64,000 nucleotides of DNA from an uncultured Alphaproteobacteria bacterium (GTDB taxonomy: Bacteria; Pseudomonadota; Alphaproteobacteria; HIMB59; GCA-002718135), in contig CACNLM010000008.1 of assembly GCA_902621305.1 (NCBI GenBank), positions 1 to 64,000 of the forward strand, read 5' to 3'. Position 1 is the first letter of the stretch. Every line of letters begins with the position of its first letter. This document shows, piece by piece, positions 1 to 64,000 of the stretch. The translations under genes and the position numbers were made by a program. The notes under the pieces were generated by a model. The model was not told where the DNA came from. It ran no database searches and saw only the letters and a program-made list of their open reading frames with translations.

Positions 1-225
1 ATTAAATAATAATATATCAAACAAAATTCCATAAATCAAAGCAACAACATAAAGATAATAATGATAATGATAAAAAATTATATAAATTAAAGTTAAATGA
101 AATAATATATAAAATGCAGTGTTAATATTAGGAAACAAGATAAAAGAATTTACAGAAATTGAGAAACTTATAATTAAAATGATGTTTAGTTTAAAAGAGG
201 AGTTAACAAGTTTGGCAAACTCCAT
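1..225 (-). CDS. mreD: MreD, rod-shape determining membrane protein (5' part only)
   Basis: The reading frame starts with an ATG whose first base is the last A of the mreC stop (TAATG overlap) and stays open for 75 codons to the window edge, so the 3' part of the gene is missing here. The translation is strongly hydrophobic, with segments such as NIILIISFSISV and LTLIYIIF, and ends with VALIYGILFDILLFN, which fits the conserved Gly-Asp segment of MreD. MreD is an inner-membrane partner of MreB, MreC and PBP2 in the elongasome. Position after mreB-mreC is the standard mreBCD order. The call rests on context, hydrophobicity and this short motif; low sequence complexity limits certainty. The His/Tyr codon run makes the DNA look like a small repeat near positions 57-75. 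Confidence 0.7.
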   Translation of the reverse strand, partial: MEFAKLVNSSFKLNIILIISFSISVNSFILFPNINTAFYILFHLTLIYIIFYHYHYYLYVVALIYGILFDILLFN

Positions 226-1046
226 TATTTTGAAGTAACAATTTGTACGTAATCAATATTTTCAAAATCAACAAATGGCAAAACAAAAAATCTATTTTTC
301 TCAACTTTACTGACTTTTCCAACCAATAGATCTACGGGAAAGATTTGAGCTGTACCACTTGTAACCACAATATCTCCTAATCTAGGCATTTTATTCTCTT
401 TCACAAATGAACTTACTAGATATTTTCCATCTCCATTTCCAGTAATTAATGAAAAAATTTCATCAGATATAGATTTTACTGAAATAGATAAATTTGGGTC
501 AGTTAATAATATTACCCTAGAATTTTTAGCAGTTGTATCAATTACTTTTCCAATTAATCCACGTTCATTAATGGCTGACATATTTTTCTGAATTTTATCT
601 TCGTAACCAGCATTTAAGTTTATTAACTTAGTATAAATTGTATCATTCCTATTAATAAGAGATGCTGTTTTAACTAAAGTTAAATTATTATCAGTTGCAT
701 TTAATAATTTTTTTAAAACTTTATTCTCTCTTGAATTTTGTATAGCTAATGTTTGCCATTTTTTTAAACGTACGATCTCTTCTTGAAGAAGTTTATTTTC
801 AAATTTTAAACTTCTAAAGTTATTATATTCATCAATAAAATTTGAAAATACATTTAATGGGGCTGAAATAATTCTTGTAATTGGAATAATTACTGAACTG
901 GATATATTTTTTATCCCATTGATAAGATACAAATCAGATTTTGAGAAAAAAACTAAAAGGAAGGATAATGAAACTATAGAAATAACTATAAAATTCTTTA
1001 CTAAACTTGAAATTTGAAAGGCTTTAATTTGGAACTTAGGTGCCAT
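225..1046 (-). CDS. mreC: MreC, rod-shape determining protein
   Basis: MreC is the periplasmic elongasome protein that links MreB to the PBP2/RodA synthase. The product is about 273 residues: a short cytoplasmic start, one N-terminal membrane segment, a coiled-coil stretch rich in Lys/Glu/Leu (about residues 60-110), then the beta-rich MreC core with segments ERGLIGKVIDT, VILLTDPNLSISV and LGDIVVTSG. I take the ATG at 1046 (MAPKFQIK). The open frame runs 27 codons further upstream, but that part lies inside the mreB 3' end, reads as Lys/Arg/Cys-rich nonsense, and would give an unusual cytoplasmic tail. It sits 8 nt after mreB and overlaps mreD by one base, so the three are surely one transcript. 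Confidence 0.93.
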   Translation of the reverse strand: MAPKFQIKAFQISSLVKNFIVISIVSLSFLLVFFSKSDLYLINGIKNISSSVIIPITRIISAPLNVFSNFIDEYNNFRSLKFENKLLQEEIVRLKKWQTLAIQNSRENKVLKKLLNATDNNLTLVKTASLINRNDTIYTKLINLNAGYEDKIQKNMSAINERGLIGKVIDTTAKNSRVILLTDPNLSISVKSISDEIFSLITGNGDGKYLVSSFVKENKMPRLGDIVVTSGTAQIFPVDLLVGKVSKVEKNRFFVLPFVDFENIDYVQIVTSK

Positions 1047-1054
1047 TTTAATTA

Positions 1055-2098
<1,044 letters not shown>

Positions 2099-3655
2099 TT
2101 AAACCCCTTCTATTTTTAAACTTGCTGTATTCTCTCTAATAGATTTAGTTTTTTTAAATATCAATCTGTTTAGAGCGTTGATATATGCTTTTGCAGAAGC
2201 AACAATAATATCAGGGTCACTACCTTTCGCTTGAGAGGATAAATCATGATCTTCAAGTCTAACAGTCACCTCTCCTTGCGCATCAGTTCCTGCAGTAATT
2301 GCATTTACTTGATAAAGTTTTAGTTTAAATTCAGTGTTTGTAAGTTTTTTTATTGCATTAAATGTAGCATCAACGGGACCATTACCATTAATTTTAGTAT
2401 TTTCCACTTTATCGTTTATTTCTATCTTTAATTTTGCTTCAGCCTTTTCAACAGAACCGGCATTTACTTCTAATGATACAAATTTAATGTGTTCATCATA
2501 TGACGATGTCCTGTCTTCAGCTAACGCAATTAAATCTTCTTCAAATATTTCTTTTTTCTTATCAGCTAAATCCTTAAATCTTCCAAATAATTCCATTAAT
2601 GCATTATCACCTACTTCATAGCCAAGTTCTTTTAACTTTTCTGAAAAAGCATGCTTTCCTGAATGTTTACCAAGAACTAATGAAGATTTATTAAGCCCAA
2701 CTGACTCAGGCGTCATAATTTCATACGTACCAGCATGTTTAAGCATACCATCTTGATGTATTCCAGCTTCATGAGCAAAAGCATTTGCACCAACTATGGC
2801 TTTATTTGGCTGAACAGGAAAACCTGTTATTGAGGATACTAATCTTGAAGCTTTCATTATAGTTTCAGTTTTAATATCTGTATGATAAGGCATAAGGTCT
2901 TTTTTTACTTTTAAAGTCATTACAATTTCTTCCAATGATGAATTCCCAGCTCTTTCACCCATCCCATTAATAGTGCACTCAACCTGTCTTGCTCCTTCTT
3001 TAATTGCTGCAACGTTGTTTGCGGTAGCCAATCCTAAATCATTATGTGTATGAGTTGAAAGAATTGCTTTATCAATGTTTGGGACGTTATTTTTAACATT
3101 TTTAAAAATTTTACCAAACTCTTCTGGTAGGGTATATCCAACAGTATCAGGAATATTAATAGTTGTGGCACCAGAATTAATTGCAAGTTCAATACATCTA
3201 TATAGAAAATCAAGTTCTGATCTTCCACCATCTTCACAACTCCATTCGATGTTATTACAAAGATTTCTGGCATGAGAAACAGTCTTTTCAATAGCTTCTA
3301 AAACCTCCTCTTTAGATTTCTTTAATTTATACTTCATATGCAAAGGACTTGTTGCAATAAAAGTATGAATTCGTGGAGATTTAGCATACTGTACGGCTTC
3401 CCAAGCACGGTCAATATCTTTGAAGCTTGCTCTTGCTAAACCTGCTATAGTTGAGTTTTTTACCTGTTTACTAACTTCAGAAACTGCTTCAAAATCTCCA
3501 TTAGAGGCAATAGGAAATCCTGCTTCAATAATATCAACCTTCATGGAGTCAAGTACTTCAGCGATTTGAAGTTTTTCATCTAAATTCATCGAAGCACCTG
3601 GAGATTGCTCTCCATCTCTAAGAGTTGTATCAAAAATATAAATTTTTTCAGTCAT
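2099..3655 (-). CDS. leuA: 2-isopropylmalate synthase
   Basis: Catalyses condensation of acetyl-CoA with 2-ketoisovalerate, the first committed step of leucine synthesis. The 518-residue protein has the HMGL-type TIM barrel with the metal/substrate motif DTTLRDGEQSPG (residues 9-20) and the metal-binding HTHND (202-206), then a linker, then the C-terminal LeuA dimer domain (about 370-518) where leucine feedback acts. It follows ilvC by 42 nt and precedes mreB by 3 nt, so valine/leucine synthesis enzymes are made from one message. No leader peptide or attenuator is visible in the short gap upstream. Confidence 0.97.
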   Translation of the reverse strand: MTEKIYIFDTTLRDGEQSPGASMNLDEKLQIAEVLDSMKVDIIEAGFPIASNGDFEAVSEVSKQVKNSTIAGLARASFKDIDRAWEAVQYAKSPRIHTFIATSPLHMKYKLKKSKEEVLEAIEKTVSHARNLCNNIEWSCEDGGRSELDFLYRCIELAINSGATTINIPDTVGYTLPEEFGKIFKNVKNNVPNIDKAILSTHTHNDLGLATANNVAAIKEGARQVECTINGMGERAGNSSLEEIVMTLKVKKDLMPYHTDIKTETIMKASRLVSSITGFPVQPNKAIVGANAFAHEAGIHQDGMLKHAGTYEIMTPESVGLNKSSLVLGKHSGKHAFSEKLKELGYEVGDNALMELFGRFKDLADKKKEIFEEDLIALAEDRTSSYDEHIKFVSLEVNAGSVEKAEAKLKIEINDKVENTKINGNGPVDATFNAIKKLTNTEFKLKLYQVNAITAGTDAQGEVTVRLEDHDLSSQAKGSDPDIIVASAKAYINALNRLIFKKTKSIRENTASLKIEGV

Positions 3656-3697
3656 TTCCTTAATTATACACTAATCAAAATTTTATTAAACTTTCAT

Positions 3698-5258
<1,561 letters not shown>

Positions 5259-5259
<1 letters not shown>

Positions 5260-7025
5260 TAAACTAAAATTTTTCCTTTTTCGGCAGATTTTTTATCTTG
5301 TTTTTGATCTTTACTTAACATCATTTCATTGTGAGCAGATCCACTTTGAATCATAGGAAAGCAATTCTCTTCTTTGGTAACCCAAATATCAGCTATTACT
5401 GTATTTTTTGTTTCTATCATTTGAGTAATTACATCATCAAGTTCATCAGTTGTCTTTGCTCTTAAGCCAACTGCTTTATAACTTTCAGCTAATTTAACAA
5501 AATCAGGTAAGCTATCAGTGTAACTTTCAGAATATCTTCCACCGTGTAAAAGTTCCTGCCATTGTCTTACCATTCCCATATATTCATTGTTTAAAATAAA
5601 TATTTTTACTGGTAATCTATATTGAACAGCCGTGCTCATTTCTTGAATATTCATGAGTATTGATGCATCTCCTGCTATATCGACTACTAAGGCATCTGGA
5701 TGTCCAACTTGAGCTCCAATAGCAGCAGGAAACCCATATCCCATAGTTCCTAAACCACCTGACGTCAGCCATCTGTTTGGCTCCTCAAATTTATAGAATT
5801 GAGCTGCCCACATTTGATGCTGACCTACTTCAGTCGTTACAAATGTTTTAGTATTTTTTGTTAACTCATACAGTCTTTGAACAGCGTATTGAGGCTTAAT
5901 CTGTTTACCTTCATTTTTATAGTTTAAACAATCAATTTCTTTCCATTTATTAATTTTATCCCACCACAATTTCAATGAATCAGTATCTATTTTATATTTT
6001 TTGTCTTTCCAGATCGAAATCATTTTTTCGACAACTTGTTTAACATCACCTATTATTGGAACATCAACATTTATAGTTTTATTAATATTACTTTCATCAA
6101 TATCAATATGAATTTTCTTTGAATTAGGTGAGAACGCATCAAGTCTTCCAGTAACTCGATCATCAAATCTAGCGCCAATATTAATCATAACATCACATTC
6201 ATGCATAGCCATATTAGCTTCATACATTCCGTGCATACCGAGCATGCCAAGTGAGTTTTTATCTGATGAACCTACTACACCAAGACCCATTAAAGTCATT
6301 GTTACAGGTGATCCAACCATATTAATAAATTCTCTAACTAATCTTGAAGCTTTTGGACCAGAATTAATACATCCACCACCGATATAAAAAATTGGTTTTT
6401 TTGCTTTAGCAATTAATTCAACAGCTTCATGAATTTTACTTTTTTCAAAATCTGGACTTGGCTCAAACAATCTATGAGATGGAATTATAATTTTATTTTT
6501 TTCTTCATAAGAACCTTTAGCAAATTGAACATCTTTTGGAATATCAATTAATACAGGTCCTGGTCTTCCATTTTGTGCAATTGTAAAAGCTTCATGAAAA
6601 ACAGATGATAGTTTATTTACATCCTTCACTAAATAGTTATGTTTTGTACATGGTCTTGTAATTCCAGTAGTATCACATTCTTGAAATGCATCGCTTCCAA
6701 TTAAATGAGTTGGTACTTGTCCTGTAATGCAAACAACTGGGACACTGTCCATCATTGCATCAGTTAAACCAGTTACAACATTTGTTGCGCCAGGTCCTGA
6801 CGTTACAAGAACTACTCCAGTTTTACCAGTAGACCTAGCATAACCTTCAGCAGCATGTATAGCACCACCTTCTTGTCTTACTAAAACGTGCTTAATTGAA
6901 TTCTGTTTAAATAAAGTATCGTATATGGGTAATACTGCACCACCAGGATACCCAAATACAACCTCTACGCCTTGTTCAGCTAAGCTTTTTAAGACAATTT
7001 CAGCACCTGTTATTTCATTATTCAT
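5259..7025 (-). CDS. ilvB: Acetolactate synthase large (catalytic) subunit
   Basis: ThDP-dependent enzyme that makes acetolactate from two pyruvates, the first shared step of valine and leucine synthesis. The 588-residue chain has the three usual domains: an N-terminal pyrimidine-binding domain with VFGYPGGAVLPIYD and the catalytic Glu of RQEGGA (E52), a central FAD-binding domain, and a C-terminal pyrophosphate domain with the Mg/ThDP motif starting GDASILMN. The motif reads GDA rather than the more common GDG; this is a mild variant. It starts 47 nt after the miaA stop and leads the ilvBNC-leuA block. Confidence 0.97.
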
Positions 7026-7072
7026 TGATCTTAGCTCATAGGCTGTGGATAAAATAAAATCAATAAATTAGT

Positions 7073-7996
7073 TCAATTTTGGTCTAAATTAATGGATTTT
7101 ATGTCAATTTCATCGGGAAATTGATCAAATTTTTTAAAAAAATTAAGATTTGAAGATCTCCACCAAGTGTGTTGTCTTTTTACATAGTTTCTTGTGACCT
7201 GCTGAATTTTTGAAATACATTCATGAATTGATAATTCGTTATTAAGATAAGATTGAATTTCAGGAACTCCGTGAGCTTTCATTATTGGTAAACTATTATC
7301 ATAATTTAATTTAAGCAAGTTTTTAACTTCCTCTATCGCACCATCTTCCATCATCAAATGTGTTCTATGATCTACTCTTCTATAGTTTTCTTTTCTATCT
7401 GGAAGAAATAATAATATTTTGTAATTTTTTAAATTAATAAAATTTTTATTTTTATTTTTCTTCCATTCACTAAATTTTTTCTTAGTAAAAAAATTTACTT
7501 CCCATATTCTTCTAATTCTTTGAATATCATTAGGTGCAATATTAATCATTGCATCACTATCAAGCTCTTTAACTAAATTAAAAAAATTTTCCTTACCAAT
7601 TTTTAAAATCATTTTATCTGATTCTATTTTTACTTTTTCTGGAATAGATGGAATTGAAACTATTCCATTAATTAAAGATTCTATATAAAGACCTGTACCT
7701 CCAACTAAAATAGGGGAGATATTTTTATTAATCAAATAATTAATTTTTTTTGATACTTCCTCACACCATTTTTGAACATTAAATCTTACATCACCTTTTA
7801 CAAATCCATAAAGATGGTGATTTACTTTTTTATGATCTTCTAAAGTAGGTCTTGCAGTTAATATACTTAACTCACGATAAATCTGCATACTATCAGCATT
7901 TATAATCTCGCCATTTAATTTCTCAGCTAGATTTAAAGCAAATTTTGATTTACCTGATGCAGTGGGACCTAATACAAAATAGATTTGAGTTTTCAA
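7073..7996 (-). CDS. miaA: tRNA dimethylallyltransferase
   Basis: Transfers a dimethylallyl group to A37 of tRNAs reading UNN codons. The 307-residue protein begins with the P-loop GPTASGKSKF (residues 9-18), followed by NADSMQIYRELSILTARPT and VGGTGLYIESLI, all hallmarks of MiaA, and ends with the RNA-contacting RQHTWWRS segment. The ATG overlaps the protease gene stop in an ATGA context (4 nt). In many alphaproteobacteria serB stands between the protease and miaA; here it is absent. Lys-rich insertions around residues 175-195 fit the low G+C bias. Confidence 0.97.
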   Translation of the reverse strand: MKTQIYFVLGPTASGKSKFALNLAEKLNGEIINADSMQIYRELSILTARPTLEDHKKVNHHLYGFVKGDVRFNVQKWCEEVSKKINYLINKNISPILVGGTGLYIESLINGIVSIPSIPEKVKIESDKMILKIGKENFFNLVKELDSDAMINIAPNDIQRIRRIWEVNFFTKKKFSEWKKNKNKNFINLKNYKILLFLPDRKENYRRVDHRTHLMMEDGAIEEVKNLLKLNYDNSLPIMKAHGVPEIQSYLNNELSIHECISKIQQVTRNYVKRQHTWWRSSNLNFFKKFDQFPDEIDIKSINLDQN

Positions 7997-9354
7997 TTAT
8001 TCTTAAATTTAATTGTTACCCAATTTTGCTCATTATCTCTTATTATTTTTAGTAATAATGAGGATCTACCTGTTTTTTTTAAAGAATTTACTAATTCTTC
8101 AAATGAATTCATATTGTTAATGATCTCTCTATTAATTTCTGTAATTATATCTCCGCTTTGCAAACTACTATCAATATCGTCAATAGAAATTACTTTGACT
8201 CCACTTTCATGATCCTCGATAGTAATGCCTAGAGATTGTATTTTTAAATTTCTTTCAATATTTGAAGTTGTTTTTCTTTCTGTCACTACTTCTCCAGGTA
8301 ATTCTCCTAATATTACCTCAATAATAATCTTCTTATTTTTTCTCCAAACTTCTAAGATCGCAGTAGAGCCTACATCTGACTCTGCAACAACTCTTGGTAA
8401 ATCAGGCATCTTTTTAATTTCAATATCGTTAAATTTTAAAATTACGTCACCTGGTTCTAATCCAGCAGTTTTAGAAGGTCCATTCGGGTTTACGTTTGAT
8501 ATAAAAGCCCCTTTTTGATCTGGTAAACCTAAACTTTCAGCAAAATCACTTGTTACAGGTTGAATTTGAACACCTAACCAACCCCTCTTTGTTTTTCCAA
8601 AGTCTTTTAATTGTTGGACTATTTTATTTGCACTGTTAGCGGGAATTGCAAAACCTAAGCCAATACTTCCACCTGTTTGTGAAACAATAGCAGTATTAAT
8701 ACCTATTACTTCACCGTCTAAATTAAATAATGGTCCGCCAGAATTCCCTCTATTAATCGAGGCATCAGTTTGTAAAAATTTTACGTATGGTCCACTTCCT
8801 AAATCTCTTGAAATCGCAGAAATGATACCAGCAGTTACTGTACCCCCTAACCCAAGAGGATTACCAATTGCAATAGACCAGTCTCCAACTCTCATTTTAT
8901 CTGAATCTCCCCAGCCAACGTAAGTAAGTTTTACATTTTGAGGATCAATTTTTAAGACAGCAATATCAGCTTTAGGATCTCTTCCAAGCAACTCTGCAGT
9001 AAATTCCGTTTCATCATTTAAGATGACAGTTATTTCATCTGCTCCTTCAATTACATGATTATTTGTAACAACTATGCCATCTTCACTTATAATAAAACCT
9101 GAGCCAAGTCCTGTCATAGGTCTTTGAGATCTTCTTTGATCTCTATCAAAATATTCCTTGAAAAAATCATCAAAAGGAGATCCCTCTGGAAATTGGGGTA
9201 TTTGATTTTGACCATTATTTTCAACAATAGTTGTTGAAGCAATGCTAACTACTGCAGGAGATAATTGCTCGACTAAATCTGCAAAACTTTCAGGAACAGA
9301 TAAGGCAGGTTTGGTAAATAAAAGGCCAATTACAAATAGAAACTTTAATTTCAT
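7993..9354 (-). CDS. degP: DegP/HtrA-type periplasmic serine protease
   Basis: Periplasmic quality-control protease and chaperone. The 453-residue protein has a signal peptide ending around ALSVPESFA, a trypsin-like domain with the catalytic triad His100 (TNNHVIEG), Asp130 (DPKADIAVL) and Ser205 (RGNSGGPLF), and two PDZ domains (about 250-345 and 360-450). The second PDZ domain is short and divergent. It follows the HflKC operon and DUF2065 gene with 1-nt spacing, the classical alphaproteobacterial arrangement, and overlaps miaA. Assignment as DegP, DegQ or MucD is not separable from sequence alone. Confidence 0.95.
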   Translation of the reverse strand: MKLKFLFVIGLLFTKPALSVPESFADLVEQLSPAVVSIASTTIVENNGQNQIPQFPEGSPFDDFFKEYFDRDQRRSQRPMTGLGSGFIISEDGIVVTNNHVIEGADEITVILNDETEFTAELLGRDPKADIAVLKIDPQNVKLTYVGWGDSDKMRVGDWSIAIGNPLGLGGTVTAGIISAISRDLGSGPYVKFLQTDASINRGNSGGPLFNLDGEVIGINTAIVSQTGGSIGLGFAIPANSANKIVQQLKDFGKTKRGWLGVQIQPVTSDFAESLGLPDQKGAFISNVNPNGPSKTAGLEPGDVILKFNDIEIKKMPDLPRVVAESDVGSTAILEVWRKNKKIIIEVILGELPGEVVTERKTTSNIERNLKIQSLGITIEDHESGVKVISIDDIDSSLQSGDIITEINREIINNMNSFEELVNSLKKTGRSSLLLKIIRDNEQNWVTIKFKNN

Positions 9355-9355
9355 T

Positions 9356-9556
9356 TTAATTATCGTAATATTTGAAAGTGAAATAAATAAGGCATAATCC
9401 GATTAAAGCAGAAAAGGCACAAATATTTTTAATTGTTTGAGGATTAATTGTACTTAGAATTTTAAATAATTTATTTAAATTATTCGCAAGAAAAAAATAC
9501 AATACTCCCTCAACGATCATCACAAGACCGATGCTTGTTAGTAAAACTTCAAGCAT
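9356..9556 (-). CDS. DUF2065 small inner-membrane protein
   Basis: A 66-residue protein with two predicted membrane segments (about 3-24 and 45-62) separated by a short basic loop. The start MLEVLLTSIGLVMIVEGVLYF fits DUF2065, a family commonly found beside hflK-hflC in proteobacteria. Its function is not known; the conserved location between hflC and the DegP-type protease suggests a role in membrane protein quality control. The ATG overlaps the hflC stop by one base. Confidence 0.85.
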   Translation of the reverse strand: MLEVLLTSIGLVMIVEGVLYFFLANNLNKLFKILSTINPQTIKNICAFSALIGLCLIYFTFKYYDN

Positions 9557-10431
9557 TAATTCTGAAGATCTATTTCACCAAAAAACTTTTCACAAACTTC
9601 TCCAGGCGCAATAACCATAGACATTTCAGTATCACCAAAGGTATCTTTACAAGCTTGCATTGTTCTTAAAAAGTCAAAAAATTCCTCATCAAGACTATAT
9701 GCATCTCCAAGAATTTTATTCTTTCCGGCATCTCCTTCACCTCTAAGTATAGAAGACGTTCTTTCAGCTTCTGCTAAAATTACAGTTTGTTGTCTATCCG
9801 CTGATGCTACAATTTCCTTAGATAGTTCTTCACCTTCAGCTCTTAATAAATTAGCTTCTTTTTCACGTTCTGATCTCATTCTTTGATAAACGTTATTAGA
9901 GACCTGTTCAGTTAAGTCTGTCCTTCCAATTCTGATATCTAAAATTTTGACACCAAAAGATTCTTCATTAACTTTAATTTGTTTTTCAATTTCATTCATG
10001 ATACTATTACGTTCATTACTCAGAAGAGATGTTAAAGAGTATTGTGCAATTACACCTCTAACTGCTGCATTTATAATTCTTCCAAATCTATCTGAAAATG
10101 TACTTTCGTTTCTAACAGTTTGATAGAATTTTAAAGGATCAACGATGTTATATCTAGCAAATGAATCAACGATAATTCTTTTTTGGTCTGACAGAATCAT
10201 CTCCTCAGGTTGGGGATCTAAGTTTAGTAGTCTTGAATCTAAAAATACTGCATCTTGAATAAATGGAATTTTAAATTGAAGGCCAGGTTTTGTTACAACT
10301 TTTCTTGGATCACCAAATTGAAGTACTAAAGCTTGCTTGGTTTCATTTACAATAAAAAAAGCTCCCGTGAATGTAAGGAAAAGTATAAACAAAACCAAAA
10401 CTATAAGTAAATTTCTTACACTAAATCTCAT
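9556..10431 (-). CDS. hflC: HflC, band-7 modulator of FtsH
   Basis: Forms with HflK the large membrane-bound SPFH complex that encloses and modulates the FtsH protease. About 291 residues: an N-terminal membrane anchor (NLLIVLVLFILFLTFTGAFF), the band-7/SPFH domain (about 25-190), a helical coiled-coil segment rich in RSEREKEANLLRAEGEE, and a C-terminal tail. I choose the ATG at 10431, 1 nt after the hflK stop, because it places the anchor directly at the N-terminus; a longer frame of ten extra codons would lie within hflK. Confidence 0.95.
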   Translation of the reverse strand: MRFSVRNLLIVLVLFILFLTFTGAFFIVNETKQALVLQFGDPRKVVTKPGLQFKIPFIQDAVFLDSRLLNLDPQPEEMILSDQKRIIVDSFARYNIVDPLKFYQTVRNESTFSDRFGRIINAAVRGVIAQYSLTSLLSNERNSIMNEIEKQIKVNEESFGVKILDIRIGRTDLTEQVSNNVYQRMRSEREKEANLLRAEGEELSKEIVASADRQQTVILAEAERTSSILRGEGDAGKNKILGDAYSLDEEFFDFLRTMQACKDTFGDTEMSMVIAPGEVCEKFFGEIDLQN

Positions 10432-10432
10432 T

Positions 10433-11539
10433 TTAATTACTTCCCGATTTTTTAAGTTCATTCAATGGGAGGTAAGGAACTACGCCCTGCCCATTTCCAG
10501 TATCATCTAAGATGATTTTATTCTTACCCTCTAACACTTCTCTTAAAGTCTCTAAATAAATTCTTCTTTTCGTTACTTCTTTGGCATCTTTATAACTGTT
10601 ATAAACATCAATAAAGTTTTGTGCCACACCCTCTGCTTGTTTAACAACCTGTTCTTTATAAGCTGTTGCAGCTTCTACAAGTTTAGCGGCTTCACCACGA
10701 GCATTGGGTACTATTCTGTTTAGATAAGTATTTGCTTCGTTTACTAGTCGTTCTTTATCTTGTCTTGCTCTTTGTACTTCATCAAAGGCATCAATAACTT
10801 GATCAGGTGGATCAACACTTTGAAGTTGAACTGATTGTATTAAAACTCCACTCTCATAGGAATCTAAAACTATTTGTAATTCATTTCTTACAACTTGCTC
10901 AACCTCTTGACGACCTTCTGTAAGTAAGAATTGAAGATCTCTTTGACCAACAACCTCACGCACAACACTTTCGGACATGTCTTTTACTGTAAGTTCTGGG
11001 TTTCTAAGCTTAAATAAAAAATTTCCAGCATCTTTGATTTTAAATAGAACTGTAAATGCTACATCTGCAATGTTTTGATCGCCCGTAAGCATTAAACTTT
11101 CTTCAATTACTTTTCGCTCTGCATTTGAATTTGAGCCAAAACCAAGATCACTTGCGCTTCTAAAACCTACATTTATTTTTCTAATTACCTCAACCTTAGG
11201 TGTAACAGTTTGACCGATTGGGGTTGGAAAAAAGTAATGTAATCCGGGTTCTGTTGTTTGACCATTCCATCTTCCAAATAGAAGTTCTACACCTTGTTCA
11301 TCAGGCTCGACTCTATAAAATCCAGTAGCTAACCATAGAAGAATAGCAACAATTATGAATATTGAAAAATTACGTCTTCCACCAAATTTGAAATTGCCAA
11401 ACCTATCTTTTGCTTTTCTAATGGAGTCTTCAAAATCTCTTCTATTTGGACCGCCTCCAGACCCTCCTGAACCCCAAGGGTTATTATTTCCACCTGATCC
11501 CCAAGGATTATTGTCGTTGTTATTTTTATTCCAGTTCAT
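10433..11539 (-). CDS. hflK: HflK, band-7 modulator of FtsH
   Basis: Partner of HflC. The 368-residue protein begins with the low-complexity Asn/Gly/Trp-rich cytoplasmic segment typical of HflK (repeated NNPWGSGG), then a membrane helix (about 57-72), the SPFH domain and a long C-terminal helix (about 255-330). It heads the leftward operon that runs to mreD. The 86-nt gap upstream is shared with the divergently transcribed mrp gene and must hold both promoters; no clear consensus elements stand out in it. Confidence 0.96.
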   Translation of the reverse strand: MNWNKNNNDNNPWGSGGNNNPWGSGGSGGGPNRRDFEDSIRKAKDRFGNFKFGGRRNFSIFIIVAILLWLATGFYRVEPDEQGVELLFGRWNGQTTEPGLHYFFPTPIGQTVTPKVEVIRKINVGFRSASDLGFGSNSNAERKVIEESLMLTGDQNIADVAFTVLFKIKDAGNFLFKLRNPELTVKDMSESVVREVVGQRDLQFLLTEGRQEVEQVVRNELQIVLDSYESGVLIQSVQLQSVDPPDQVIDAFDEVQRARQDKERLVNEANTYLNRIVPNARGEAAKLVEAATAYKEQVVKQAEGVAQNFIDVYNSYKDAKEVTKRRIYLETLREVLEGKNKIILDDTGNGQGVVPYLPLNELKKSGSN

Positions 11540-11625
11540 ATATTATTGATAATATTGGATCTATCTACTAACACTAATTATATTATTTAATAACTAATAT
11601 TTATGTAAATCTGGAAAAATCAAGT

Positions 11626-12669
11626 ATGTCTGATGAAATTTTATCTTTAATTTATACATTTTCTAAGAAATTTAGCGATCCAGAAACAAATCTTAGTTTT
11701 GATCCTAAAAATCAAAATATTTCAGCAGTTGTAAAAGATGGCAATGTAAACATTTCCTTGCTTGTAAAAGGTCAAAAAAAAGATCTTTATCTAAATATAG
11801 CAAGATTGCTTAAAAATAATGTTGAACAAATTTCTGGAGTTGATTCTGTGAATGTAATTATAAATTCAGATGTAGAGAGCACTAAAACAAATAATAATGA
11901 TAATAGAAGATTTAAAATTGATGCAAAAAATATATTAGCAATTGCAAGTGGTAAGGGTGGAGTTGGAAAATCAACATTTTCAGTAAATCTTGCCACAGCA
12001 TTAAGCTCACTAGATCTCAAAGTTGGATTACTTGATGCAGATATCTACGGTCCTAGTGTTCCTAGAATGATGGGTATTTCTCAAAAACCAATAATGAATG
12101 AAAACAAAAAACTTATACCCTTAGAAAATTATGGAATAAAATTAATGTCTATAGGTTTTATTCTAGACTCAGAGGCTCCAACAATTTGGAGAGGGCCTAT
12201 GGTAATGAAAGCTTTAGAGCAAATGTTTAATGGTGTTGAGTGGGGTGAATTAGATTATCTTATAATTGATCTCCCTCCTGGGACTGGAGATGCTCAACTA
12301 ACTTTAGCTCAAAGTTCAAAACTTTCTGGATCAATTGTAATTTCTACCCCTCAAGATGTAGCTCTTACTGATGCAAGAAAAGGAATAAATATGTTTAAAA
12401 AAGTTAATGTTGATATTCTTGGTATTGTGGAAAATATGGCTTATTTCATATGTGATAATTGTGATCAAAAACATTATATATTTTCAAAAGATGGTGTGAA
12501 AAAAGAAGCTGAAGAATCTAGAATACCTTTTTTAGGAGAAATTCCTATTGATACAAATTTAAGAATTCAATCTGACAAGGGAATACCTACTTTGATTGAT
12601 GATCCAGATGGTGAAATTTCAAAAAAATTTATATCTATTGCTAAAAACTTAAAAAAATCTCTGAATTAA
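11626..12669 (+). CDS. mrp: Mrp/ApbC iron-sulfur cluster carrier ATPase
   Basis: P-loop ATPase of the Mrp/Nbp35 family that carries and delivers Fe-S clusters in the cytoplasm. The 347-residue protein has an N-terminal MIP18 (DUF59) domain of about 80 residues, the deviant Walker A GKGGVGKS (109-116), a DADIYGPS switch, and the cluster-binding CDNC motif (C-x2-C) in the segment AYFICDNCDQKH. It is divergent from hflK and converges on thyA; the two stop codons interlock within a TTAA tetranucleotide at 12666-12669, so there is no terminator between them. Confidence 0.96.
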   Translation: MSDEILSLIYTFSKKFSDPETNLSFDPKNQNISAVVKDGNVNISLLVKGQKKDLYLNIARLLKNNVEQISGVDSVNVIINSDVESTKTNNNDNRRFKIDAKNILAIASGKGGVGKSTFSVNLATALSSLDLKVGLLDADIYGPSVPRMMGISQKPIMNENKKLIPLENYGIKLMSIGFILDSEAPTIWRGPMVMKALEQMFNGVEWGELDYLIIDLPPGTGDAQLTLAQSSKLSGSIVISTPQDVALTDARKGINMFKKVNVDILGIVENMAYFICDNCDQKHYIFSKDGVKKEAEESRIPFLGEIPIDTNLRIQSDKGIPTLIDDPDGEISKKFISIAKNLKKSLN

Positions 12670-13496
12670 ACATTCATCGGAGCATCAATTTTTTCATGAT
12701 GCTGATAGTTTATTAATTTAAAATCATTAACGTTGTATTTAAAAAAATCTTTTGTTTCGAACTGAAGCTCAGGTAATTTTTTCGGGATTCTTTTTAATTG
12801 AATTTTAACCTGCTCAAAATGTTCTTTATAAATGTGAAAATCACCTAAAGAATGAATAAATGTTCCAACTTCTAATTTACACTCTCTAGCTAACATGTGA
12901 GTTAAAAGACTATAACTGGCGATATTAAATGGAACTCCCAAAAACATGTCACATGACCTTTGATATAGTTGGCAACTTAATTTGTTATTAGAAATAAAAA
13001 ATTGTGAAAATGCATGACATGCTGGCAATGACATATTTTTAATTTCCGGAGGGTTCCAAGCAGAAATTATATGACGCCTTCCATTTGGATCTTCTTTGAG
13101 TCCTTTAATTAGATTTAAGACTTGATCTTCTCCATTAAAATTTCTCCATTGAACTCCATATATTTTACCGACATCTCCTTCAAACCGAGCTTGTGATTTC
13201 CAGTAATCTGCTTGAGCATTTTGAGTCCAAATAGTTTTTTTATTTTTTAAATTTTCTCTTGAATCATTGTATAAAATTTCAGCAAGTCTTCTCTCATCGT
13301 CTGAACCTTCGATAAACCATAATAACTCTGATACTACAGATTTCCATGCTAGTTTTTTAGTCGTTATAGCAGGAAAACCTTTTGATAGATCATAATGCAT
13401 TTGATAACCAAAAGACTTTCTAACACCTCCCGCTCTACTTTCAACATCAGAACCACTATCATAACAATATCTTAAAGCATCTAGGTATTGTTTCAT
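12666..13496 (-). CDS. thyA: Thymidylate synthase (folate-dependent)
   Basis: Makes dTMP from dUMP with methylenetetrahydrofolate. The product is 276 residues from the ATG at 13496, which overlaps the folA stop in an ATGA context; a GTG-free longer frame of three codons (MGK) exists but is less likely. The catalytic Cys lies in SLPACHAFSQFF (Cys160), and the dUMP phosphate-binding RRHIISAWNP is present just before it. Paired with folA, which recycles the dihydrofolate this enzyme produces, a common coupling. Confidence 0.96.
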   Translation of the reverse strand: MKQYLDALRYCYDSGSDVESRAGGVRKSFGYQMHYDLSKGFPAITTKKLAWKSVVSELLWFIEGSDDERRLAEILYNDSRENLKNKKTIWTQNAQADYWKSQARFEGDVGKIYGVQWRNFNGEDQVLNLIKGLKEDPNGRRHIISAWNPPEIKNMSLPACHAFSQFFISNNKLSCQLYQRSCDMFLGVPFNIASYSLLTHMLARECKLEVGTFIHSLGDFHIYKEHFEQVKIQLKRIPKKLPELQFETKDFFKYNVNDFKLINYQHHEKIDAPMNV

Positions 13497-13981
13497 CTTT
13501 CCCAAATCTCAAAATGGCAAGTTGAGTCGCCATTTATTTTTTTAATCATTTTCATATTATTTTCTATAGAAGTAATATCTATAAATTTTTCACAATTATA
13601 ATTACCGTAGATTCTAGTGAGATAAAATTGTTCTATGGATTTAAAAGTTAAATTTATTATTTCTGAACCTCCAATTATAAAAATATCCATATCTTTATAT
13701 GTTGCTTGAAGATTTTGAATTTGATCATTTATGTTTCCACTAAAGTAATAATCTGCACCTTCTATTAGTTCTTTATCTTTACTCGTAATGAGAACATTTA
13801 TTCTTGATTTTAGAGGTGTAGGCATAAAAGGATCTTCCCAAGTCTTTCTTCCCATTACAACGACATTATTTAGAGTATTTTCTTTGAACCATTTTAAGTC
13901 AATTGAATTTTTGGGCCAGGGCATACTTTGGCCCTTACTTATCCCCCCTTTTTCATCCACTGCCATTATTGCTTTGATCAT
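13493..13981 (-). CDS. folA: Dihydrofolate reductase
   Basis: Reduces dihydrofolate to tetrahydrofolate with NADPH. At 162 residues it is of normal bacterial length. Visible features are the N-terminal strand IKAIMAVDEKGGISKG, the substrate loop MPWPKNSIDLKWFK with the active-site acidic residue, VVMGRKTWE, and the cofactor segment FIIGGSEI. It is the first gene of a two-gene unit with thyA, with a 4-nt overlap. Confidence 0.96.
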   Translation of the reverse strand: MIKAIMAVDEKGGISKGQSMPWPKNSIDLKWFKENTLNNVVVMGRKTWEDPFMPTPLKSRINVLITSKDKELIEGADYYFSGNINDQIQNLQATYKDMDIFIIGGSEIINLTFKSIEQFYLTRIYGNYNCEKFIDITSIENNMKMIKKINGDSTCHFEIWER

Positions 13982-14049
13982 ATTTATTTTATTTTATGTT
14001 TTAATTAGTAACAATTTTTTTTTTTAATTGCTAGGTTTCAAGACAAAAC

Positions 14050-14078
14050 TTTCAAGTATTATTAGTTTAAGGTATAAT
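14050..14078 (+). promoter_or_regulatory. Sigma-70-type promoter of ssrA
   Basis: A perfect -10 hexamer TATAAT lies at 14073-14078, preceded at 17 nt by TTTCAA (14050-14055) as a weak -35. Initiation about 7 nt downstream (near 14085) would produce a short 5' extension ahead of the acceptor piece of the tmRNA. Basis: consensus match and position only. Confidence 0.5.
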
Positions 14079-14109
14079 GAAAATGTTGCTTTGCAACTAA
14101 GATAATAAA

Positions 14110-14333
14110 TGCTTTGTGCAATAAATTATTCGGACCCGGGGGCGGTACCCGGCGTCTCCACCAATATGGGGACGAAATAGGTTTGACGGTAATTCAAAGA
14201 CAAAGACTTTATCCGGTATTGTACCACCGTTATCGGGCTATTTTATAAACGCTAACGATAATAGATTAGCACTTGCTGCCTAGATTCTAGGTGAGCGCGG
14301 TCAGGGGCACCGAGCAACAGAACGCCCCATACA
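14110..14333 (+). ncRNA. ssrA: Circularly permuted two-piece tmRNA
   Basis: Transfer-messenger RNA that rescues stalled ribosomes, in the permuted alphaproteobacterial form. The upstream (acceptor) piece contains the T-arm CCGGG-GGCGGTA-CCCGG and the 3' acceptor strand CGTCTCC, then A and CCA (ending 14163). After only 4 nt (ATAT) the coding piece starts with GGGGACG (14168-14174), which pairs fully with CGTCTCC. GGTAATT downstream can pair with AATTATT upstream as helix P2, and ACAAAG with CTTTGT extends it. The tag frame at 14251-14283 reads ANDNRLALAA and stop; with the charged Ala this gives an 11-residue tag ending LALAA, the kind of end recognised by ClpXP. A hairpin GGGGC/GCCCC closes the 3' end. 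End points are estimates. Confidence 0.93.
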
Positions 14334-14350
14334 AATAAGGTAGGAAAAAA

Positions 14351-14716
14351 ATGAAAAAATTTGAAGAATTGATGAGTGTTAAAAATGAAATTGAAAATAT
14401 TTCTGCAACAGAAGCAAAGGAAAAGCTCAATGATCCAAATGTACAATTTATTGATGTTAGGGATAAAGAGAGTTTTTCAAAAGGAACGATTGGAAATGCG
14501 ATACATTTGGATAGAGCTTTTCTTGAATTTTATTTGGCAGAAGGTAGTCCGTTAGAAAATAAATTTTTTAAAGAAAACCCAAATAAAGAATATGTTGTAT
14601 TTTGTGGTGTAGGTGGGCAAGGAACCTTATCAACTAAAACAATGCAAGATATGGGTATTAAAAATGTTAAGAATATTACTGGAGGTATGGCTGAATGGGA
14701 AAAATTAAAAAAATAA
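14351..14716 (+). CDS. Single-domain rhodanese-like protein
   Basis: A 121-residue rhodanese homology domain: QFIDVRDKESFSKGTIGNA near residue 35 is the usual CH2A-type start, and the active-site loop is CGVGGQG, with a catalytic Cys, so it is likely active in sulfur transfer from thiosulfate or a persulfide. No signal peptide, so cytoplasmic. A moderate ribosome site (AAGGTAGG) precedes the ATG. It begins just after the tmRNA 3' end and may be read from the ssrA promoter by read-through. The in vivo sulfur acceptor is unknown. Confidence 0.85.
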   Translation: MKKFEELMSVKNEIENISATEAKEKLNDPNVQFIDVRDKESFSKGTIGNAIHLDRAFLEFYLAEGSPLENKFFKENPNKEYVVFCGVGGQGTLSTKTMQDMGIKNVKNITGGMAEWEKLKK

Positions 14717-14734
14717 TTTTATTAAATTAAAAAT

Positions 14735-15247
14735 TTATTTGGAATTTTTTTCTTTCAAAAAAGGCACCATTGAGCTCCAAACACCATCTTTTTTTAAACG
14801 ATGATAGGTTGCTGCTAAAATATGAATACCTATAAACCAATAAAGCAAATTAATGTTTAGTTCGTGAAAAATAATAACAAAATCCATTATGATTTGATCT
14901 TTAAGTTCTATCCAAAATAAAAATCCAATCAATAATCCTGATAATACAGTACCAATTAACAAAGCATACATACCGTTGTGAATAATTTTAGCAGCTAATT
15001 TTTGAGCTCTAGGGGTATCTTCAGGTAAGGATGTCTTTTGTGTTGTTTTCATATAAATTAGACGAATTAATAGAAGAAACAGAAATATTACTGCAAAAAT
15101 AATTTCAAATTTAAAAAATGCTTGGTCTTCAAGTTGATTAATATCATCTACTTGCTTTGCTACACCATAAACAAATAAAAGAACAAACCCCCAGTGAAAT
15201 AATTTTGCTATTTTACTATATTGCGAATTATTTTTATCTAAACTCAT
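14735..15247 (-). CDS. Cytochrome b561 family protein
   Basis: A 170-residue integral membrane protein with four predicted helices. Likely haem ligands are the His of LFHWGFVLL, the His of IIHNGMYALL, and the two in the last helix (FIGIHILAATYHRL). This pattern fits the bacterial cytochrome b561 (CybB) family, which moves electrons between quinol and periplasmic acceptors such as superoxide. It stands alone between the rhodanese (convergent, 18-nt gap) and sspB (divergent, 48-nt gap). The physiological partner cannot be told from context. Confidence 0.85.
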   Translation of the reverse strand: MSLDKNNSQYSKIAKLFHWGFVLLFVYGVAKQVDDINQLEDQAFFKFEIIFAVIFLFLLLIRLIYMKTTQKTSLPEDTPRAQKLAAKIIHNGMYALLIGTVLSGLLIGFLFWIELKDQIIMDFVIIFHELNINLLYWFIGIHILAATYHRLKKDGVWSSMVPFLKEKNSK

Positions 15248-15295
15248 AAATTTTATTGCAATACTTTAAATATTTAATACAAAAATAAAATAGAA

Positions 15296-15727
15296 ATGAT
15301 TGAATATCAAAAAATACTGGATAAAAATATGCTAAATGTGTTTAAAGATATTCTTAAAAATATAAAAGATAATGGATTATCAAATAATAATCATCTCTAT
15401 ATTACATTTTTAACGAATCATAAAAATGTTGAATTACCAAATTGGTTAAGACAAAAATATCCCCAAGAAATGACAATTATTATTCAATATGAATATTATG
15501 ATCTAGAAATAAATAAAAATAATTTTTCTATTACACTCTCATTTGGTGATATTAAAACAATCTTAAAAATTAATTATAATGCTATTGTTTCATTTGCAGA
15601 TCCTTCGGCTAATTTTGGTTTAATTTTGCAAAAAAGTAAAATTAAGAAGAAAGTAAATAAACAATTAGAAACCAATATATCAAAGAAGGATAATGTAATT
15701 AATTTTTCAAATTATAAAAAAAATTAA
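15296..15727 (+). CDS. sspB: SspB, ClpXP adaptor for tmRNA-tagged proteins
   Basis: A 143-residue protein of the alphaproteobacterial SspB type. SspB binds the tag added by tmRNA and hands substrates to ClpX. Recognisable segments are LYITFLTNH, VELPNWLRQKYPQEMTIIIQYEY and the IVSFADPSANFGLIL block, which matches the conserved substrate-binding core. The Lys/Asn-rich tail ending NVINFSNYKKN may correspond to the ClpX-docking end. It lies about 1 kb from ssrA. Its stop interlocks with that of gpmA in TTAA (15724-15727). Confidence 0.88.
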   Translation: MIEYQKILDKNMLNVFKDILKNIKDNGLSNNNHLYITFLTNHKNVELPNWLRQKYPQEMTIIIQYEYYDLEINKNNFSITLSFGDIKTILKINYNAIVSFADPSANFGLILQKSKIKKKVNKQLETNISKKDNVINFSNYKKN

Positions 15728-16362
15728 TCTAAGTAATAATGTTCAATTAATTCACCATTTTGGTAGTCTAAACATAATGGACTACCAGTTGGAAGTTCTA
15801 TTGAGGATATTTCTTCAGGTTTATACATTCCAACTTTGATCATAATTGCTCTTAAAGAATTACCGTGAGCTGCAATTAAAACATTTTTTTTATTTAATAT
15901 ATGTGGTTGAATTGTTTCAGTAAAGTAAGGAGAAACTCGGTCTACTACATCCTTAAGACTTTCTCCGTTTGGAGGTGGAGTATCATAAGATCTTCTCCAT
16001 ATATGTACTTGTTCTTTTCCAAATTTATCAGCAGTTTCAGCCTTATTTAAACCAACTAAATCTCCATAATCCCTCTCATTCAGTTTTTGATCTTTTTCAT
16101 ATATGAGTTTTCCATCTTTATGTAAATTTTCTATCTCTGATGCCTTTATAGCTATTTCTGCTGTTTTATTTGCTCTCTCTAATACACTACTAAATACTTT
16201 ATCAATTTTTATATTATGTTTTTTTAATAGATGTCCTGCATTATTAGCTTCATTAATACCTTTTTCGGTTAATGGAACATCTTTCCATCCAGTAAATCTA
16301 TTTTCTAAATTCCATTGACTTTGACCATGTCTCAATAAAACAAGTTTGTTCATATGTTTCAT
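15724..16362 (-). CDS. gpmA: Phosphoglycerate mutase, 2,3-BPG-dependent
   Basis: Interconverts 3- and 2-phosphoglycerate in glycolysis and gluconeogenesis. The 212-residue protein carries the phosphohistidine motif LLRHGQSQWN, then NRFTGWKDVPLTEKG, ERDYGDLVGLNK and the second catalytic His in AAHGNSLRA. It is a little shorter than the E. coli enzyme (about 250 residues), with the reduced C-terminus seen in alphaproteobacterial forms. Two ATGs (16362 and 16353) are possible; the second, MNKLVLLRHG, begins closer to the usual family start. Neither has a clear ribosome site. Confidence 0.95.
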   Translation of the reverse strand: MKHMNKLVLLRHGQSQWNLENRFTGWKDVPLTEKGINEANNAGHLLKKHNIKIDKVFSSVLERANKTAEIAIKASEIENLHKDGKLIYEKDQKLNERDYGDLVGLNKAETADKFGKEQVHIWRRSYDTPPPNGESLKDVVDRVSPYFTETIQPHILNKKNVLIAAHGNSLRAIMIKVGMYKPEEISSIELPTGSPLCLDYQNGELIEHYYLD

Positions 16363-16394
16363 ATAATATGTTATAAAGGGTTTGTTAATTAATA

Positions 16395-17780
16395 ATGACT
16401 AATAAATTAAGAATAGAATTTGATAGTTTAGGTTCCAAAAAAATTGATCAAAATAAGCTTTGGGGTGCGCAAACTCAAAGATCCTTTGAAAATTTTAAAA
16501 TTGGCAGTGAAAAAATACCATCAGAATTGATTATCGCATTAGGTCAGCAAAAAAAAGCAGCAGCAGAAGCTAATATAGAACTGGGTGTTATAGATAAAAA
16601 ATTGGGATCATTAATATCAAAAGCCTGTGATGATATAATTAATTTGAAACTTATTGAAGAGTTTCCACTAGCAGTGTGGCAAACTGGATCTGGAACTCAA
16701 ACCAATATGAATGCAAATGAAGTTATTAGTAATTATATCATTAAAAAATTAAAAGGGGAAATTGGCAGTAAAAAACCTATTCACCCAAATGATCACGTAA
16801 ATTTATCTCAATCATCTAATGATACCTTTCCAACAATAATGCATATCGCAATTAATGAACTATCAATCAAAGATTTAATTCCAAATCTTAAAGATTTAAT
16901 AAAAGAGTTTGAAAAAAAGAAAATAACATTTCAAAATATAATTAAAATAGGAAGGACTCACATTCAAGATGCAACACCAATTACTTTAGGTGATGAATTC
17001 TCTGCTTTTTGTAGTCAATTACAAGCTTGTCTAGTAAGAATAGAAATTTCAAAATCAGAGTTAAAATATCTTGCACAAGGTGGAACAGCTGTAGGTTCTG
17101 GTATTAATGCACCAAAAAAATTTGACAAAGTATTTTGTAAATATTTGAATAAACTAACTAAGGATAATTATAAACCTTCTAAAAATAAATTTGAGTCTTT
17201 AGCTTCTCATGATCCACTAATTAATTTTTCAAATTCTTTAAAAACTTTATCACTTTCATTATTAAAGATAATAAACGATATTAGGTTTTTAGCATCTGGA
17301 CCAAGATCAGGTTTAGGAGAGTTAATTTTACCTGCTAATGAACCTGGATCATCGATTATGCCTGGAAAGGTAAACCCAACACAAATTGAAGCATTAAGTA
17401 TGGTATGTATTCAAGTAATTGGAAATAGTACAACTGTTGATCTTGCTGGATCGAATGGTCATTTTCAATTAAATGCTTATAAACCAGTTATAGCCTATAA
17501 CATTATTCAATCAGTTAACCTTCTTAGTGATGGAATTAAAAGTTTTAATAATAATTGCTTAAAGGGACTAAAAGCAAATAAAGGTGTTATTGCTAATCAT
17601 TTAAATAATTCTTTAATGCTGGTTACTGCATTAAATAAATATATTGGCTATGACAATGCTGCAAAAATAGCAAAAAAAGCTTTTAATGAGAATCTAACAC
17701 TTAAGGAAGCAGCTTTAAAATTGAAATTAATTTCTGGAAAAGATTTTGATAAGATAGTTGATCCAAAAAAAATGATTTAA
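16395..17780 (+). CDS. fumC: Fumarate hydratase, class II
   Basis: Hydrates fumarate to malate in the TCA cycle; oxygen-stable, cofactor-free. The 461-residue chain has the normal length, with NKLWGAQTQRS, the substrate motif QTGSGTQTNMNANEV, the site segment HVNLSQSSNDTFPT, GRTHIQDATP and the superfamily signature GSSIMPGKVNPTQ. It is divergent from gpmA with 32 nt between the starts and abuts the lpxC stop with no gap. Confidence 0.97.
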   Translation: MTNKLRIEFDSLGSKKIDQNKLWGAQTQRSFENFKIGSEKIPSELIIALGQQKKAAAEANIELGVIDKKLGSLISKACDDIINLKLIEEFPLAVWQTGSGTQTNMNANEVISNYIIKKLKGEIGSKKPIHPNDHVNLSQSSNDTFPTIMHIAINELSIKDLIPNLKDLIKEFEKKKITFQNIIKIGRTHIQDATPITLGDEFSAFCSQLQACLVRIEISKSELKYLAQGGTAVGSGINAPKKFDKVFCKYLNKLTKDNYKPSKNKFESLASHDPLINFSNSLKTLSLSLLKIINDIRFLASGPRSGLGELILPANEPGSSIMPGKVNPTQIEALSMVCIQVIGNSTTVDLAGSNGHFQLNAYKPVIAYNIIQSVNLLSDGIKSFNNNCLKGLKANKGVIANHLNNSLMLVTALNKYIGYDNAAKIAKKAFNENLTLKEAALKLKLISGKDFDKIVDPKKMI

Positions 17781-18653
17781 CTAAAAATATTCGTAATTAT
17801 TTTTATCAGCAAATAGAGACCTTAATAATAGGTTATTCAAATGATGACCTGATTTAATACCTAAAAAATAACCTTGTATTGGAGCACCTGCTAAGTACAA
17901 ATCTCCAATTGAATCAAGAATTTTATGCCTTACAAATTCATCTTTAAAGCGCAGACCGTCCGAATTAAGTATTTTATTTTCTCCAACAACGACAGCATTA
18001 TCTAAAGAACCACCGAGTGCTAAACCATTTGATCTAAGCATATCAACGTCCCTTTCAAAACCAAAGGTACGTGCTGAAGCAATATCAGTTTTATAATTTC
18101 CATTCACTAATTGTAATTGGCAGCTTTGTTTGCTCACTAGTTTACTAGGAAAATCAATTTCAAAATCTATTGAAAATTGATTATTAGGTTTTAATTCAAC
18201 AGAAGAATCGTTAGTTTTTACTTTAATATTTTTTTTAATTTTTAAAATTTTTCTTTTTTTATTTAAATCTTGAGTAGATGTTTGATCAATAAGATCAACA
18301 AACTTAATAGAACTTCCATCCATTATCGGTACTTCTGGCCCATCAATTTCAATTTTAATATTATCTATATGTAGTCCAGATAAAGCGCTCATTAAATGCT
18401 CGATAGTTGAAACACTTGCGCCACTTTGATTACTTATAGTTGTACTTAATTTTGTATTAGTTACATTTGACCATATGGCCTTTATGATATTATTCTTAGT
18501 AAGATCTTTTCGTATAAACCTTATCCCATAATCAGCTTCAGCGGGATGTAATTTCATAGATACTTTTAATCCTGTATGTAATCCTATGCCGCTTATAGAT
18601 AATGGTTTGGAAATCGTTACTTGATTATTAGAGTTATTTAGTAAATCTATCAT
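17781..18653 (-). CDS. lpxC: UDP-3-O-acyl-N-acetylglucosamine deacetylase
   Basis: Zn-dependent deacetylase, the first committed step of lipid A synthesis, so the cell makes lipopolysaccharide. About 290 residues. Motifs are TISKPLSISGIGLHTG at the N-terminus, the Zn His of TIEHLMSAL, the second Zn site RHKILDSIGD and the active-site His of GIKSGHH. I choose the ATG at 18653 (MIDLLNN). A longer frame of nine codons exists but runs into a transcription-terminator hairpin, so it is unlikely. No ribosome site precedes the chosen ATG, and the T-run of the hairpin ends only three bases before it. Confidence 0.95.
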   Translation of the reverse strand: MIDLLNNSNNQVTISKPLSISGIGLHTGLKVSMKLHPAEADYGIRFIRKDLTKNNIIKAIWSNVTNTKLSTTISNQSGASVSTIEHLMSALSGLHIDNIKIEIDGPEVPIMDGSSIKFVDLIDQTSTQDLNKKRKILKIKKNIKVKTNDSSVELKPNNQFSIDFEIDFPSKLVSKQSCQLQLVNGNYKTDIASARTFGFERDVDMLRSNGLALGGSLDNAVVVGENKILNSDGLRFKDEFVRHKILDSIGDLYLAGAPIQGYFLGIKSGHHLNNLLLRSLFADKNNYEYF

Positions 18654-18657
18654 CTTA

Positions 18658-18687
18658 AAAAAAAGTGCTGAAATCAGCACTTTTTTT
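18658..18687. terminator. Bidirectional rho-independent terminator between ftsZ and lpxC
   Basis: Perfect 13-bp stem AAAAAAAGTGCTG / CAGCACTTTTTTT with the 4-nt loop AAAT (18671-18674). Read leftward it ends the ftsZ message with a run of eight T; read rightward it has seven T. The left T-run stops three bases before the lpxC start codon, so either lpxC is read through it or transcription of lpxC starts at or in the hairpin. Confidence 0.85.
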
Positions 18688-18756
18688 AATATATATTTTT
18701 GACGATCTTAACAACTAACCTAATATTTCAAAATATTGCAAATGATGCTATATTTG

Positions 18757-20406
18757 CTAGTTAGCTTGTCTTCTAAGGAAGGTTGGTATATCCAAGAGTT
18801 CTTCCTCTGTCTCCTGATTAAACTCATCATCTATTGCAGAGATTTCAGTCTCTTCGGCACTAAATTCCTCTTTTTCGTTGATGCTTAAATTATTATCTTC
18901 AGAGTTGTTATTTTCTGAGTCATTTTCTTCAACCTTTACTTCTGCAGATGTAAAAACGGGTTCAGTCTTTGCTAAAATTGCATTTTCCGAAGCAATATCT
19001 TCAGATTTATTTTCAGTAGAGAGAGTATCAAATAAGCTTAACCTTCTTACGCTTGTTTCATTTTGTTTATCAATATCTAAAGATGACCTTGATACTTCTT
19101 CAAGAGTATTATCAGTTTCTATTAAATCTAAAGTCTCAGAAGATTCATTTTTATCTAATACTTTATCATGAATATTTTCTTCTAAATTTGAATCCTCTAT
19201 TTGATTAATATTTGTTTGATCAACAAAATTAATAGTATCAGAATTCTGATTATTGAGCATTTCTTCATTTGCTATCTCATTAATTTCTTCATCTAGAACG
19301 CTGTCGTCTTGTGAAATATTATTCTGTAATACAGCAGTTTCAGACAATGGTTCGGATTTTTCAAAATCTTCTTTGTAAATATCATTGTTTATATTTATTG
19401 GTGCAAAGTTTTCTATAGGGTTAGCTGATATATTATTTTTTGCATCAATACCTGTAGCTACGATACTAACTCTAACAACACCTTCAAGTCTATCATCACA
19501 TGTAGTTCCGTAAATAATGTTTGCTTCGTCATCAACTTCTTGCTTAATTCTGTTCGCAGCTTCATCAACTTCGTACAGTGTAATATCTTTACCACCAGTA
19601 ATGTTTATTATTAAACCTTTTGCACCTTTAAGTGAAACATCATCAATTAGAGGGTTAGCTATTGCTGCTTCTGCAGCTGCAATTGCTCTTCCTTCACCTT
19701 GTGCTTCACCAGTACCCATCATAGCTTTACCCATTTCTGACATTACAGTTTTGATATCTGAGAAATCTAAATTTATCATTCCAGGCTGAACCATAAGGTC
19801 AGTTACACCTCTGACACCAGCATATAAAACATCATCTGCCATTTTAAAAGCATCAGAAAAAGTAGTTTTTTCATTTGCAATTCTAAATAAATTTTGATTA
19901 GGAATTGTTAGTAATGTGTCAACATACTGTTGAAGTTCTTGAATTCCCTTCTCAGCTAACTTCATCCTTTGAGAACCTTCAAAATGAAATGGTTTAGTTA
20001 CTACACCTACAGTTAATATTCCTTTTTCTCTTGCTAATTTGGCAATTACTGGTGCAGCTCCTGTGCCAGTACCGCCACCCATTCCAGCAGCTATAAAAAG
20101 CATATGACTACCTTCAAACTTTTCACTTAGATCCTGAATTGCTTCTTCTGCAGCCTGTCTTCCAATATCAGGTCTCATTCCCGCACCTAAACCTTTAGTG
20201 CTATTTAATCCTAACTGAATTTTATTTGGACAACTTGAAATTTGTAGAGCTTGTGCATCTGTATTGGCTATTAAAAAATCTACACCTTCTAAATTAGCAT
20301 TAATCATATTGTTAACTGCATTTCCACCAGATCCACCTACTCCTAAAACAGTAATTTTAGGATGTAAGTTTTGTCCTATATCTTGTATTGAAATATTGAT
20401 AGTCAT
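18757..20406 (-). CDS. ftsZ: FtsZ, division tubulin
   Basis: GTPase that polymerises into the Z ring. The 549-residue protein has the globular domain in about the first 330 residues, with [20 protein letters not shown], the tubulin signature [10 protein letters not shown] and the T7 loop [12 protein letters not shown] long Asp/Glu/Ser/Asn-rich linker follows (about 330-535), then the C-terminal peptide [13 protein letters not shown] that binds FtsA and other partners; this ending is typical of alphaproteobacteria. A good ribosome site (GGCGGAGAATACA) precedes the ATG, in a 79-nt gap after ftsA where an extra promoter is likely. Confidence 0.98.
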
Positions 20407-20485
20407 TGTATTCTCCGCCGTTTTAAATAGTTTTTAACGATTTAACTCCGAAATCGTCAACAAAATTTACTAGATATAGTATTAT

Positions 20486-21706
20486 CTAAATATACTGATC
20501 AAGCCAAGTAAAAAAGCCTGAAATTCCACGTTTTTTTGAATTTTTTGACTGATTTGCTAAAAAATCAATCTTAAATAAATCTTTATCATACAATATAGAT
20601 CCAATAATGTCGCAAAAATTTGGTTTTTTAAAATTATTTGCCAAATTTAATTGATCTAAGGGATTTGATATTCTCACACCACTTGCAAAAATTGTTTCTA
20701 CATATTTTGCAATACTATCCATCATTGCCCCACCACCAGTTAGAACTACATTATTTAATTTTTTACTTCTTAAATTATTGTCTCTAATTTTTTGCCATAT
20801 CATTTCTAAAGTTTCTTCAATACGTGGTCTAATAATTGCATTTAAACTTGATCTTGTTATTTGTTTAAATGTATTTTTATCGCCTGCAACAATTGGAATT
20901 TCTATTATTTCATGATCATCACTAGGAGATGAAACTAGGGAACCATATAAAGTTTTTAACCTTTCAGCACTGGAAATAGTAGTTGATAAACCTCTAGCAA
21001 TATCTAATGTAATATTGTTACTCCCAACACCTATTGCATCTCCATATACAAATTTATTATTTTCAAAAACAGATATTGAAGATGTTGAATGACCTAAATC
21101 AATACAAATAGTACCAAGCTCTTTTTCATCTTTTGTTAATGATGATAAAGATGAGGATAATGGGGAAGGAATATAATTATCAATATTAAGTTTTAATTTT
21201 TTGATAACACTAGAAATATTATCCGAATATTTTTTTTGAATATTTATTTTATAAAAGTTAATTTTAATATTATCTGAATAATTTCCTATTGGTGCATTAA
21301 AATACAGATTATTGTCGATGTCATATGACGTAATATTATTAAATATTTCAAATTTTTCACTAGGATTATTAAAATATTCTGACTGATTAATTATTTTTTT
21401 TAAATGTAATTCTGAAATTTTCTCGTTTTTTAATTCTATTGCTGAGTTGTAATAATGAGAATTAGAATTTAATAAAGATAGATTAAGATTAACAGAATTT
21501 AATTTAGTTTGAGATTGTTTTTCAGCTTCTATAACTAAAGACTTAATCTGATTATGTAAATTTTCAAAATTTAAAATAATATTTTTTTTAATGTTATTAT
21601 TTGGAACACTAACAATTGATAATATATTAATATTTTCTGTATTTTTATAATCAGCAATTACACATGATATTTTTGAATTACCAATATCTAAACCAGCTTT
21701 AATCAT
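20486..21706 (-). CDS. ftsA: FtsA, division actin and Z-ring membrane tether
   Basis: Actin-family ATPase that anchors FtsZ to the membrane. The 406-residue chain has phosphate-1 GLDIGNSKISCVI, the SHS2 (1C) domain that marks FtsA (about 85-165, quite divergent here), phosphate-2 IDLGHSTSSISVF, adenosine motif NVVLTGGGAMMD and a C-terminal amphipathic tail (SGFFTWLDQYI). It is 1 nt away from ftsQ. Divergence in the 1C domain fits the low G+C bias. Confidence 0.96.
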   Translation of the reverse strand: MIKAGLDIGNSKISCVIADYKNTENINILSIVSVPNNNIKKNIILNFENLHNQIKSLVIEAEKQSQTKLNSVNLNLSLLNSNSHYYNSAIELKNEKISELHLKKIINQSEYFNNPSEKFEIFNNITSYDIDNNLYFNAPIGNYSDNIKINFYKINIQKKYSDNISSVIKKLKLNIDNYIPSPLSSSLSSLTKDEKELGTICIDLGHSTSSISVFENNKFVYGDAIGVGSNNITLDIARGLSTTISSAERLKTLYGSLVSSPSDDHEIIEIPIVAGDKNTFKQITRSSLNAIIRPRIEETLEMIWQKIRDNNLRSKKLNNVVLTGGGAMMDSIAKYVETIFASGVRISNPLDQLNLANNFKKPNFCDIIGSILYDKDLFKIDFLANQSKNSKKRGISGFFTWLDQYI

Positions 21707-21707
21707 T

Positions 21708-22472
21708 TTAATTAATTAAGATTGTTTTTTTTAAATTTCTTAAATCATATATTTTTATATTATTAATATCTGTTTCGCTAAGTTTATTTTGTATCATAAT
21801 AAAATTCTGAATAGATTTATTTGGACTTTCTTCTGAAAGCATTAGTTTCACATCGTCGTATAAATTTATATCCCATCTTCTTTTATTAATAAATTCCAAA
21901 CTCTCAATTTGATATTTTTTTTCAAAATCATAATTTTTTAGAAAATTAATTAATGAATTAGCTTTTAAGTTTGAAGAATTACCCTTGAAAATTAACAATG
22001 ACTGATTAGTGAAATCTGTAATGTAAATTTGATCTATAATTTTTCCATTTTCATCAAAAAAAAAGTATTTCTCGTTAAAAAAATAAATTCCTATTGGTTT
22101 ATATTCTTCAATCCTAACAAATAGAGTATCTTTGTAATTTGTATTTAAATATATTTCTTTGACCCAATTATTTTCTTTTATTGAATCATGAATTTTATCT
22201 AATTGTAACAAAAAAATTGAAGATCCTATATAATTTTGCAATTTATCCTCTACAAATTTTAATTTGATTTTCTCCAAACCTGAAATATCAAATTTTGTAA
22301 ATTGATATTGGAAATTTTCTGAAAAACTCTGAATTATATTTTTAGAGGTCTCAATTAAATTATTTTTGTTAAAATATAGTAAAATAGAAAAAATTATTAG
22401 GAATAAAAAAATACAAAAATAAGTGAATGATCTGAAATTTAAAATATATTTTCTTCTATTAATATTGTTCAT
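21708..22472 (-). CDS. ftsQ: FtsQ, divisome membrane protein with POTRA domain
   Basis: Bitopic divisome protein that links FtsB/FtsL to the rest of the machinery. The 254-residue product has a short basic N-terminus, one membrane helix (FCIFLFLIIFSILLYF, about 18-33), then the POTRA domain with FDISGLEKIKLKFVEDKLQNYIG and the FtsQ beta domain. Sequence conservation is weak, as usual for this family; the position between ddl and ftsA secures the call. Confidence 0.92.
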   Translation of the reverse strand: MNNINRRKYILNFRSFTYFCIFLFLIIFSILLYFNKNNLIETSKNIIQSFSENFQYQFTKFDISGLEKIKLKFVEDKLQNYIGSSIFLLQLDKIHDSIKENNWVKEIYLNTNYKDTLFVRIEEYKPIGIYFFNEKYFFFDENGKIIDQIYITDFTNQSLLIFKGNSSNLKANSLINFLKNYDFEKKYQIESLEFINKRRWDINLYDDVKLMLSEESPNKSIQNFIMIQNKLSETDINNIKIYDLRNLKKTILIN

Positions 22473-22473
22473 A

Positions 22474-23424
22474 CTAATAATTTAAATTTTTTATCAAAAT
22501 AAAAATGATTTCTGAAAAAGATAAATCTTTATAATTTGCTTGTTCGGGTAATAGAGATATTGGAGTAAGTCCAGGTTGAGTATTTGTTTCTAAAAAGAAA
22601 ATTTTATTTTTTTTTGTATCATAAATAAAATCAGTTCTTGCAAGTGAATTACAACCTAATAGTTTATGAACTTTAGTAGCAAATTTAAGACATTTACTAT
22701 AATTTGTTTTATTTAACTTAGCAGGCAAAATATGTTTAGCATAACCTTTCGTATATTTTGCTTTATAATCAAAGAAATGATTTTTTGATTTTATCTCTGT
22801 AACAGCAAGCGCGTGAATTTTTTTATCCAATTTAATAGTCGAAACTGTAAGCTCCCTTCCAGATATATACTCTTCTATTAAAATTTCTTTGTGATTATTG
22901 AAATTCCTTTTAATTTCTTCTAAATTAGAAACTAAAATATTAAATTCTTTTTGATTTTTAATTATTTTTATACCAAAACTTGATCCACTTCTATTGGGCT
23001 TAATAACAAATTTTTTTAACTTACTTTTGATAGTAATTAATTTCTTCTCATTTAAATCATTTATATTTAAAAGATAGTATTTCGGAGACATTAATTTATT
23101 TTTAATAATTTCTCTCTTAGATGCAGATTTATTAAAACATAGATTAGATGATTTGATATTTGAATGAGAAAACGGAATTTTATTTTTTTTTAAAATTTTT
23201 TGAGTTTGTCCATCTTCTCCAAACGGTCCATGTAAAGCATTAATACAAATAAAATTTTTATAATTAATTATTTTTTTATGAAAGTTTTTAGGATTAACTC
23301 TTAATGTCTTAAATTTTAATTTATTTTGATTAAGAATTTTTTGAATTTCTCTAGAGGTTTCTAAAGATACATCGTGTTCTTCATTATTACCACCTTCTAA
23401 AATTAAAATTTTTTTATTACTCAC
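22474..23424 (-). CDS. ddl: D-alanine-D-alanine ligase
   Basis: ATP-grasp enzyme making the D-Ala-D-Ala dipeptide for the wall pentapeptide. The 316-residue protein shows GGNNEEHDVSLETS at the N-terminus, ALHGPFGEDGQ, the ATP-grasp segment VIKPNRSGSSFGIKII, EEYISGRELTV and the metal-binding ETNTQPGLTP. It overlaps the murB stop by 8 nt and is followed 1 nt later by ftsQ. Confidence 0.96.
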   Translation of the reverse strand: MSNKKILILEGGNNEEHDVSLETSREIQKILNQNKLKFKTLRVNPKNFHKKIINYKNFICINALHGPFGEDGQTQKILKKNKIPFSHSNIKSSNLCFNKSASKREIIKNKLMSPKYYLLNINDLNEKKLITIKSKLKKFVIKPNRSGSSFGIKIIKNQKEFNILVSNLEEIKRNFNNHKEILIEEYISGRELTVSTIKLDKKIHALAVTEIKSKNHFFDYKAKYTKGYAKHILPAKLNKTNYSKCLKFATKVHKLLGCNSLARTDFIYDTKKNKIFFLETNTQPGLTPISLLPEQANYKDLSFSEIIFILIKNLNY

Positions 23425-24310
23425 CTATTATTTTTACCTCCCATTCCAATTTTATATTGAATTTGGCATATACTTTTTCAATAATACTTTTACCTAGGTT
23501 TTCTATATCTGTTGCTGAAGCATTTCTTTTATTTATTAAAAAATTTGCATGTTTATCACTCACATACGCATCTCCATAATTGATACCTTTGCATCCAGCT
23601 TCCTCAATTAGTTTTGCCGCATGAAGGTTTTTAGGATTTTTGAATGTACTTCCAGAAGTTTTATTTTTAATTGGCTGAGTTTCTAAACGCTTATTCTTTA
23701 TTTCATTAATCTTGTCTTTTATTAAATTTTGATCTCCATAACTAAAATTAAATATAGCTTTTGTAACTATATCTGTATTATTTATTTTTGAAGACCTATA
23801 TTTTAGATGCAGTTTATCTTTTGTAATTGTTTTTCTTTGGCCAAAATTATCACAGATTTCTATACTATTTATAACATCTACAGTTTCCGAACCATAACAA
23901 CCAGCATTCATTTTAACTGCACCACCTATTGATCCTGGAATACCGCTATAAAATTCAAAACCCTCTATATTTTGTCTTAATGCATAATTTGACAGATTAA
24001 TATCTAAAATACTAGCGCCAACTTCAAGTTTATTATCATTAATATTAATAGTATTAAAACCTTTGCCTAATTTTATAAGAGTTCCATTATATCCGTTATC
24101 TCTAATTAAAAGATTTGAACCTGAACCTATGATGTAAAAATTTTCATTATTTATTTCATTTAGTATAATTTCTAACTCTAAATTGTCTTCAACTATAGCA
24201 AATATTTTTGCGTTACCTCCTGTTCTGAACCAAGTATTTTTACCAGCATTATAATCTAAGTAAATTTTACTTTTAAGTTTATCAGCTAATTCTATAATTT
24301 TTTTTGACAT
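23417..24310 (-). CDS. murB: UDP-N-acetylenolpyruvoylglucosamine reductase
   Basis: FAD/NADPH-dependent enzyme making UDP-MurNAc. The 297-residue length fits the type II (short) form. The FAD domain shows NTWFRTGGNAKIF, IIGSGSNLLI and the segment EFYSGIPGSIGGAVKMNAGCYGSE; the catalytic Ser lies in KTSGSTFKNP. It overlaps murC by one base and ddl by 8 nt. Confidence 0.97.
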   Translation of the reverse strand: MSKKIIELADKLKSKIYLDYNAGKNTWFRTGGNAKIFAIVEDNLELEIILNEINNENFYIIGSGSNLLIRDNGYNGTLIKLGKGFNTININDNKLEVGASILDINLSNYALRQNIEGFEFYSGIPGSIGGAVKMNAGCYGSETVDVINSIEICDNFGQRKTITKDKLHLKYRSSKINNTDIVTKAIFNFSYGDQNLIKDKINEIKNKRLETQPIKNKTSGSTFKNPKNLHAAKLIEEAGCKGINYGDAYVSDKHANFLINKRNASATDIENLGKSIIEKVYAKFNIKLEWEVKIIGE

Positions 24311-25680
24311 TAGTTATTCAAATATTTTTTTGCAATACTTGATATTGAGCCTGCACCCATAAAAACAATGGTATTTTCATTCATTGTATGAGGTTTCATT
24401 AATTTATTTAAATCACCTATATTCTTTAAATATGTAGTATTTTTATTTTTTTTTAATATTTTAGAAAATATATCTTTTGAAGTCGCTCCCTTGATAATCT
24501 TTTCTCCAGCTGAATAAGTTTCTAATAAGAATAAATAATCAACTTTTGATAAAACTTTTATAAATTCTCTAATTAGTGTTTTAGTTCTAGTGTATCTGTG
24601 TGGTTGAAAAACAACTATTACTTTATTTTTTAGACTTTTAGCTGCACTTAATGTAGCTGCAATTTCAGTTGGATGATGCGCATAATCATCATACACAAAG
24701 GAGTTATTTTTTTTTCCAATAAATGAGAATCTTCTTTTAACACCAACATAATTAGTCAAGGCGTTATTAATATCTTTATTTTTTATTCCATTTAGTTTAG
24801 CCACAACAATACTTGCAGTTGCATTTAAAATATTGTGATTTCCGATTGCATTTATAGTAAATTTATAATTAGAAGAATGAATAATTTTATTGTTAATTTT
24901 TAATTTAAAGGAAGTTTTTAGTTTGTTTTGAATAATGTCAAAGATTAATACATCTGCTTTTTTATTTTTTATTGAATAAGTTAAAATATTTCTAGTTTTT
25001 ATTTTGTTAATTAGTAATTTAAGGTTCTTATCATCATAGCACATTATTGTAGTTCCATAAAACGGAAGCAGATTTATAAATTTTTCAAATGCATTAATTA
25101 AATTTTTCTTCGATTTATAAAAATCCATATGTTCAACGTCTAAATTAGTAATAATTGATATTTGATGTGGAAGTTTTAAAAAGGTGCCATCACTTTCGTC
25201 TGCCTCTACAATCATCCATTCACCTTTTCCATAGCGATTATTGTTTGAAAAAGAATTTATAATACCACCATTTACAATAGTAGGGTCTAAACCTGCTTCA
25301 TTAAAAATGTTTCCAACCAAACTAGTAGTCGTAGTTTTTCCATGAGATCCGGCAATAGCAATAGATTTTTTATTTTTCATTAATTCTGAAAGCATATCAG
25401 CTCGAGTAAGAAGAGGTATTTTTTTAATAAATGCCTCTCTTATTTCAGGATTATTTTTTTTTATAGCTGATGAATAAACGACGGCATCGGCATATTTAAT
25501 ATTTTTTTTATTATGTCCTAAAAAAAATTTTATACCTTTTTTCTTTAATCTTTTTGTATTGTCGTTTACTGATATATCACTACCCTGAATCGAATATCCT
25601 TTGTCTAACATCAATTCTGCTATACCAGACATTCCTATTCCTGAAATACCTATAAAATGAATTTTACTATTAATTTTCAT
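24310..25680 (-). CDS. murC: UDP-N-acetylmuramate-L-alanine ligase
   Basis: Adds L-Ala to UDP-MurNAc. The 456-residue Mur ligase has the N-terminal UDP-binding Rossmann domain (IHFIGISGIGMSGIAE), the ATP P-loop GSHGKTTTTSL (about residue 112), the NLDVEHMDFY metal segment and the C-terminal domain with YDDYAHHPTE and FQPHRYTRT. It overlaps murG by 11 nt. Confidence 0.97.
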   Translation of the reverse strand: MKINSKIHFIGISGIGMSGIAELMLDKGYSIQGSDISVNDNTKRLKKKGIKFFLGHNKKNIKYADAVVYSSAIKKNNPEIREAFIKKIPLLTRADMLSELMKNKKSIAIAGSHGKTTTTSLVGNIFNEAGLDPTIVNGGIINSFSNNNRYGKGEWMIVEADESDGTFLKLPHQISIITNLDVEHMDFYKSKKNLINAFEKFINLLPFYGTTIMCYDDKNLKLLINKIKTRNILTYSIKNKKADVLIFDIIQNKLKTSFKLKINNKIIHSSNYKFTINAIGNHNILNATASIVVAKLNGIKNKDINNALTNYVGVKRRFSFIGKKNNSFVYDDYAHHPTEIAATLSAAKSLKNKVIVVFQPHRYTRTKTLIREFIKVLSKVDYLFLLETYSAGEKIIKGATSKDIFSKILKKNKNTTYLKNIGDLNKLMKPHTMNENTIVFMGAGSISSIAKKYLNN

Positions 25681-26755
25681 TTAGTATTAATTTATAAATT
25701 AAAGCGTTTGAGTTTTTAACTTTAATCATATCAAATTTTTTATTCATTGATTCTAATTTTTTTGAATTATTATATGTTTCATAAATATATCTTTTTGCTT
25801 TATCTAAATCATTACTATTTTGATCAATAATTATGGCTAAGTCATGTTTAGCTAATATTTTAGCATTAAAAAATTGATGATTATCTTTTGAAGAAGGTAA
25901 TGGAATTAATATCGAGGGAAGTTTAAAGTCAATTAAATCAATAATTGTTCCTGCTCCAGCTCTACATATTGCTAAATTAGCATAGTCTAGTATTTCATCT
26001 ATATTAGTAAAAAAATCTTTCAAAATGATTGGTAGTTTAATATTTCTTAATTTTTCTTCTTGTTTTTTTATCAAATGTTTAGAGCACTGAAATATAAATT
26101 TTGCGTTTATAATTCTTTCATTATCTATAATTTTAATTAGATTTGTTGCAAAGTTTGATACAAATTCTGATCCCTGACTTCCACCAGAAATAAAAATTGT
26201 AAAAATACTCTCAGAATTTTTATTGCTGATTTTAATATTTTTTTTAAAATTATTTTCCGGTGAGCCTACTACGAATATTTTATCTTTAAACTTTGAATTA
26301 ATTTTAGATTTAATATCAAAATTTAAAAATAATTTATTTGTGAAATTCAGAAAAAATTTATTTGTCCTACCTATTATCGAATTTTGTTCATGGATATATA
26401 TCTTAACTTTATAGAATGGTTTAAATAACATACATGATAACATTGGAGAAAACGAAGCATAACTTCCAAAAGAAATAGAGTGAGATGGTTTTAATAAAAA
26501 TATAATAATAAATGATTGAATTAGTCCTAATAAAATTTGAAATATACCAAAGATTTTAAATATTATGTTCCCATTTAAATTTGATGAACTAATTATATAA
26601 ATTTTTCCATTATAATTATGAAAGTATTTATATCCTCTTTTATCAGTAATAATTGTGCAATTTATATTTTTAATAGATAAATAATTAGCAAAATTTTTCG
26701 CCGGTATAACATGTCCGCCTGTTCCTCCTGTAATTAGTAAAAAATTTTTTTTCAT
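25670..26755 (-). CDS. murG: MurG, lipid II-forming GlcNAc transferase
   Basis: Peripheral membrane glycosyltransferase that adds GlcNAc to lipid I. The 361-residue GT28 protein has the N-terminal TGGTGGHVIPAKNFA loop, the membrane-facing hydrophobic patch (FGIFQILLGLIQSFIII), the second Gly-rich loop SGGSQGSEFVSN, and the nucleotide-sugar site CRAGAGTIIDLIDFKLPSIL followed by PSSKDNHQFFNA. It overlaps ftsW by 4 nt (ATGA) and murC by 11 nt. Confidence 0.97.
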   Translation of the reverse strand: MKKNFLLITGGTGGHVIPAKNFANYLSIKNINCTIITDKRGYKYFHNYNGKIYIISSSNLNGNIIFKIFGIFQILLGLIQSFIIIFLLKPSHSISFGSYASFSPMLSCMLFKPFYKVKIYIHEQNSIIGRTNKFFLNFTNKLFLNFDIKSKINSKFKDKIFVVGSPENNFKKNIKISNKNSESIFTIFISGGSQGSEFVSNFATNLIKIIDNERIINAKFIFQCSKHLIKKQEEKLRNIKLPIILKDFFTNIDEILDYANLAICRAGAGTIIDLIDFKLPSILIPLPSSKDNHQFFNAKILAKHDLAIIIDQNSNDLDKAKRYIYETYNNSKKLESMNKKFDMIKVKNSNALIYKLILNEN

Positions 26756-27813
26756 AATTCTTCATTTTTTTTGTTTGTAAGAGATAATAAAAAACCAAAT
26801 AAAATTGCTATTGATATCATGGAGGAACCTCCATAACTTACAAATGGCAATGTCATACCTTTTGTTGGTATAAGACCTAATGAGCTAAAAATATTAATTA
26901 AGCATTGTAATCCAAATGAGCAAATTAAACCACTAATTGCTATAATTTTATATGGATCTTCAAGTTGTAGAACTTTTAATAAGCTTCTTATTATTATTGA
27001 TAGAATTATAATAATAATGATTAAACAAAAGATAAATCCTAATTCTTCTCCAGCAACAGCAAAAATAAAATCTGTGTTAGCATCAGGAATTTTTTCTTTT
27101 AAAATGCCTTGCCCTGGACCTTTTCCAAGTAGCCCACCATTTATGAAAGCTTGAATACTTAAATCTATTTGGTATGTGTCAGTACCACTTAAACCACCAA
27201 GAAATGAATTGATTCTTGATTGTACATGATCAAAAATAAAATAAGAAAATATCGAAATTCCTAAAATAAATAAAAATGCAACTATAACTAAAAAAATTGA
27301 TAAACCAGCAACAAATAACTGACAAAAAAAAGTTGATGACAGTAAAACTGTCATCCCCAAATCAGGTTGCATGAGTATTAAAGATAAAAGCAAGAAGAAA
27401 AAAATAAACAGTAAAGGTAAATAAAATTTTTTATCCTCTATAGATTTACTTATACACCATGCCGTCAATATGACAAAAATAGGCTTAATTATCTCTGAAG
27501 GTTGTAATGTAAAGTTAAATATTTGAAACCATCTCTTAGCACCTTTAACTTCGTAATCTAAAAAAAGTATTAGCAGTATTATTATTAATAAAATAATAAA
27601 TAAAAATAATGAAATTCTTCTTATATTTTTACTATCTAAGTCTGATAGCGCAATAAGTAGAAAAATTGAAAAAAGAAAAAAAATAGAATGCCTATTTATG
27701 GATAAATTTTCATCTATGGAAAAAGAAAGTATTAATCCCGTAAAACCCAATGATAATATTAATATTACGTTAATTCTATCAATTGAGCTCCACCAATTCT
27801 TTAAATATTCCAT
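26752..27813 (-). CDS. ftsW: FtsW, septal peptidoglycan polymerase (SEDS)
   Basis: SEDS-family glycosyltransferase that works with FtsI at the septum. The 353-residue protein has about ten membrane helices. Conserved SEDS segments include VKGAKRWFQIFNFTLQPSEIIKP, MQPDLGMTV with the catalytic Asp, the loop NTDFIFAVAGEELGF and the C-terminal PTKGMTLPFVSYGGSS. It lies between murD (2-nt gap) and murG (4-nt overlap). Confidence 0.96.
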   Translation of the reverse strand: MEYLKNWWSSIDRINVILILSLGFTGLILSFSIDENLSINRHSIFFLFSIFLLIALSDLDSKNIRRISLFLFIILLIIILLILFLDYEVKGAKRWFQIFNFTLQPSEIIKPIFVILTAWCISKSIEDKKFYLPLLFIFFFLLLSLILMQPDLGMTVLLSSTFFCQLFVAGLSIFLVIVAFLFILGISIFSYFIFDHVQSRINSFLGGLSGTDTYQIDLSIQAFINGGLLGKGPGQGILKEKIPDANTDFIFAVAGEELGFIFCLIIIIIILSIIIRSLLKVLQLEDPYKIIAISGLICSFGLQCLINIFSSLGLIPTKGMTLPFVSYGGSSMISIAILFGFLLSLTNKKNEEL

Positions 27814-27815
27814 GT

Positions 27816-29132
27816 TTAATTAATATAATTTTTAATTAATTTATTAAAATGCATGCCTCTTTCTTCAAAATTTTTGTATTGATCATAAGAGGCACATGCC
27901 GGAGCGAATAATATGGTTGATTGATTTAAATTTTTTTCAATATCCTTAAAGGTTTTTTTGATAACTGATTTCAAATTTGCCGATTTTTTTACATCCAATT
28001 CTTTTTTTAATTTTTTTTCAATAAAGGATGCTGATTTTCCGTAGGTATATACACAGCTAATTTTATTTTTATATTTTAGAAGAATTTCAAAATTTTTTTC
28101 TTTAGCTATGCCTCCTAAGATTAGATAAATATTATTGTAATTTACAACTGAATTTATTGTTGAATTTAAATTAGTAGATTTACTATTATTTATTATTTTT
28201 AATTTATTATTTTTAAAAATTGTAGATGATCTAAATGGAAGACCTCTAAATGTTTTAATAACCTTAAGAAAATTAGTTTCTGGAATTTTTAATATTTTAC
28301 TACATATGTATGCTATTAAAATATTTTGGATATTAAAATGACCTTCTAAGTCTTTTGAGATTTTTATTATTGATAATTTCCTACCTTTTTTAAAGTAATT
28401 ATCTAGAATATAATCATTATTAGCGAAACAATCAGCTGATTTATCAACTAAAGAAAAACTAATTTTATTTTTAATTTTTTTTTGATTAAATATTTTTCTT
28501 GAATAAACATCATCAATAGATAACAAATTAATTCCATTTTTAGATATGATATGTTTTTTTTGGTTAATATAATCACTAATACCTTTGTACCTATCTAAAT
28601 GATCGCCAGATAAATTTGTAATTACTGATATTCTGCTATCAAGTGACTTAACTGTTTCTAATTGAAAAGAACTTAATTCGATGACATGAACTTTATATTT
28701 TTTTTTAAGAAGAAAAGCATTGCATAATGGTTCTCCAATATTACCTCCAACAAATGTTTTAATATTATTTTTTTTTAAAATGTCTCCTATTAATTTGGTT
28801 GTTGTTGATTTCCCATTTGTGCCGGTAATAGCTACAATCTTTTGATTTGTTAAATTCGAAATATATAGATTTAAATCTCTATTTACTTTTTTAAATATGT
28901 TTTTTCTTTTAAATTTTTTTTGTCTTAAAGATATTCCTGGGCTAATATAAATTTTTTCAAAATCATTCAAATTATCTTTTTTGATATTAAAAAAATATTC
29001 TTTTTTATAATTTTTTTTTATAGCTTTTCTTACTATTGGATTATCATCCCAAATTTTAAATTTTATTTTTTTATTTTCAAAATAATTTACTATAGAAAGT
29101 CCTGATTTTTGAATTCCATAAATTAAATACAT
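27816..29132 (-). CDS. murD: UDP-N-acetylmuramoyl-L-alanine-D-glutamate ligase
   Basis: Adds D-Glu to the wall precursor. The 438-residue protein has a divergent N-terminal domain (YGIQKSGLSIVNYFE), the ATP-binding loop AITGTNGKSTTT, ELSSFQLET, VITNLSGDHLDRY and the C-terminal FAPACASYDQYKNFEERGMHF, a MurD signature. Overlaps mraY by one base. Confidence 0.96.
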   Translation of the reverse strand: MYLIYGIQKSGLSIVNYFENKKIKFKIWDDNPIVRKAIKKNYKKEYFFNIKKDNLNDFEKIYISPGISLRQKKFKRKNIFKKVNRDLNLYISNLTNQKIVAITGTNGKSTTTKLIGDILKKNNIKTFVGGNIGEPLCNAFLLKKKYKVHVIELSSFQLETVKSLDSRISVITNLSGDHLDRYKGISDYINQKKHIISKNGINLLSIDDVYSRKIFNQKKIKNKISFSLVDKSADCFANNDYILDNYFKKGRKLSIIKISKDLEGHFNIQNILIAYICSKILKIPETNFLKVIKTFRGLPFRSSTIFKNNKLKIINNSKSTNLNSTINSVVNYNNIYLILGGIAKEKNFEILLKYKNKISCVYTYGKSASFIEKKLKKELDVKKSANLKSVIKKTFKDIEKNLNQSTILFAPACASYDQYKNFEERGMHFNKLIKNYIN

Positions 29133-30220
29133 TATCTAATTCTTAAAGTTGCAAGACCTACCAAAGCTAATACAATGGTAATTATCCAAAAACGAATAAC
29201 TATTGTTGACTCAGGCCATCCCTTTTTTTCAAAATGATGATGTAGTGGAGCCATTAAAAAAACTCTTTTTCCTGTCATTTTAAAAATGAATACTTGGATT
29301 ACAACAGACAAAGTTTCTACAACAAATAAACCACCTATTATTGCAAGAAGAATTTCATGTTTGCATATTATTGCTATTGAACCTAAAGAGCCACCTAATG
29401 CTAAAGATCCAGTATCACCCATAAAAACTTTAGCGGGTGGTGCGTTAAACCAAAGAAAACCTAAAGCAGCACCAATTAAAGAACCACAAAAAACTGCTAA
29501 TTCACCAGTTCCAGGAATATATTGAATAAGTAAATAATTAGAAAAAACTATATTGCCTGAAACATAAGCTATAAAAGCAAAAGACATAGCAACTATCATT
29601 ACAGGCACAATTGCTAAACCATCAAGTCCATCAGTAAGGTTTACTGCATTAGCCGATCCAATAATTATAAATATGGAAATTAGAAAATAAAATATTCCAA
29701 AATCTATAATTAAGTTTTTAAAGAAAGGAAATGTCATAGATTTGCTTATGTTTGGGTCTAAGTTGATAAGAATTAAATATGAAATGAAAAATGAAAAAAT
29801 GATTTGAAGAATAATTCTTATTTTTGATGAAATACCCTCACTTGTATTTGATTTAATTTTTTTGTAATCATCTGCAAATCCAATAGATCCAAAAATAAAA
29901 ATAGTTAAAAGTAAAATCCATATAAAAATATTTTTTAAATCAGCCCAAATAATTGTAGAAACAAAAACACTTAGAATAATCAATAAGCCACCCATTGTAG
30001 GGGTACCTTTTTTTGCAATGATATGTGACTCTGGACCGTCATCTCTTATTGGCTGACCAGTTGGCTGAACATTTGATAACTTGTTAATAATATAATTTCC
30101 AAATATTAGAGAAAAAAATAATCCAGTAAGAATAGAGGCGCCAGCTCTAAATGTTATATAACTAAAAATATTTAGAAAACTAAATAAAGATTGGTATTCA
30201 AAGGCCAAATATTTAATCAA
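29132..30220 (-). CDS. mraY: MraY, lipid I synthase
   Basis: Membrane phospho-MurNAc-pentapeptide transferase making lipid I on undecaprenyl phosphate. The 362-residue protein has about ten helices and the motifs IAKKGTPTMGGLLI, GFADDYKK, NAVNLTDGLDGLAI, FLWFNAPPAKVFMGDTGSL and LMAPLHHHFEKKGW, the last with the family's HHH. It overlaps murF by 4 nt and murD by one base. Confidence 0.98.
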   Translation of the reverse strand: MIKYLAFEYQSLFSFLNIFSYITFRAGASILTGLFFSLIFGNYIINKLSNVQPTGQPIRDDGPESHIIAKKGTPTMGGLLIILSVFVSTIIWADLKNIFIWILLLTIFIFGSIGFADDYKKIKSNTSEGISSKIRIILQIIFSFFISYLILINLDPNISKSMTFPFFKNLIIDFGIFYFLISIFIIIGSANAVNLTDGLDGLAIVPVMIVAMSFAFIAYVSGNIVFSNYLLIQYIPGTGELAVFCGSLIGAALGFLWFNAPPAKVFMGDTGSLALGGSLGSIAIICKHEILLAIIGGLFVVETLSVVIQVFIFKMTGKRVFLMAPLHHHFEKKGWPESTIVIRFWIITIVLALVGLATLRIR

Positions 30221-31584
30221 ATCGATACCTGCTTTAGTAATGTTTTTGCAAATTTATTTATTTTTGTTGAATTAGAACATTTAATTAAAATAATGTCATT
30301 ATTATGCACTTTCTCTTCTAAAAATTGCATGATTTTATTTGTATTTTTAAAATAGATAAATTCATTATTTGGATTAAAAAATTTTTTTATAGATAATTCA
30401 AAGAATTCGCCACATAAAATTACAAATTTAAAAATAGTGTCATCCAATTGTTGTAGTAACTTATAATGAATTTTGGAAGAATCATTTCCTAATTCATTCA
30501 TTGTTCCAAGTATTATTATTTTTTTATTATTCTTTATTTTTATATTTTTTAAATTTTGTATACTTTGCATCATTGTATCTGGATTAGCATTATAAGATTC
30601 ATCAATAATATTTATTTTTTTTTTATTTAAAGAAATTTTATGAACTAATCCCCTACCTTTCACTGGTTTTAAAAACTTGAAACGATTTAGAACTGATTTA
30701 ATGTTCAGAGAATTTTCATTATAAAATGCAAGACAAAATAATAAGTTATTTAATCTATGCATTACTATTGCATCAGTAACAATGTTAACCTTTTTTTTAT
30801 TAATTGATAAAGTTACTTTATGCAATTTTTTATAGGGAGATATTTTTTTAATAAAATATTTTTTTGAAGAATTATCAATACGAATTATTTTAAGATTTTT
30901 TTCTTTTTTTGCTTTTGTGATTAAAATATTTTCAGATTTAGAAGAAACATTGAGATATAGCTTTTTCCTATTATTATTATATTTAGAAATAAATATATCA
31001 GCTTTTTCTCTGGCAATATTATTTTGAGTTTGGAAATTTTCAAGGTGAGTAGATTGTATATTTGTAATAAATACCTCTGATGGTTTGACTAAATTACTAA
31101 GAAATTTTATCTCACCAAAATTATTTGTTCCAATTTCAAAAATTGCATAATTTGATTTTAAATTTAAATTTAGTAAAGAAATTAATACACCTAACTGATT
31201 ATTATAACTTTTCTTTGAGTAAGAAATAGTATGATCTTTTTTTAAGAAAAATGCTAAAGTTTCTTTTAAAGTAGTTTTACCAGCACTGCCAGTAATGCCT
31301 ATTACTTTACCTTTGTATAAATCTCGTTTCGTTTTTGCTATTTTTGAAAGATACTTATAAATATTATTTACATATAAAATTTTTTTATTTTTTTTGAAAT
31401 TTTTATTATCAGTTACACAAAATTTTGCACCTTTATCTATTGCTTCATTTAAAAACTTGTTTCCATGAAACCTTTTACCTTTTAAAGCAAGAAATATATC
31501 GCCACTTTTAATATCTTTACTTGATATTTGAATTTTATCTTTTTTAGATATTATATATTTCTCTAATTGATATAATTCGATCAT
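30217..31584 (-). CDS. murF: UDP-N-acetylmuramoyl-tripeptide-D-Ala-D-Ala ligase
   Basis: Adds D-Ala-D-Ala to the tripeptide precursor. The 455-residue Mur ligase has an N-terminal domain with SSKDIKSGDIFLALKGKRFHG, the P-loop GITGSAGKTTLKE, EIGTNNFGEI and ESYNANPDTMMQSI, which are MurF-specific. It is Lys/Asn-rich throughout. Overlaps murE by one base. Confidence 0.96.
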   Translation of the reverse strand: MIELYQLEKYIISKKDKIQISSKDIKSGDIFLALKGKRFHGNKFLNEAIDKGAKFCVTDNKNFKKNKKILYVNNIYKYLSKIAKTKRDLYKGKVIGITGSAGKTTLKETLAFFLKKDHTISYSKKSYNNQLGVLISLLNLNLKSNYAIFEIGTNNFGEIKFLSNLVKPSEVFITNIQSTHLENFQTQNNIAREKADIFISKYNNNRKKLYLNVSSKSENILITKAKKEKNLKIIRIDNSSKKYFIKKISPYKKLHKVTLSINKKKVNIVTDAIVMHRLNNLLFCLAFYNENSLNIKSVLNRFKFLKPVKGRGLVHKISLNKKKINIIDESYNANPDTMMQSIQNLKNIKIKNNKKIIILGTMNELGNDSSKIHYKLLQQLDDTIFKFVILCGEFFELSIKKFFNPNNEFIYFKNTNKIMQFLEEKVHNNDIILIKCSNSTKINKFAKTLLKQVSI

Positions 31585-33002
31585 TAATTTAATAATTGTT
31601 TAACAATTGTAAAATCATCAAACTTAATTGTTTTATTTTTTAAAACTTGAAATTTTTCGTGCCCTTTACCTGCTACTATTAAAACTTCATTCATTTTTAA
31701 TTCTTTAATAGCTAATTTAATTGCTTTTCTTCTATCAGATACTTCCATAGCTCTAGAACAATACTTTAGAATATTTTTTCTTATTTTAGATGGATTTTCG
31801 TTTCTAGGATTGTCATCCGTTATATAAATTTTATCAGCATATTTGTTTGCAATTAATGCCATTGATTTTCGCTTACTTTTATCTCTATCACCGCCACAAC
31901 CAAATAAAATTGATGGTTTCATTTTTTTGATTTTATAAGCAAGTAGAATTTTTTTCAAAGCATCTGGTGTATGAGCATAATCAATAATAATTTTTGATTT
32001 TTTTTTCTTATACTCAATTGTTTGCAAACGACCTGATGGATTTGTAACTTTTGATAATACTCTTATAATTTTACTTTGACTAATATTAAGTGCTAAGCAA
32101 CAAGTAATCGCACATTCTAAATTTTCTAATTCTATATTTGTTTTAAGTTTTAGATTTTCTAGTTTATATTTTGTATTCTTAATATTCAAATATACAAAAT
32201 CATTGATTTTTATTAATTTTATATTTTTATTTCCGAAATATTTAAATTTTACGTTTTTTTTTATCAATGTTTGTTTTAATTCAGATAAGATGTTTAATCT
32301 TGAATTAATTATAGCAAATCCAGAATTTACTAAATGATTAGAGAAAAGTTTAATTTTAGATTTTTTATAATTTGAAAATGTTTTATGGTAATCAAGATGA
32401 TCTTTTGAAATGTTTGTAATAGCTGCAATATTTATTGGATAATTTCTTAACCTGTTTTGTTCTAGAGCGTGACTTGAAGCTTCAAAAATGAAAATATTTT
32501 TTTCTTTTTTATTCGAAGATCCATATCTAAATAATTCTTCATAGGCAGGTGTTGTTAAATTTATATCATTTATTTTTTTTCCGTTTACAAAATGTCCTAA
32601 AGTACCAACCATTGTATTATTATATTTTAGTGCATTAAGAATTTTTGAAATATACCAAACAACTGATGTCTTTCCATTGGTACCTGTAACTGCTAGTGTT
32701 TTAAAGGGAAGATTGCTATGAAGCTTAGTTAATAAATAATGTATCTCAAAATTAATATTAGATACAACAAATTGAGGAATTTTTAAGTTTTTAATATATT
32801 TATTTGAAATTATAGCAGGAGTTTTATTCTTAAGTACTTCATCTAAATAAATCTTTTTTACCTTTGTATTTTTGTCATAAACAAACAACGTTTTGTTATT
32901 AGTAAATTTTGAGTTAGAGGTAATTGCAGAGAAATATTTATTTTTATTAAAGTTGTACGTTTTATTTACTCTTATAACTTTTGATAAATTAGACAGTAGC
33001 AT
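31584..33002 (-). CDS. murE: UDP-MurNAc-tripeptide synthetase (diaminopimelate-adding)
   Basis: Adds the third stem residue. The 472-residue ligase shows the P-loop AVTGTNGKTSVVWY, TTPAYEELFRYGS, FEASSHALEQNR, SKDHLDYHKTF and the C-terminal DDNPRNENPSKI. The DNPR motif is the one that selects meso-diaminopimelate over lysine, which fits a Gram-negative wall. The start overlaps the end of ftsI by 14 nt. Confidence 0.97.
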   Translation of the reverse strand: MLLSNLSKVIRVNKTYNFNKNKYFSAITSNSKFTNNKTLFVYDKNTKVKKIYLDEVLKNKTPAIISNKYIKNLKIPQFVVSNINFEIHYLLTKLHSNLPFKTLAVTGTNGKTSVVWYISKILNALKYNNTMVGTLGHFVNGKKINDINLTTPAYEELFRYGSSNKKEKNIFIFEASSHALEQNRLRNYPINIAAITNISKDHLDYHKTFSNYKKSKIKLFSNHLVNSGFAIINSRLNILSELKQTLIKKNVKFKYFGNKNIKLIKINDFVYLNIKNTKYKLENLKLKTNIELENLECAITCCLALNISQSKIIRVLSKVTNPSGRLQTIEYKKKKSKIIIDYAHTPDALKKILLAYKIKKMKPSILFGCGGDRDKSKRKSMALIANKYADKIYITDDNPRNENPSKIRKNILKYCSRAMEVSDRRKAIKLAIKELKMNEVLIVAGKGHEKFQVLKNKTIKFDDFTIVKQLLN

Positions 33003-34638
33003 TTAATTTTCTATATAAAAAATTTGTGTCTACTTTTAGAAGATCATCATTTTTATCTTTTGAAATATTAAAAAGGCTTATAATATTAATAATAATATCT
33101 TTTACCAAGGGTGCATTTACTCTTGCTCCAGTCATTCTTTGTTTAGTGCCTGTTTCCTTTTTTGGATACTCAATAGCAGTGTAAACTACATATTTTGGAT
33201 TATTTGTTGGGAATATCCCAATAAAGGACGTTAAGTTTCTATCCTTATAATATCCACCATTTGGATTTAGTAATTCTGATGTTCCCGTTTTACCTCCTAC
33301 AGAATAACCATCTACTTTTACTCTAGGACCAGTGTATTCGGTCTTGAGAACAACAGAATTTAATAAATTGATAAAGAATTTAGATGATTCTTTATTATTA
33401 AAAATTTGATTTTGTTCAAATTGTTTGTTTAATTGAAGTGTAGGAAAAACCTCATTCCCATTATTCGCTAATGTAGCATAAGCTTTAACTAAATGAAGAG
33501 GTGTAATTGCAAATCCATGACCAAATCCTATCGTTGCTGTTTCTAGCTTACCCCAATTATATTTATTTCCTAAAGGAGCTGAGCTTTCTTTATTTTCTAT
33601 ATTTATTTTTTTATTGAAACCTATTTTTTCAAAAAATTCTATTTGGTTTTTTTTTCCAATCAAAGTAGCAATCTGAGCTGTACCAATATTGGATGATTCA
33701 ACAATTATTTTTTCAACATCATAAATACCATTATTTTTATATTTATCATGATCACTTATATTTAAATATTTTTTTGTAACATCAAAAGTCATTTGAGGAT
33801 CTATAATATCTAAATCAAATCCAATAGTGGCAGTTATTGGTTTGAAAGTTGATCCCATTTCATAATTAGACTGAAAAACTCTATTCATTAAATTGTTGTT
33901 ATTATATGAGGATTTGTCCTCAGGATTATAATCAGGTAAGCTTACTGATGATAATATTTGACCGTTAGTAATATCCATAACTATAGCTAAACCGGATTCA
34001 GCTTTATAATTATTTATTGTTTTTAAGAGATTTTTTCTAACCAACTGCTGTAAATTAGTATCAATACTAATAGTTATATCTTGTGATTTTGCGAGATCAT
34101 TTTCAAAATACCTCTCAATGCCACTTTGACCAATTTGATCAATATCTACATATCCAAGAATATGTGACAACGTATTCTTATAAGGATATATTCTTTTAAA
34201 TTCCTTATGAGTTTTGATATTTATTTCACCAAGATTAATTATTTCTTGATATTCAACTGGAGATATATTTCTTTTTATCCAAATAAATTTACTTGTTGAT
34301 AATAATTTTTTTTCTATTTTTTTTATATCTAAATCAAGAATTAATCCCAATTTATTGGCTAGTTCTTTTTTATTTTTTATCTTATTAGGGTTAATTGATA
34401 AAGAGATACTTTCAATTGAAGTAGCAATTATATTTCCATTCCTATCATAAATACTGCCCCTAATATTTTTTTTTATATAATTAGTGGTATCATCATTCAG
34501 ATCAGGAAAGAGCATAATTGACGAGATTCTATAAATAGAAATAAAATAGACAAAGATAAAAATTGTAATTGAAAAAAAAACTCTTCTATGAAGTAATTTT
34601 AAAGAGTCGCTATCAAATAATTTTAGTTTACTTAACAT
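32989..34638 (-). CDS. ftsI: FtsI/PBP3, septal peptidoglycan transpeptidase
   Basis: Class B penicillin-binding protein that cross-links septal wall with FtsW. The 549-residue protein has one N-terminal membrane helix (about 17-35), a pedestal domain with RGSIYDRNGNIIA, and a transpeptidase domain with the active-site STFK (in YEMGSTFKPI), SSN (VESSNIGT) and KTG (VGGKTGTSE) motifs. It follows ftsL by 3 nt. Confidence 0.97.
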   Translation of the reverse strand: MLSKLKLFDSDSLKLLHRRVFFSITIFIFVYFISIYRISSIMLFPDLNDDTTNYIKKNIRGSIYDRNGNIIATSIESISLSINPNKIKNKKELANKLGLILDLDIKKIEKKLLSTSKFIWIKRNISPVEYQEIINLGEINIKTHKEFKRIYPYKNTLSHILGYVDIDQIGQSGIERYFENDLAKSQDITISIDTNLQQLVRKNLLKTINNYKAESGLAIVMDITNGQILSSVSLPDYNPEDKSSYNNNNLMNRVFQSNYEMGSTFKPITATIGFDLDIIDPQMTFDVTKKYLNISDHDKYKNNGIYDVEKIIVESSNIGTAQIATLIGKKNQIEFFEKIGFNKKINIENKESSAPLGNKYNWGKLETATIGFGHGFAITPLHLVKAYATLANNGNEVFPTLQLNKQFEQNQIFNNKESSKFFINLLNSVVLKTEYTGPRVKVDGYSVGGKTGTSELLNPNGGYYKDRNLTSFIGIFPTNNPKYVVYTAIEYPKKETGTKQRMTGARVNAPLVKDIIINIISLFNISKDKNDDLLKVDTNFLYRKLNATV

Positions 34639-34641
34639 TAA

Positions 34642-34956
34642 TTAATTATTTGAACTAACAAGCTTGATATTTTTATCTTGATTTGAAAGTTCTTGGATTT
34701 TTACAATAAGAGGAACATTATTGTTTTGAGTTTCATAAAAATACAATTCATATAGTGTTTTTAAATATGAGCTATTTTGATGAGCAGCTAATTCAATCTT
34801 ATTAATTTTTAAATTTTCTGAAATTTTAGATATTTTCATTTTCAGATTTTGATTATTTTTTTCGATTTCTCTTGTATTGTTGGCAATAAAAATCATTGAA
34901 AAAACCAATATTAAATTAAGAATTAAAAAGAATATAATTGATTTAGTATACTTCAT
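34642..34956 (-). CDS. ftsL: FtsL-like small divisome protein
   Basis: A 104-residue bitopic protein with one N-terminal membrane helix (IIFFLILNLILVFSMIFIA, residues 8-26) followed by a Lys/Glu/Asn-rich coiled coil (about 30-65) and a short tail. FtsL is poorly conserved; the call depends on topology, length and its place between rsmH and ftsI in the dcw cluster. FtsL acts with FtsB and FtsQ to activate FtsW-FtsI. Confidence 0.8.
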   Translation of the reverse strand: MKYTKSIIFFLILNLILVFSMIFIANNTREIEKNNQNLKMKISKISENLKINKIELAAHQNSSYLKTLYELYFYETQNNNVPLIVKIQELSNQDKNIKLVSSNN

Positions 34957-34958
34957 TA

Positions 34959-35897
34959 TTAAATTTTTTGAGCTACCCGAAGTTTTGCTGATCTAGATCT
35001 GGGATTATTTATAATCTCAGAAGCTGATGGCAATATTGGTTTTTTGGTGATTATTTTAAGTTGAGTTGCCAGTTTATCAGGTAACTCCGGGTAGTGGCGG
35101 GAGGAACGCCATCGTTTACCACTATTGTGGTTAAAAAAATCTTTCACAATTCTATCTTCTAGACTTTGGAAAGAAACTACTAAAATTAAACCATCTTTAT
35201 TTAAAATCTTTAAAGTTTTTTCTAAACTCGTCTTTAGTTCATTTAACTCATCATTTACATAAATTCTAATTGCCTGAAATGTTTTTGTAGCAGGATGAAT
35301 CTTATTTTTTAATTGATTCTTTTTTGGTAAACATTTTTTAATAATGTTTGATAATTCTATTGTGTCACTAATAAATTTTATTTTTCTGTTTTTTACTATT
35401 TCTTTAGCAATAACTCTTGAATAACGTTCTTCTCCATATTGATAAATTATGTCAGCTAAATTTTTTTCTTCATAATTATTAATTATATCATAAGCATTTT
35501 TATCTGAAGCACCCATTCGCATATCAAGTGGTCCAGATTTGTTGAATGAAAAACCTCTTTGCGCATTATCTATTTGATTTGAGCTTGTACCTATATCAAA
35601 AAGAATTATGTCAAATTTTTTATCTTTAAACTTAGTATTATTTACTATTTCTTCAATTTTACTAAATTTATCATTTATTAGAATAAAATTTGAAAATTTG
35701 GATTTTATTTCTTTAGCAAATATTTTTGAAATCGGATCCCTATCTATTGCTAACAACTGATTTACATTAAATTTTTCAAGAATAGTTTTTGAATAGCCAC
35801 CACCACCAAAAGTTGCATCTATTACATTTATTGATTTTTTTAATGGCAGAAAGGATATTATTTCATTAATCATTACTGAATTATGTAAATTTTCCAT
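34959..35897 (-). CDS. rsmH: 16S rRNA (cytosine1402-N4)-methyltransferase
   Basis: SAM-dependent methyltransferase (MraW) that modifies C1402 of 16S rRNA. The 312-residue protein shows VIDATFGGGGYSKTIL, LAIDRDP, ILFDIGTSSNQID, RGFSFNKSGPLDMRM, HPATKTFQAIRIYVNDEL and VVSFQSLEDRIVKDFF, all family motifs. It is 1 nt from mraZ and 2 nt from ftsL. Confidence 0.98.
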   Translation of the reverse strand: MENLHNSVMINEIISFLPLKKSINVIDATFGGGGYSKTILEKFNVNQLLAIDRDPISKIFAKEIKSKFSNFILINDKFSKIEEIVNNTKFKDKKFDIILFDIGTSSNQIDNAQRGFSFNKSGPLDMRMGASDKNAYDIINNYEEKNLADIIYQYGEERYSRVIAKEIVKNRKIKFISDTIELSNIIKKCLPKKNQLKNKIHPATKTFQAIRIYVNDELNELKTSLEKTLKILNKDGLILVVSFQSLEDRIVKDFFNHNSGKRWRSSRHYPELPDKLATQLKIITKKPILPSASEIINNPRSRSAKLRVAQKI

Positions 35898-35898
35898 A

Positions 35899-36360
35899 TT
35901 ATTTTTGTTGTGTTAACATCATACGTAATGATTTTTTTTCTTTTAAAAGACGTCTTCTTGAATCTTCAGTATTTTTTAAACCTTGTTTAGGTTCCCATAT
36001 CTGAAAAAAATGTCCTTGACCGAAAAAAGCTGCCTCCGTTTTTATACCTGCATATAATTTTAATTCCTCTGGAATTAAGAACCTTCCTTCTTTATCAACA
36101 TTAGTTGTAACTATTTCAGAAAATATTGATGTTGAGAAATCATCATAATCTTCCGAAAAAAAATCTAGGTTGTTTATTCTTTTTGCGATTTCTTTTAATC
36201 GTCCAACACCACATCCTTCAATGGATGGTGATTTAATAGATTTATATAAAATGATTTCATTTCTGTTAGCTTTTGGAAGAACATTTCTAAAACTAGATGG
36301 GAGAGAAATTCTTCCCTTCTTATCTATTTTATTAATATATTTAGATACAAATAAATCCAT
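35899..36360 (-). CDS. mraZ: MraZ, transcriptional regulator of the dcw cluster
   Basis: DNA-binding regulator with two SpoVT/AbrB-like halves, each with a D-x3-R core: IDKKGRISLPSSFR and VDKEGRFLIPEEL. The 153-residue length is normal. MraZ is known in E. coli to bind TGGGN repeats ahead of its own gene and repress the cluster; four such boxes lie directly upstream here. It is the first gene of the leftward dcw run down to ftsZ. Confidence 0.96.
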   Translation of the reverse strand: MDLFVSKYINKIDKKGRISLPSSFRNVLPKANRNEIILYKSIKSPSIEGCGVGRLKEIAKRINNLDFFSEDYDDFSTSIFSEIVTTNVDKEGRFLIPEELKLYAGIKTEAAFFGQGHFFQIWEPKQGLKNTEDSRRRLLKEKKSLRMMLTQQK

Positions 36361-36366
36361 TAATTG

Positions 36367-36401
36367 TGGGTTATCATGGGATTATATGGGCGTCAATGGG
36401 T
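36367..36401. promoter_or_regulatory. Four MraZ-type TGGGN operator boxes
   Basis: On the + strand, TGGGT (36367), TGGGA (36377), TGGGC (36387) and TGGGT (36397) recur at an exact 10-bp period with 5-bp spacers, 6 to 41 bp ahead of the mraZ start. E. coli MraZ binds direct TGGGN repeats with 5-nt spacers, so this is very likely the autoregulatory operator. One helical turn per box puts all boxes on the same DNA face. Confidence 0.85.
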
Positions 36402-36409
36402 ATATGAAA
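36381..36409 (-). promoter_or_regulatory. Candidate mraZ promoter
   Basis: On the minus strand a perfect TATAAT (36381-36386) is preceded by a 17-nt spacer and TTTCAT (36404-36409). The -10 and spacer are covered by MraZ boxes 2 to 4, which would explain repression by occlusion. The -35 is weak, and other start points are possible. Confidence 0.45.
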
Positions 36410-36420
36410 TTATTAGATAT

Positions 36421-36435
36421 GTTCTTAGTATGTTC
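36421..36435. promoter_or_regulatory. LexA-type site GTTC-N7-GTTC upstream of mraZ
   Basis: GTTC at 36421-36424 and 36432-36435 are separated by exactly seven bases. This is the direct-repeat LexA operator known from alphaproteobacteria. The two halves lie in a longer repeat, TATGTTCTTA at 36418 and 36429 (11-bp period). The site is about 60 bp from the mraZ start and just downstream of rnpB. Function is inferred; at this base composition about one chance match of the pattern is expected somewhere in a window this size. Confidence 0.35.
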
Positions 36436-36447
36436 TTAAAAAATATA

Positions 36448-36783
36448 AAGATGGTGCATAAGCCGGGTTCTGTAATTTATAAAAATTGATGATCATTAAT
36501 CTAGAACAGATGTCACCATCTGTTTCAAGCAGTCTACCCGAAAAGCTCAGCTGGAACTGATTGCCTTTCCTATTTGACCTTGCTCCAAAAAGGGTTTGCA
36601 AAGCCTTTTTTGTTACCAAAAAAGCGGTGAGCTCTTACCCCACCATTTCACCCTTACCTTTACAGGCGGTATATTTTCTGTTGCACTTTCCCTAAGCTTT
36701 CACTTGCCAGGTGTTACCTGGTTTCTTTTCCAGTGGAGCCCGGACTTTCCTCTTGATTACTCAAGCGATCATCGCACCATCTT
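36448..36783 (-). ncRNA. rnpB: RNase P RNA (type A)
   Basis: Catalytic RNA of RNase P, which trims tRNA 5' leaders. On the minus strand the 5' end AAGATGGTGCGATGAT and the 3' CACCATCTT form helix P1. Conserved blocks follow: GAGGAAAGTCCGGGCTCCA near the 5' end, a GGTAAGGGTGAAATGGTGGGG-type core near 36640-36660, and the 3' ACAGAACCCGGCTTA. The total of about 336 nt is compact but normal for the class. End points are taken from the P1 pairing. Long open frames crossing this region are not genes. Confidence 0.95.
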
Positions 36784-36788
36784 AGATG

Positions 36789-36816
36789 CTAATAAATTTA
36801 TTTAATTTTTCGTCAA
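36789..36816 (-). promoter_or_regulatory. Promoter of rnpB
   Basis: On the minus strand TTGACG (36811-36816) and TATTAG (36789-36794) are 16 bp apart, with the expected start falling 6 to 7 nt further on, at the rnpB 5' end. The -35 lies inside the last codons of the amidase gene, a sign of genome compaction. Confidence 0.6.
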
Positions 36817-37548
36817 CATAAATTTGATTAGATGTTTAATTAAAATTAGATATATGGATTTAACTTTGATATTTTTGTAAATATTAAAATATCGAGAACT
36901 GTAAGCACTAATTAATTTATTATACAATTTAGAATTATTATAAACTTGACGAGTATCATATCCAATAATTGATAAAGCAATAATTATTTTTTGTTTTTTT
37001 GTTTTATAATTATTATTATGAAACCAATTCTCTATCAATTTCACCTTGCTGTTTTTAACTTTAGTATATTCTGGTAATATTTTATAATTTGAAAGTTTTT
37101 TCCATGGAAAAAACTTTCCTGGATCTTTTTTTCTAAAAGGTGCTATATCAGAATGCCCTAGGATGTTATTTGTATTAATTTTATATTTTCTTTGTATTTT
37201 AATTATAAGTTCCTTTAACGCATATATCATTTTAGTCGAAAATTTATTATTCCTTCCAAAAGGACTGTAATCAAGTTCAATTCCTATTGAAATAGAGTTG
37301 ATATCAGTAAAATCTTGCCAAAAAGATTCTCCTGCATGCCATGCTCTAAATTTATCTTTTACTAAGTTGTATACTTCTCCTTTTTGAGAAATTAAATAGT
37401 GTGAACTTACTTTTCTATCTAAATTACATAAGTATGAAATTGCCTCTTCTATATTATTCAAAGCTGTATAATGGATAATTATAAGCTTAATTTTTGAATT
37501 GTTTCTTGAATTATAATTTGAAGATTTGTATTTGGTTATATATTTCAT
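36802..37548 (-). CDS. N-acetylmuramoyl-L-alanine amidase, AmpD/AmiD type
   Basis: Zn amidase that cleaves the MurNAc-L-Ala bond in wall fragments. The 248-residue protein has the amidase_2 fold: first Zn ligand in IIIHYTAL (His26), SSHYLISQKGEVYNLV, WHAGESFW, SIGIELDY, and the last ligands in LGHSDIAPFRKKDPGKFFPW. The region after about residue 165 resembles the peptidoglycan-binding domain of AmiD (IIALSIIGYDT, then AYSSRYF). No signal peptide or lipobox is seen, so a cytoplasmic recycling role is more likely than an outer-membrane one. Confidence 0.88.
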   Translation of the reverse strand: MKYITKYKSSNYNSRNNSKIKLIIIHYTALNNIEEAISYLCNLDRKVSSHYLISQKGEVYNLVKDKFRAWHAGESFWQDFTDINSISIGIELDYSPFGRNNKFSTKMIYALKELIIKIQRKYKINTNNILGHSDIAPFRKKDPGKFFPWKKLSNYKILPEYTKVKNSKVKLIENWFHNNNYKTKKQKIIIALSIIGYDTRQVYNNSKLYNKLISAYSSRYFNIYKNIKVKSIYLILIKHLIKFMLTKN

Positions 37549-37581
37549 TCAAATTTTTAAATTTAAATATATAAATAAATT

Positions 37582-42611
<5,030 letters not shown>

Positions 42612-42690
42612 TTTTTTGCTATAATAGAGATATATATAATGTAATTTATAAACTATATTAAATATTAATTTAGATGTTAGTGATTAGTCT

Positions 42691-43476
42691 ATGAGTAAAA
42701 AAATTGTATTTATATTTTTTCTATTTTTTGGTTTAATTTCCTATAATGCAATTGCTAGTGAAGCTGATCAAGTAAATACTGACTCAGAGGATTTTGATAC
42801 AACCACAATTGAGGATGAAATATATGATCCTTTAGAGCCAATAAATAGAGCAATATTTAGTTTTAACAACGTAGCAGATAGAATTGTTTTAGAACCAATA
42901 GCAAAAGGTTACAAAAAATTACCATCTCCATTACAAAGTGGGATAAACAATTTTTTGAGTAACTTAAGAACCCCATTGGTTGTTGTAAATCAATTATTGC
43001 AAGGTCAGGGTGAAAACGCTGTGCAATCATCTGGAAGATTTGTAATTAATAGCACAGTAGGCGTGTTTGGATTATTTGATGTAGCTGAAAAAGTTGGCCT
43101 TGAAGAAAAAGAGGAGGATTATGGACAAACTCTCGCGACTTGGGGTGTTGGAGATGGTTTTTATATCGTACTTCCATTATTTGGACCTTCAAATCTAAGA
43201 GATACATCAGGAATGGTTTTAACTATGTTAACAGATCCAGTTAATGCATATGCAGTGAGTGAAGGTGAAGCTTGGTTGGTACCAACGAGAACAGCAGTTA
43301 ATGCAGTTGATACAAGATCAAAAATAATTGATGAAGTAAATGCTCTTCGAGATAATTCAGTTGATTATTATGCCGCAGTTCGGAGTTCTTATTATCAAAA
43401 CCGTAACGCTGCAATTAATAATGTAGATGATACAGAATTAACACCGCTCCCTCTTATTAGTATTGAATTTGAATAA
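42691..43476 (+). CDS. mlaA: MlaA (VacJ), outer-membrane lipid asymmetry protein
   Basis: Removes misplaced phospholipids from the outer leaflet of the outer membrane. The 261-residue product shows YDPLEPINRAIFSFNN, LRTPLVVVNQLLQGQ, GRFVINSTVGVFGLFDVA, DYGQTLATWGVG and VLPLFGPSNLRD, the complete MlaA signature. Its signal peptide ends around ISYNAIASEAD with no lipobox Cys, unlike the E. coli lipoprotein. It overlaps mlaC by one base. A perfect TATAAT on the + strand (42620-42625) lies in the 79-nt gap shared with the divergent helicase gene. Confidence 0.95.
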   Translation: MSKKIVFIFFLFFGLISYNAIASEADQVNTDSEDFDTTTIEDEIYDPLEPINRAIFSFNNVADRIVLEPIAKGYKKLPSPLQSGINNFLSNLRTPLVVVNQLLQGQGENAVQSSGRFVINSTVGVFGLFDVAEKVGLEEKEEDYGQTLATWGVGDGFYIVLPLFGPSNLRDTSGMVLTMLTDPVNAYAVSEGEAWLVPTRTAVNAVDTRSKIIDEVNALRDNSVDYYAAVRSSYYQNRNAAINNVDDTELTPLPLISIEFE

Positions 43477-44078
43477 TGAAGTTTAAATTAATAATTATTT
43501 TTTTTATAATCTTTATTTCAAAGAATTTATATTCTGATGAAACTTCAGATTGGCTTAAAAAAGAAATAGACATTATTCTTGAAGCTTATAAAAATGAAAA
43601 TCTCTCTAATGAAAATAGATTTCTTCTAGTCGAAAAAACAATTAATGATAATTTTGCCGGAACTGGTATTGCTAAATTTGTTGCTGGAGAAGCGTGGAAA
43701 AAATCAGATAAAAATACAAAAAAAATTTACATTGATAATTTTAAACGACATTTGGCTTTAAATATAGCTTCAATGATGCAAGGCTATTCAGACCAAACAT
43801 ATGAATTAACAAAATCAAAATATGACAAAAAAAATCAAGTAACTTTAATTGATATGGAAATTTTTTCAGATACTGGATCAGTTATTGTGACATGGCGAGT
43901 AAAAGAATCTAAAGATCGATTTTTTGTTATAGATTTAATTGTTGCCGATATTTCTTTAGTAGTAACAAAAAGATCAGAGTTTAATTCAATGTTAAAAAAA
44001 GTTGATAATAATCTTTCAAAATTTAATGAAATTTTGTTTGAACAAAATCAGATAAGCTACAACAAAATTGCTAACTAA
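43476..44078 (+). CDS. mlaC: MlaC, periplasmic phospholipid carrier
   Basis: Shuttles phospholipid between MlaA and the inner-membrane MlaFEDB complex. The 200-residue protein has an N-terminal signal peptide (IIIFFIIFISKNLYS), then the Tol_Tol_Ttg2 domain with NFAGTGIAKFVAGEAWK, YIDNFKRHLALNIASMM and VDLIVADISLVVTKRSEFNSML-type end. The gene pair mlaA-mlaC is separate from any mlaFED genes, which are not in the window. Its 3' end overlaps the GH1 gene by 8 nt, convergently. Confidence 0.92.
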   Translation: MKFKLIIIFFIIFISKNLYSDETSDWLKKEIDIILEAYKNENLSNENRFLLVEKTINDNFAGTGIAKFVAGEAWKKSDKNTKKIYIDNFKRHLALNIASMMQGYSDQTYELTKSKYDKKNQVTLIDMEIFSDTGSVIVTWRVKESKDRFFVIDLIVADISLVVTKRSEFNSMLKKVDNNLSKFNEILFEQNQISYNKIAN

Positions 44079-45432
44079 TTACTGAACTTTCTATAAGATT
44101 TTTATAAAAGAAAAATGAATCTTTTGGGATTCTTTTCTGATTTTCATAGTCTATATAAACCATACCAAATCTCATGTCATATCCCCTATGCCATTCAAAA
44201 TTATCTGTAAACGACCATGCATAAAAACCTCGAACATCAGCTCCATCATTGATTGCTCTATTTAAGCTAGTTAAATATCGTTTATAAAAACTAATTCTTT
44301 CTTCATCTGATATCGTATTTTTTTCTGATAATACATCTTCAGTTGCTACACCATTTTCGGTTATATAAATTACTGGACTTCCATATTTTTCTTTTACTTG
44401 CATAATTTGATCATAAAAAGAAGATGGAGCAATTTCCCAACCCATCGGATTTACTTCAGCATCATCAGGAGGAGGAAGTAAAGTGAAACCTGCATCATTA
44501 TTTGTTTTAGCTCCCATAAATAATTTGTCAGTTGGATCTGCTTGAACATGAAAATGTGAATAAAAATTAAGTCCAAAATAATCTAATTTTTGTTTAATTA
44601 TTTTCATATCTCCATCCTTAATTATATCTTTCATTTGCTGAGCTATATATGGATCATAATTTCCTAGATATTGTGGGTCTGTAAATAAAGTATTGAAAAA
44701 AACATTTGCAATTCTTGAAGCCTCAATATCTTTTTCTTTGTTAGAAAATGATTTAATTGGAGCCATAACATTAACACAACCACATTTTAGATCGGATGAA
44801 ATTGATCTCATTTCTTTAATAGAAAATCCGTGTGATAAATTAACATGATGCACAGCTTGTAATGTTTTTGTAAAATCACTTATACCAGGAGCCATTATTC
44901 CTTGTCCGTATCCAGCAAGAGTAAAAACTACAGGTTCATTAAAAGTTGAGTATTTTTTAACCCTATCACAAGTATTGGAAACAACAATATTTGTTAATTC
45001 TGTAAACCAATCTAAAGATTCTCTATTTGTCCAACCACCTTTATCTTGTAAAATTTGTGGTAAATCCCAATGATAGAGACATATAAAAGGCTCAATATTT
45101 TTTTCTAAGAGTGAGTCAATAACACGATTGTAAAAATCTAAACCTTTTTGATTTACTTTGCCAAAACCATTAGGGAGAATTCTAGACCATGCAGTAGAAA
45201 AGCGGAAACTTTTTAATCCAGCTTCTTTCATTAAAGAAATATCTTCTTTATAATTATTATAAAAATCACAAGTTATATTTGCATTTTCATCATTATGAAC
45301 ATTACCTTTAGTTTGAGTAAAAGTATCCCAAATACTAGGAGATTTTCCATCAATGTTCCAAGCACCTTCAATTTGATAGGCTGCGGATGATGCACCCCAA
45401 ATAAAATCAGATGGAAATTTAATTTCTGACAT
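44071..45432 (-). CDS. bglA: GH1 beta-glucosidase
   Basis: Retaining glycosidase of family 1 that releases glucose (or another hexose) from beta-glycosides. The 453-residue protein has the normal length, the N-terminal FPSDFIWGASSAAYQIEGAW, acid/base Glu166 in STFNEP and nucleophile Glu359 in YITENG, plus WSFTDNFEW near the C-terminus. No signal peptide, so it acts on imported sugar. It is the last gene of the leftward importer cluster, 2 nt after a Gfo/Idh gene. There is no PTS-type 6-phospho site context, so a plain beta-glucoside is the likelier substrate. Confidence 0.95.
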   Translation of the reverse strand: MSEIKFPSDFIWGASSAAYQIEGAWNIDGKSPSIWDTFTQTKGNVHNDENANITCDFYNNYKEDISLMKEAGLKSFRFSTAWSRILPNGFGKVNQKGLDFYNRVIDSLLEKNIEPFICLYHWDLPQILQDKGGWTNRESLDWFTELTNIVVSNTCDRVKKYSTFNEPVVFTLAGYGQGIMAPGISDFTKTLQAVHHVNLSHGFSIKEMRSISSDLKCGCVNVMAPIKSFSNKEKDIEASRIANVFFNTLFTDPQYLGNYDPYIAQQMKDIIKDGDMKIIKQKLDYFGLNFYSHFHVQADPTDKLFMGAKTNNDAGFTLLPPPDDAEVNPMGWEIAPSSFYDQIMQVKEKYGSPVIYITENGVATEDVLSEKNTISDEERISFYKRYLTSLNRAINDGADVRGFYAWSFTDNFEWHRGYDMRFGMVYIDYENQKRIPKDSFFFYKNLIESSVIS

Positions 45433-45434
45433 GT

Positions 45435-46559
45435 TTAAATTTTTAGTTTACTTATTTCTTCTTCAGTTAGTAAATCTGGTTGTTCAGGATTTGTAGTTAA
45501 AATATATGATCTTTTTTCCTCTGCAGATTTTATTATACCGTCCATTATTTCTAAAACATGAAGAGATAATTCAAGTGAACATCTTGCTTTACGATTTTTA
45601 GCAATTGAATCAATCATTTCTGAAAGACCAATACCTCTATAATTTGCTTTTTTATTACCTTCTCCATCACTTTTATTAGGAATACCTAACAACATATTAT
45701 CATTATTAATTGTTTCCCAATCACTATCTTTTTGAGAAATGAGTAAATCACCACTAAAAAAATTGGGGTCAGGCACAATCATACTTCCATCTAATCCATA
45801 AAGCTCGATTGTCGAGTGCTTATTTTTCCAAACATCCCAAGTACAAAAAAACTGGATTTTAGCGTTATTTGTAAATTCTAACGAGCCCATTAATGTTGTT
45901 GGTGTTTCAACTTTAATTTTATCTCCATATCTAGGTTGACTAGTTATTGTTCTCTCATTTGTAGCAGTTCCACTGATTGCATTTATTCGTTTAACTGGTC
46001 CAATTAAGTTAACTAATTGAGTAATATAATAAACACCAACATCAAAAACTGGTCCAGCACCAGGTTTAAAGAAAAAATCTGGATTAGGGTGCCAATGCTC
46101 CATCCCATGTGACATTAAATTAAATGTACCAAGAACAATTTTACCTATCCTATTGTCTTCAATTAATTTTCTAGCTTTTTGTCCTGAAGCTCCTAAAAAT
46201 GTATCGGGTGCGCATCCAACATATAAACCCTTTTCATTTGCTAATTTTTGTATTTCTAAACCTTCTTGAAAATTCATTGCTAGAGGTTTTTCACTAAAAC
46301 AGTGTTTTCCATTAAGTAATGATTTTGTAATAATTTCTTTATGCGCGGCAGGAATTGTTAGATTAATAATTAAATCAATTTCATTATTTTCTAAAATTTC
46401 CTTAACTGATAATGCCTTAACATTATATTTTGATGCAGCATTAGATGCAGCTTCTTTGTATATATCAGCACATGCAATTATTTTAAAATTATTGTATATT
46501 TTTTGACACTCAAAATAAGTTTCAGAAATATTTCCACAGCCAACAATTCCAATATTCAT
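45435..46559 (-). CDS. Gfo/Idh/MocA family sugar dehydrogenase
   Basis: NAD(P)-dependent oxidoreductase acting on sugars or inositols. The 374-residue protein has the N-terminal Rossmann fold IGIVGCGNIS, the EKP motif with the catalytic Lys (CFSEKPLAMN, near residue 95), and a C-terminal alpha/beta domain with PGAGPVFDVGVYYITQLVNLIG, where the Asp and His/Tyr of the active site usually lie. Its ATG overlaps the isomerase stop (TAATG). By analogy with YcjS of E. coli it could be a glucoside 3-dehydrogenase; this is inference from gene company. Confidence 0.88.
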   Translation of the reverse strand: MNIGIVGCGNISETYFECQKIYNNFKIIACADIYKEAASNAASKYNVKALSVKEILENNEIDLIINLTIPAAHKEIITKSLLNGKHCFSEKPLAMNFQEGLEIQKLANEKGLYVGCAPDTFLGASGQKARKLIEDNRIGKIVLGTFNLMSHGMEHWHPNPDFFFKPGAGPVFDVGVYYITQLVNLIGPVKRINAISGTATNERTITSQPRYGDKIKVETPTTLMGSLEFTNNAKIQFFCTWDVWKNKHSTIELYGLDGSMIVPDPNFFSGDLLISQKDSDWETINNDNMLLGIPNKSDGEGNKKANYRGIGLSEMIDSIAKNRKARCSLELSLHVLEIMDGIIKSAEEKRSYILTTNPEQPDLLTEEEISKLKI

Positions 46560-47332
46560 TAAATTGTTTCTAAATATTCTAAAGATTTGGTTGTGTATTC
46601 TTTATAATCTTTTGGATCATCATGTTCTAAGACAAAAACTTCGCATGGTGTTTTTTTAACTTCCCCAATAAGCTTAGGCCAATCTATAAAACCTTCTCCT
46701 ACTGCAGATTGCTCACTATGATCTAAAAGATTTTTTGTTTCATCAAAAAAATCTTTCAAGTGACAGCCAATAATTTTATTTTTATATTTTTCTATCCATT
46801 CAAGTGGATCTGCTTTTCCAGCAACTGCCCACCCAAGATCAAGTTCCATTTTTAGATTTTCATTTTGATCCATCATACATTCTATTGGAAGCTTACCACT
46901 AGGAAGGGGTCTAAATTCAAATGAATGATTATGATAACCTAGTGTTAGGCCATTATCTTCATACGTTTTGACATATGATGAGAGATCTTTACCAAAGTTA
47001 TTCCAAGTGTCTTCATCAAGATCAAAATTTGATGCAAAGTCTTTACTAAATTTTTCAGGCACGGAAGGTACTATCGCATGCTTAATATTTAGATATTTCA
47101 TCCTTCTAATAGTTTCTTCTGTATTTGTAATTGCTTGAAAACTTATGTGAGAAGATTTTATAGAAATGCCATTTTCATCCATCATTGATTTAAATTTATC
47201 TAAATCAATTTTATCTAAATCAAAGAGTTCTATATTTTCTATCCCAGAGTCAGATAAGAATTTAAATATTGGTTCGTAAGGTTGAAATTTTCTTGTTGTG
47301 TACAACTGCATTGTTACTTCGTTTCTGTTCAT
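46559..47332 (-). CDS. TIM-barrel sugar isomerase/epimerase (YcjR/IolE-like)
   Basis: A 257-residue xylose-isomerase-like TIM barrel (AP-endonuclease 2 superfamily). Likely metal ligands and acid/base groups are in GYHNHSFEF, ELDLGWA, GCHLKDF and VLEHDDP. Members of this family isomerise or epimerise free or keto sugars, and some cleave 3-keto glycosides. It sits between the importer ATPase and a Gfo/Idh dehydrogenase with TAATG overlaps at both ends, so the three are produced together. The precise reaction cannot be told from sequence. Confidence 0.82.
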   Translation of the reverse strand: MNRNEVTMQLYTTRKFQPYEPIFKFLSDSGIENIELFDLDKIDLDKFKSMMDENGISIKSSHISFQAITNTEETIRRMKYLNIKHAIVPSVPEKFSKDFASNFDLDEDTWNNFGKDLSSYVKTYEDNGLTLGYHNHSFEFRPLPSGKLPIECMMDQNENLKMELDLGWAVAGKADPLEWIEKYKNKIIGCHLKDFFDETKNLLDHSEQSAVGEGFIDWPKLIGEVKKTPCEVFVLEHDDPKDYKEYTTKSLEYLETI

Positions 47333-48405
47333 TAAATTCTCTCCTCTGATTTGCTGTCAAATATTGAAGATTTATTTATATCAAATGAAATGTTTATTTC
47401 ATCATTTAAATTAAAATTCGAACTTCCTTCTAGCCTAATAGATATTGGATTACCTTCAACACTAGTCCACACAAGAGTATCTGCCCCCATAGGTTCCACT
47501 AATTCAACTTTACATTGAATAGAATTTTCATTTTTCTCTATGTTTATATTTTCAGGTCTTATTCCAAAGACAACCCCTTGATCATTCATCAAATTATTTA
47601 TATTTTCATATTTAGAAATATCAATTTGCTTTTTGCCAACAATTATTTTTTTATTTGATTTGTCATAGCTGGCTTTTAAAAAATTCATACTAGGAGATCC
47701 AATAAAACCAGCAACAAATAAATTAGCAGGTTTGTTATAAATTTGCTTAGGAGTATCTAATTGTTGTATTAATCCATCTTTCATCACTGATATACGATCA
47801 GCAAGAGTCATGGCTTCTATCTGATCATGAGTAACATAAATCATTGTATTTGATAAATCTCTATGAAGTTTTTTAATTTCATAGCGTAGTTCAGCTCTTA
47901 ATTTTGCATCAAGGTTACTTAAAGGTTCATCAAATAAAAAAACTTTTGCATCTCTAACTAAAGCTCTACCAATAGCAACACGTTGCCTTTGACCTCCAGA
48001 GAGTTGAGAAGGTTTTCTTTTAAGTAATTCATTTATTTGTAGGAGATTTGCCGCTTTATCAATTTTTTCATTAATTATATTCTTTGGCGTATTCATCATT
48101 CTTAGTCCAAATGATAAATTTTTCTCAACCGTCATACTTGGATATAATGCATAGGATTGGAATACCATTCCTATATGCCTATCTTTTGGTTCTTTCCATG
48201 TAACGTTGTCATCTTCAATCCAAATCTGTCCATCAGTTAAATCTAGAAGTCCTGCAATACAATTTAAAAGAGTTGTTTTTCCACAACCTGAAGGGCCAAG
48301 TAAAACCATAAATTCACCCTCTCTTATATCAAGGCTTAAATCTTTTAGAATTTCAGTTTTACCATAACTGAATGAGATATTTTTTACTTCTACATTATTT
48401 TTCAT
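47332..48405 (-). CDS. Sugar ABC transporter ATPase (MalK/UgpC type)
   Basis: Energises CUT1-type carbohydrate importers. The 357-residue protein has Walker A GPSGCGKTT, Q-loop MVFQSYALYP, signature LSGGQRQRVAIGRAL, Walker B FLFDEPLSNLD, switch His in VTHDQIEAM, and a C-terminal TOBE/OB regulatory domain (about 235-357). It is the only CUT1 ATPase in the window although two binding proteins and three permease polypeptides are present, so it probably serves both systems, as known for MsmK-type ATPases. Confidence 0.95.
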   Translation of the reverse strand: MKNNVEVKNISFSYGKTEILKDLSLDIREGEFMVLLGPSGCGKTTLLNCIAGLLDLTDGQIWIEDDNVTWKEPKDRHIGMVFQSYALYPSMTVEKNLSFGLRMMNTPKNIINEKIDKAANLLQINELLKRKPSQLSGGQRQRVAIGRALVRDAKVFLFDEPLSNLDAKLRAELRYEIKKLHRDLSNTMIYVTHDQIEAMTLADRISVMKDGLIQQLDTPKQIYNKPANLFVAGFIGSPSMNFLKASYDKSNKKIIVGKKQIDISKYENINNLMNDQGVVFGIRPENINIEKNENSIQCKVELVEPMGADTLVWTSVEGNPISIRLEGSSNFNLNDEINISFDINKSSIFDSKSEERI

Positions 48406-48407
48406 TA

Positions 48408-49289
48408 TTACCCCTTAATTGCTCCAGCTGCTATTCCTCTTACAAACCATCTTCCTGATATAAAATAAACAAAAAGTGGAACAAGTGATGTTAAAATAGT
48501 TGCAGACATATCTACATTATATTCTGCAACCCCATAATCAACTTGCACTATGTTATTTAATTGAACTGTCATAGGTTGGTTGTCCCTACCTGCAAAAACT
48601 AATCCTAGAAGAAAATCATTCCAAATTCCAGTAACTTGAAGAATGACAGCTACAATAGTTATAGGGGCAGACATTGGGATAATAACATATAAAAATATTT
48701 TTATAAAATTACCTCCATCAATTCTTGCGGCTTTAAAAAGATCTATTGGTAAACTGGCATAAAAATTCCTAAAAATTAGTGTTAGTATAGGCATACCAAA
48801 TATTGTATGAACTAAAATTATCCCAGGAAGAGTTGAATAAATACCTAAAGCGTCTTCGATTTTTAATAAAGGGTAAACCATTACCTGATATGGAATAAAT
48901 GCACCAAACAAACAAAGTCCAAAAAATAAATATGCTCCTTTAAAACGCCAAAAAGCAAGAGCATACCCATTTAGTGCACTTAGACCAACAGACACAATAA
49001 CACTCGGGACAGTAATTTTTACAGAATTAAAAAAACCTGGTTTTAAACCTTCACAAACAAAGCCAGTACAGGCCTGGGACCATGCTTTAGGCCAAGAATA
49101 AAAACTTAGTTCTTTTGGTAGATTTAAAATATTAGCAGCTCTAATTTCATCCATATCTTTAAGTGAAGTTATAATCATTACATAAAGAGGCATTAAAAAA
49201 AATATCGCACATACAAAAATAAAACAATACAATCCAATTCTTCCTATGGTTAGATGTTTTGGACGTGGGCCTGTAGGTATTGATCTCAT
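48408..49289 (-). CDS. Sugar ABC transporter permease (MalG/GtsC type)
   Basis: Inner-membrane permease of 293 residues with six helices. The coupling EAA loop reads PIDLFKAARIDGGNFIKIFLYVIIP and the C-terminus is GIAAGAIKG, the typical MalG-type ending. The N-terminal LTIGRIGLYCFIFVCAIFFLMPLYVMIITSLK resembles glucose/mannose permeases. It overlaps the other permease by one base. Confidence 0.94.
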   Translation of the reverse strand: MRSIPTGPRPKHLTIGRIGLYCFIFVCAIFFLMPLYVMIITSLKDMDEIRAANILNLPKELSFYSWPKAWSQACTGFVCEGLKPGFFNSVKITVPSVIVSVGLSALNGYALAFWRFKGAYLFFGLCLFGAFIPYQVMVYPLLKIEDALGIYSTLPGIILVHTIFGMPILTLIFRNFYASLPIDLFKAARIDGGNFIKIFLYVIIPMSAPITIVAVILQVTGIWNDFLLGLVFAGRDNQPMTVQLNNIVQVDYGVAEYNVDMSATILTSLVPLFVYFISGRWFVRGIAAGAIKG

Positions 49290-50170
49290 TAATTGGCCGC
49301 GTATTTATTTCTTATATAAAACTCATAAAATGCCCATGGAGCAAGAATACAAACAACTGAAATGAACATTATAATTGATGCAGCAAAAGCTTGTCCCAAA
49401 TTCGCCCGTTGGAAAAAGTTTTCCATTACATACATTGCGGGTGTGGTTGTTGCATAACCTGGCCCACCAGATGTTAAAGCTAAAATTAAATCGTAAACTT
49501 TTACAACTCCTGCTGCTATTAAGACTATAGCAGTTACAACCATTGGTCGTAACATTGGAAGAATAACAAATAAGTATGATTTCCATTTAGCAACACCTTC
49601 GATACTAAGAGACTTCCAAATGTCTTCATCAATTCCTCTTAACCCTGCTAACATTAATACCATTACAAAACCTGCACCTTGCCAAACAGCAGCAATACAA
49701 ACAGCATAAATAGCAAGGTCTCTATTTACTAACCAATCAAGCTGGAACCAAGAGAATCCCCACATGTGCATTGAGTTTTCCAATCCAAATGTAGGATTCA
49801 ACACCCATTTCCAAACTAAACCAGTAACAACAAAAGACATTGCATATGGATAAAGGAAAATAGTTCTAAATAAACTTTCTCCTCTAATTTTTTGGTCTAT
49901 TAAAACAGCAAGTAAAAAACCAATGATTAGACATCCAATTGTGAATACAAAACCGTAGATAAAAATATTTTCAACTGCAACATCCCATTTTCTTTGTTTA
50001 AATAATCTTTCATATTGATCGAAACCTACAAAATTTGTAACAGGTATTAATTTTGAATTAGTAAGGGAATAAATAAATGAGTAAATTATACATCCAATGA
50101 AAACAGTTAATGATATTATTATCATTGGAAGTAATGCTATTATTGAAGCAATGTTTCTAAATTTAGACAT
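49289..50170 (-). CDS. Sugar ABC transporter permease (MalF/GtsB type)
   Basis: The partner permease, 293 residues with six helices (an insertion-free MalF type). The EAA loop, IDEDIWKSLSIEGVAKWKSYLFVILP, has SLS in place of EAA, as seen in glucose/mannose systems. The start lies after a 53-nt gap carrying a hairpin that separates it from the binding-protein gene. Confidence 0.93.
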   Translation of the reverse strand: MSKFRNIASIIALLPMIIISLTVFIGCIIYSFIYSLTNSKLIPVTNFVGFDQYERLFKQRKWDVAVENIFIYGFVFTIGCLIIGFLLAVLIDQKIRGESLFRTIFLYPYAMSFVVTGLVWKWVLNPTFGLENSMHMWGFSWFQLDWLVNRDLAIYAVCIAAVWQGAGFVMVLMLAGLRGIDEDIWKSLSIEGVAKWKSYLFVILPMLRPMVVTAIVLIAAGVVKVYDLILALTSGGPGYATTTPAMYVMENFFQRANLGQAFAASIIMFISVVCILAPWAFYEFYIRNKYAAN

Positions 50171-50186
50171 TTAATTTAAAATAAAG

Positions 50187-50210
50187 TTAGGGCAGGATTT
50201 CCTGCCCTAA
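50187..50210. terminator. Hairpin between binding-protein and permease genes (importer 1)
   Basis: TTAGGGCAGGA pairs with TCCTGCCCTAA (11 bp, with a 2- to 4-nt loop). It lies 14 nt downstream of the binding-protein stop. There is no strong T-run, so it is more likely a message-stabilising or partial-termination element that keeps the binding protein in excess over the permeases. Confidence 0.75.
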
Positions 50211-50223
50211 TTTATATATTATA

Positions 50224-51468
50224 TTATAGACCGCTTGTTAAAACGCCTTCTAGGTCGTCCATTACTTGCGCAACTGTGTAATTAGGATCATTTCTAAATT
50301 CAGAAATAATATCATCCCAAGCGTTAGTGAATGCTGGAGTGTTCCAATCATCACTTTCTCTCATGATTGCATCAGGATTTTGAATTAAATCTAAACCCAT
50401 TTGCATACAAGCGTCAGCAGCTGAAGTATCAACGTCAAGTCTCATTGGAAGAGATCCTTTAGCATTGTTAAACTTAGCTTGTACAGTTGGATTTACCATC
50501 ATACTAGCCATTGCAAGTTGAACATCTTTTACTTTTGGATCATCATTTTTAGGAAAAACAAACACGTCACCACCAAGGGCTACATATTTTTCTTTTCCTG
50601 GAATTATACAAGAATAATCAACCATTGCCTCTTTTCCAGCAACAGCAAATTCACCTCTTGCCCAGTCACCCATGACTTGCATTGCAGCTTTACCTTCGAT
50701 GACCATTGCAGTAGTATCATTCCACAATCTTCCTGGAGAACCCTCATCAGTAAATGCATTAAGTTCTCTATAAGTATTTAACACATCTGCAAATCTTCCA
50801 TCTCTTAGAGTATCAACATCTTTATCTCTAAATATTTTTTGCATGTGAGGAAAACCTAGAATTGAAGATGATACAACTCCAAACATTCCAGACTCTTGCC
50901 ATGTTTGTCCACCAAGAGCTAAAGGAATAATTCCTGCTTCTTGTATTTTTGGTGCACCGGCTAAAAATTCTTCAAATGTTTGTGGAACTGGAAGACCAAC
51001 TTGTTTATATACATCGTTGTTAATCCACATCCATTGCCAACTGTGAATGTTTACTGGTACACAATAAAATTCACCTTCAAATTCGCACGTTTCGATTAGT
51101 TCAGGTGGATAAATAAAATCTCTCCAACCTTCTGCAGATGCAACTTCTTCAAGTGATTGAAGTAAGCCCTGCTCAACTAAGTCTACAAATTGTTTTGAAA
51201 TATTAAACTGTGCTGCAGTTGGAGGATTTCCTCCAATAATTCTGTTTACAGTTGTTCCTCTTGCATTGTCTCCACCAGTAATAGCAGTATCAATCCAAGT
51301 ATTACCCATCTCTTGCCAAGCTTCTGCAAATTGAGAGATAGCAGCTTGTTCTCCACCAGATGTCCACCAGTGAATAACTTCAGCTTCCATATGCCCTGCA
51401 GCTTTAGAAACATTAGTAAAAGATAGAGGTAAAAATAAAGTTAAAAGTATTGAAAAAAATTTTTTCAT
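50224..51468 (-). CDS. Sugar ABC transporter substrate-binding protein (glucose/mannose-like)
   Basis: Periplasmic CUT1 binding protein, 414 residues, with a signal peptide cleaved near NVSKAAGHM. The mature start EVIHWWTSGGEQAAISQFAEAW closely resembles GtsA-type glucose/mannose-binding proteins, and several aromatic residues follow (NIHSWQWMWINN) that would stack on a sugar ring. A strong ribosome site (GGGAGG, 4 nt from the ATG) fits a highly made protein. An isolated TTGACT in the 88-nt upstream gap could be a -35, but I see no convincing -10. First gene of the importer/beta-glucosidase unit. Confidence 0.93.
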   Translation of the reverse strand: MKKFFSILLTLFLPLSFTNVSKAAGHMEAEVIHWWTSGGEQAAISQFAEAWQEMGNTWIDTAITGGDNARGTTVNRIIGGNPPTAAQFNISKQFVDLVEQGLLQSLEEVASAEGWRDFIYPPELIETCEFEGEFYCVPVNIHSWQWMWINNDVYKQVGLPVPQTFEEFLAGAPKIQEAGIIPLALGGQTWQESGMFGVVSSSILGFPHMQKIFRDKDVDTLRDGRFADVLNTYRELNAFTDEGSPGRLWNDTTAMVIEGKAAMQVMGDWARGEFAVAGKEAMVDYSCIIPGKEKYVALGGDVFVFPKNDDPKVKDVQLAMASMMVNPTVQAKFNNAKGSLPMRLDVDTSAADACMQMGLDLIQNPDAIMRESDDWNTPAFTNAWDDIISEFRNDPNYTVAQVMDDLEGVLTSGL

Positions 51469-51556
51469 TTTTCCTCCCTTTGATTAATTAATAAAGAACA
51501 ATGAATATCTCAGTAATAAAGTCAACCAGTTAAATTAACGCAATTTGATAGTAATA

Positions 51557-52510
51557 TTAGAGAAGGTTCAACCAATTAATTTCTTCTTGGCTCAGTTCAA
51601 TATCAAGACAAGGGAGGGTTGTATCTAACTCTTTTACAGATCTAGGGCCAATTAATGCAAAAGAAGGAAAAGACTGGTTTATGGTCCAGCTTGCTGCAAT
51701 ATTATGAGCAGAACAGCCTTTTTTATCAGCTAACTCCATAGCTCTTTTTTTTCTTTCTCTATTATCTTCACTATCATAGCAACTAATAGGACCGCTTGAG
51801 TTCTCCCCTGGTGCTCGGTATGTCTCCGCCTTAGTAATTTTATCTTCAATCTCTTGCGTTATATTATCAGGTAAAAAATAACCTCTTGCTTGACTAGACC
51901 AAGACATATGAGATTTTTGTGAAGAATTTAGGTATGCCAATATCTCTTCAGTATTAGATGATAAGCAACCATTCCAAAGAGGCTTAATCATTTTAGCAAG
52001 TGCTAAATTATTATTTAAAATTGACATTTCTTGTTTATTATTTTTTTCTGCCCATTCATTTGCTTCTTTAAATCTTTGTATTGTCCAATTTGAACCACCA
52101 AATATTTTAATTCTACCTTTTTCTTTTTCCTCATTCAAAACATCCATGAATTCATCAATTGGATAATCAGTATTATCTCGGTGCATGATATAAATATCAA
52201 CATAATCTGTTTTCATTCGTTCAAGAGAGATAGTTAATTGCTTTGAAATTGCTTCAGGATTACATTCAGGTGAATGCGCACCTTTGCCAAGTATTAAAAC
52301 ATCTTGTCTATTATTATTTTTTAACCATTCGCCAAAAACTTTTTCATGATTACCACCCCCATAAATAAATGCAGTATCAAATATATTGCCACCAACTTCA
52401 ATCCAATGATCCCATAACTTTGAAGCCTCATTGATATCGTCTTGGTTATCACATCCCATAACAAGTTTAGAAATGTCTTTATTTATTCCTTCTATTCTAC
52501 CGTATTTCAT
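51557..52510 (-). CDS. Aldo/keto reductase
   Basis: NADPH-dependent oxidoreductase with a TIM barrel. The 317-residue protein carries the AKR tetrad: Asp and Tyr in NIFDTAFIYGGG, Lys in LILGKGAHS, His in DIYIMHRDN, plus the C-terminal LIGPRSVKELDTTL for NADP binding. It probably reduces or oxidises a sugar or keto sugar. Overlaps the upstream Gfo/Idh gene by 4 nt (ATGA) and precedes the glucose-like importer by 88 nt. Confidence 0.9.
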   Translation of the reverse strand: MKYGRIEGINKDISKLVMGCDNQDDINEASKLWDHWIEVGGNIFDTAFIYGGGNHEKVFGEWLKNNNRQDVLILGKGAHSPECNPEAISKQLTISLERMKTDYVDIYIMHRDNTDYPIDEFMDVLNEEKEKGRIKIFGGSNWTIQRFKEANEWAEKNNKQEMSILNNNLALAKMIKPLWNGCLSSNTEEILAYLNSSQKSHMSWSSQARGYFLPDNITQEIEDKITKAETYRAPGENSSGPISCYDSEDNRERKKRAMELADKKGCSAHNIAASWTINQSFPSFALIGPRSVKELDTTLPCLDIELSQEEINWLNLL

Positions 52511-53550
52511 ATATCATCCTGTGGTAATTTATAATTTACTTTTTCTCTCCATGCATCAAGAGCTTGAAGATTACCTAATGTATCTTCCCAAGTCATTGCT
52601 GGATGAGGTGGTTGTGTTTTTTCCTTTGCAATACACTGGCTTGCAAGTTCTCCTTCAAAGAAAAATAAATGTTCTGGTCCTTTAACATCAATTACTTCTT
52701 CATTGCCATTTTTATTAATAATGATTTTTGCATGATAAGGACCTCCATCTCTTCCTGGCATCCATGGATTAGGTAATTCGATAGTACCTTTAGAACCTGT
52801 GATAACAGCATTATTTTTCATACTTTCTCTAACTGCAGTTGAAACTTTTGCTTTAATTCCATTTTTAAATTCTAGATTAGCATGAGCAACTTCATCAACA
52901 CCTGTTTCCCCTATTCTTGCTTCAGCATCAATAAATTTAGGTTCTAAGAATTTTTCACCAGTTGCTACTCCTGCAATTAGTCTAGAAAATGAAATAGGAT
53001 ATAAACCTACATCAAGAATACCTCCTCCTGCTAAACTTTTATTAAATAATCTGTGATCAGGAATTGTTTTACCCACATCAAAACCAAAAGAGGCTTCAAT
53101 AGATGTTATATCACCTACAGTTTTATTTTTAATTACTTCTAAAAGTTTTGGAATTTGCGGATGACAACGATACATAAAGCCTTCCATGTAAAAAACTCCA
53201 GCTTCTTTTACTGCCTCGATTATTTTTTTACCTTCTTTTAAATTAACAGCGCCTGGTTTTTCACAAAGAACATGCTTTCCTTTACCTGCAGCTTTTATAG
53301 TCCATTCAGCATGTAAAGTATGTGGTGTTGAAATATAAATAGCATCTATATGTTCTGAATTTATAATATCATCATAATTAGCATATCTAAAATCAGGATG
53401 AATATTATATTTATCACCAAAGTTTTTTCGACGATCATCATTTTTACTTGCTATACTTACTAGCTGCCCAGAATAAGAATCTTTTAATCCATCAGCAAAA
53501 GCATTTGCTATACTTCCAGGGCCAATTATACCCCATTTTATTTTTTCCAT
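52507..53550 (-). CDS. Gfo/Idh/MocA family dehydrogenase
   Basis: A second member of the family, 347 residues. It has the NAD site WGIIGPGSIANAF, catalytic Lys in LCEKPGAVN (near residue 97), then GFMYRCHPQ and the active-site block LAGGGILDVGLYPISFSRL. It resembles the glucose-fructose oxidoreductase/trans-dihydrodiol dehydrogenase branch and is not close to the other Gfo/Idh gene at 45435. It follows the fused permease by 6 nt and overlaps the AKR, suggesting sugar oxidation coupled to uptake. Confidence 0.9.
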   Translation of the reverse strand: MEKIKWGIIGPGSIANAFADGLKDSYSGQLVSIASKNDDRRKNFGDKYNIHPDFRYANYDDIINSEHIDAIYISTPHTLHAEWTIKAAGKGKHVLCEKPGAVNLKEGKKIIEAVKEAGVFYMEGFMYRCHPQIPKLLEVIKNKTVGDITSIEASFGFDVGKTIPDHRLFNKSLAGGGILDVGLYPISFSRLIAGVATGEKFLEPKFIDAEARIGETGVDEVAHANLEFKNGIKAKVSTAVRESMKNNAVITGSKGTIELPNPWMPGRDGGPYHAKIIINKNGNEEVIDVKGPEHLFFFEGELASQCIAKEKTQPPHPAMTWEDTLGNLQALDAWREKVNYKLPQDDI

Positions 53551-53556
53551 TTTATT

Positions 53557-55386
53557 TTAACCTTTTACTGCACCCGCAGACAAGCCTGCTATGTAGTATC
53601 TTTGTACAAATGCAAAAACAATTATAACCGGTAATGAAGTTATAAATGCAAAAGCCATTGCCTGACCATATTGGGGCTCCTGACCGATACTTAATGCAAA
53701 TACTTCGGTCATACCAAGAGTAATTGTATAATTTAAATCATCTCTCAAGATAATTAATGGCCACAAATAACTACCCCATGACTGAACAAAGGTAATTATA
53801 GCTAATGTTGCAATTCCTGGCCAAACAAGAGGGACTACAATTTGCCAAAATACTCTAAATTCACCTGCTCCATCAGCTCTTGCTGCTTGAATAAGTTCAT
53901 CTGGTACTGCCGATATAAACTGTCTCATCATAAATATACCTATTGCTGGAGCCACAAATGGAATAATACATCCCATTAAGCTATCCATCATTCCCATTTT
54001 TCCAATTATTACGTACAATGGTATCATTATGATTGGAAAGGGAATCATTGCGGTTGCAATCATAAATAAGAATAAAGATTTTTTTCCTCTAAAATCATAT
54101 TTTGCAAACGCATAACCAGCTAAAGTACAAAAGAATATAGTTAATAAAGTTACTGCTACTGCAATTATAATTGAATTATAAATCCAAGCATAAGCAGGCC
54201 ATTGAGTAAAAAGATTTGTAACGTTATCCCAATTAGGATTCTTAGACCAAAATATTGGAGGATATGTCATTATTTCGGCAGTACTTTTTAAAGTAGAAGA
54301 AAACATAAATAAGTATGGTACAAGCGCGATTAAACCAACTATACCAACTACTAAATTTAAACTTATTTTTCCAATAATTGGTCCTATAGGTTTGGATTTA
54401 GAAGTTCTTTCTTTAACTGGAAAAATATTAGCTATGAAATCAATAACTTTTGAAAGTATTTTTTCTATAAAAGATTTTTCAGTATCTTTATTAACATTTG
54501 AAGCAAAAGTTCTTAATTGAAATAAAGAAATCAATAAAATACACAAAAACATGAAAACCCCAATCGCAGAACCAAAGCCAAGTCTAATTTGTGTAATACC
54601 TCTTTCCATCATGTAAACGACAATTGATTGAGCATGTAAAGGAACAGAATTTCCACTATAAAAAACATATACATCCTCAAATATTTGAAATGATCCAATT
54701 GAAACAATTACAACCACAAAAAGTGTTACAGGGGCTAGTTGAGGAATTGTTACATACCAAAACTGGTGCCAGGCATTTGCACCATCGAGTTTAGCAGCTT
54801 CATATAATGTTTTATCTATAAACTGAAGGCCTGCTAAAAAATAAATACTTGTTAAACCAGTCCATCTCCAAACTATAAGCATCATTATAGACCACTTTGA
54901 AGTGGCAGAGGACTCAACCCAATCTATTGCTTCAACTCCTAAAAAACTTAAACCATAATTCAGAATTCCAAATTCATTATTTAATATCATTTTAAACGTA
55001 AGTGCTGAAGCTACGACTGAAGTAACTATAGGTGAAAAGAAAATAATTCTCCAAACTGGTTTTAATTTAAGGCTTGCAGAATTTAAAGCTAAAGCTAAAA
55101 GAAGAGCTAATGGTATAGTTATAAAAACACTTCCTGCACTATAAAAAACTGTGTTATAAAAAGTTTCCCAAAAAACCTGGTCTTTAAAAAATAAATATTC
55201 AAAATTACCCCAACCTCTAAATTTAGGAAGTTTTACACCTTTCCATTTATAAAAAGCTAAAATAAATGATGCAATAGTTGGAATTAAAAAGAAAATTGTA
55301 AAAATAATATAAAAAGGAGATATGAAAAAATAAGGCGCTGCCTTTTCTGATCTAAACCTTTTTTTACCTATTATTGTTGTTGTCAT
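53557..55386 (-). CDS. Fused MalF-MalG-type sugar ABC permease
   Basis: One 609-residue chain holding two complete CUT1 permeases. Residues 1-300 are MalF-like, with the EAA loop LYEAAKLDGANAWHQFWYVTIP. A hydrophilic linker follows (about 300-345: KDTEKSFIEKILSK to KERTSKSK). Residues 345-609 are MalG-like, with LIQAARADGAGEFRVFWQIVVP and the typical ending SAGAVKG. Each half normally comes from a separate gene. No stop or frameshift is seen, so the fusion looks real. It lies between its binding-protein gene (after a hairpin) and a Gfo/Idh gene; no ATPase is adjacent. Confidence 0.92.
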   Translation of the reverse strand: MTTTIIGKKRFRSEKAAPYFFISPFYIIFTIFFLIPTIASFILAFYKWKGVKLPKFRGWGNFEYLFFKDQVFWETFYNTVFYSAGSVFITIPLALLLALALNSASLKLKPVWRIIFFSPIVTSVVASALTFKMILNNEFGILNYGLSFLGVEAIDWVESSATSKWSIMMLIVWRWTGLTSIYFLAGLQFIDKTLYEAAKLDGANAWHQFWYVTIPQLAPVTLFVVVIVSIGSFQIFEDVYVFYSGNSVPLHAQSIVVYMMERGITQIRLGFGSAIGVFMFLCILLISLFQLRTFASNVNKDTEKSFIEKILSKVIDFIANIFPVKERTSKSKPIGPIIGKISLNLVVGIVGLIALVPYLFMFSSTLKSTAEIMTYPPIFWSKNPNWDNVTNLFTQWPAYAWIYNSIIIAVAVTLLTIFFCTLAGYAFAKYDFRGKKSLFLFMIATAMIPFPIIMIPLYVIIGKMGMMDSLMGCIIPFVAPAIGIFMMRQFISAVPDELIQAARADGAGEFRVFWQIVVPLVWPGIATLAIITFVQSWGSYLWPLIILRDDLNYTITLGMTEVFALSIGQEPQYGQAMAFAFITSLPVIIVFAFVQRYYIAGLSAGAVKG

Positions 55387-55395
55387 AAAATTAAA

Positions 55396-55421
55396 TTCAG
55401 CAGGAATTAAATCCTGCTGAA
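55396..55421. terminator. Hairpin between binding-protein and permease genes (importer 2)
   Basis: TTCAGCAGGA pairs with TCCTGCTGAA (10 bp) around the loop ATTAAA, 17 nt after the binding-protein stop and 10 nt before the fused permease start. It shares the GCAGGA/TCCTGC core with the hairpin of importer 1. Read leftward it is not followed by a long T-run, so attenuation or message protection is more likely than full termination. Confidence 0.75.
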
Positions 55422-55437
55422 AAATATTTAATATAAC

Positions 55438-56694
55438 TTACATGAAGTCAATTTCAGCTTCAACGGTATCAACAAATTTTTCAAATGTTTCTTCCGCTGT
55501 TAAGTCACCTGATGCAAATGAAGCCATTAATTCACCACTTACTCTATCAACAATTGCACGTCCAACATGTTGATAATCATCAGCTGTATAATCAGATACT
55601 GTAATAAATGGTTCAGCAAATTTTTGCCCTCCGTAGAATTCAAATTCTTTATCTTTAATTCTAGGATCATTTAGTGCATCTAACAATGTAGGCATTCCAC
55701 CAAAAAATTCATATTTTTTGATTTGTCCTTCGTATGAAAAGTAAGCCATTTCAAGAAGTTTTTTGGCAACATCTGGAGCTTCAGATGTTTTGTGTATAGC
55801 AAAACCTGTTCCTCCCCAGTGCATTGATTTATAACCATCTGCAGTCCACTTAGGAATCGGAGCAACTCTCCATTGTCCTGATTGAGTATCTGCTACTGCT
55901 GGTTGTAAACAGCAATTATTATACCAGTCGGGCATCATTGAGCCAACAGCCTCACCACTTTTATATAGAACTCCAGGAGTTTGACCCCAGAAGTCAGTTG
56001 TGTAATTAATTACACCCGTAGCATAAGCTTCTTCATAGAATTTAAGCACCATCATTAACTTATCTTCATCGACTTCAAAGTCTCCATCCTCATTGAAAAA
56101 ACTTCCACCTGCTTGTTGATACAAGTTTGTAAATCTCATATCGCTTAACCACATGGATACACCATCTTTAGCTAAAATTTTTCCAGTTTCCATGAATTCA
56201 TCCCATGTTTCAGGAACGCCTACACCATATTTTTCAAAAATAGCTGGTTGATAATAGTAAACTATGTAACAACCTTCACTTTCAATTGCGTAGATTTCTC
56301 CATCTGAATGTGTCCATGCTGCAACCTTTCCAGGATTCCATTGTGACATATCTCCATACATATCCGTTAAAGGAAGAAAGTTATCAGAGATAATATCATC
56401 TGCCATGTATAATCCAAACCCACTTATTTCGATTCCAAATAAGTCAGGATGTTCAGTACCTGAACCAATAGCAGTTAAACTACTTGTATGATGATCAGGC
56501 TGAACCTGAAAATCAAAATTAATATTGTCATCCGGGAACTCAGCTCGAATATCTTCTAAAAATGAATTGTAGTAATCAACATATAGTTGATTGTGAGTCC
56601 ACATAGATAAAGTAATATCTCTTGCAAACGCAGTTGATTGTAATCCAACTACCATAACAAGAGAAAGAATTAAGGATTTAATTAATTTCATCAT
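55438..56694 (-). CDS. Sugar ABC transporter substrate-binding protein (second system)
   Basis: CUT1-type binding protein of 418 residues with a signal peptide ending at about STAFARDITL. The mature start ITLSMWTHNQLYVDYYNSFLEDIRAEF is typical of SBP family 1. It is unrelated in detail to the glucose-like SBP at 50224. A strong ribosome site (GGAGGA) precedes ATGATG; spacing favours the second ATG (56691). Four Cys pairs or single Cys residues (GCYIV, NNCCLQP) are unusual for a periplasmic SBP and may form a disulfide. Substrate unknown. Confidence 0.92.
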   Translation of the reverse strand: MMKLIKSLILSLVMVVGLQSTAFARDITLSMWTHNQLYVDYYNSFLEDIRAEFPDDNINFDFQVQPDHHTSSLTAIGSGTEHPDLFGIEISGFGLYMADDIISDNFLPLTDMYGDMSQWNPGKVAAWTHSDGEIYAIESEGCYIVYYYQPAIFEKYGVGVPETWDEFMETGKILAKDGVSMWLSDMRFTNLYQQAGGSFFNEDGDFEVDEDKLMMVLKFYEEAYATGVINYTTDFWGQTPGVLYKSGEAVGSMMPDWYNNCCLQPAVADTQSGQWRVAPIPKWTADGYKSMHWGGTGFAIHKTSEAPDVAKKLLEMAYFSYEGQIKKYEFFGGMPTLLDALNDPRIKDKEFEFYGGQKFAEPFITVSDYTADDYQHVGRAIVDRVSGELMASFASGDLTAEETFEKFVDTVEAEIDFM

Positions 56695-56794
56695 TTTCCT
56701 CCATATATATTAAAACTTAAAATTAATTTGGATCAAAAATCAAGTAAAATAAGCTTTTATTAACATTTTTTAAATATTTTAATATTTTGCCAAA

Positions 56795-57616
56795 TTATGG
56801 AGAAAGTACCTTTTCATGTGGCATTATAATTTTCTGTTGATACTTGGTAACTCTTTTTAACAGGTTTTTTGAAGGTCTGTATGGGTGTCTAAAAAAACCC
56901 CAGGAAGGTCCATATCTGTAAACAACAATTCTTCTTTCTCCTTTATTTGTTCTTTTTGCAGACCCATGACAGAGTGAATCAACAAACAATAGTCCATCAC
57001 CAGCTTTTAAATAAATTTCTTTTGAAGCAGTCATATTCTCAGCAGATGTCACTTTCCCTTTTTTCATAGAATGTTTTTCAAATTCAGGATGACGTATATT
57101 TGATTTATGAGAAGAAGGTATAATTACAGTACCACCATCACCAGGACCAATATCTTTTAGCGCTAATAGAATATTTACTTGTCCGCAATGAAACTTACCT
57201 TCTTGAAATCTAAAATGATTTCTTTGAAGTCCTTCATGATGACCAGAGTGAATTCCTATAGCTTCACCTGGCCCTCTTATATTAGCAAAGTTTTCATCAA
57301 TAAATAAAGGTCCATGATGTTGATCAAAAGTATTTTTACCTCCAACAAAATGAAGCATATGATTTATCCATGAAGGATGATCAATTAATTTTTCAAAAGG
57401 TTTTCCAGCTTCATAAATTTGTTGAAGATTTAAACCTTCTTTACCACCGTAATTATGACCATGAACATATCCAGCCCATTCATTATTTTTTAAATTTTTT
57501 AATTTATCTAAAATTTTATTAAGATCTTTTATTTCTTTTTTACTTAGAGCATTTTCAATTATTAAATATCCATTTAAATCAAATAAATATTCATCAAGCT
57601 TTGAAACCTTTTTCAT
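56795..57616 (-). CDS. PhyH-family Fe(II)/2-oxoglutarate-type oxygenase, paralogue 1
   Basis: A 273-residue phytanoyl-CoA dioxygenase-like protein. Core segments are RGPGEAIGIHSGHHEGLQ, FHCGQVNILLALKDIGPGDGGTVIIPSSHKSN and the distal FVDSLCHGSAKRTNKGERR, giving distal Fe-ligand His217 and a likely 2-oxoglutarate Arg near 228. The proximal motif is His123-Ser124-Gly125, not HxD/E. Fe/2OG halogenases such as SyrB2 also lack this carboxylate, so halogenase chemistry is possible, though Glu128 might take its place. About two-thirds identical by eye to the protein at 60047. Substrate unknown. It is a single gene between fba and the second importer. Confidence 0.85.
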   Translation of the reverse strand: MKKVSKLDEYLFDLNGYLIIENALSKKEIKDLNKILDKLKNLKNNEWAGYVHGHNYGGKEGLNLQQIYEAGKPFEKLIDHPSWINHMLHFVGGKNTFDQHHGPLFIDENFANIRGPGEAIGIHSGHHEGLQRNHFRFQEGKFHCGQVNILLALKDIGPGDGGTVIIPSSHKSNIRHPEFEKHSMKKGKVTSAENMTASKEIYLKAGDGLLFVDSLCHGSAKRTNKGERRIVVYRYGPSWGFFRHPYRPSKNLLKRVTKYQQKIIMPHEKVLSP

Positions 57617-57661
57617 ATTTATATTTTGGATTAAAAAATAATTTTTTTCAATAATTAAAAG

Positions 57662-58726
57662 CTAATTAATAATAGCTTTAAACTCGCCAGATTTATATTT
57701 TTTTGACATTTCACCTAAAGAAATTGAGTTTATAGATGAAGCATTTCCTGCAGTTCCAAATTCTTGAAGTCTGCTTTTTACAACTTCTTTCATAGCGTCT
57801 TTTGAAAGTAATAAATATTTTCGAGGATCAAATTGAGATGGGTTTTCATGGAAATATTTTCTTACTGCAGCTGTAGCTGCAAGTCTTAAATCTGTATCAA
57901 CATTAACTTTTCGAACACCATGTTTAATACCTTCTTGAATTTCAGAAACAGGAACACCATATGTCTCTTTTATTTTTCCACCGTATTCATTAATTGTTTT
58001 AATTAAGTCTTGTGGTACCGATGATGATCCGTGCATAACTAAATGTGTATTTGGAAGTCTTGAATGTATTTCTTTAATTCTATCGATTGCTAAAATATCA
58101 CCTGTAGGCGGTCGAGAAAATTTATAAGCTCCATGACTCGTACCAATAGCAATAGCTAATGCATCTACATTAGTTGCTTTAACAAAATCTGATGCTTCAT
58201 CAGGATCTGTTAACAATTGATCATGATCAAGTTTGCCTTCTGCACCAACACCGTCTTCTTTTTCACCAGTCCCAGTTTCTAAAGAGCCTAAACATCCAAT
58301 TTCACCTTCTACAGAAACTCCCAATGCATGTGCCATATCTGTAGTTTCTCTTGTAACTCTAACATTGTAATCAAAATCTGAAGGTGTTTTTTGATCATCC
58401 ATCAAAGAACCGTCCATCATGACAGAAGTAAAACCAAGATCGATACAATTTTTACAATCTGATGGAGAGCCACCATGATCTTGATGTAGAACAGTTGGAA
58501 TGTCTGAAAATTCGTCCATTGCGGCTTCTACTAATTTTTTAACAAAAATTGGTCCGGCATATTTTCTAGCAGCTCCAGATGCTTGCAGAATTACAGGACT
58601 ATTTAATTCTTTAGCCCCTTCCATTATTGCTCTGATTGCTTCTAAGTTATTTACATTAAATGCAGGTACACCATAATTATTTTCAGCAGCGTGATCTAAT
58701 AGTTGTCGAAGCGAGATTAATGACAT
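57662..58726 (-). CDS. fba: Fructose-bisphosphate aldolase, class II
   Basis: Zn-dependent aldolase that cleaves or forms fructose 1,6-bisphosphate. The 354-residue length and the segments [27 protein letters not shown] (Zn His), [28 protein letters not shown] and VMHGSSSVP fit the Calvin-type class II subgroup (here probably glycolytic or gluconeogenic). It lies beside sugar uptake genes, which could feed its substrate pool. Its start is 44 nt from the divergent MFS gene. Confidence 0.95.
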
Positions 58727-58770
58727 ATGTGGACTCTATTAAACATAATAATAATTAATTCAACTAAACA

Positions 58771-59904
58771 GTGAAAGAAATTTTAAAATATTCTTGTCTA
58801 ATTTTTTTATATGCTTTGTCACATAGTTATTTAGCAACATGTTTTGCAATTGATTTAAAAATAAAAGGTTATGAAGAACGTTACATAGGTCTATCATTAT
58901 CATTCTGGGGTATTGGAGTTATTTTAGGGGCATTATTACATAATTTAATAAGAAAAAAATTAAATTTATTTTCTACAATTTTATATGGTTCAATAATTCA
59001 GTTAAGTTTTTCTTTAATTTTTTTAATTGATCAAAATACTTTTCTAGTAGCTTTAATGCAATTTGTTATGGGTATAACAAGTGCAATTAATTCATTAACG
59101 CTTGAATCACACATCAGCTCTAAATTTAAGAAAACATCTGGTTTCTATATATCTTTATTTTGGTCATCTGCTGGATTAGGCGCAATTACTGGAAGTCTAT
59201 TTATAGCAATAAATGGTATAAATAATTTAACTTATTATATAGCAATTTTATTTTTTCTTATGCATTTTATTCCAATTTATTTATTTCGCTCATCTATTAG
59301 TAAAATTGCCATTGAAAACCTGAGTCTTAGATTATCTAAAAATGTTTTAAGTAAAATTAAATATTTACTTTTTTGTGTAATATTATTTGGTGCATGTGAT
59401 GCTGGATTTAGCTCATTATTTCCATCATATTTATTAGAAGAATCTTATAGTGATAAACAAGTTGGAAGAATAAATTTTTTAGCTGGATTAATTGCTTTAG
59501 TTTTTTATCCCTTTATGGGCAAGTTAGTAGATAATTATAATAAGACTGTTATTTTTAATACTTTTTGTTTTATAAATTTTATTAATTTATTTATTCTTTA
59601 TTTTATCAGTGATTTTTATGTTTATATAATTTGTGTAGCATTTTATTATTACACCATTGGAACGGTTTTCTTAATTACATTTAATATTGTAGGTAAAAAA
59701 CTTGAAGGGGGAGTGATAGTATTTGGGATAGCTGGTCATTATATTAGTGAAAATATTGGAAGTTTTCTTGGTCCAAATTTAATTGGAAATATTGTTAATA
59801 TAGATATTAATTATTTCTTTTTAATATTTATTTTCTTGTATTGTTTAATTGTTTTACTGTTCAATTTTAATCAAATTAAAAATGGTGGGCCCTCAGGGAC
59901 TTGA
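58771..59904 (+). CDS. MFS transporter, 12 helices
   Basis: Major facilitator of 377 residues with about twelve hydrophobic helices and the charged middle loop (about residues 178-196). The start is GTG, with an in-frame TAA two codons upstream, so the frame cannot extend. A-type loop motifs (LHNLIRKKLN after helix 2, GKLVDNYNKT after helix 8) fit sugar or small-molecule transporters of the YbjJ/FucP-like branch; substrate not known. The last 22 nt, encoding GGPSGT and the stop, lie inside the 3' end of the tRNA gene on the other strand. Codon use is highly A+T rich. Confidence 0.85.
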   Translation: MKEILKYSCLIFLYALSHSYLATCFAIDLKIKGYEERYIGLSLSFWGIGVILGALLHNLIRKKLNLFSTILYGSIIQLSFSLIFLIDQNTFLVALMQFVMGITSAINSLTLESHISSKFKKTSGFYISLFWSSAGLGAITGSLFIAINGINNLTYYIAILFFLMHFIPIYLFRSSISKIAIENLSLRLSKNVLSKIKYLLFCVILFGACDAGFSSLFPSYLLEESYSDKQVGRINFLAGLIALVFYPFMGKLVDNYNKTVIFNTFCFINFINLFILYFISDFYVYIICVAFYYYTIGTVFLITFNIVGKKLEGGVIVFGIAGHYISENIGSFLGPNLIGNIVNIDINYFFLIFIFLYCLIVLLFNFNQIKNGGPSGT

Positions 59905-59959
59905 ACCCCGGACCACCCCGTTATGAGCGGGGCGCTCTAACCAACTGAGCTAAGAGCCC
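59883..59959 (-). tRNA. tRNA with CAT anticodon, probably Ile2 (lysidine type)
   Basis: A 77-nt cloverleaf with encoded CCA. Acceptor GGGCTCT pairs with AGGGCCC, discriminator A; D arm TAGCTCAGTTGGTTAGAGC; anticodon stem CCCCG/CGGGG with loop CTCATAA (anticodon CAT); T arm CCGGGGTTCAAGTCCCTG-like. GGGC...GCCC acceptor ends resemble tRNA-Ile2 genes; an elongator tRNA-Met cannot be excluded from sequence alone. The initiator is excluded because the first pair is G-C and the anticodon stem lacks the three G-C pairs of its type. Its 3' end overlaps the MFS coding sequence. Confidence 0.88.
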
Positions 59960-60046
59960 TTTTTATGCCCTATACATGTAAATTTGATGATTATTAAGCT
60001 TTAATTTTATATTGTTATATAGAATTTAATAATATTTTAATTTTTT

Positions 60047-60880
60047 ATGAAGCACCCTAGTGAATTAGAAATATATCTTTTTGATCTTAAAGGTTTTATT
60101 GTAATCAAAAACGCGTTATCGAAAAAAGAAGTAAAGGATTGCAACCAAATAATAGATAAAATTAAAAATACACCTTCTAATGAATGGAATGGAAATGTGC
60201 ATAGCAAAGGAAATATAGACCAGCATGGAGTAGAGCTTCAACAAATTTATGAAGCTGGTAAACCTTTTGAAAAATTAATTGATCACTCTTCATGGATAAA
60301 TCACATGAAGCACTTTGTGGGTGGAGAAGGAACATTTGATTACAATCATGGACCATTATTTATAGATGAAAACTTCGTAAATGTTAGAGGGCCGGGTAAG
60401 GCTATACCAGTTCATTCAGGTGCTCATGAAGGCACTCAAAGAGGACATTATAGATATCAGAATGGAAAGTTTCATTGTGGTCAAATAAATATTTTAGTGG
60501 CATTAAGTAAAATTTCTAAAGGGGATGGAGGAACAGTAATAATTCCTGGATCACATAAATCTAATTTGAAACATCCTCAATTTGATAAATACAAATTAAA
60601 AAAAGATGGAAAGTATAAAACTGCTGATAGTATGATTAGCTCAGAAGAGGTCTATTTAAATGCTGGAGATGCAATACTATTTGTAGATTCTCTATGTCAT
60701 GGATCTTCAAGAAGGGTTAATAAAGGGGAAAGAAGAGTTGTTATATATAGATATGGTCCATCTTGGGGATTTTTCAGAAATAGTTACAGACCTTCAAAGG
60801 AGTTATTAAATAGATTAAGTAAAACGCAAAGAAATATCGTTATGCCTCATGAAGAAATATTATCACCAAAAAAAAATTAG
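60047..60880 (+). CDS. PhyH-family Fe(II)/2-oxoglutarate-type oxygenase, paralogue 2
   Basis: A 277-residue paralogue of the protein at 56795, in the opposite orientation. It has YLFDLKGFIVIKNALSKKE, RGPGKAIPVHSGAHEGTQ, FHCGQINILVALSKISKGDGGTVIIPGSHKSN and LCHGSSRRVNKGERR. The proximal motif is again His123-Ser124-Gly125, with His127-Glu128 also conserved, and the distal His is His218. The divergence from paralogue 1 is spread evenly, suggesting an old duplication with both copies under selection. It converges on the halogenase-like gene with a 4-nt interlocked stop. Confidence 0.85.
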   Translation: MKHPSELEIYLFDLKGFIVIKNALSKKEVKDCNQIIDKIKNTPSNEWNGNVHSKGNIDQHGVELQQIYEAGKPFEKLIDHSSWINHMKHFVGGEGTFDYNHGPLFIDENFVNVRGPGKAIPVHSGAHEGTQRGHYRYQNGKFHCGQINILVALSKISKGDGGTVIIPGSHKSNLKHPQFDKYKLKKDGKYKTADSMISSEEVYLNAGDAILFVDSLCHGSSRRVNKGERRVVIYRYGPSWGFFRNSYRPSKELLNRLSKTQRNIVMPHEEILSPKKN

Positions 60881-62403
60881 AGTGATGCAAATTCTAAATA
60901 ATCATTATGCCTTATAAAACTTTTCATTTGATCATCATATTGATCATTAAAACGTTTATATTCATCTCTCGCAAAAGGTTTTAAATTAAAATTATTCATT
61001 TCTTCTCTTGCAATATCTTTCTTTAGTAAACCAAGACCATCTAATACAGGATAATAAAGTTGTGATTGAACATGTGGAAGGCCTGAAAGATACAAATCGA
61101 AATCACTCATCCTAGGTAATTGATTCTTCCATTTATTTATTAAATTTATTGTATCCTCATGGATACAATCATTCTTAACAAATTTCCAAAAATCACTATC
61201 TTCTCTATTTGAAACATAATGAGTATTAAGAAAGACCATGAAATCATCAAATTGACGACCTACTCTTTCATTAAATTCATCCATTATTTTTTCATTGTTA
61301 AAATCCATTTCTTCTTTGAGATAATCGGTTGCAAACAATATCATTTGTATCAGAGTACTGTGAATTGAAGTAGCTTCTAATGGCTCAAGAAAGCCAGAAG
61401 CTAATCCTATGGCAATACAATTTTTTACCCATGATTTCTCTATTCTACCCGAAGTAAATTTTATATCGTTTCTTGGCTCTATTTCATGACCTAAGACTTT
61501 CTCTATTTCAATTTTAGCTTCTTCCGGACTAGTAAATTCATCACAATATACATAACCAGCACCAATTCTCTCTTGTGTTGGTATTTGCCACATCCAACCA
61601 TTTTTTTGCGCCCAAGCTAAAGTATAATTACTAATATTTTTTTCATCTAATTTTAAAAAGAAAGGCATAGCTCTATTTACTGGTAAATTTTTTTGATAAG
61701 ATTTCCATCCAACATTATAAAGTTTATTTATGAGAAGTTTTCTGAACCCTGTACAATCTAAAACTAAATCAGTTTCAATTTCTTTACCACTTTCAAAATG
61801 AAGTTTTTCAATTTCTCCATTTTCATTTAATGAAGCATGCGTATAAACTTCATCAAGAATCTCTATATTTTTTGATCTTTTTCTTAAATAATTTCCAACA
61901 AGATGGTTATCAAAATGATAAGCATAGAAAAAAGGGCTTTTTAAATCGGGTCTGCTATTTTCAAGATTGAAAGGAACTTTGTTTGTTTCCATTAGTTTTG
62001 TGTGTAAATGTACATCAGCAACAGATCGACCTGCAGCAACTGCATAAACATTTAAATATTCAAAATCTTCAGGGTCTTTTTTAGATGCTAACAAGTGTGG
62101 GTCATCAATTGGTCCATAATATTGATGATTTAGTTCTTTCCAGTCTTTATGAACAATCCCAAACTTTAGAGTAGCTTTTGTTTCTCTTAAAAAGTCTAGT
62201 TCATCTAAATTATATCTTTTTAAAAAATCATAAAATATTCCGGTTGTTCCTTCTCCAACACCAATTATAGGGATACTTGAAGGATCAACAATTGTTACTT
62301 TTACATTTTGCTTATTTGTATAAAAAAAGTCACTTAGAATATATGCGGAAATCCAGCCAGCGGTGCCTGCGCCTAGGATAGTTACATTTTTTAGTTTTCT
62401 CAT
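60877..62403 (-). CDS. Flavin-dependent tryptophan-halogenase-like protein
   Basis: A 508-residue member of the FAD-dependent halogenase family (PrnA/RebH type). The FAD motif GAGTAGWISA (residues 11-20) is at the N-terminus. Lys80 in ETKATLKFGI aligns with the catalytic Lys79 of PrnA/RebH, GWMWQIP (269-275) is the family tryptophan-rich signature, and GFLEPLEATS (337-346) carries the conserved Glu near the active site. No signal peptide. The substrate may not be free tryptophan, as many related proteins act elsewhere. No flavin reductase is nearby. The ATG overlaps the ABC ATPase stop (TAATG), so it is made together with an oligopeptide importer. Confidence 0.88.
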   Translation of the reverse strand: MRKLKNVTILGAGTAGWISAYILSDFFYTNKQNVKVTIVDPSSIPIIGVGEGTTGIFYDFLKRYNLDELDFLRETKATLKFGIVHKDWKELNHQYYGPIDDPHLLASKKDPEDFEYLNVYAVAAGRSVADVHLHTKLMETNKVPFNLENSRPDLKSPFFYAYHFDNHLVGNYLRKRSKNIEILDEVYTHASLNENGEIEKLHFESGKEIETDLVLDCTGFRKLLINKLYNVGWKSYQKNLPVNRAMPFFLKLDEKNISNYTLAWAQKNGWMWQIPTQERIGAGYVYCDEFTSPEEAKIEIEKVLGHEIEPRNDIKFTSGRIEKSWVKNCIAIGLASGFLEPLEATSIHSTLIQMILFATDYLKEEMDFNNEKIMDEFNERVGRQFDDFMVFLNTHYVSNREDSDFWKFVKNDCIHEDTINLINKWKNQLPRMSDFDLYLSGLPHVQSQLYYPVLDGLGLLKKDIAREEMNNFNLKPFARDEYKRFNDQYDDQMKSFIRHNDYLEFASL

Positions 62404-64000
62404 TAATAAATAATATCAAAAGCAGATTTTATTAAATTCTTTGTATAATCATTCTGAGGGTTGTTTAATATATTTTTTGCCACACCTTGTTCTAGAATTG
62501 AACCATCTTTCATAACTATTAAATTGTGGCTTATTGATCTAATAACTCTTAAATCATGACTGATAAAAATATAAGTTGTTTTGTGATTTTTTTGGAGTTG
62601 AAGTAAAAGTTCTAGAATTTGTTTTTGAATAGATAAATCAAGTGCAGATGTTGGCTCATCCAACAGGACAAATTTTGGGTTTAAGACAAATGATCTGGCT
62701 ATAGCTATTCTTTGTCTTTGACCTCCAGAAAACTCATGAGGAAATCTAAGCATGGAACTAGGTTCTAAACCAACTTCACTCATTATTTTTTCAATTTTAT
62801 TTTGTCGTTCATTTTTATCTTTCATATTAAGTGCTACAATCAATCCTTCTTCAATAATTTGTTTAACAGACAGTCGTGGATTTAAAGATGCATATGGATC
62901 TTGAAAAACTATCTGCATTTGATTTCTAAATGGCTTAAATTGCTTTCGAGATAAACTGTCAATTCGATCTTCAAAAAACTTAATTTCACCTTCTACTTCT
63001 GTGTTTGATTCTCTATCAACTAATCTTAATAATGTTTGACCTAAAGTAGTTTTACCAGATCCACTTTCGCCAACAATTCCAAGAGTCTCACCTTCTTTAA
63101 GATCGAGACTGATATTATTCACAGCGTTAATTGATAAAACTTTATTTCTACCTGATACTTTTACTTTTGTATTAAATGTTACATTAAGATTTTCTCCTGA
63201 AACTATGCTTCTTCCATTTTTATCATAATGTAAATCTCTTTCTTCTGGCTCTGAAGACAATAAATGTTTTGTATAATCATCTTTTGGATTTTCAAAAATT
63301 TCTTTTGTAATGCCTGTTTCTTTAATTTTTCCATTATACATTACGCAAACTCTATCACTTATTTGTCTGACAATAGTTAGATCATGAGTAATAAATAAAA
63401 TGGACATTTGATATTTTTGTTGAAGACTTTGAAGTAATTTAAGTATCTCTGTTTGAACAGTAACATCAAGAGCAGTAGTTGGCTCATCTGCAATAAGTAA
63501 ATCTGGATTATTAGCTATGGCAATAGCAATCATAATTCTTTGTCTTTGTCCTCCTGACAATTGATGTGGGTATTGTGATAATCTAGACTCTGGTTCTGGA
63601 ATTTGAACTTGTTTTAGTAATTCAAGACATTTCTCTTTGAGTTCTTTATCTGAAAATTTTCCATGAATTTTTAATACCTCACTAATTTGATTTTCAATTG
63701 TATATATTGGATTTAACGAACTCATTGGTTCTTGAAAAATCATTGAAATATTTTTTCCTCTAATATTTTGATACTCTTTTTCAGAATAAGAATTTATATT
63801 TGTACCATTAAACTTTATTGATGTTTGATCAGATATGATTGCATTTTCTGCAAGTAATCGAATAATTCCTCTAGCAGTAACAGATTTACCTGACCCGCTC
63901 TCTCCTACTAGTGCTAATGTTTCACCCTTTTTAATATTAAAGGATATGCCATTCACTGCATTTACTTCACCACTATCTGTGTTAAACTTTACTTGAAGAT
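62403..64000 (-). CDS. Oligopeptide ABC transporter, double ATPase (YejF type), 5' end cut
   Basis: A protein with two full ATPase domains (Opp/Dpp-type, as in YejF). Domain 1 has GESGSGKSVTARG, LSGGQRQRIMIAIAI and LLIADEPTTALD; domain 2 has GESGSGKTTLGQ, FSGGQRQRIAIARSF and FVLLDEPTSALD. The frame stays open upstream of the first internal GTG, reading LQVKFNTDSGEVNAVNG to the window edge. That is the normal N-terminal part of such proteins, so the true start lies outside. It likely energises import of peptides or similar compounds; the permeases and binding protein are expected further upstream, outside the window. Confidence 0.93.
   Translation of the reverse strand, partial: LQVKFNTDSGEVNAVNGISFNIKKGETLALVGESGSGKSVTARGIIRLLAENAIISDQTSIKFNGTNINSYSEKEYQNIRGKNISMIFQEPMSSLNPIYTIENQISEVLKIHGKFSDKELKEKCLELLKQVQIPEPESRLSQYPHQLSGGQRQRIMIAIAIANNPDLLIADEPTTALDVTVQTEILKLLQSLQQKYQMSILFITHDLTIVRQISDRVCVMYNGKIKETGITKEIFENPKDDYTKHLLSSEPEERDLHYDKNGRSIVSGENLNVTFNTKVKVSGRNKVLSINAVNNISLDLKEGETLGIVGESGSGKTTLGQTLLRLVDRESNTEVEGEIKFFEDRIDSLSRKQFKPFRNQMQIVFQDPYASLNPRLSVKQIIEEGLIVALNMKDKNERQNKIEKIMSEVGLEPSSMLRFPHEFSGGQRQRIAIARSFVLNPKFVLLDEPTSALDLSIQKQILELLLQLQKNHKTTYIFISHDLRVIRSISHNLIVMKDGSILEQGVAKNILNNPQNDYTKNLIKSAFDIIY

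Follow-up and report, generated by a model that had tools for sequence, protein, structure and literature searches.

The mraZ locus and its upstream gap

We studied a GTTC-N7-GTTC motif in the window, i.e., in the whole stretch of 64,000 nucleotides of DNA from a marine bacterium that was analysed. The motif lies within the 82-bp gap of a co-directional gene pair, rnpB and mraZ, both on the minus strand. mraZ heads a co-directional run of genes, the dcw cluster, that closes with ftsZ and lpxC. The respective features are as follows.

36443-36784, minus strand: rnpB, RNase P RNA of class A, with its 3' end 7 bases from the operator
36418-36427 and 36429-36438, plus strand: direct repeat of the 10-bp unit TATGTTCTTA with an 11-bp period, equal to both half-sites of the operator
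36421-36435, no strand assigned: putative LexA operator GTTCTTAGTATGTTC, based on the exact motif match and its conservation in the genus
36367-36400, minus strand: four MraZ-box-like repeats (TGGG on the plus strand, CCCA on the minus strand) with a period of 10, conserved in the genus alignment
36391-36396, minus strand: TTGACG between MraZ boxes, candidate -35 element of an mraZ promoter, suggested by its conservation
36381-36386, minus strand: TATAAT between MraZ boxes, putative alternative -10 element
35899-36360, minus strand: mraZ, the first gene past the operator
34959-35897, minus strand: rsmH (mraW)
34642-34956, minus strand: small ftsL-like protein, assigned by position only, no Pfam match
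32989-34638, minus strand: ftsI (transpeptidase)
29132-33002, minus strand: murE, murF and mraY, with murE and murF distinguished by order only
17781-29132, minus strand: murD, ftsW, murG, murC, murB, ddl, ftsQ, ftsA, ftsZ and lpxC, the co-directional remainder of the cluster

Within this remainder, ftsW, ftsA, ftsZ and lpxC were identified by Pfam, and the other genes were recognised by sequence and order only. The repeats at 36367-36400 are the likely MraZ boxes. Their spacers read TTGACG, TATAAT and TGATAA on the coding strand. That is, TTGACG and TATAAT sit exactly within the spacers (36371-36396, minus strand), and bound MraZ would thereby mask the promoter of its own gene. With TTGACG as the -35 element, mraZ would be almost leaderless in most of the genus; the leader is longer in L172-L174 and contains GGAG. 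Elsewhere, the window holds a tmRNA gene of the permuted, alphaproteobacterial form (14046-14331, plus strand).

The operator reads GTTCTTAGTATGTTC on the plus strand and GAACATACTAAGAAC on the coding strand of the dcw cluster. GTTC-N7-GTTC is long established as a LexA motif and is stated as such for the class in the respective passages of PMC8565304 and PMC3323433 and for Caulobacter in those of PMC12700426. A first-pass annotation of this DNA had placed the motif within a direct repeat between rnpB and the MraZ boxes. Both are indeed there: the motif at 36421-36435, and the repeat as a 10-bp unit whose 11-bp period yields the two half-sites. The annotation's estimate of about one chance match per window agrees with the 0.72 matches expected from shuffled sequences, where at least one match occurred in 53/100 shuffles. 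It was also right that the UvrD-type helicase gene lacks the operator, since the only exact match in the whole window is the mraZ site. Such a lone match is near chance level and proves nothing without comparison. Nor is there an excess of the bare motif across the assembly (13 matches vs. 24 for the reversed control).

Conservation of the site in the genus and the class

Within the genus sample, mraZ was found in 41/61 genomes (this one included). One locus (L064) is cut at a contig end and was left out; the 40 loci that were read comprise 30 close members, again including this genome, and 10 distant ones. This genome and 29/29 close relatives carry the exact GAAC-N7-GAAC ahead of mraZ. We also considered 57 named loci, of which 52 have an MraZ at least 66% identical and were assigned to the genus. 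All 52 carry the exact motif, with the set overlapping that of the close relatives, and the five others (Rickettsiaceae or alike) show no operator at mraZ.

In the alignment of this genome with the 52 loci (n=53), both GAACA half-sites are invariant, in contrast to the remainder of the centre and to the linkers. Between the box and the first MraZ box, CCCATTGACG, there are 20 nt in 48/53 sequences and 18-21 nt in all 53, and the distance to mraZ is 60 nt in 47/53. For three sequences, the start codon is 78-83 nt away from the box due to a leader that is about 20 nt longer; the spacing to the MraZ boxes is still held.

Among the ten more distant members, both half-sites are intact in five, and the second half-site is damaged in the other five. 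The latter (L058, L060-L063) represent a natural loss of the operator at mraZ. Their lexA box is intact in 4/4 cases with lexA found (of five; among the matches listed). In the sister family, no operator was seen at mraZ in 9/9 loci read, with 31 members having MraZ.

We then extended the comparison to the class, i.e., the Alphaproteobacteria as judged from named relatives. From 143 sampled genomes, 121 have an MraZ match. Besides this genome and G061, this leaves 119 loci, of which 110 were read and 9 were left out. Each region was scanned from 400 bp upstream to 60 bp into the longest mraZ frame; three of the 110 regions have less than 150 bp upstream and were retained. As the mraZ start is that of the longest open reading frame, distances are approximate and some starts are perhaps misplaced.

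The exact operator is found in 40/110 upstream regions, from 37 families, and is absent from the other 70. In dinucleotide shuffles, we observed on average 1.2 such loci with a maximum of 5 in 200 runs. For all other spacers between 0 and 20, at most 3 (GAAC) or 4 (GTTC) loci each were found. Allowing for one mismatch, spacer 7 gives 62/110 loci compared to 16-30 for spacers 3-6 and 8-12, where these looser counts are noisy. Letters that were not part of the search pattern agree as well: an A follows the first half-site in 37/42 boxes and the second half-site in 38/42, with about 10 expected. Among the control words, CAAG-N5-CAAG occurs in 10/110 loci, which is above every other control word; CAAG-N7-CAAG occurs in none.

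The arrangement of the box is less uniform within the class. It is oriented one way in 30 loci and the other way in 10, and the first MraZ box is 22-228 nt away. Of the 20 box-bearing loci scanned (of 40), 15 have an upstream rnpB of the same orientation, with the box located 0-307 nt past rnpB. An RNA element of rnpB is rejected as an explanation, given the flipped orientation of the box and its variable distance to rnpB.

Presence of the box also relates to presence of LexA: 40/90 genomes with LexA have the box at mraZ, compared to 0/20 genomes without LexA (Fisher's exact test, p=5e-5, ignoring kinship). Genomes without LexA are mostly small, and when split into three size classes none is significant on its own (0.13, 0.49, 0.42); the product of the zero-class probabilities across size classes is 0.015, again ignoring kinship. 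That is, genome size accounts in part for the co-occurrence. Taken together, these sequence comparisons indicate that the putative operator at mraZ occurs beyond this lineage; LexA control of division genes may be ancient in the Alphaproteobacteria.

LexA and the repeat at SOS genes

The first-pass annotation had named a genome without lexA as evidence against its reading. Taken literally, this is what we see: no lexA was found in this assembly (87% complete, 41 contigs). Yet a search of this genome plus 100 relatives gave a LexA_DNA_bind match in 79/101, 76 of them over the curated cut-off, and a LexA protein of the genus (L088:981-1601) combines a DNA-binding domain with an S24 peptidase domain. 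Furthermore, when the 2.6-kb lexA neighbourhood of a relative was compared with this assembly, just two weak matches of 45-65 bp were obtained (40/217 candidates scored). A gap in the assembly is thus the likelier cause of the missing lexA, because its neighbourhood is missing too and 79/101 genomes have the match. A loss of the SOS system in the lineage, as prompted by the absent lexA, is rejected on the same grounds. In six genomes of the genus (G015, G017, G022, G038, G040, G053), lexA is located about 1.3-1.5 kb from a contig end, as if at a shared assembly breakpoint.

In all 24 genus lexA loci read, the repeat adjoins the lexA start, 23 times as GAACATATATAGAAC and once as GAACGTATATAGAAC. 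For some of these loci, the longest frame begins before the box, and the usual start is just after it. Six loci of the sister family (L074-L079) have lexA directly behind another gene and no GAAC-N7-GAAC at the lexA start; here, the LexA motif may have changed.

For the class, we considered the best 30 of 111 genomes with a match and found the motif near the lexA start in 25/30. In the class lexA boxes, the first half-site is mostly followed by T or C (seven read GAACTAAACTAGAAC), while in the class mraZ boxes it is followed by A. In contrast, within the genus both mraZ and lexA boxes show A at this position, with one lexA box excepted. With respect to this letter, the class mraZ boxes are nearer to the Caulobacter SOS box quoted in PMC12700426 than the class lexA boxes are. 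In one class locus (L199), the mraZ box matches, letter for letter, the box given there for two Caulobacter SOS genes.

Within this genome, 4/13 exact matches are intergenic, namely upstream of recA, umuDC, nrdA (ATP-cone ribonucleotide reductase) and mraZ, and the other 9/13 are inside open frames. nrdA is a less common SOS target. In L002, L101, L103, L104 and L119, the motif separates nrdA from a divergently oriented gene for a winged-helix response regulator. The first-pass annotation had suggested comparing the sites at recA, lexA and uvrA of the same genome. This comparison is positive for recA, and also for umuDC and nrdA; for lexA it is positive in the relatives only; and none of the four intergenic matches is assigned to uvrA, which itself was not located.

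We also used the narrower pattern GAACAWANNNAGAAC, which was built after seeing the lexA, recA, umuD and mraZ boxes, such that its results are partly circular. It has 5 matches in this genome vs. 1 for the control, and 33 vs. 2 in six relatives. Individual loci were taken from among the matches listed, which gives 30 of the 33. Of these, 22 are upstream of lexA (6), recA (5), nrdA (4), mraZ (4) and umuD (3), and the remaining 8 are inside genes (six in a trmE-like gene, two in other frames). Sites of this type recur within the trmE-like gene of L005, L096, L097, L106, L110, L111 and L123; the gene is presumably trmE, and the recurrence may stem from coding constraint or from real sites.

Given its conservation in the genus, the motif shared with lexA (in relatives), recA, umuDC and nrdA, and the class survey, the reading of the site as a LexA operator is supported. 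Judged from these alignments and scans, the site upstream of mraZ is very probably a LexA operator of the alphaproteobacterial direct-repeat type.

Direction of control and known systems

LexA acts as a repressor by default. In the class set, sigma-70 promoters over the operator are not enriched (mean rank 0.50 for 42 boxes; 6/42 at ≤0.1), i.e., a promoter overlapping the operator is not supported for the class. In the genus, an overlapping pair with a 16-nt spacer (e.g., TTGAGA/TATCAT) is among the two best promoter candidates in 23/53 sequences. There, the box precedes the likely -35 element TTGACG, unlike a classical repressor site.

What the sequences show is the operator with its conservation and its match to the lexA box, together with a genus LexA that carries both family domains; that LexA binds the site, which way it acts and how division responds are what we infer from these data. 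On balance, we consider it probable that the site is a working LexA operator that restrains mraZ/dcw transcription and that mraZ is released first upon damage. In undamaged cells, LexA would sit between rnpB and the MraZ-box promoter and restrain part of the transcription into mraZ and the dcw cluster, which may stem from a promoter near the operator or from read-through from rnpB that would be blocked. DNA damage would activate RecA, LexA would cleave itself, and mraZ would be released first. MraZ is itself a repressor whose boxes follow directly downstream, and it could then limit the rest of the cluster.

The arrangement can also be read the other way round, with LexA activating the mraZ promoter from upstream; dcw expression would then fall upon damage and division would slow, with no dedicated inhibitor involved. 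LexA is reportedly an activator of recA in Rhodobacter sphaeroides. We consider activation at mraZ improbable, but it is a live rival, because the box is upstream of the conserved TTGACG and there is no excess of promoters over the box. No promoter convincingly overlaps it, and the near-fixed 20 nt to the MraZ boxes within the genus fit a contact with the polymerase. In addition, ciprofloxacin lowers mraZ mRNA in Corynebacterium glutamicum, a distant actinobacterium, according to the respective passage of PMC5055667. On the other hand, the distances of 22-228 nt and both orientations found across the class fit a repressor or a roadblock to rnpB transcription better than activation.

We consider it very unlikely that the operator serves a different target, i.e., the output of rnpB, an antisense transcript or a small gene between box and mraZ. 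Here, the short distances past rnpB (7 bases in this genome, 0-307 nt in 15 class loci) are to be weighed against the only 60 nt to mraZ in most genus sequences, against rnpB being transcribed towards the box, and against small open reading frames in the gap that do not line up among the 15 class loci listed. Least probable of all is a chance match or a site of another protein that resembles a LexA box: the window count does not exceed the roughly one match that chance would give, the genome count is below its control, and the class boxes at mraZ do not share with those at lexA the letter that follows the first half-site. Still, we reject chance because of the conservation (52/52 named loci) and the class survey, whose excess is specific to spacer 7, and both readings are countered by the close likeness of the site to the boxes of lexA and SOS genes.

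Returning to LexA as a repressor at mraZ, one can think of a checkpoint: cleavage of LexA would raise MraZ, which would shut its own boxes and the dcw cluster, such that wall synthesis and division pause without a SulA- or SidA-like inhibitor. It is thinkable since E. coli cells that overproduce MraZ become lethally elongated, as stated in a passage of PMC4446571 that cites other work. We nevertheless regard such a checkpoint, taken together with an old origin in the Alphaproteobacteria, as doubtful.

If the proposed control by LexA holds in many alphaproteobacterial families, SOS control of division via dedicated inhibitors would be an incomplete picture for the class. MraZ, whose role is still unclear, would gain a physiological trigger, and streamlined ocean bacteria with few LexA sites would gain a direct link from damage to division.

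Within the literature searched, no link between LexA and mraZ was found for Alphaproteobacteria. In the text searched of four papers that deal with LexA or SOS and include Alphaproteobacteria, the word mraZ is absent (PMC13384398, PMC3323433 (main text), PMC12700426 and PMC6473078); locus tags could hide the gene. PMC3323433 is a comparative study of LexA regulons that includes alphaproteobacterial families. For Caulobacter, a small RNA is described that putatively targets mraZ, in an account that, within the respective passage, does not involve LexA (PMC8959179).

Compared to the known alphaproteobacterial LexA operator, the half-sites and the spacer are the same here, and the same repeat is found at lexA, recA and umuDC of the genus. 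What differs is the target: mraZ/dcw is not named in the passages on the class of PMC8565304, PMC3323433 and PMC12700426. The first-pass annotation had called such a target unusual SOS wiring, which is only partly right, as LexA sites at mraZ/dcw have been published for gut Gram-positives and E. coli. For Gram-positives from human-gut metagenomes, a predicted LexA site at mraZ was gel-shifted by the LexA of B. subtilis (passage of PMC3998124). That is, they share the LexA site upstream of mraZ, with evidence in vitro only, but belong to another phylum. The wiring looks independent of that in Alphaproteobacteria, because of this difference in phylum and because the Gram-positive motif is palindromic (GAAC-N4-GTTC, passage of PMC3323433). 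For the dcw cluster of E. coli, repression by LexA with three SOS boxes is recorded in a figure of PMC3265435 adapted from EcoCyc; the link between LexA and the cluster is alike, while the motif differs (CTGT-N8-ACAG, passage of PMC8565304). Finally, SulA, YneA, SidA and DivS tie LexA cleavage to division as dedicated inhibitors, whereas here the putative operator heads the division cluster itself.
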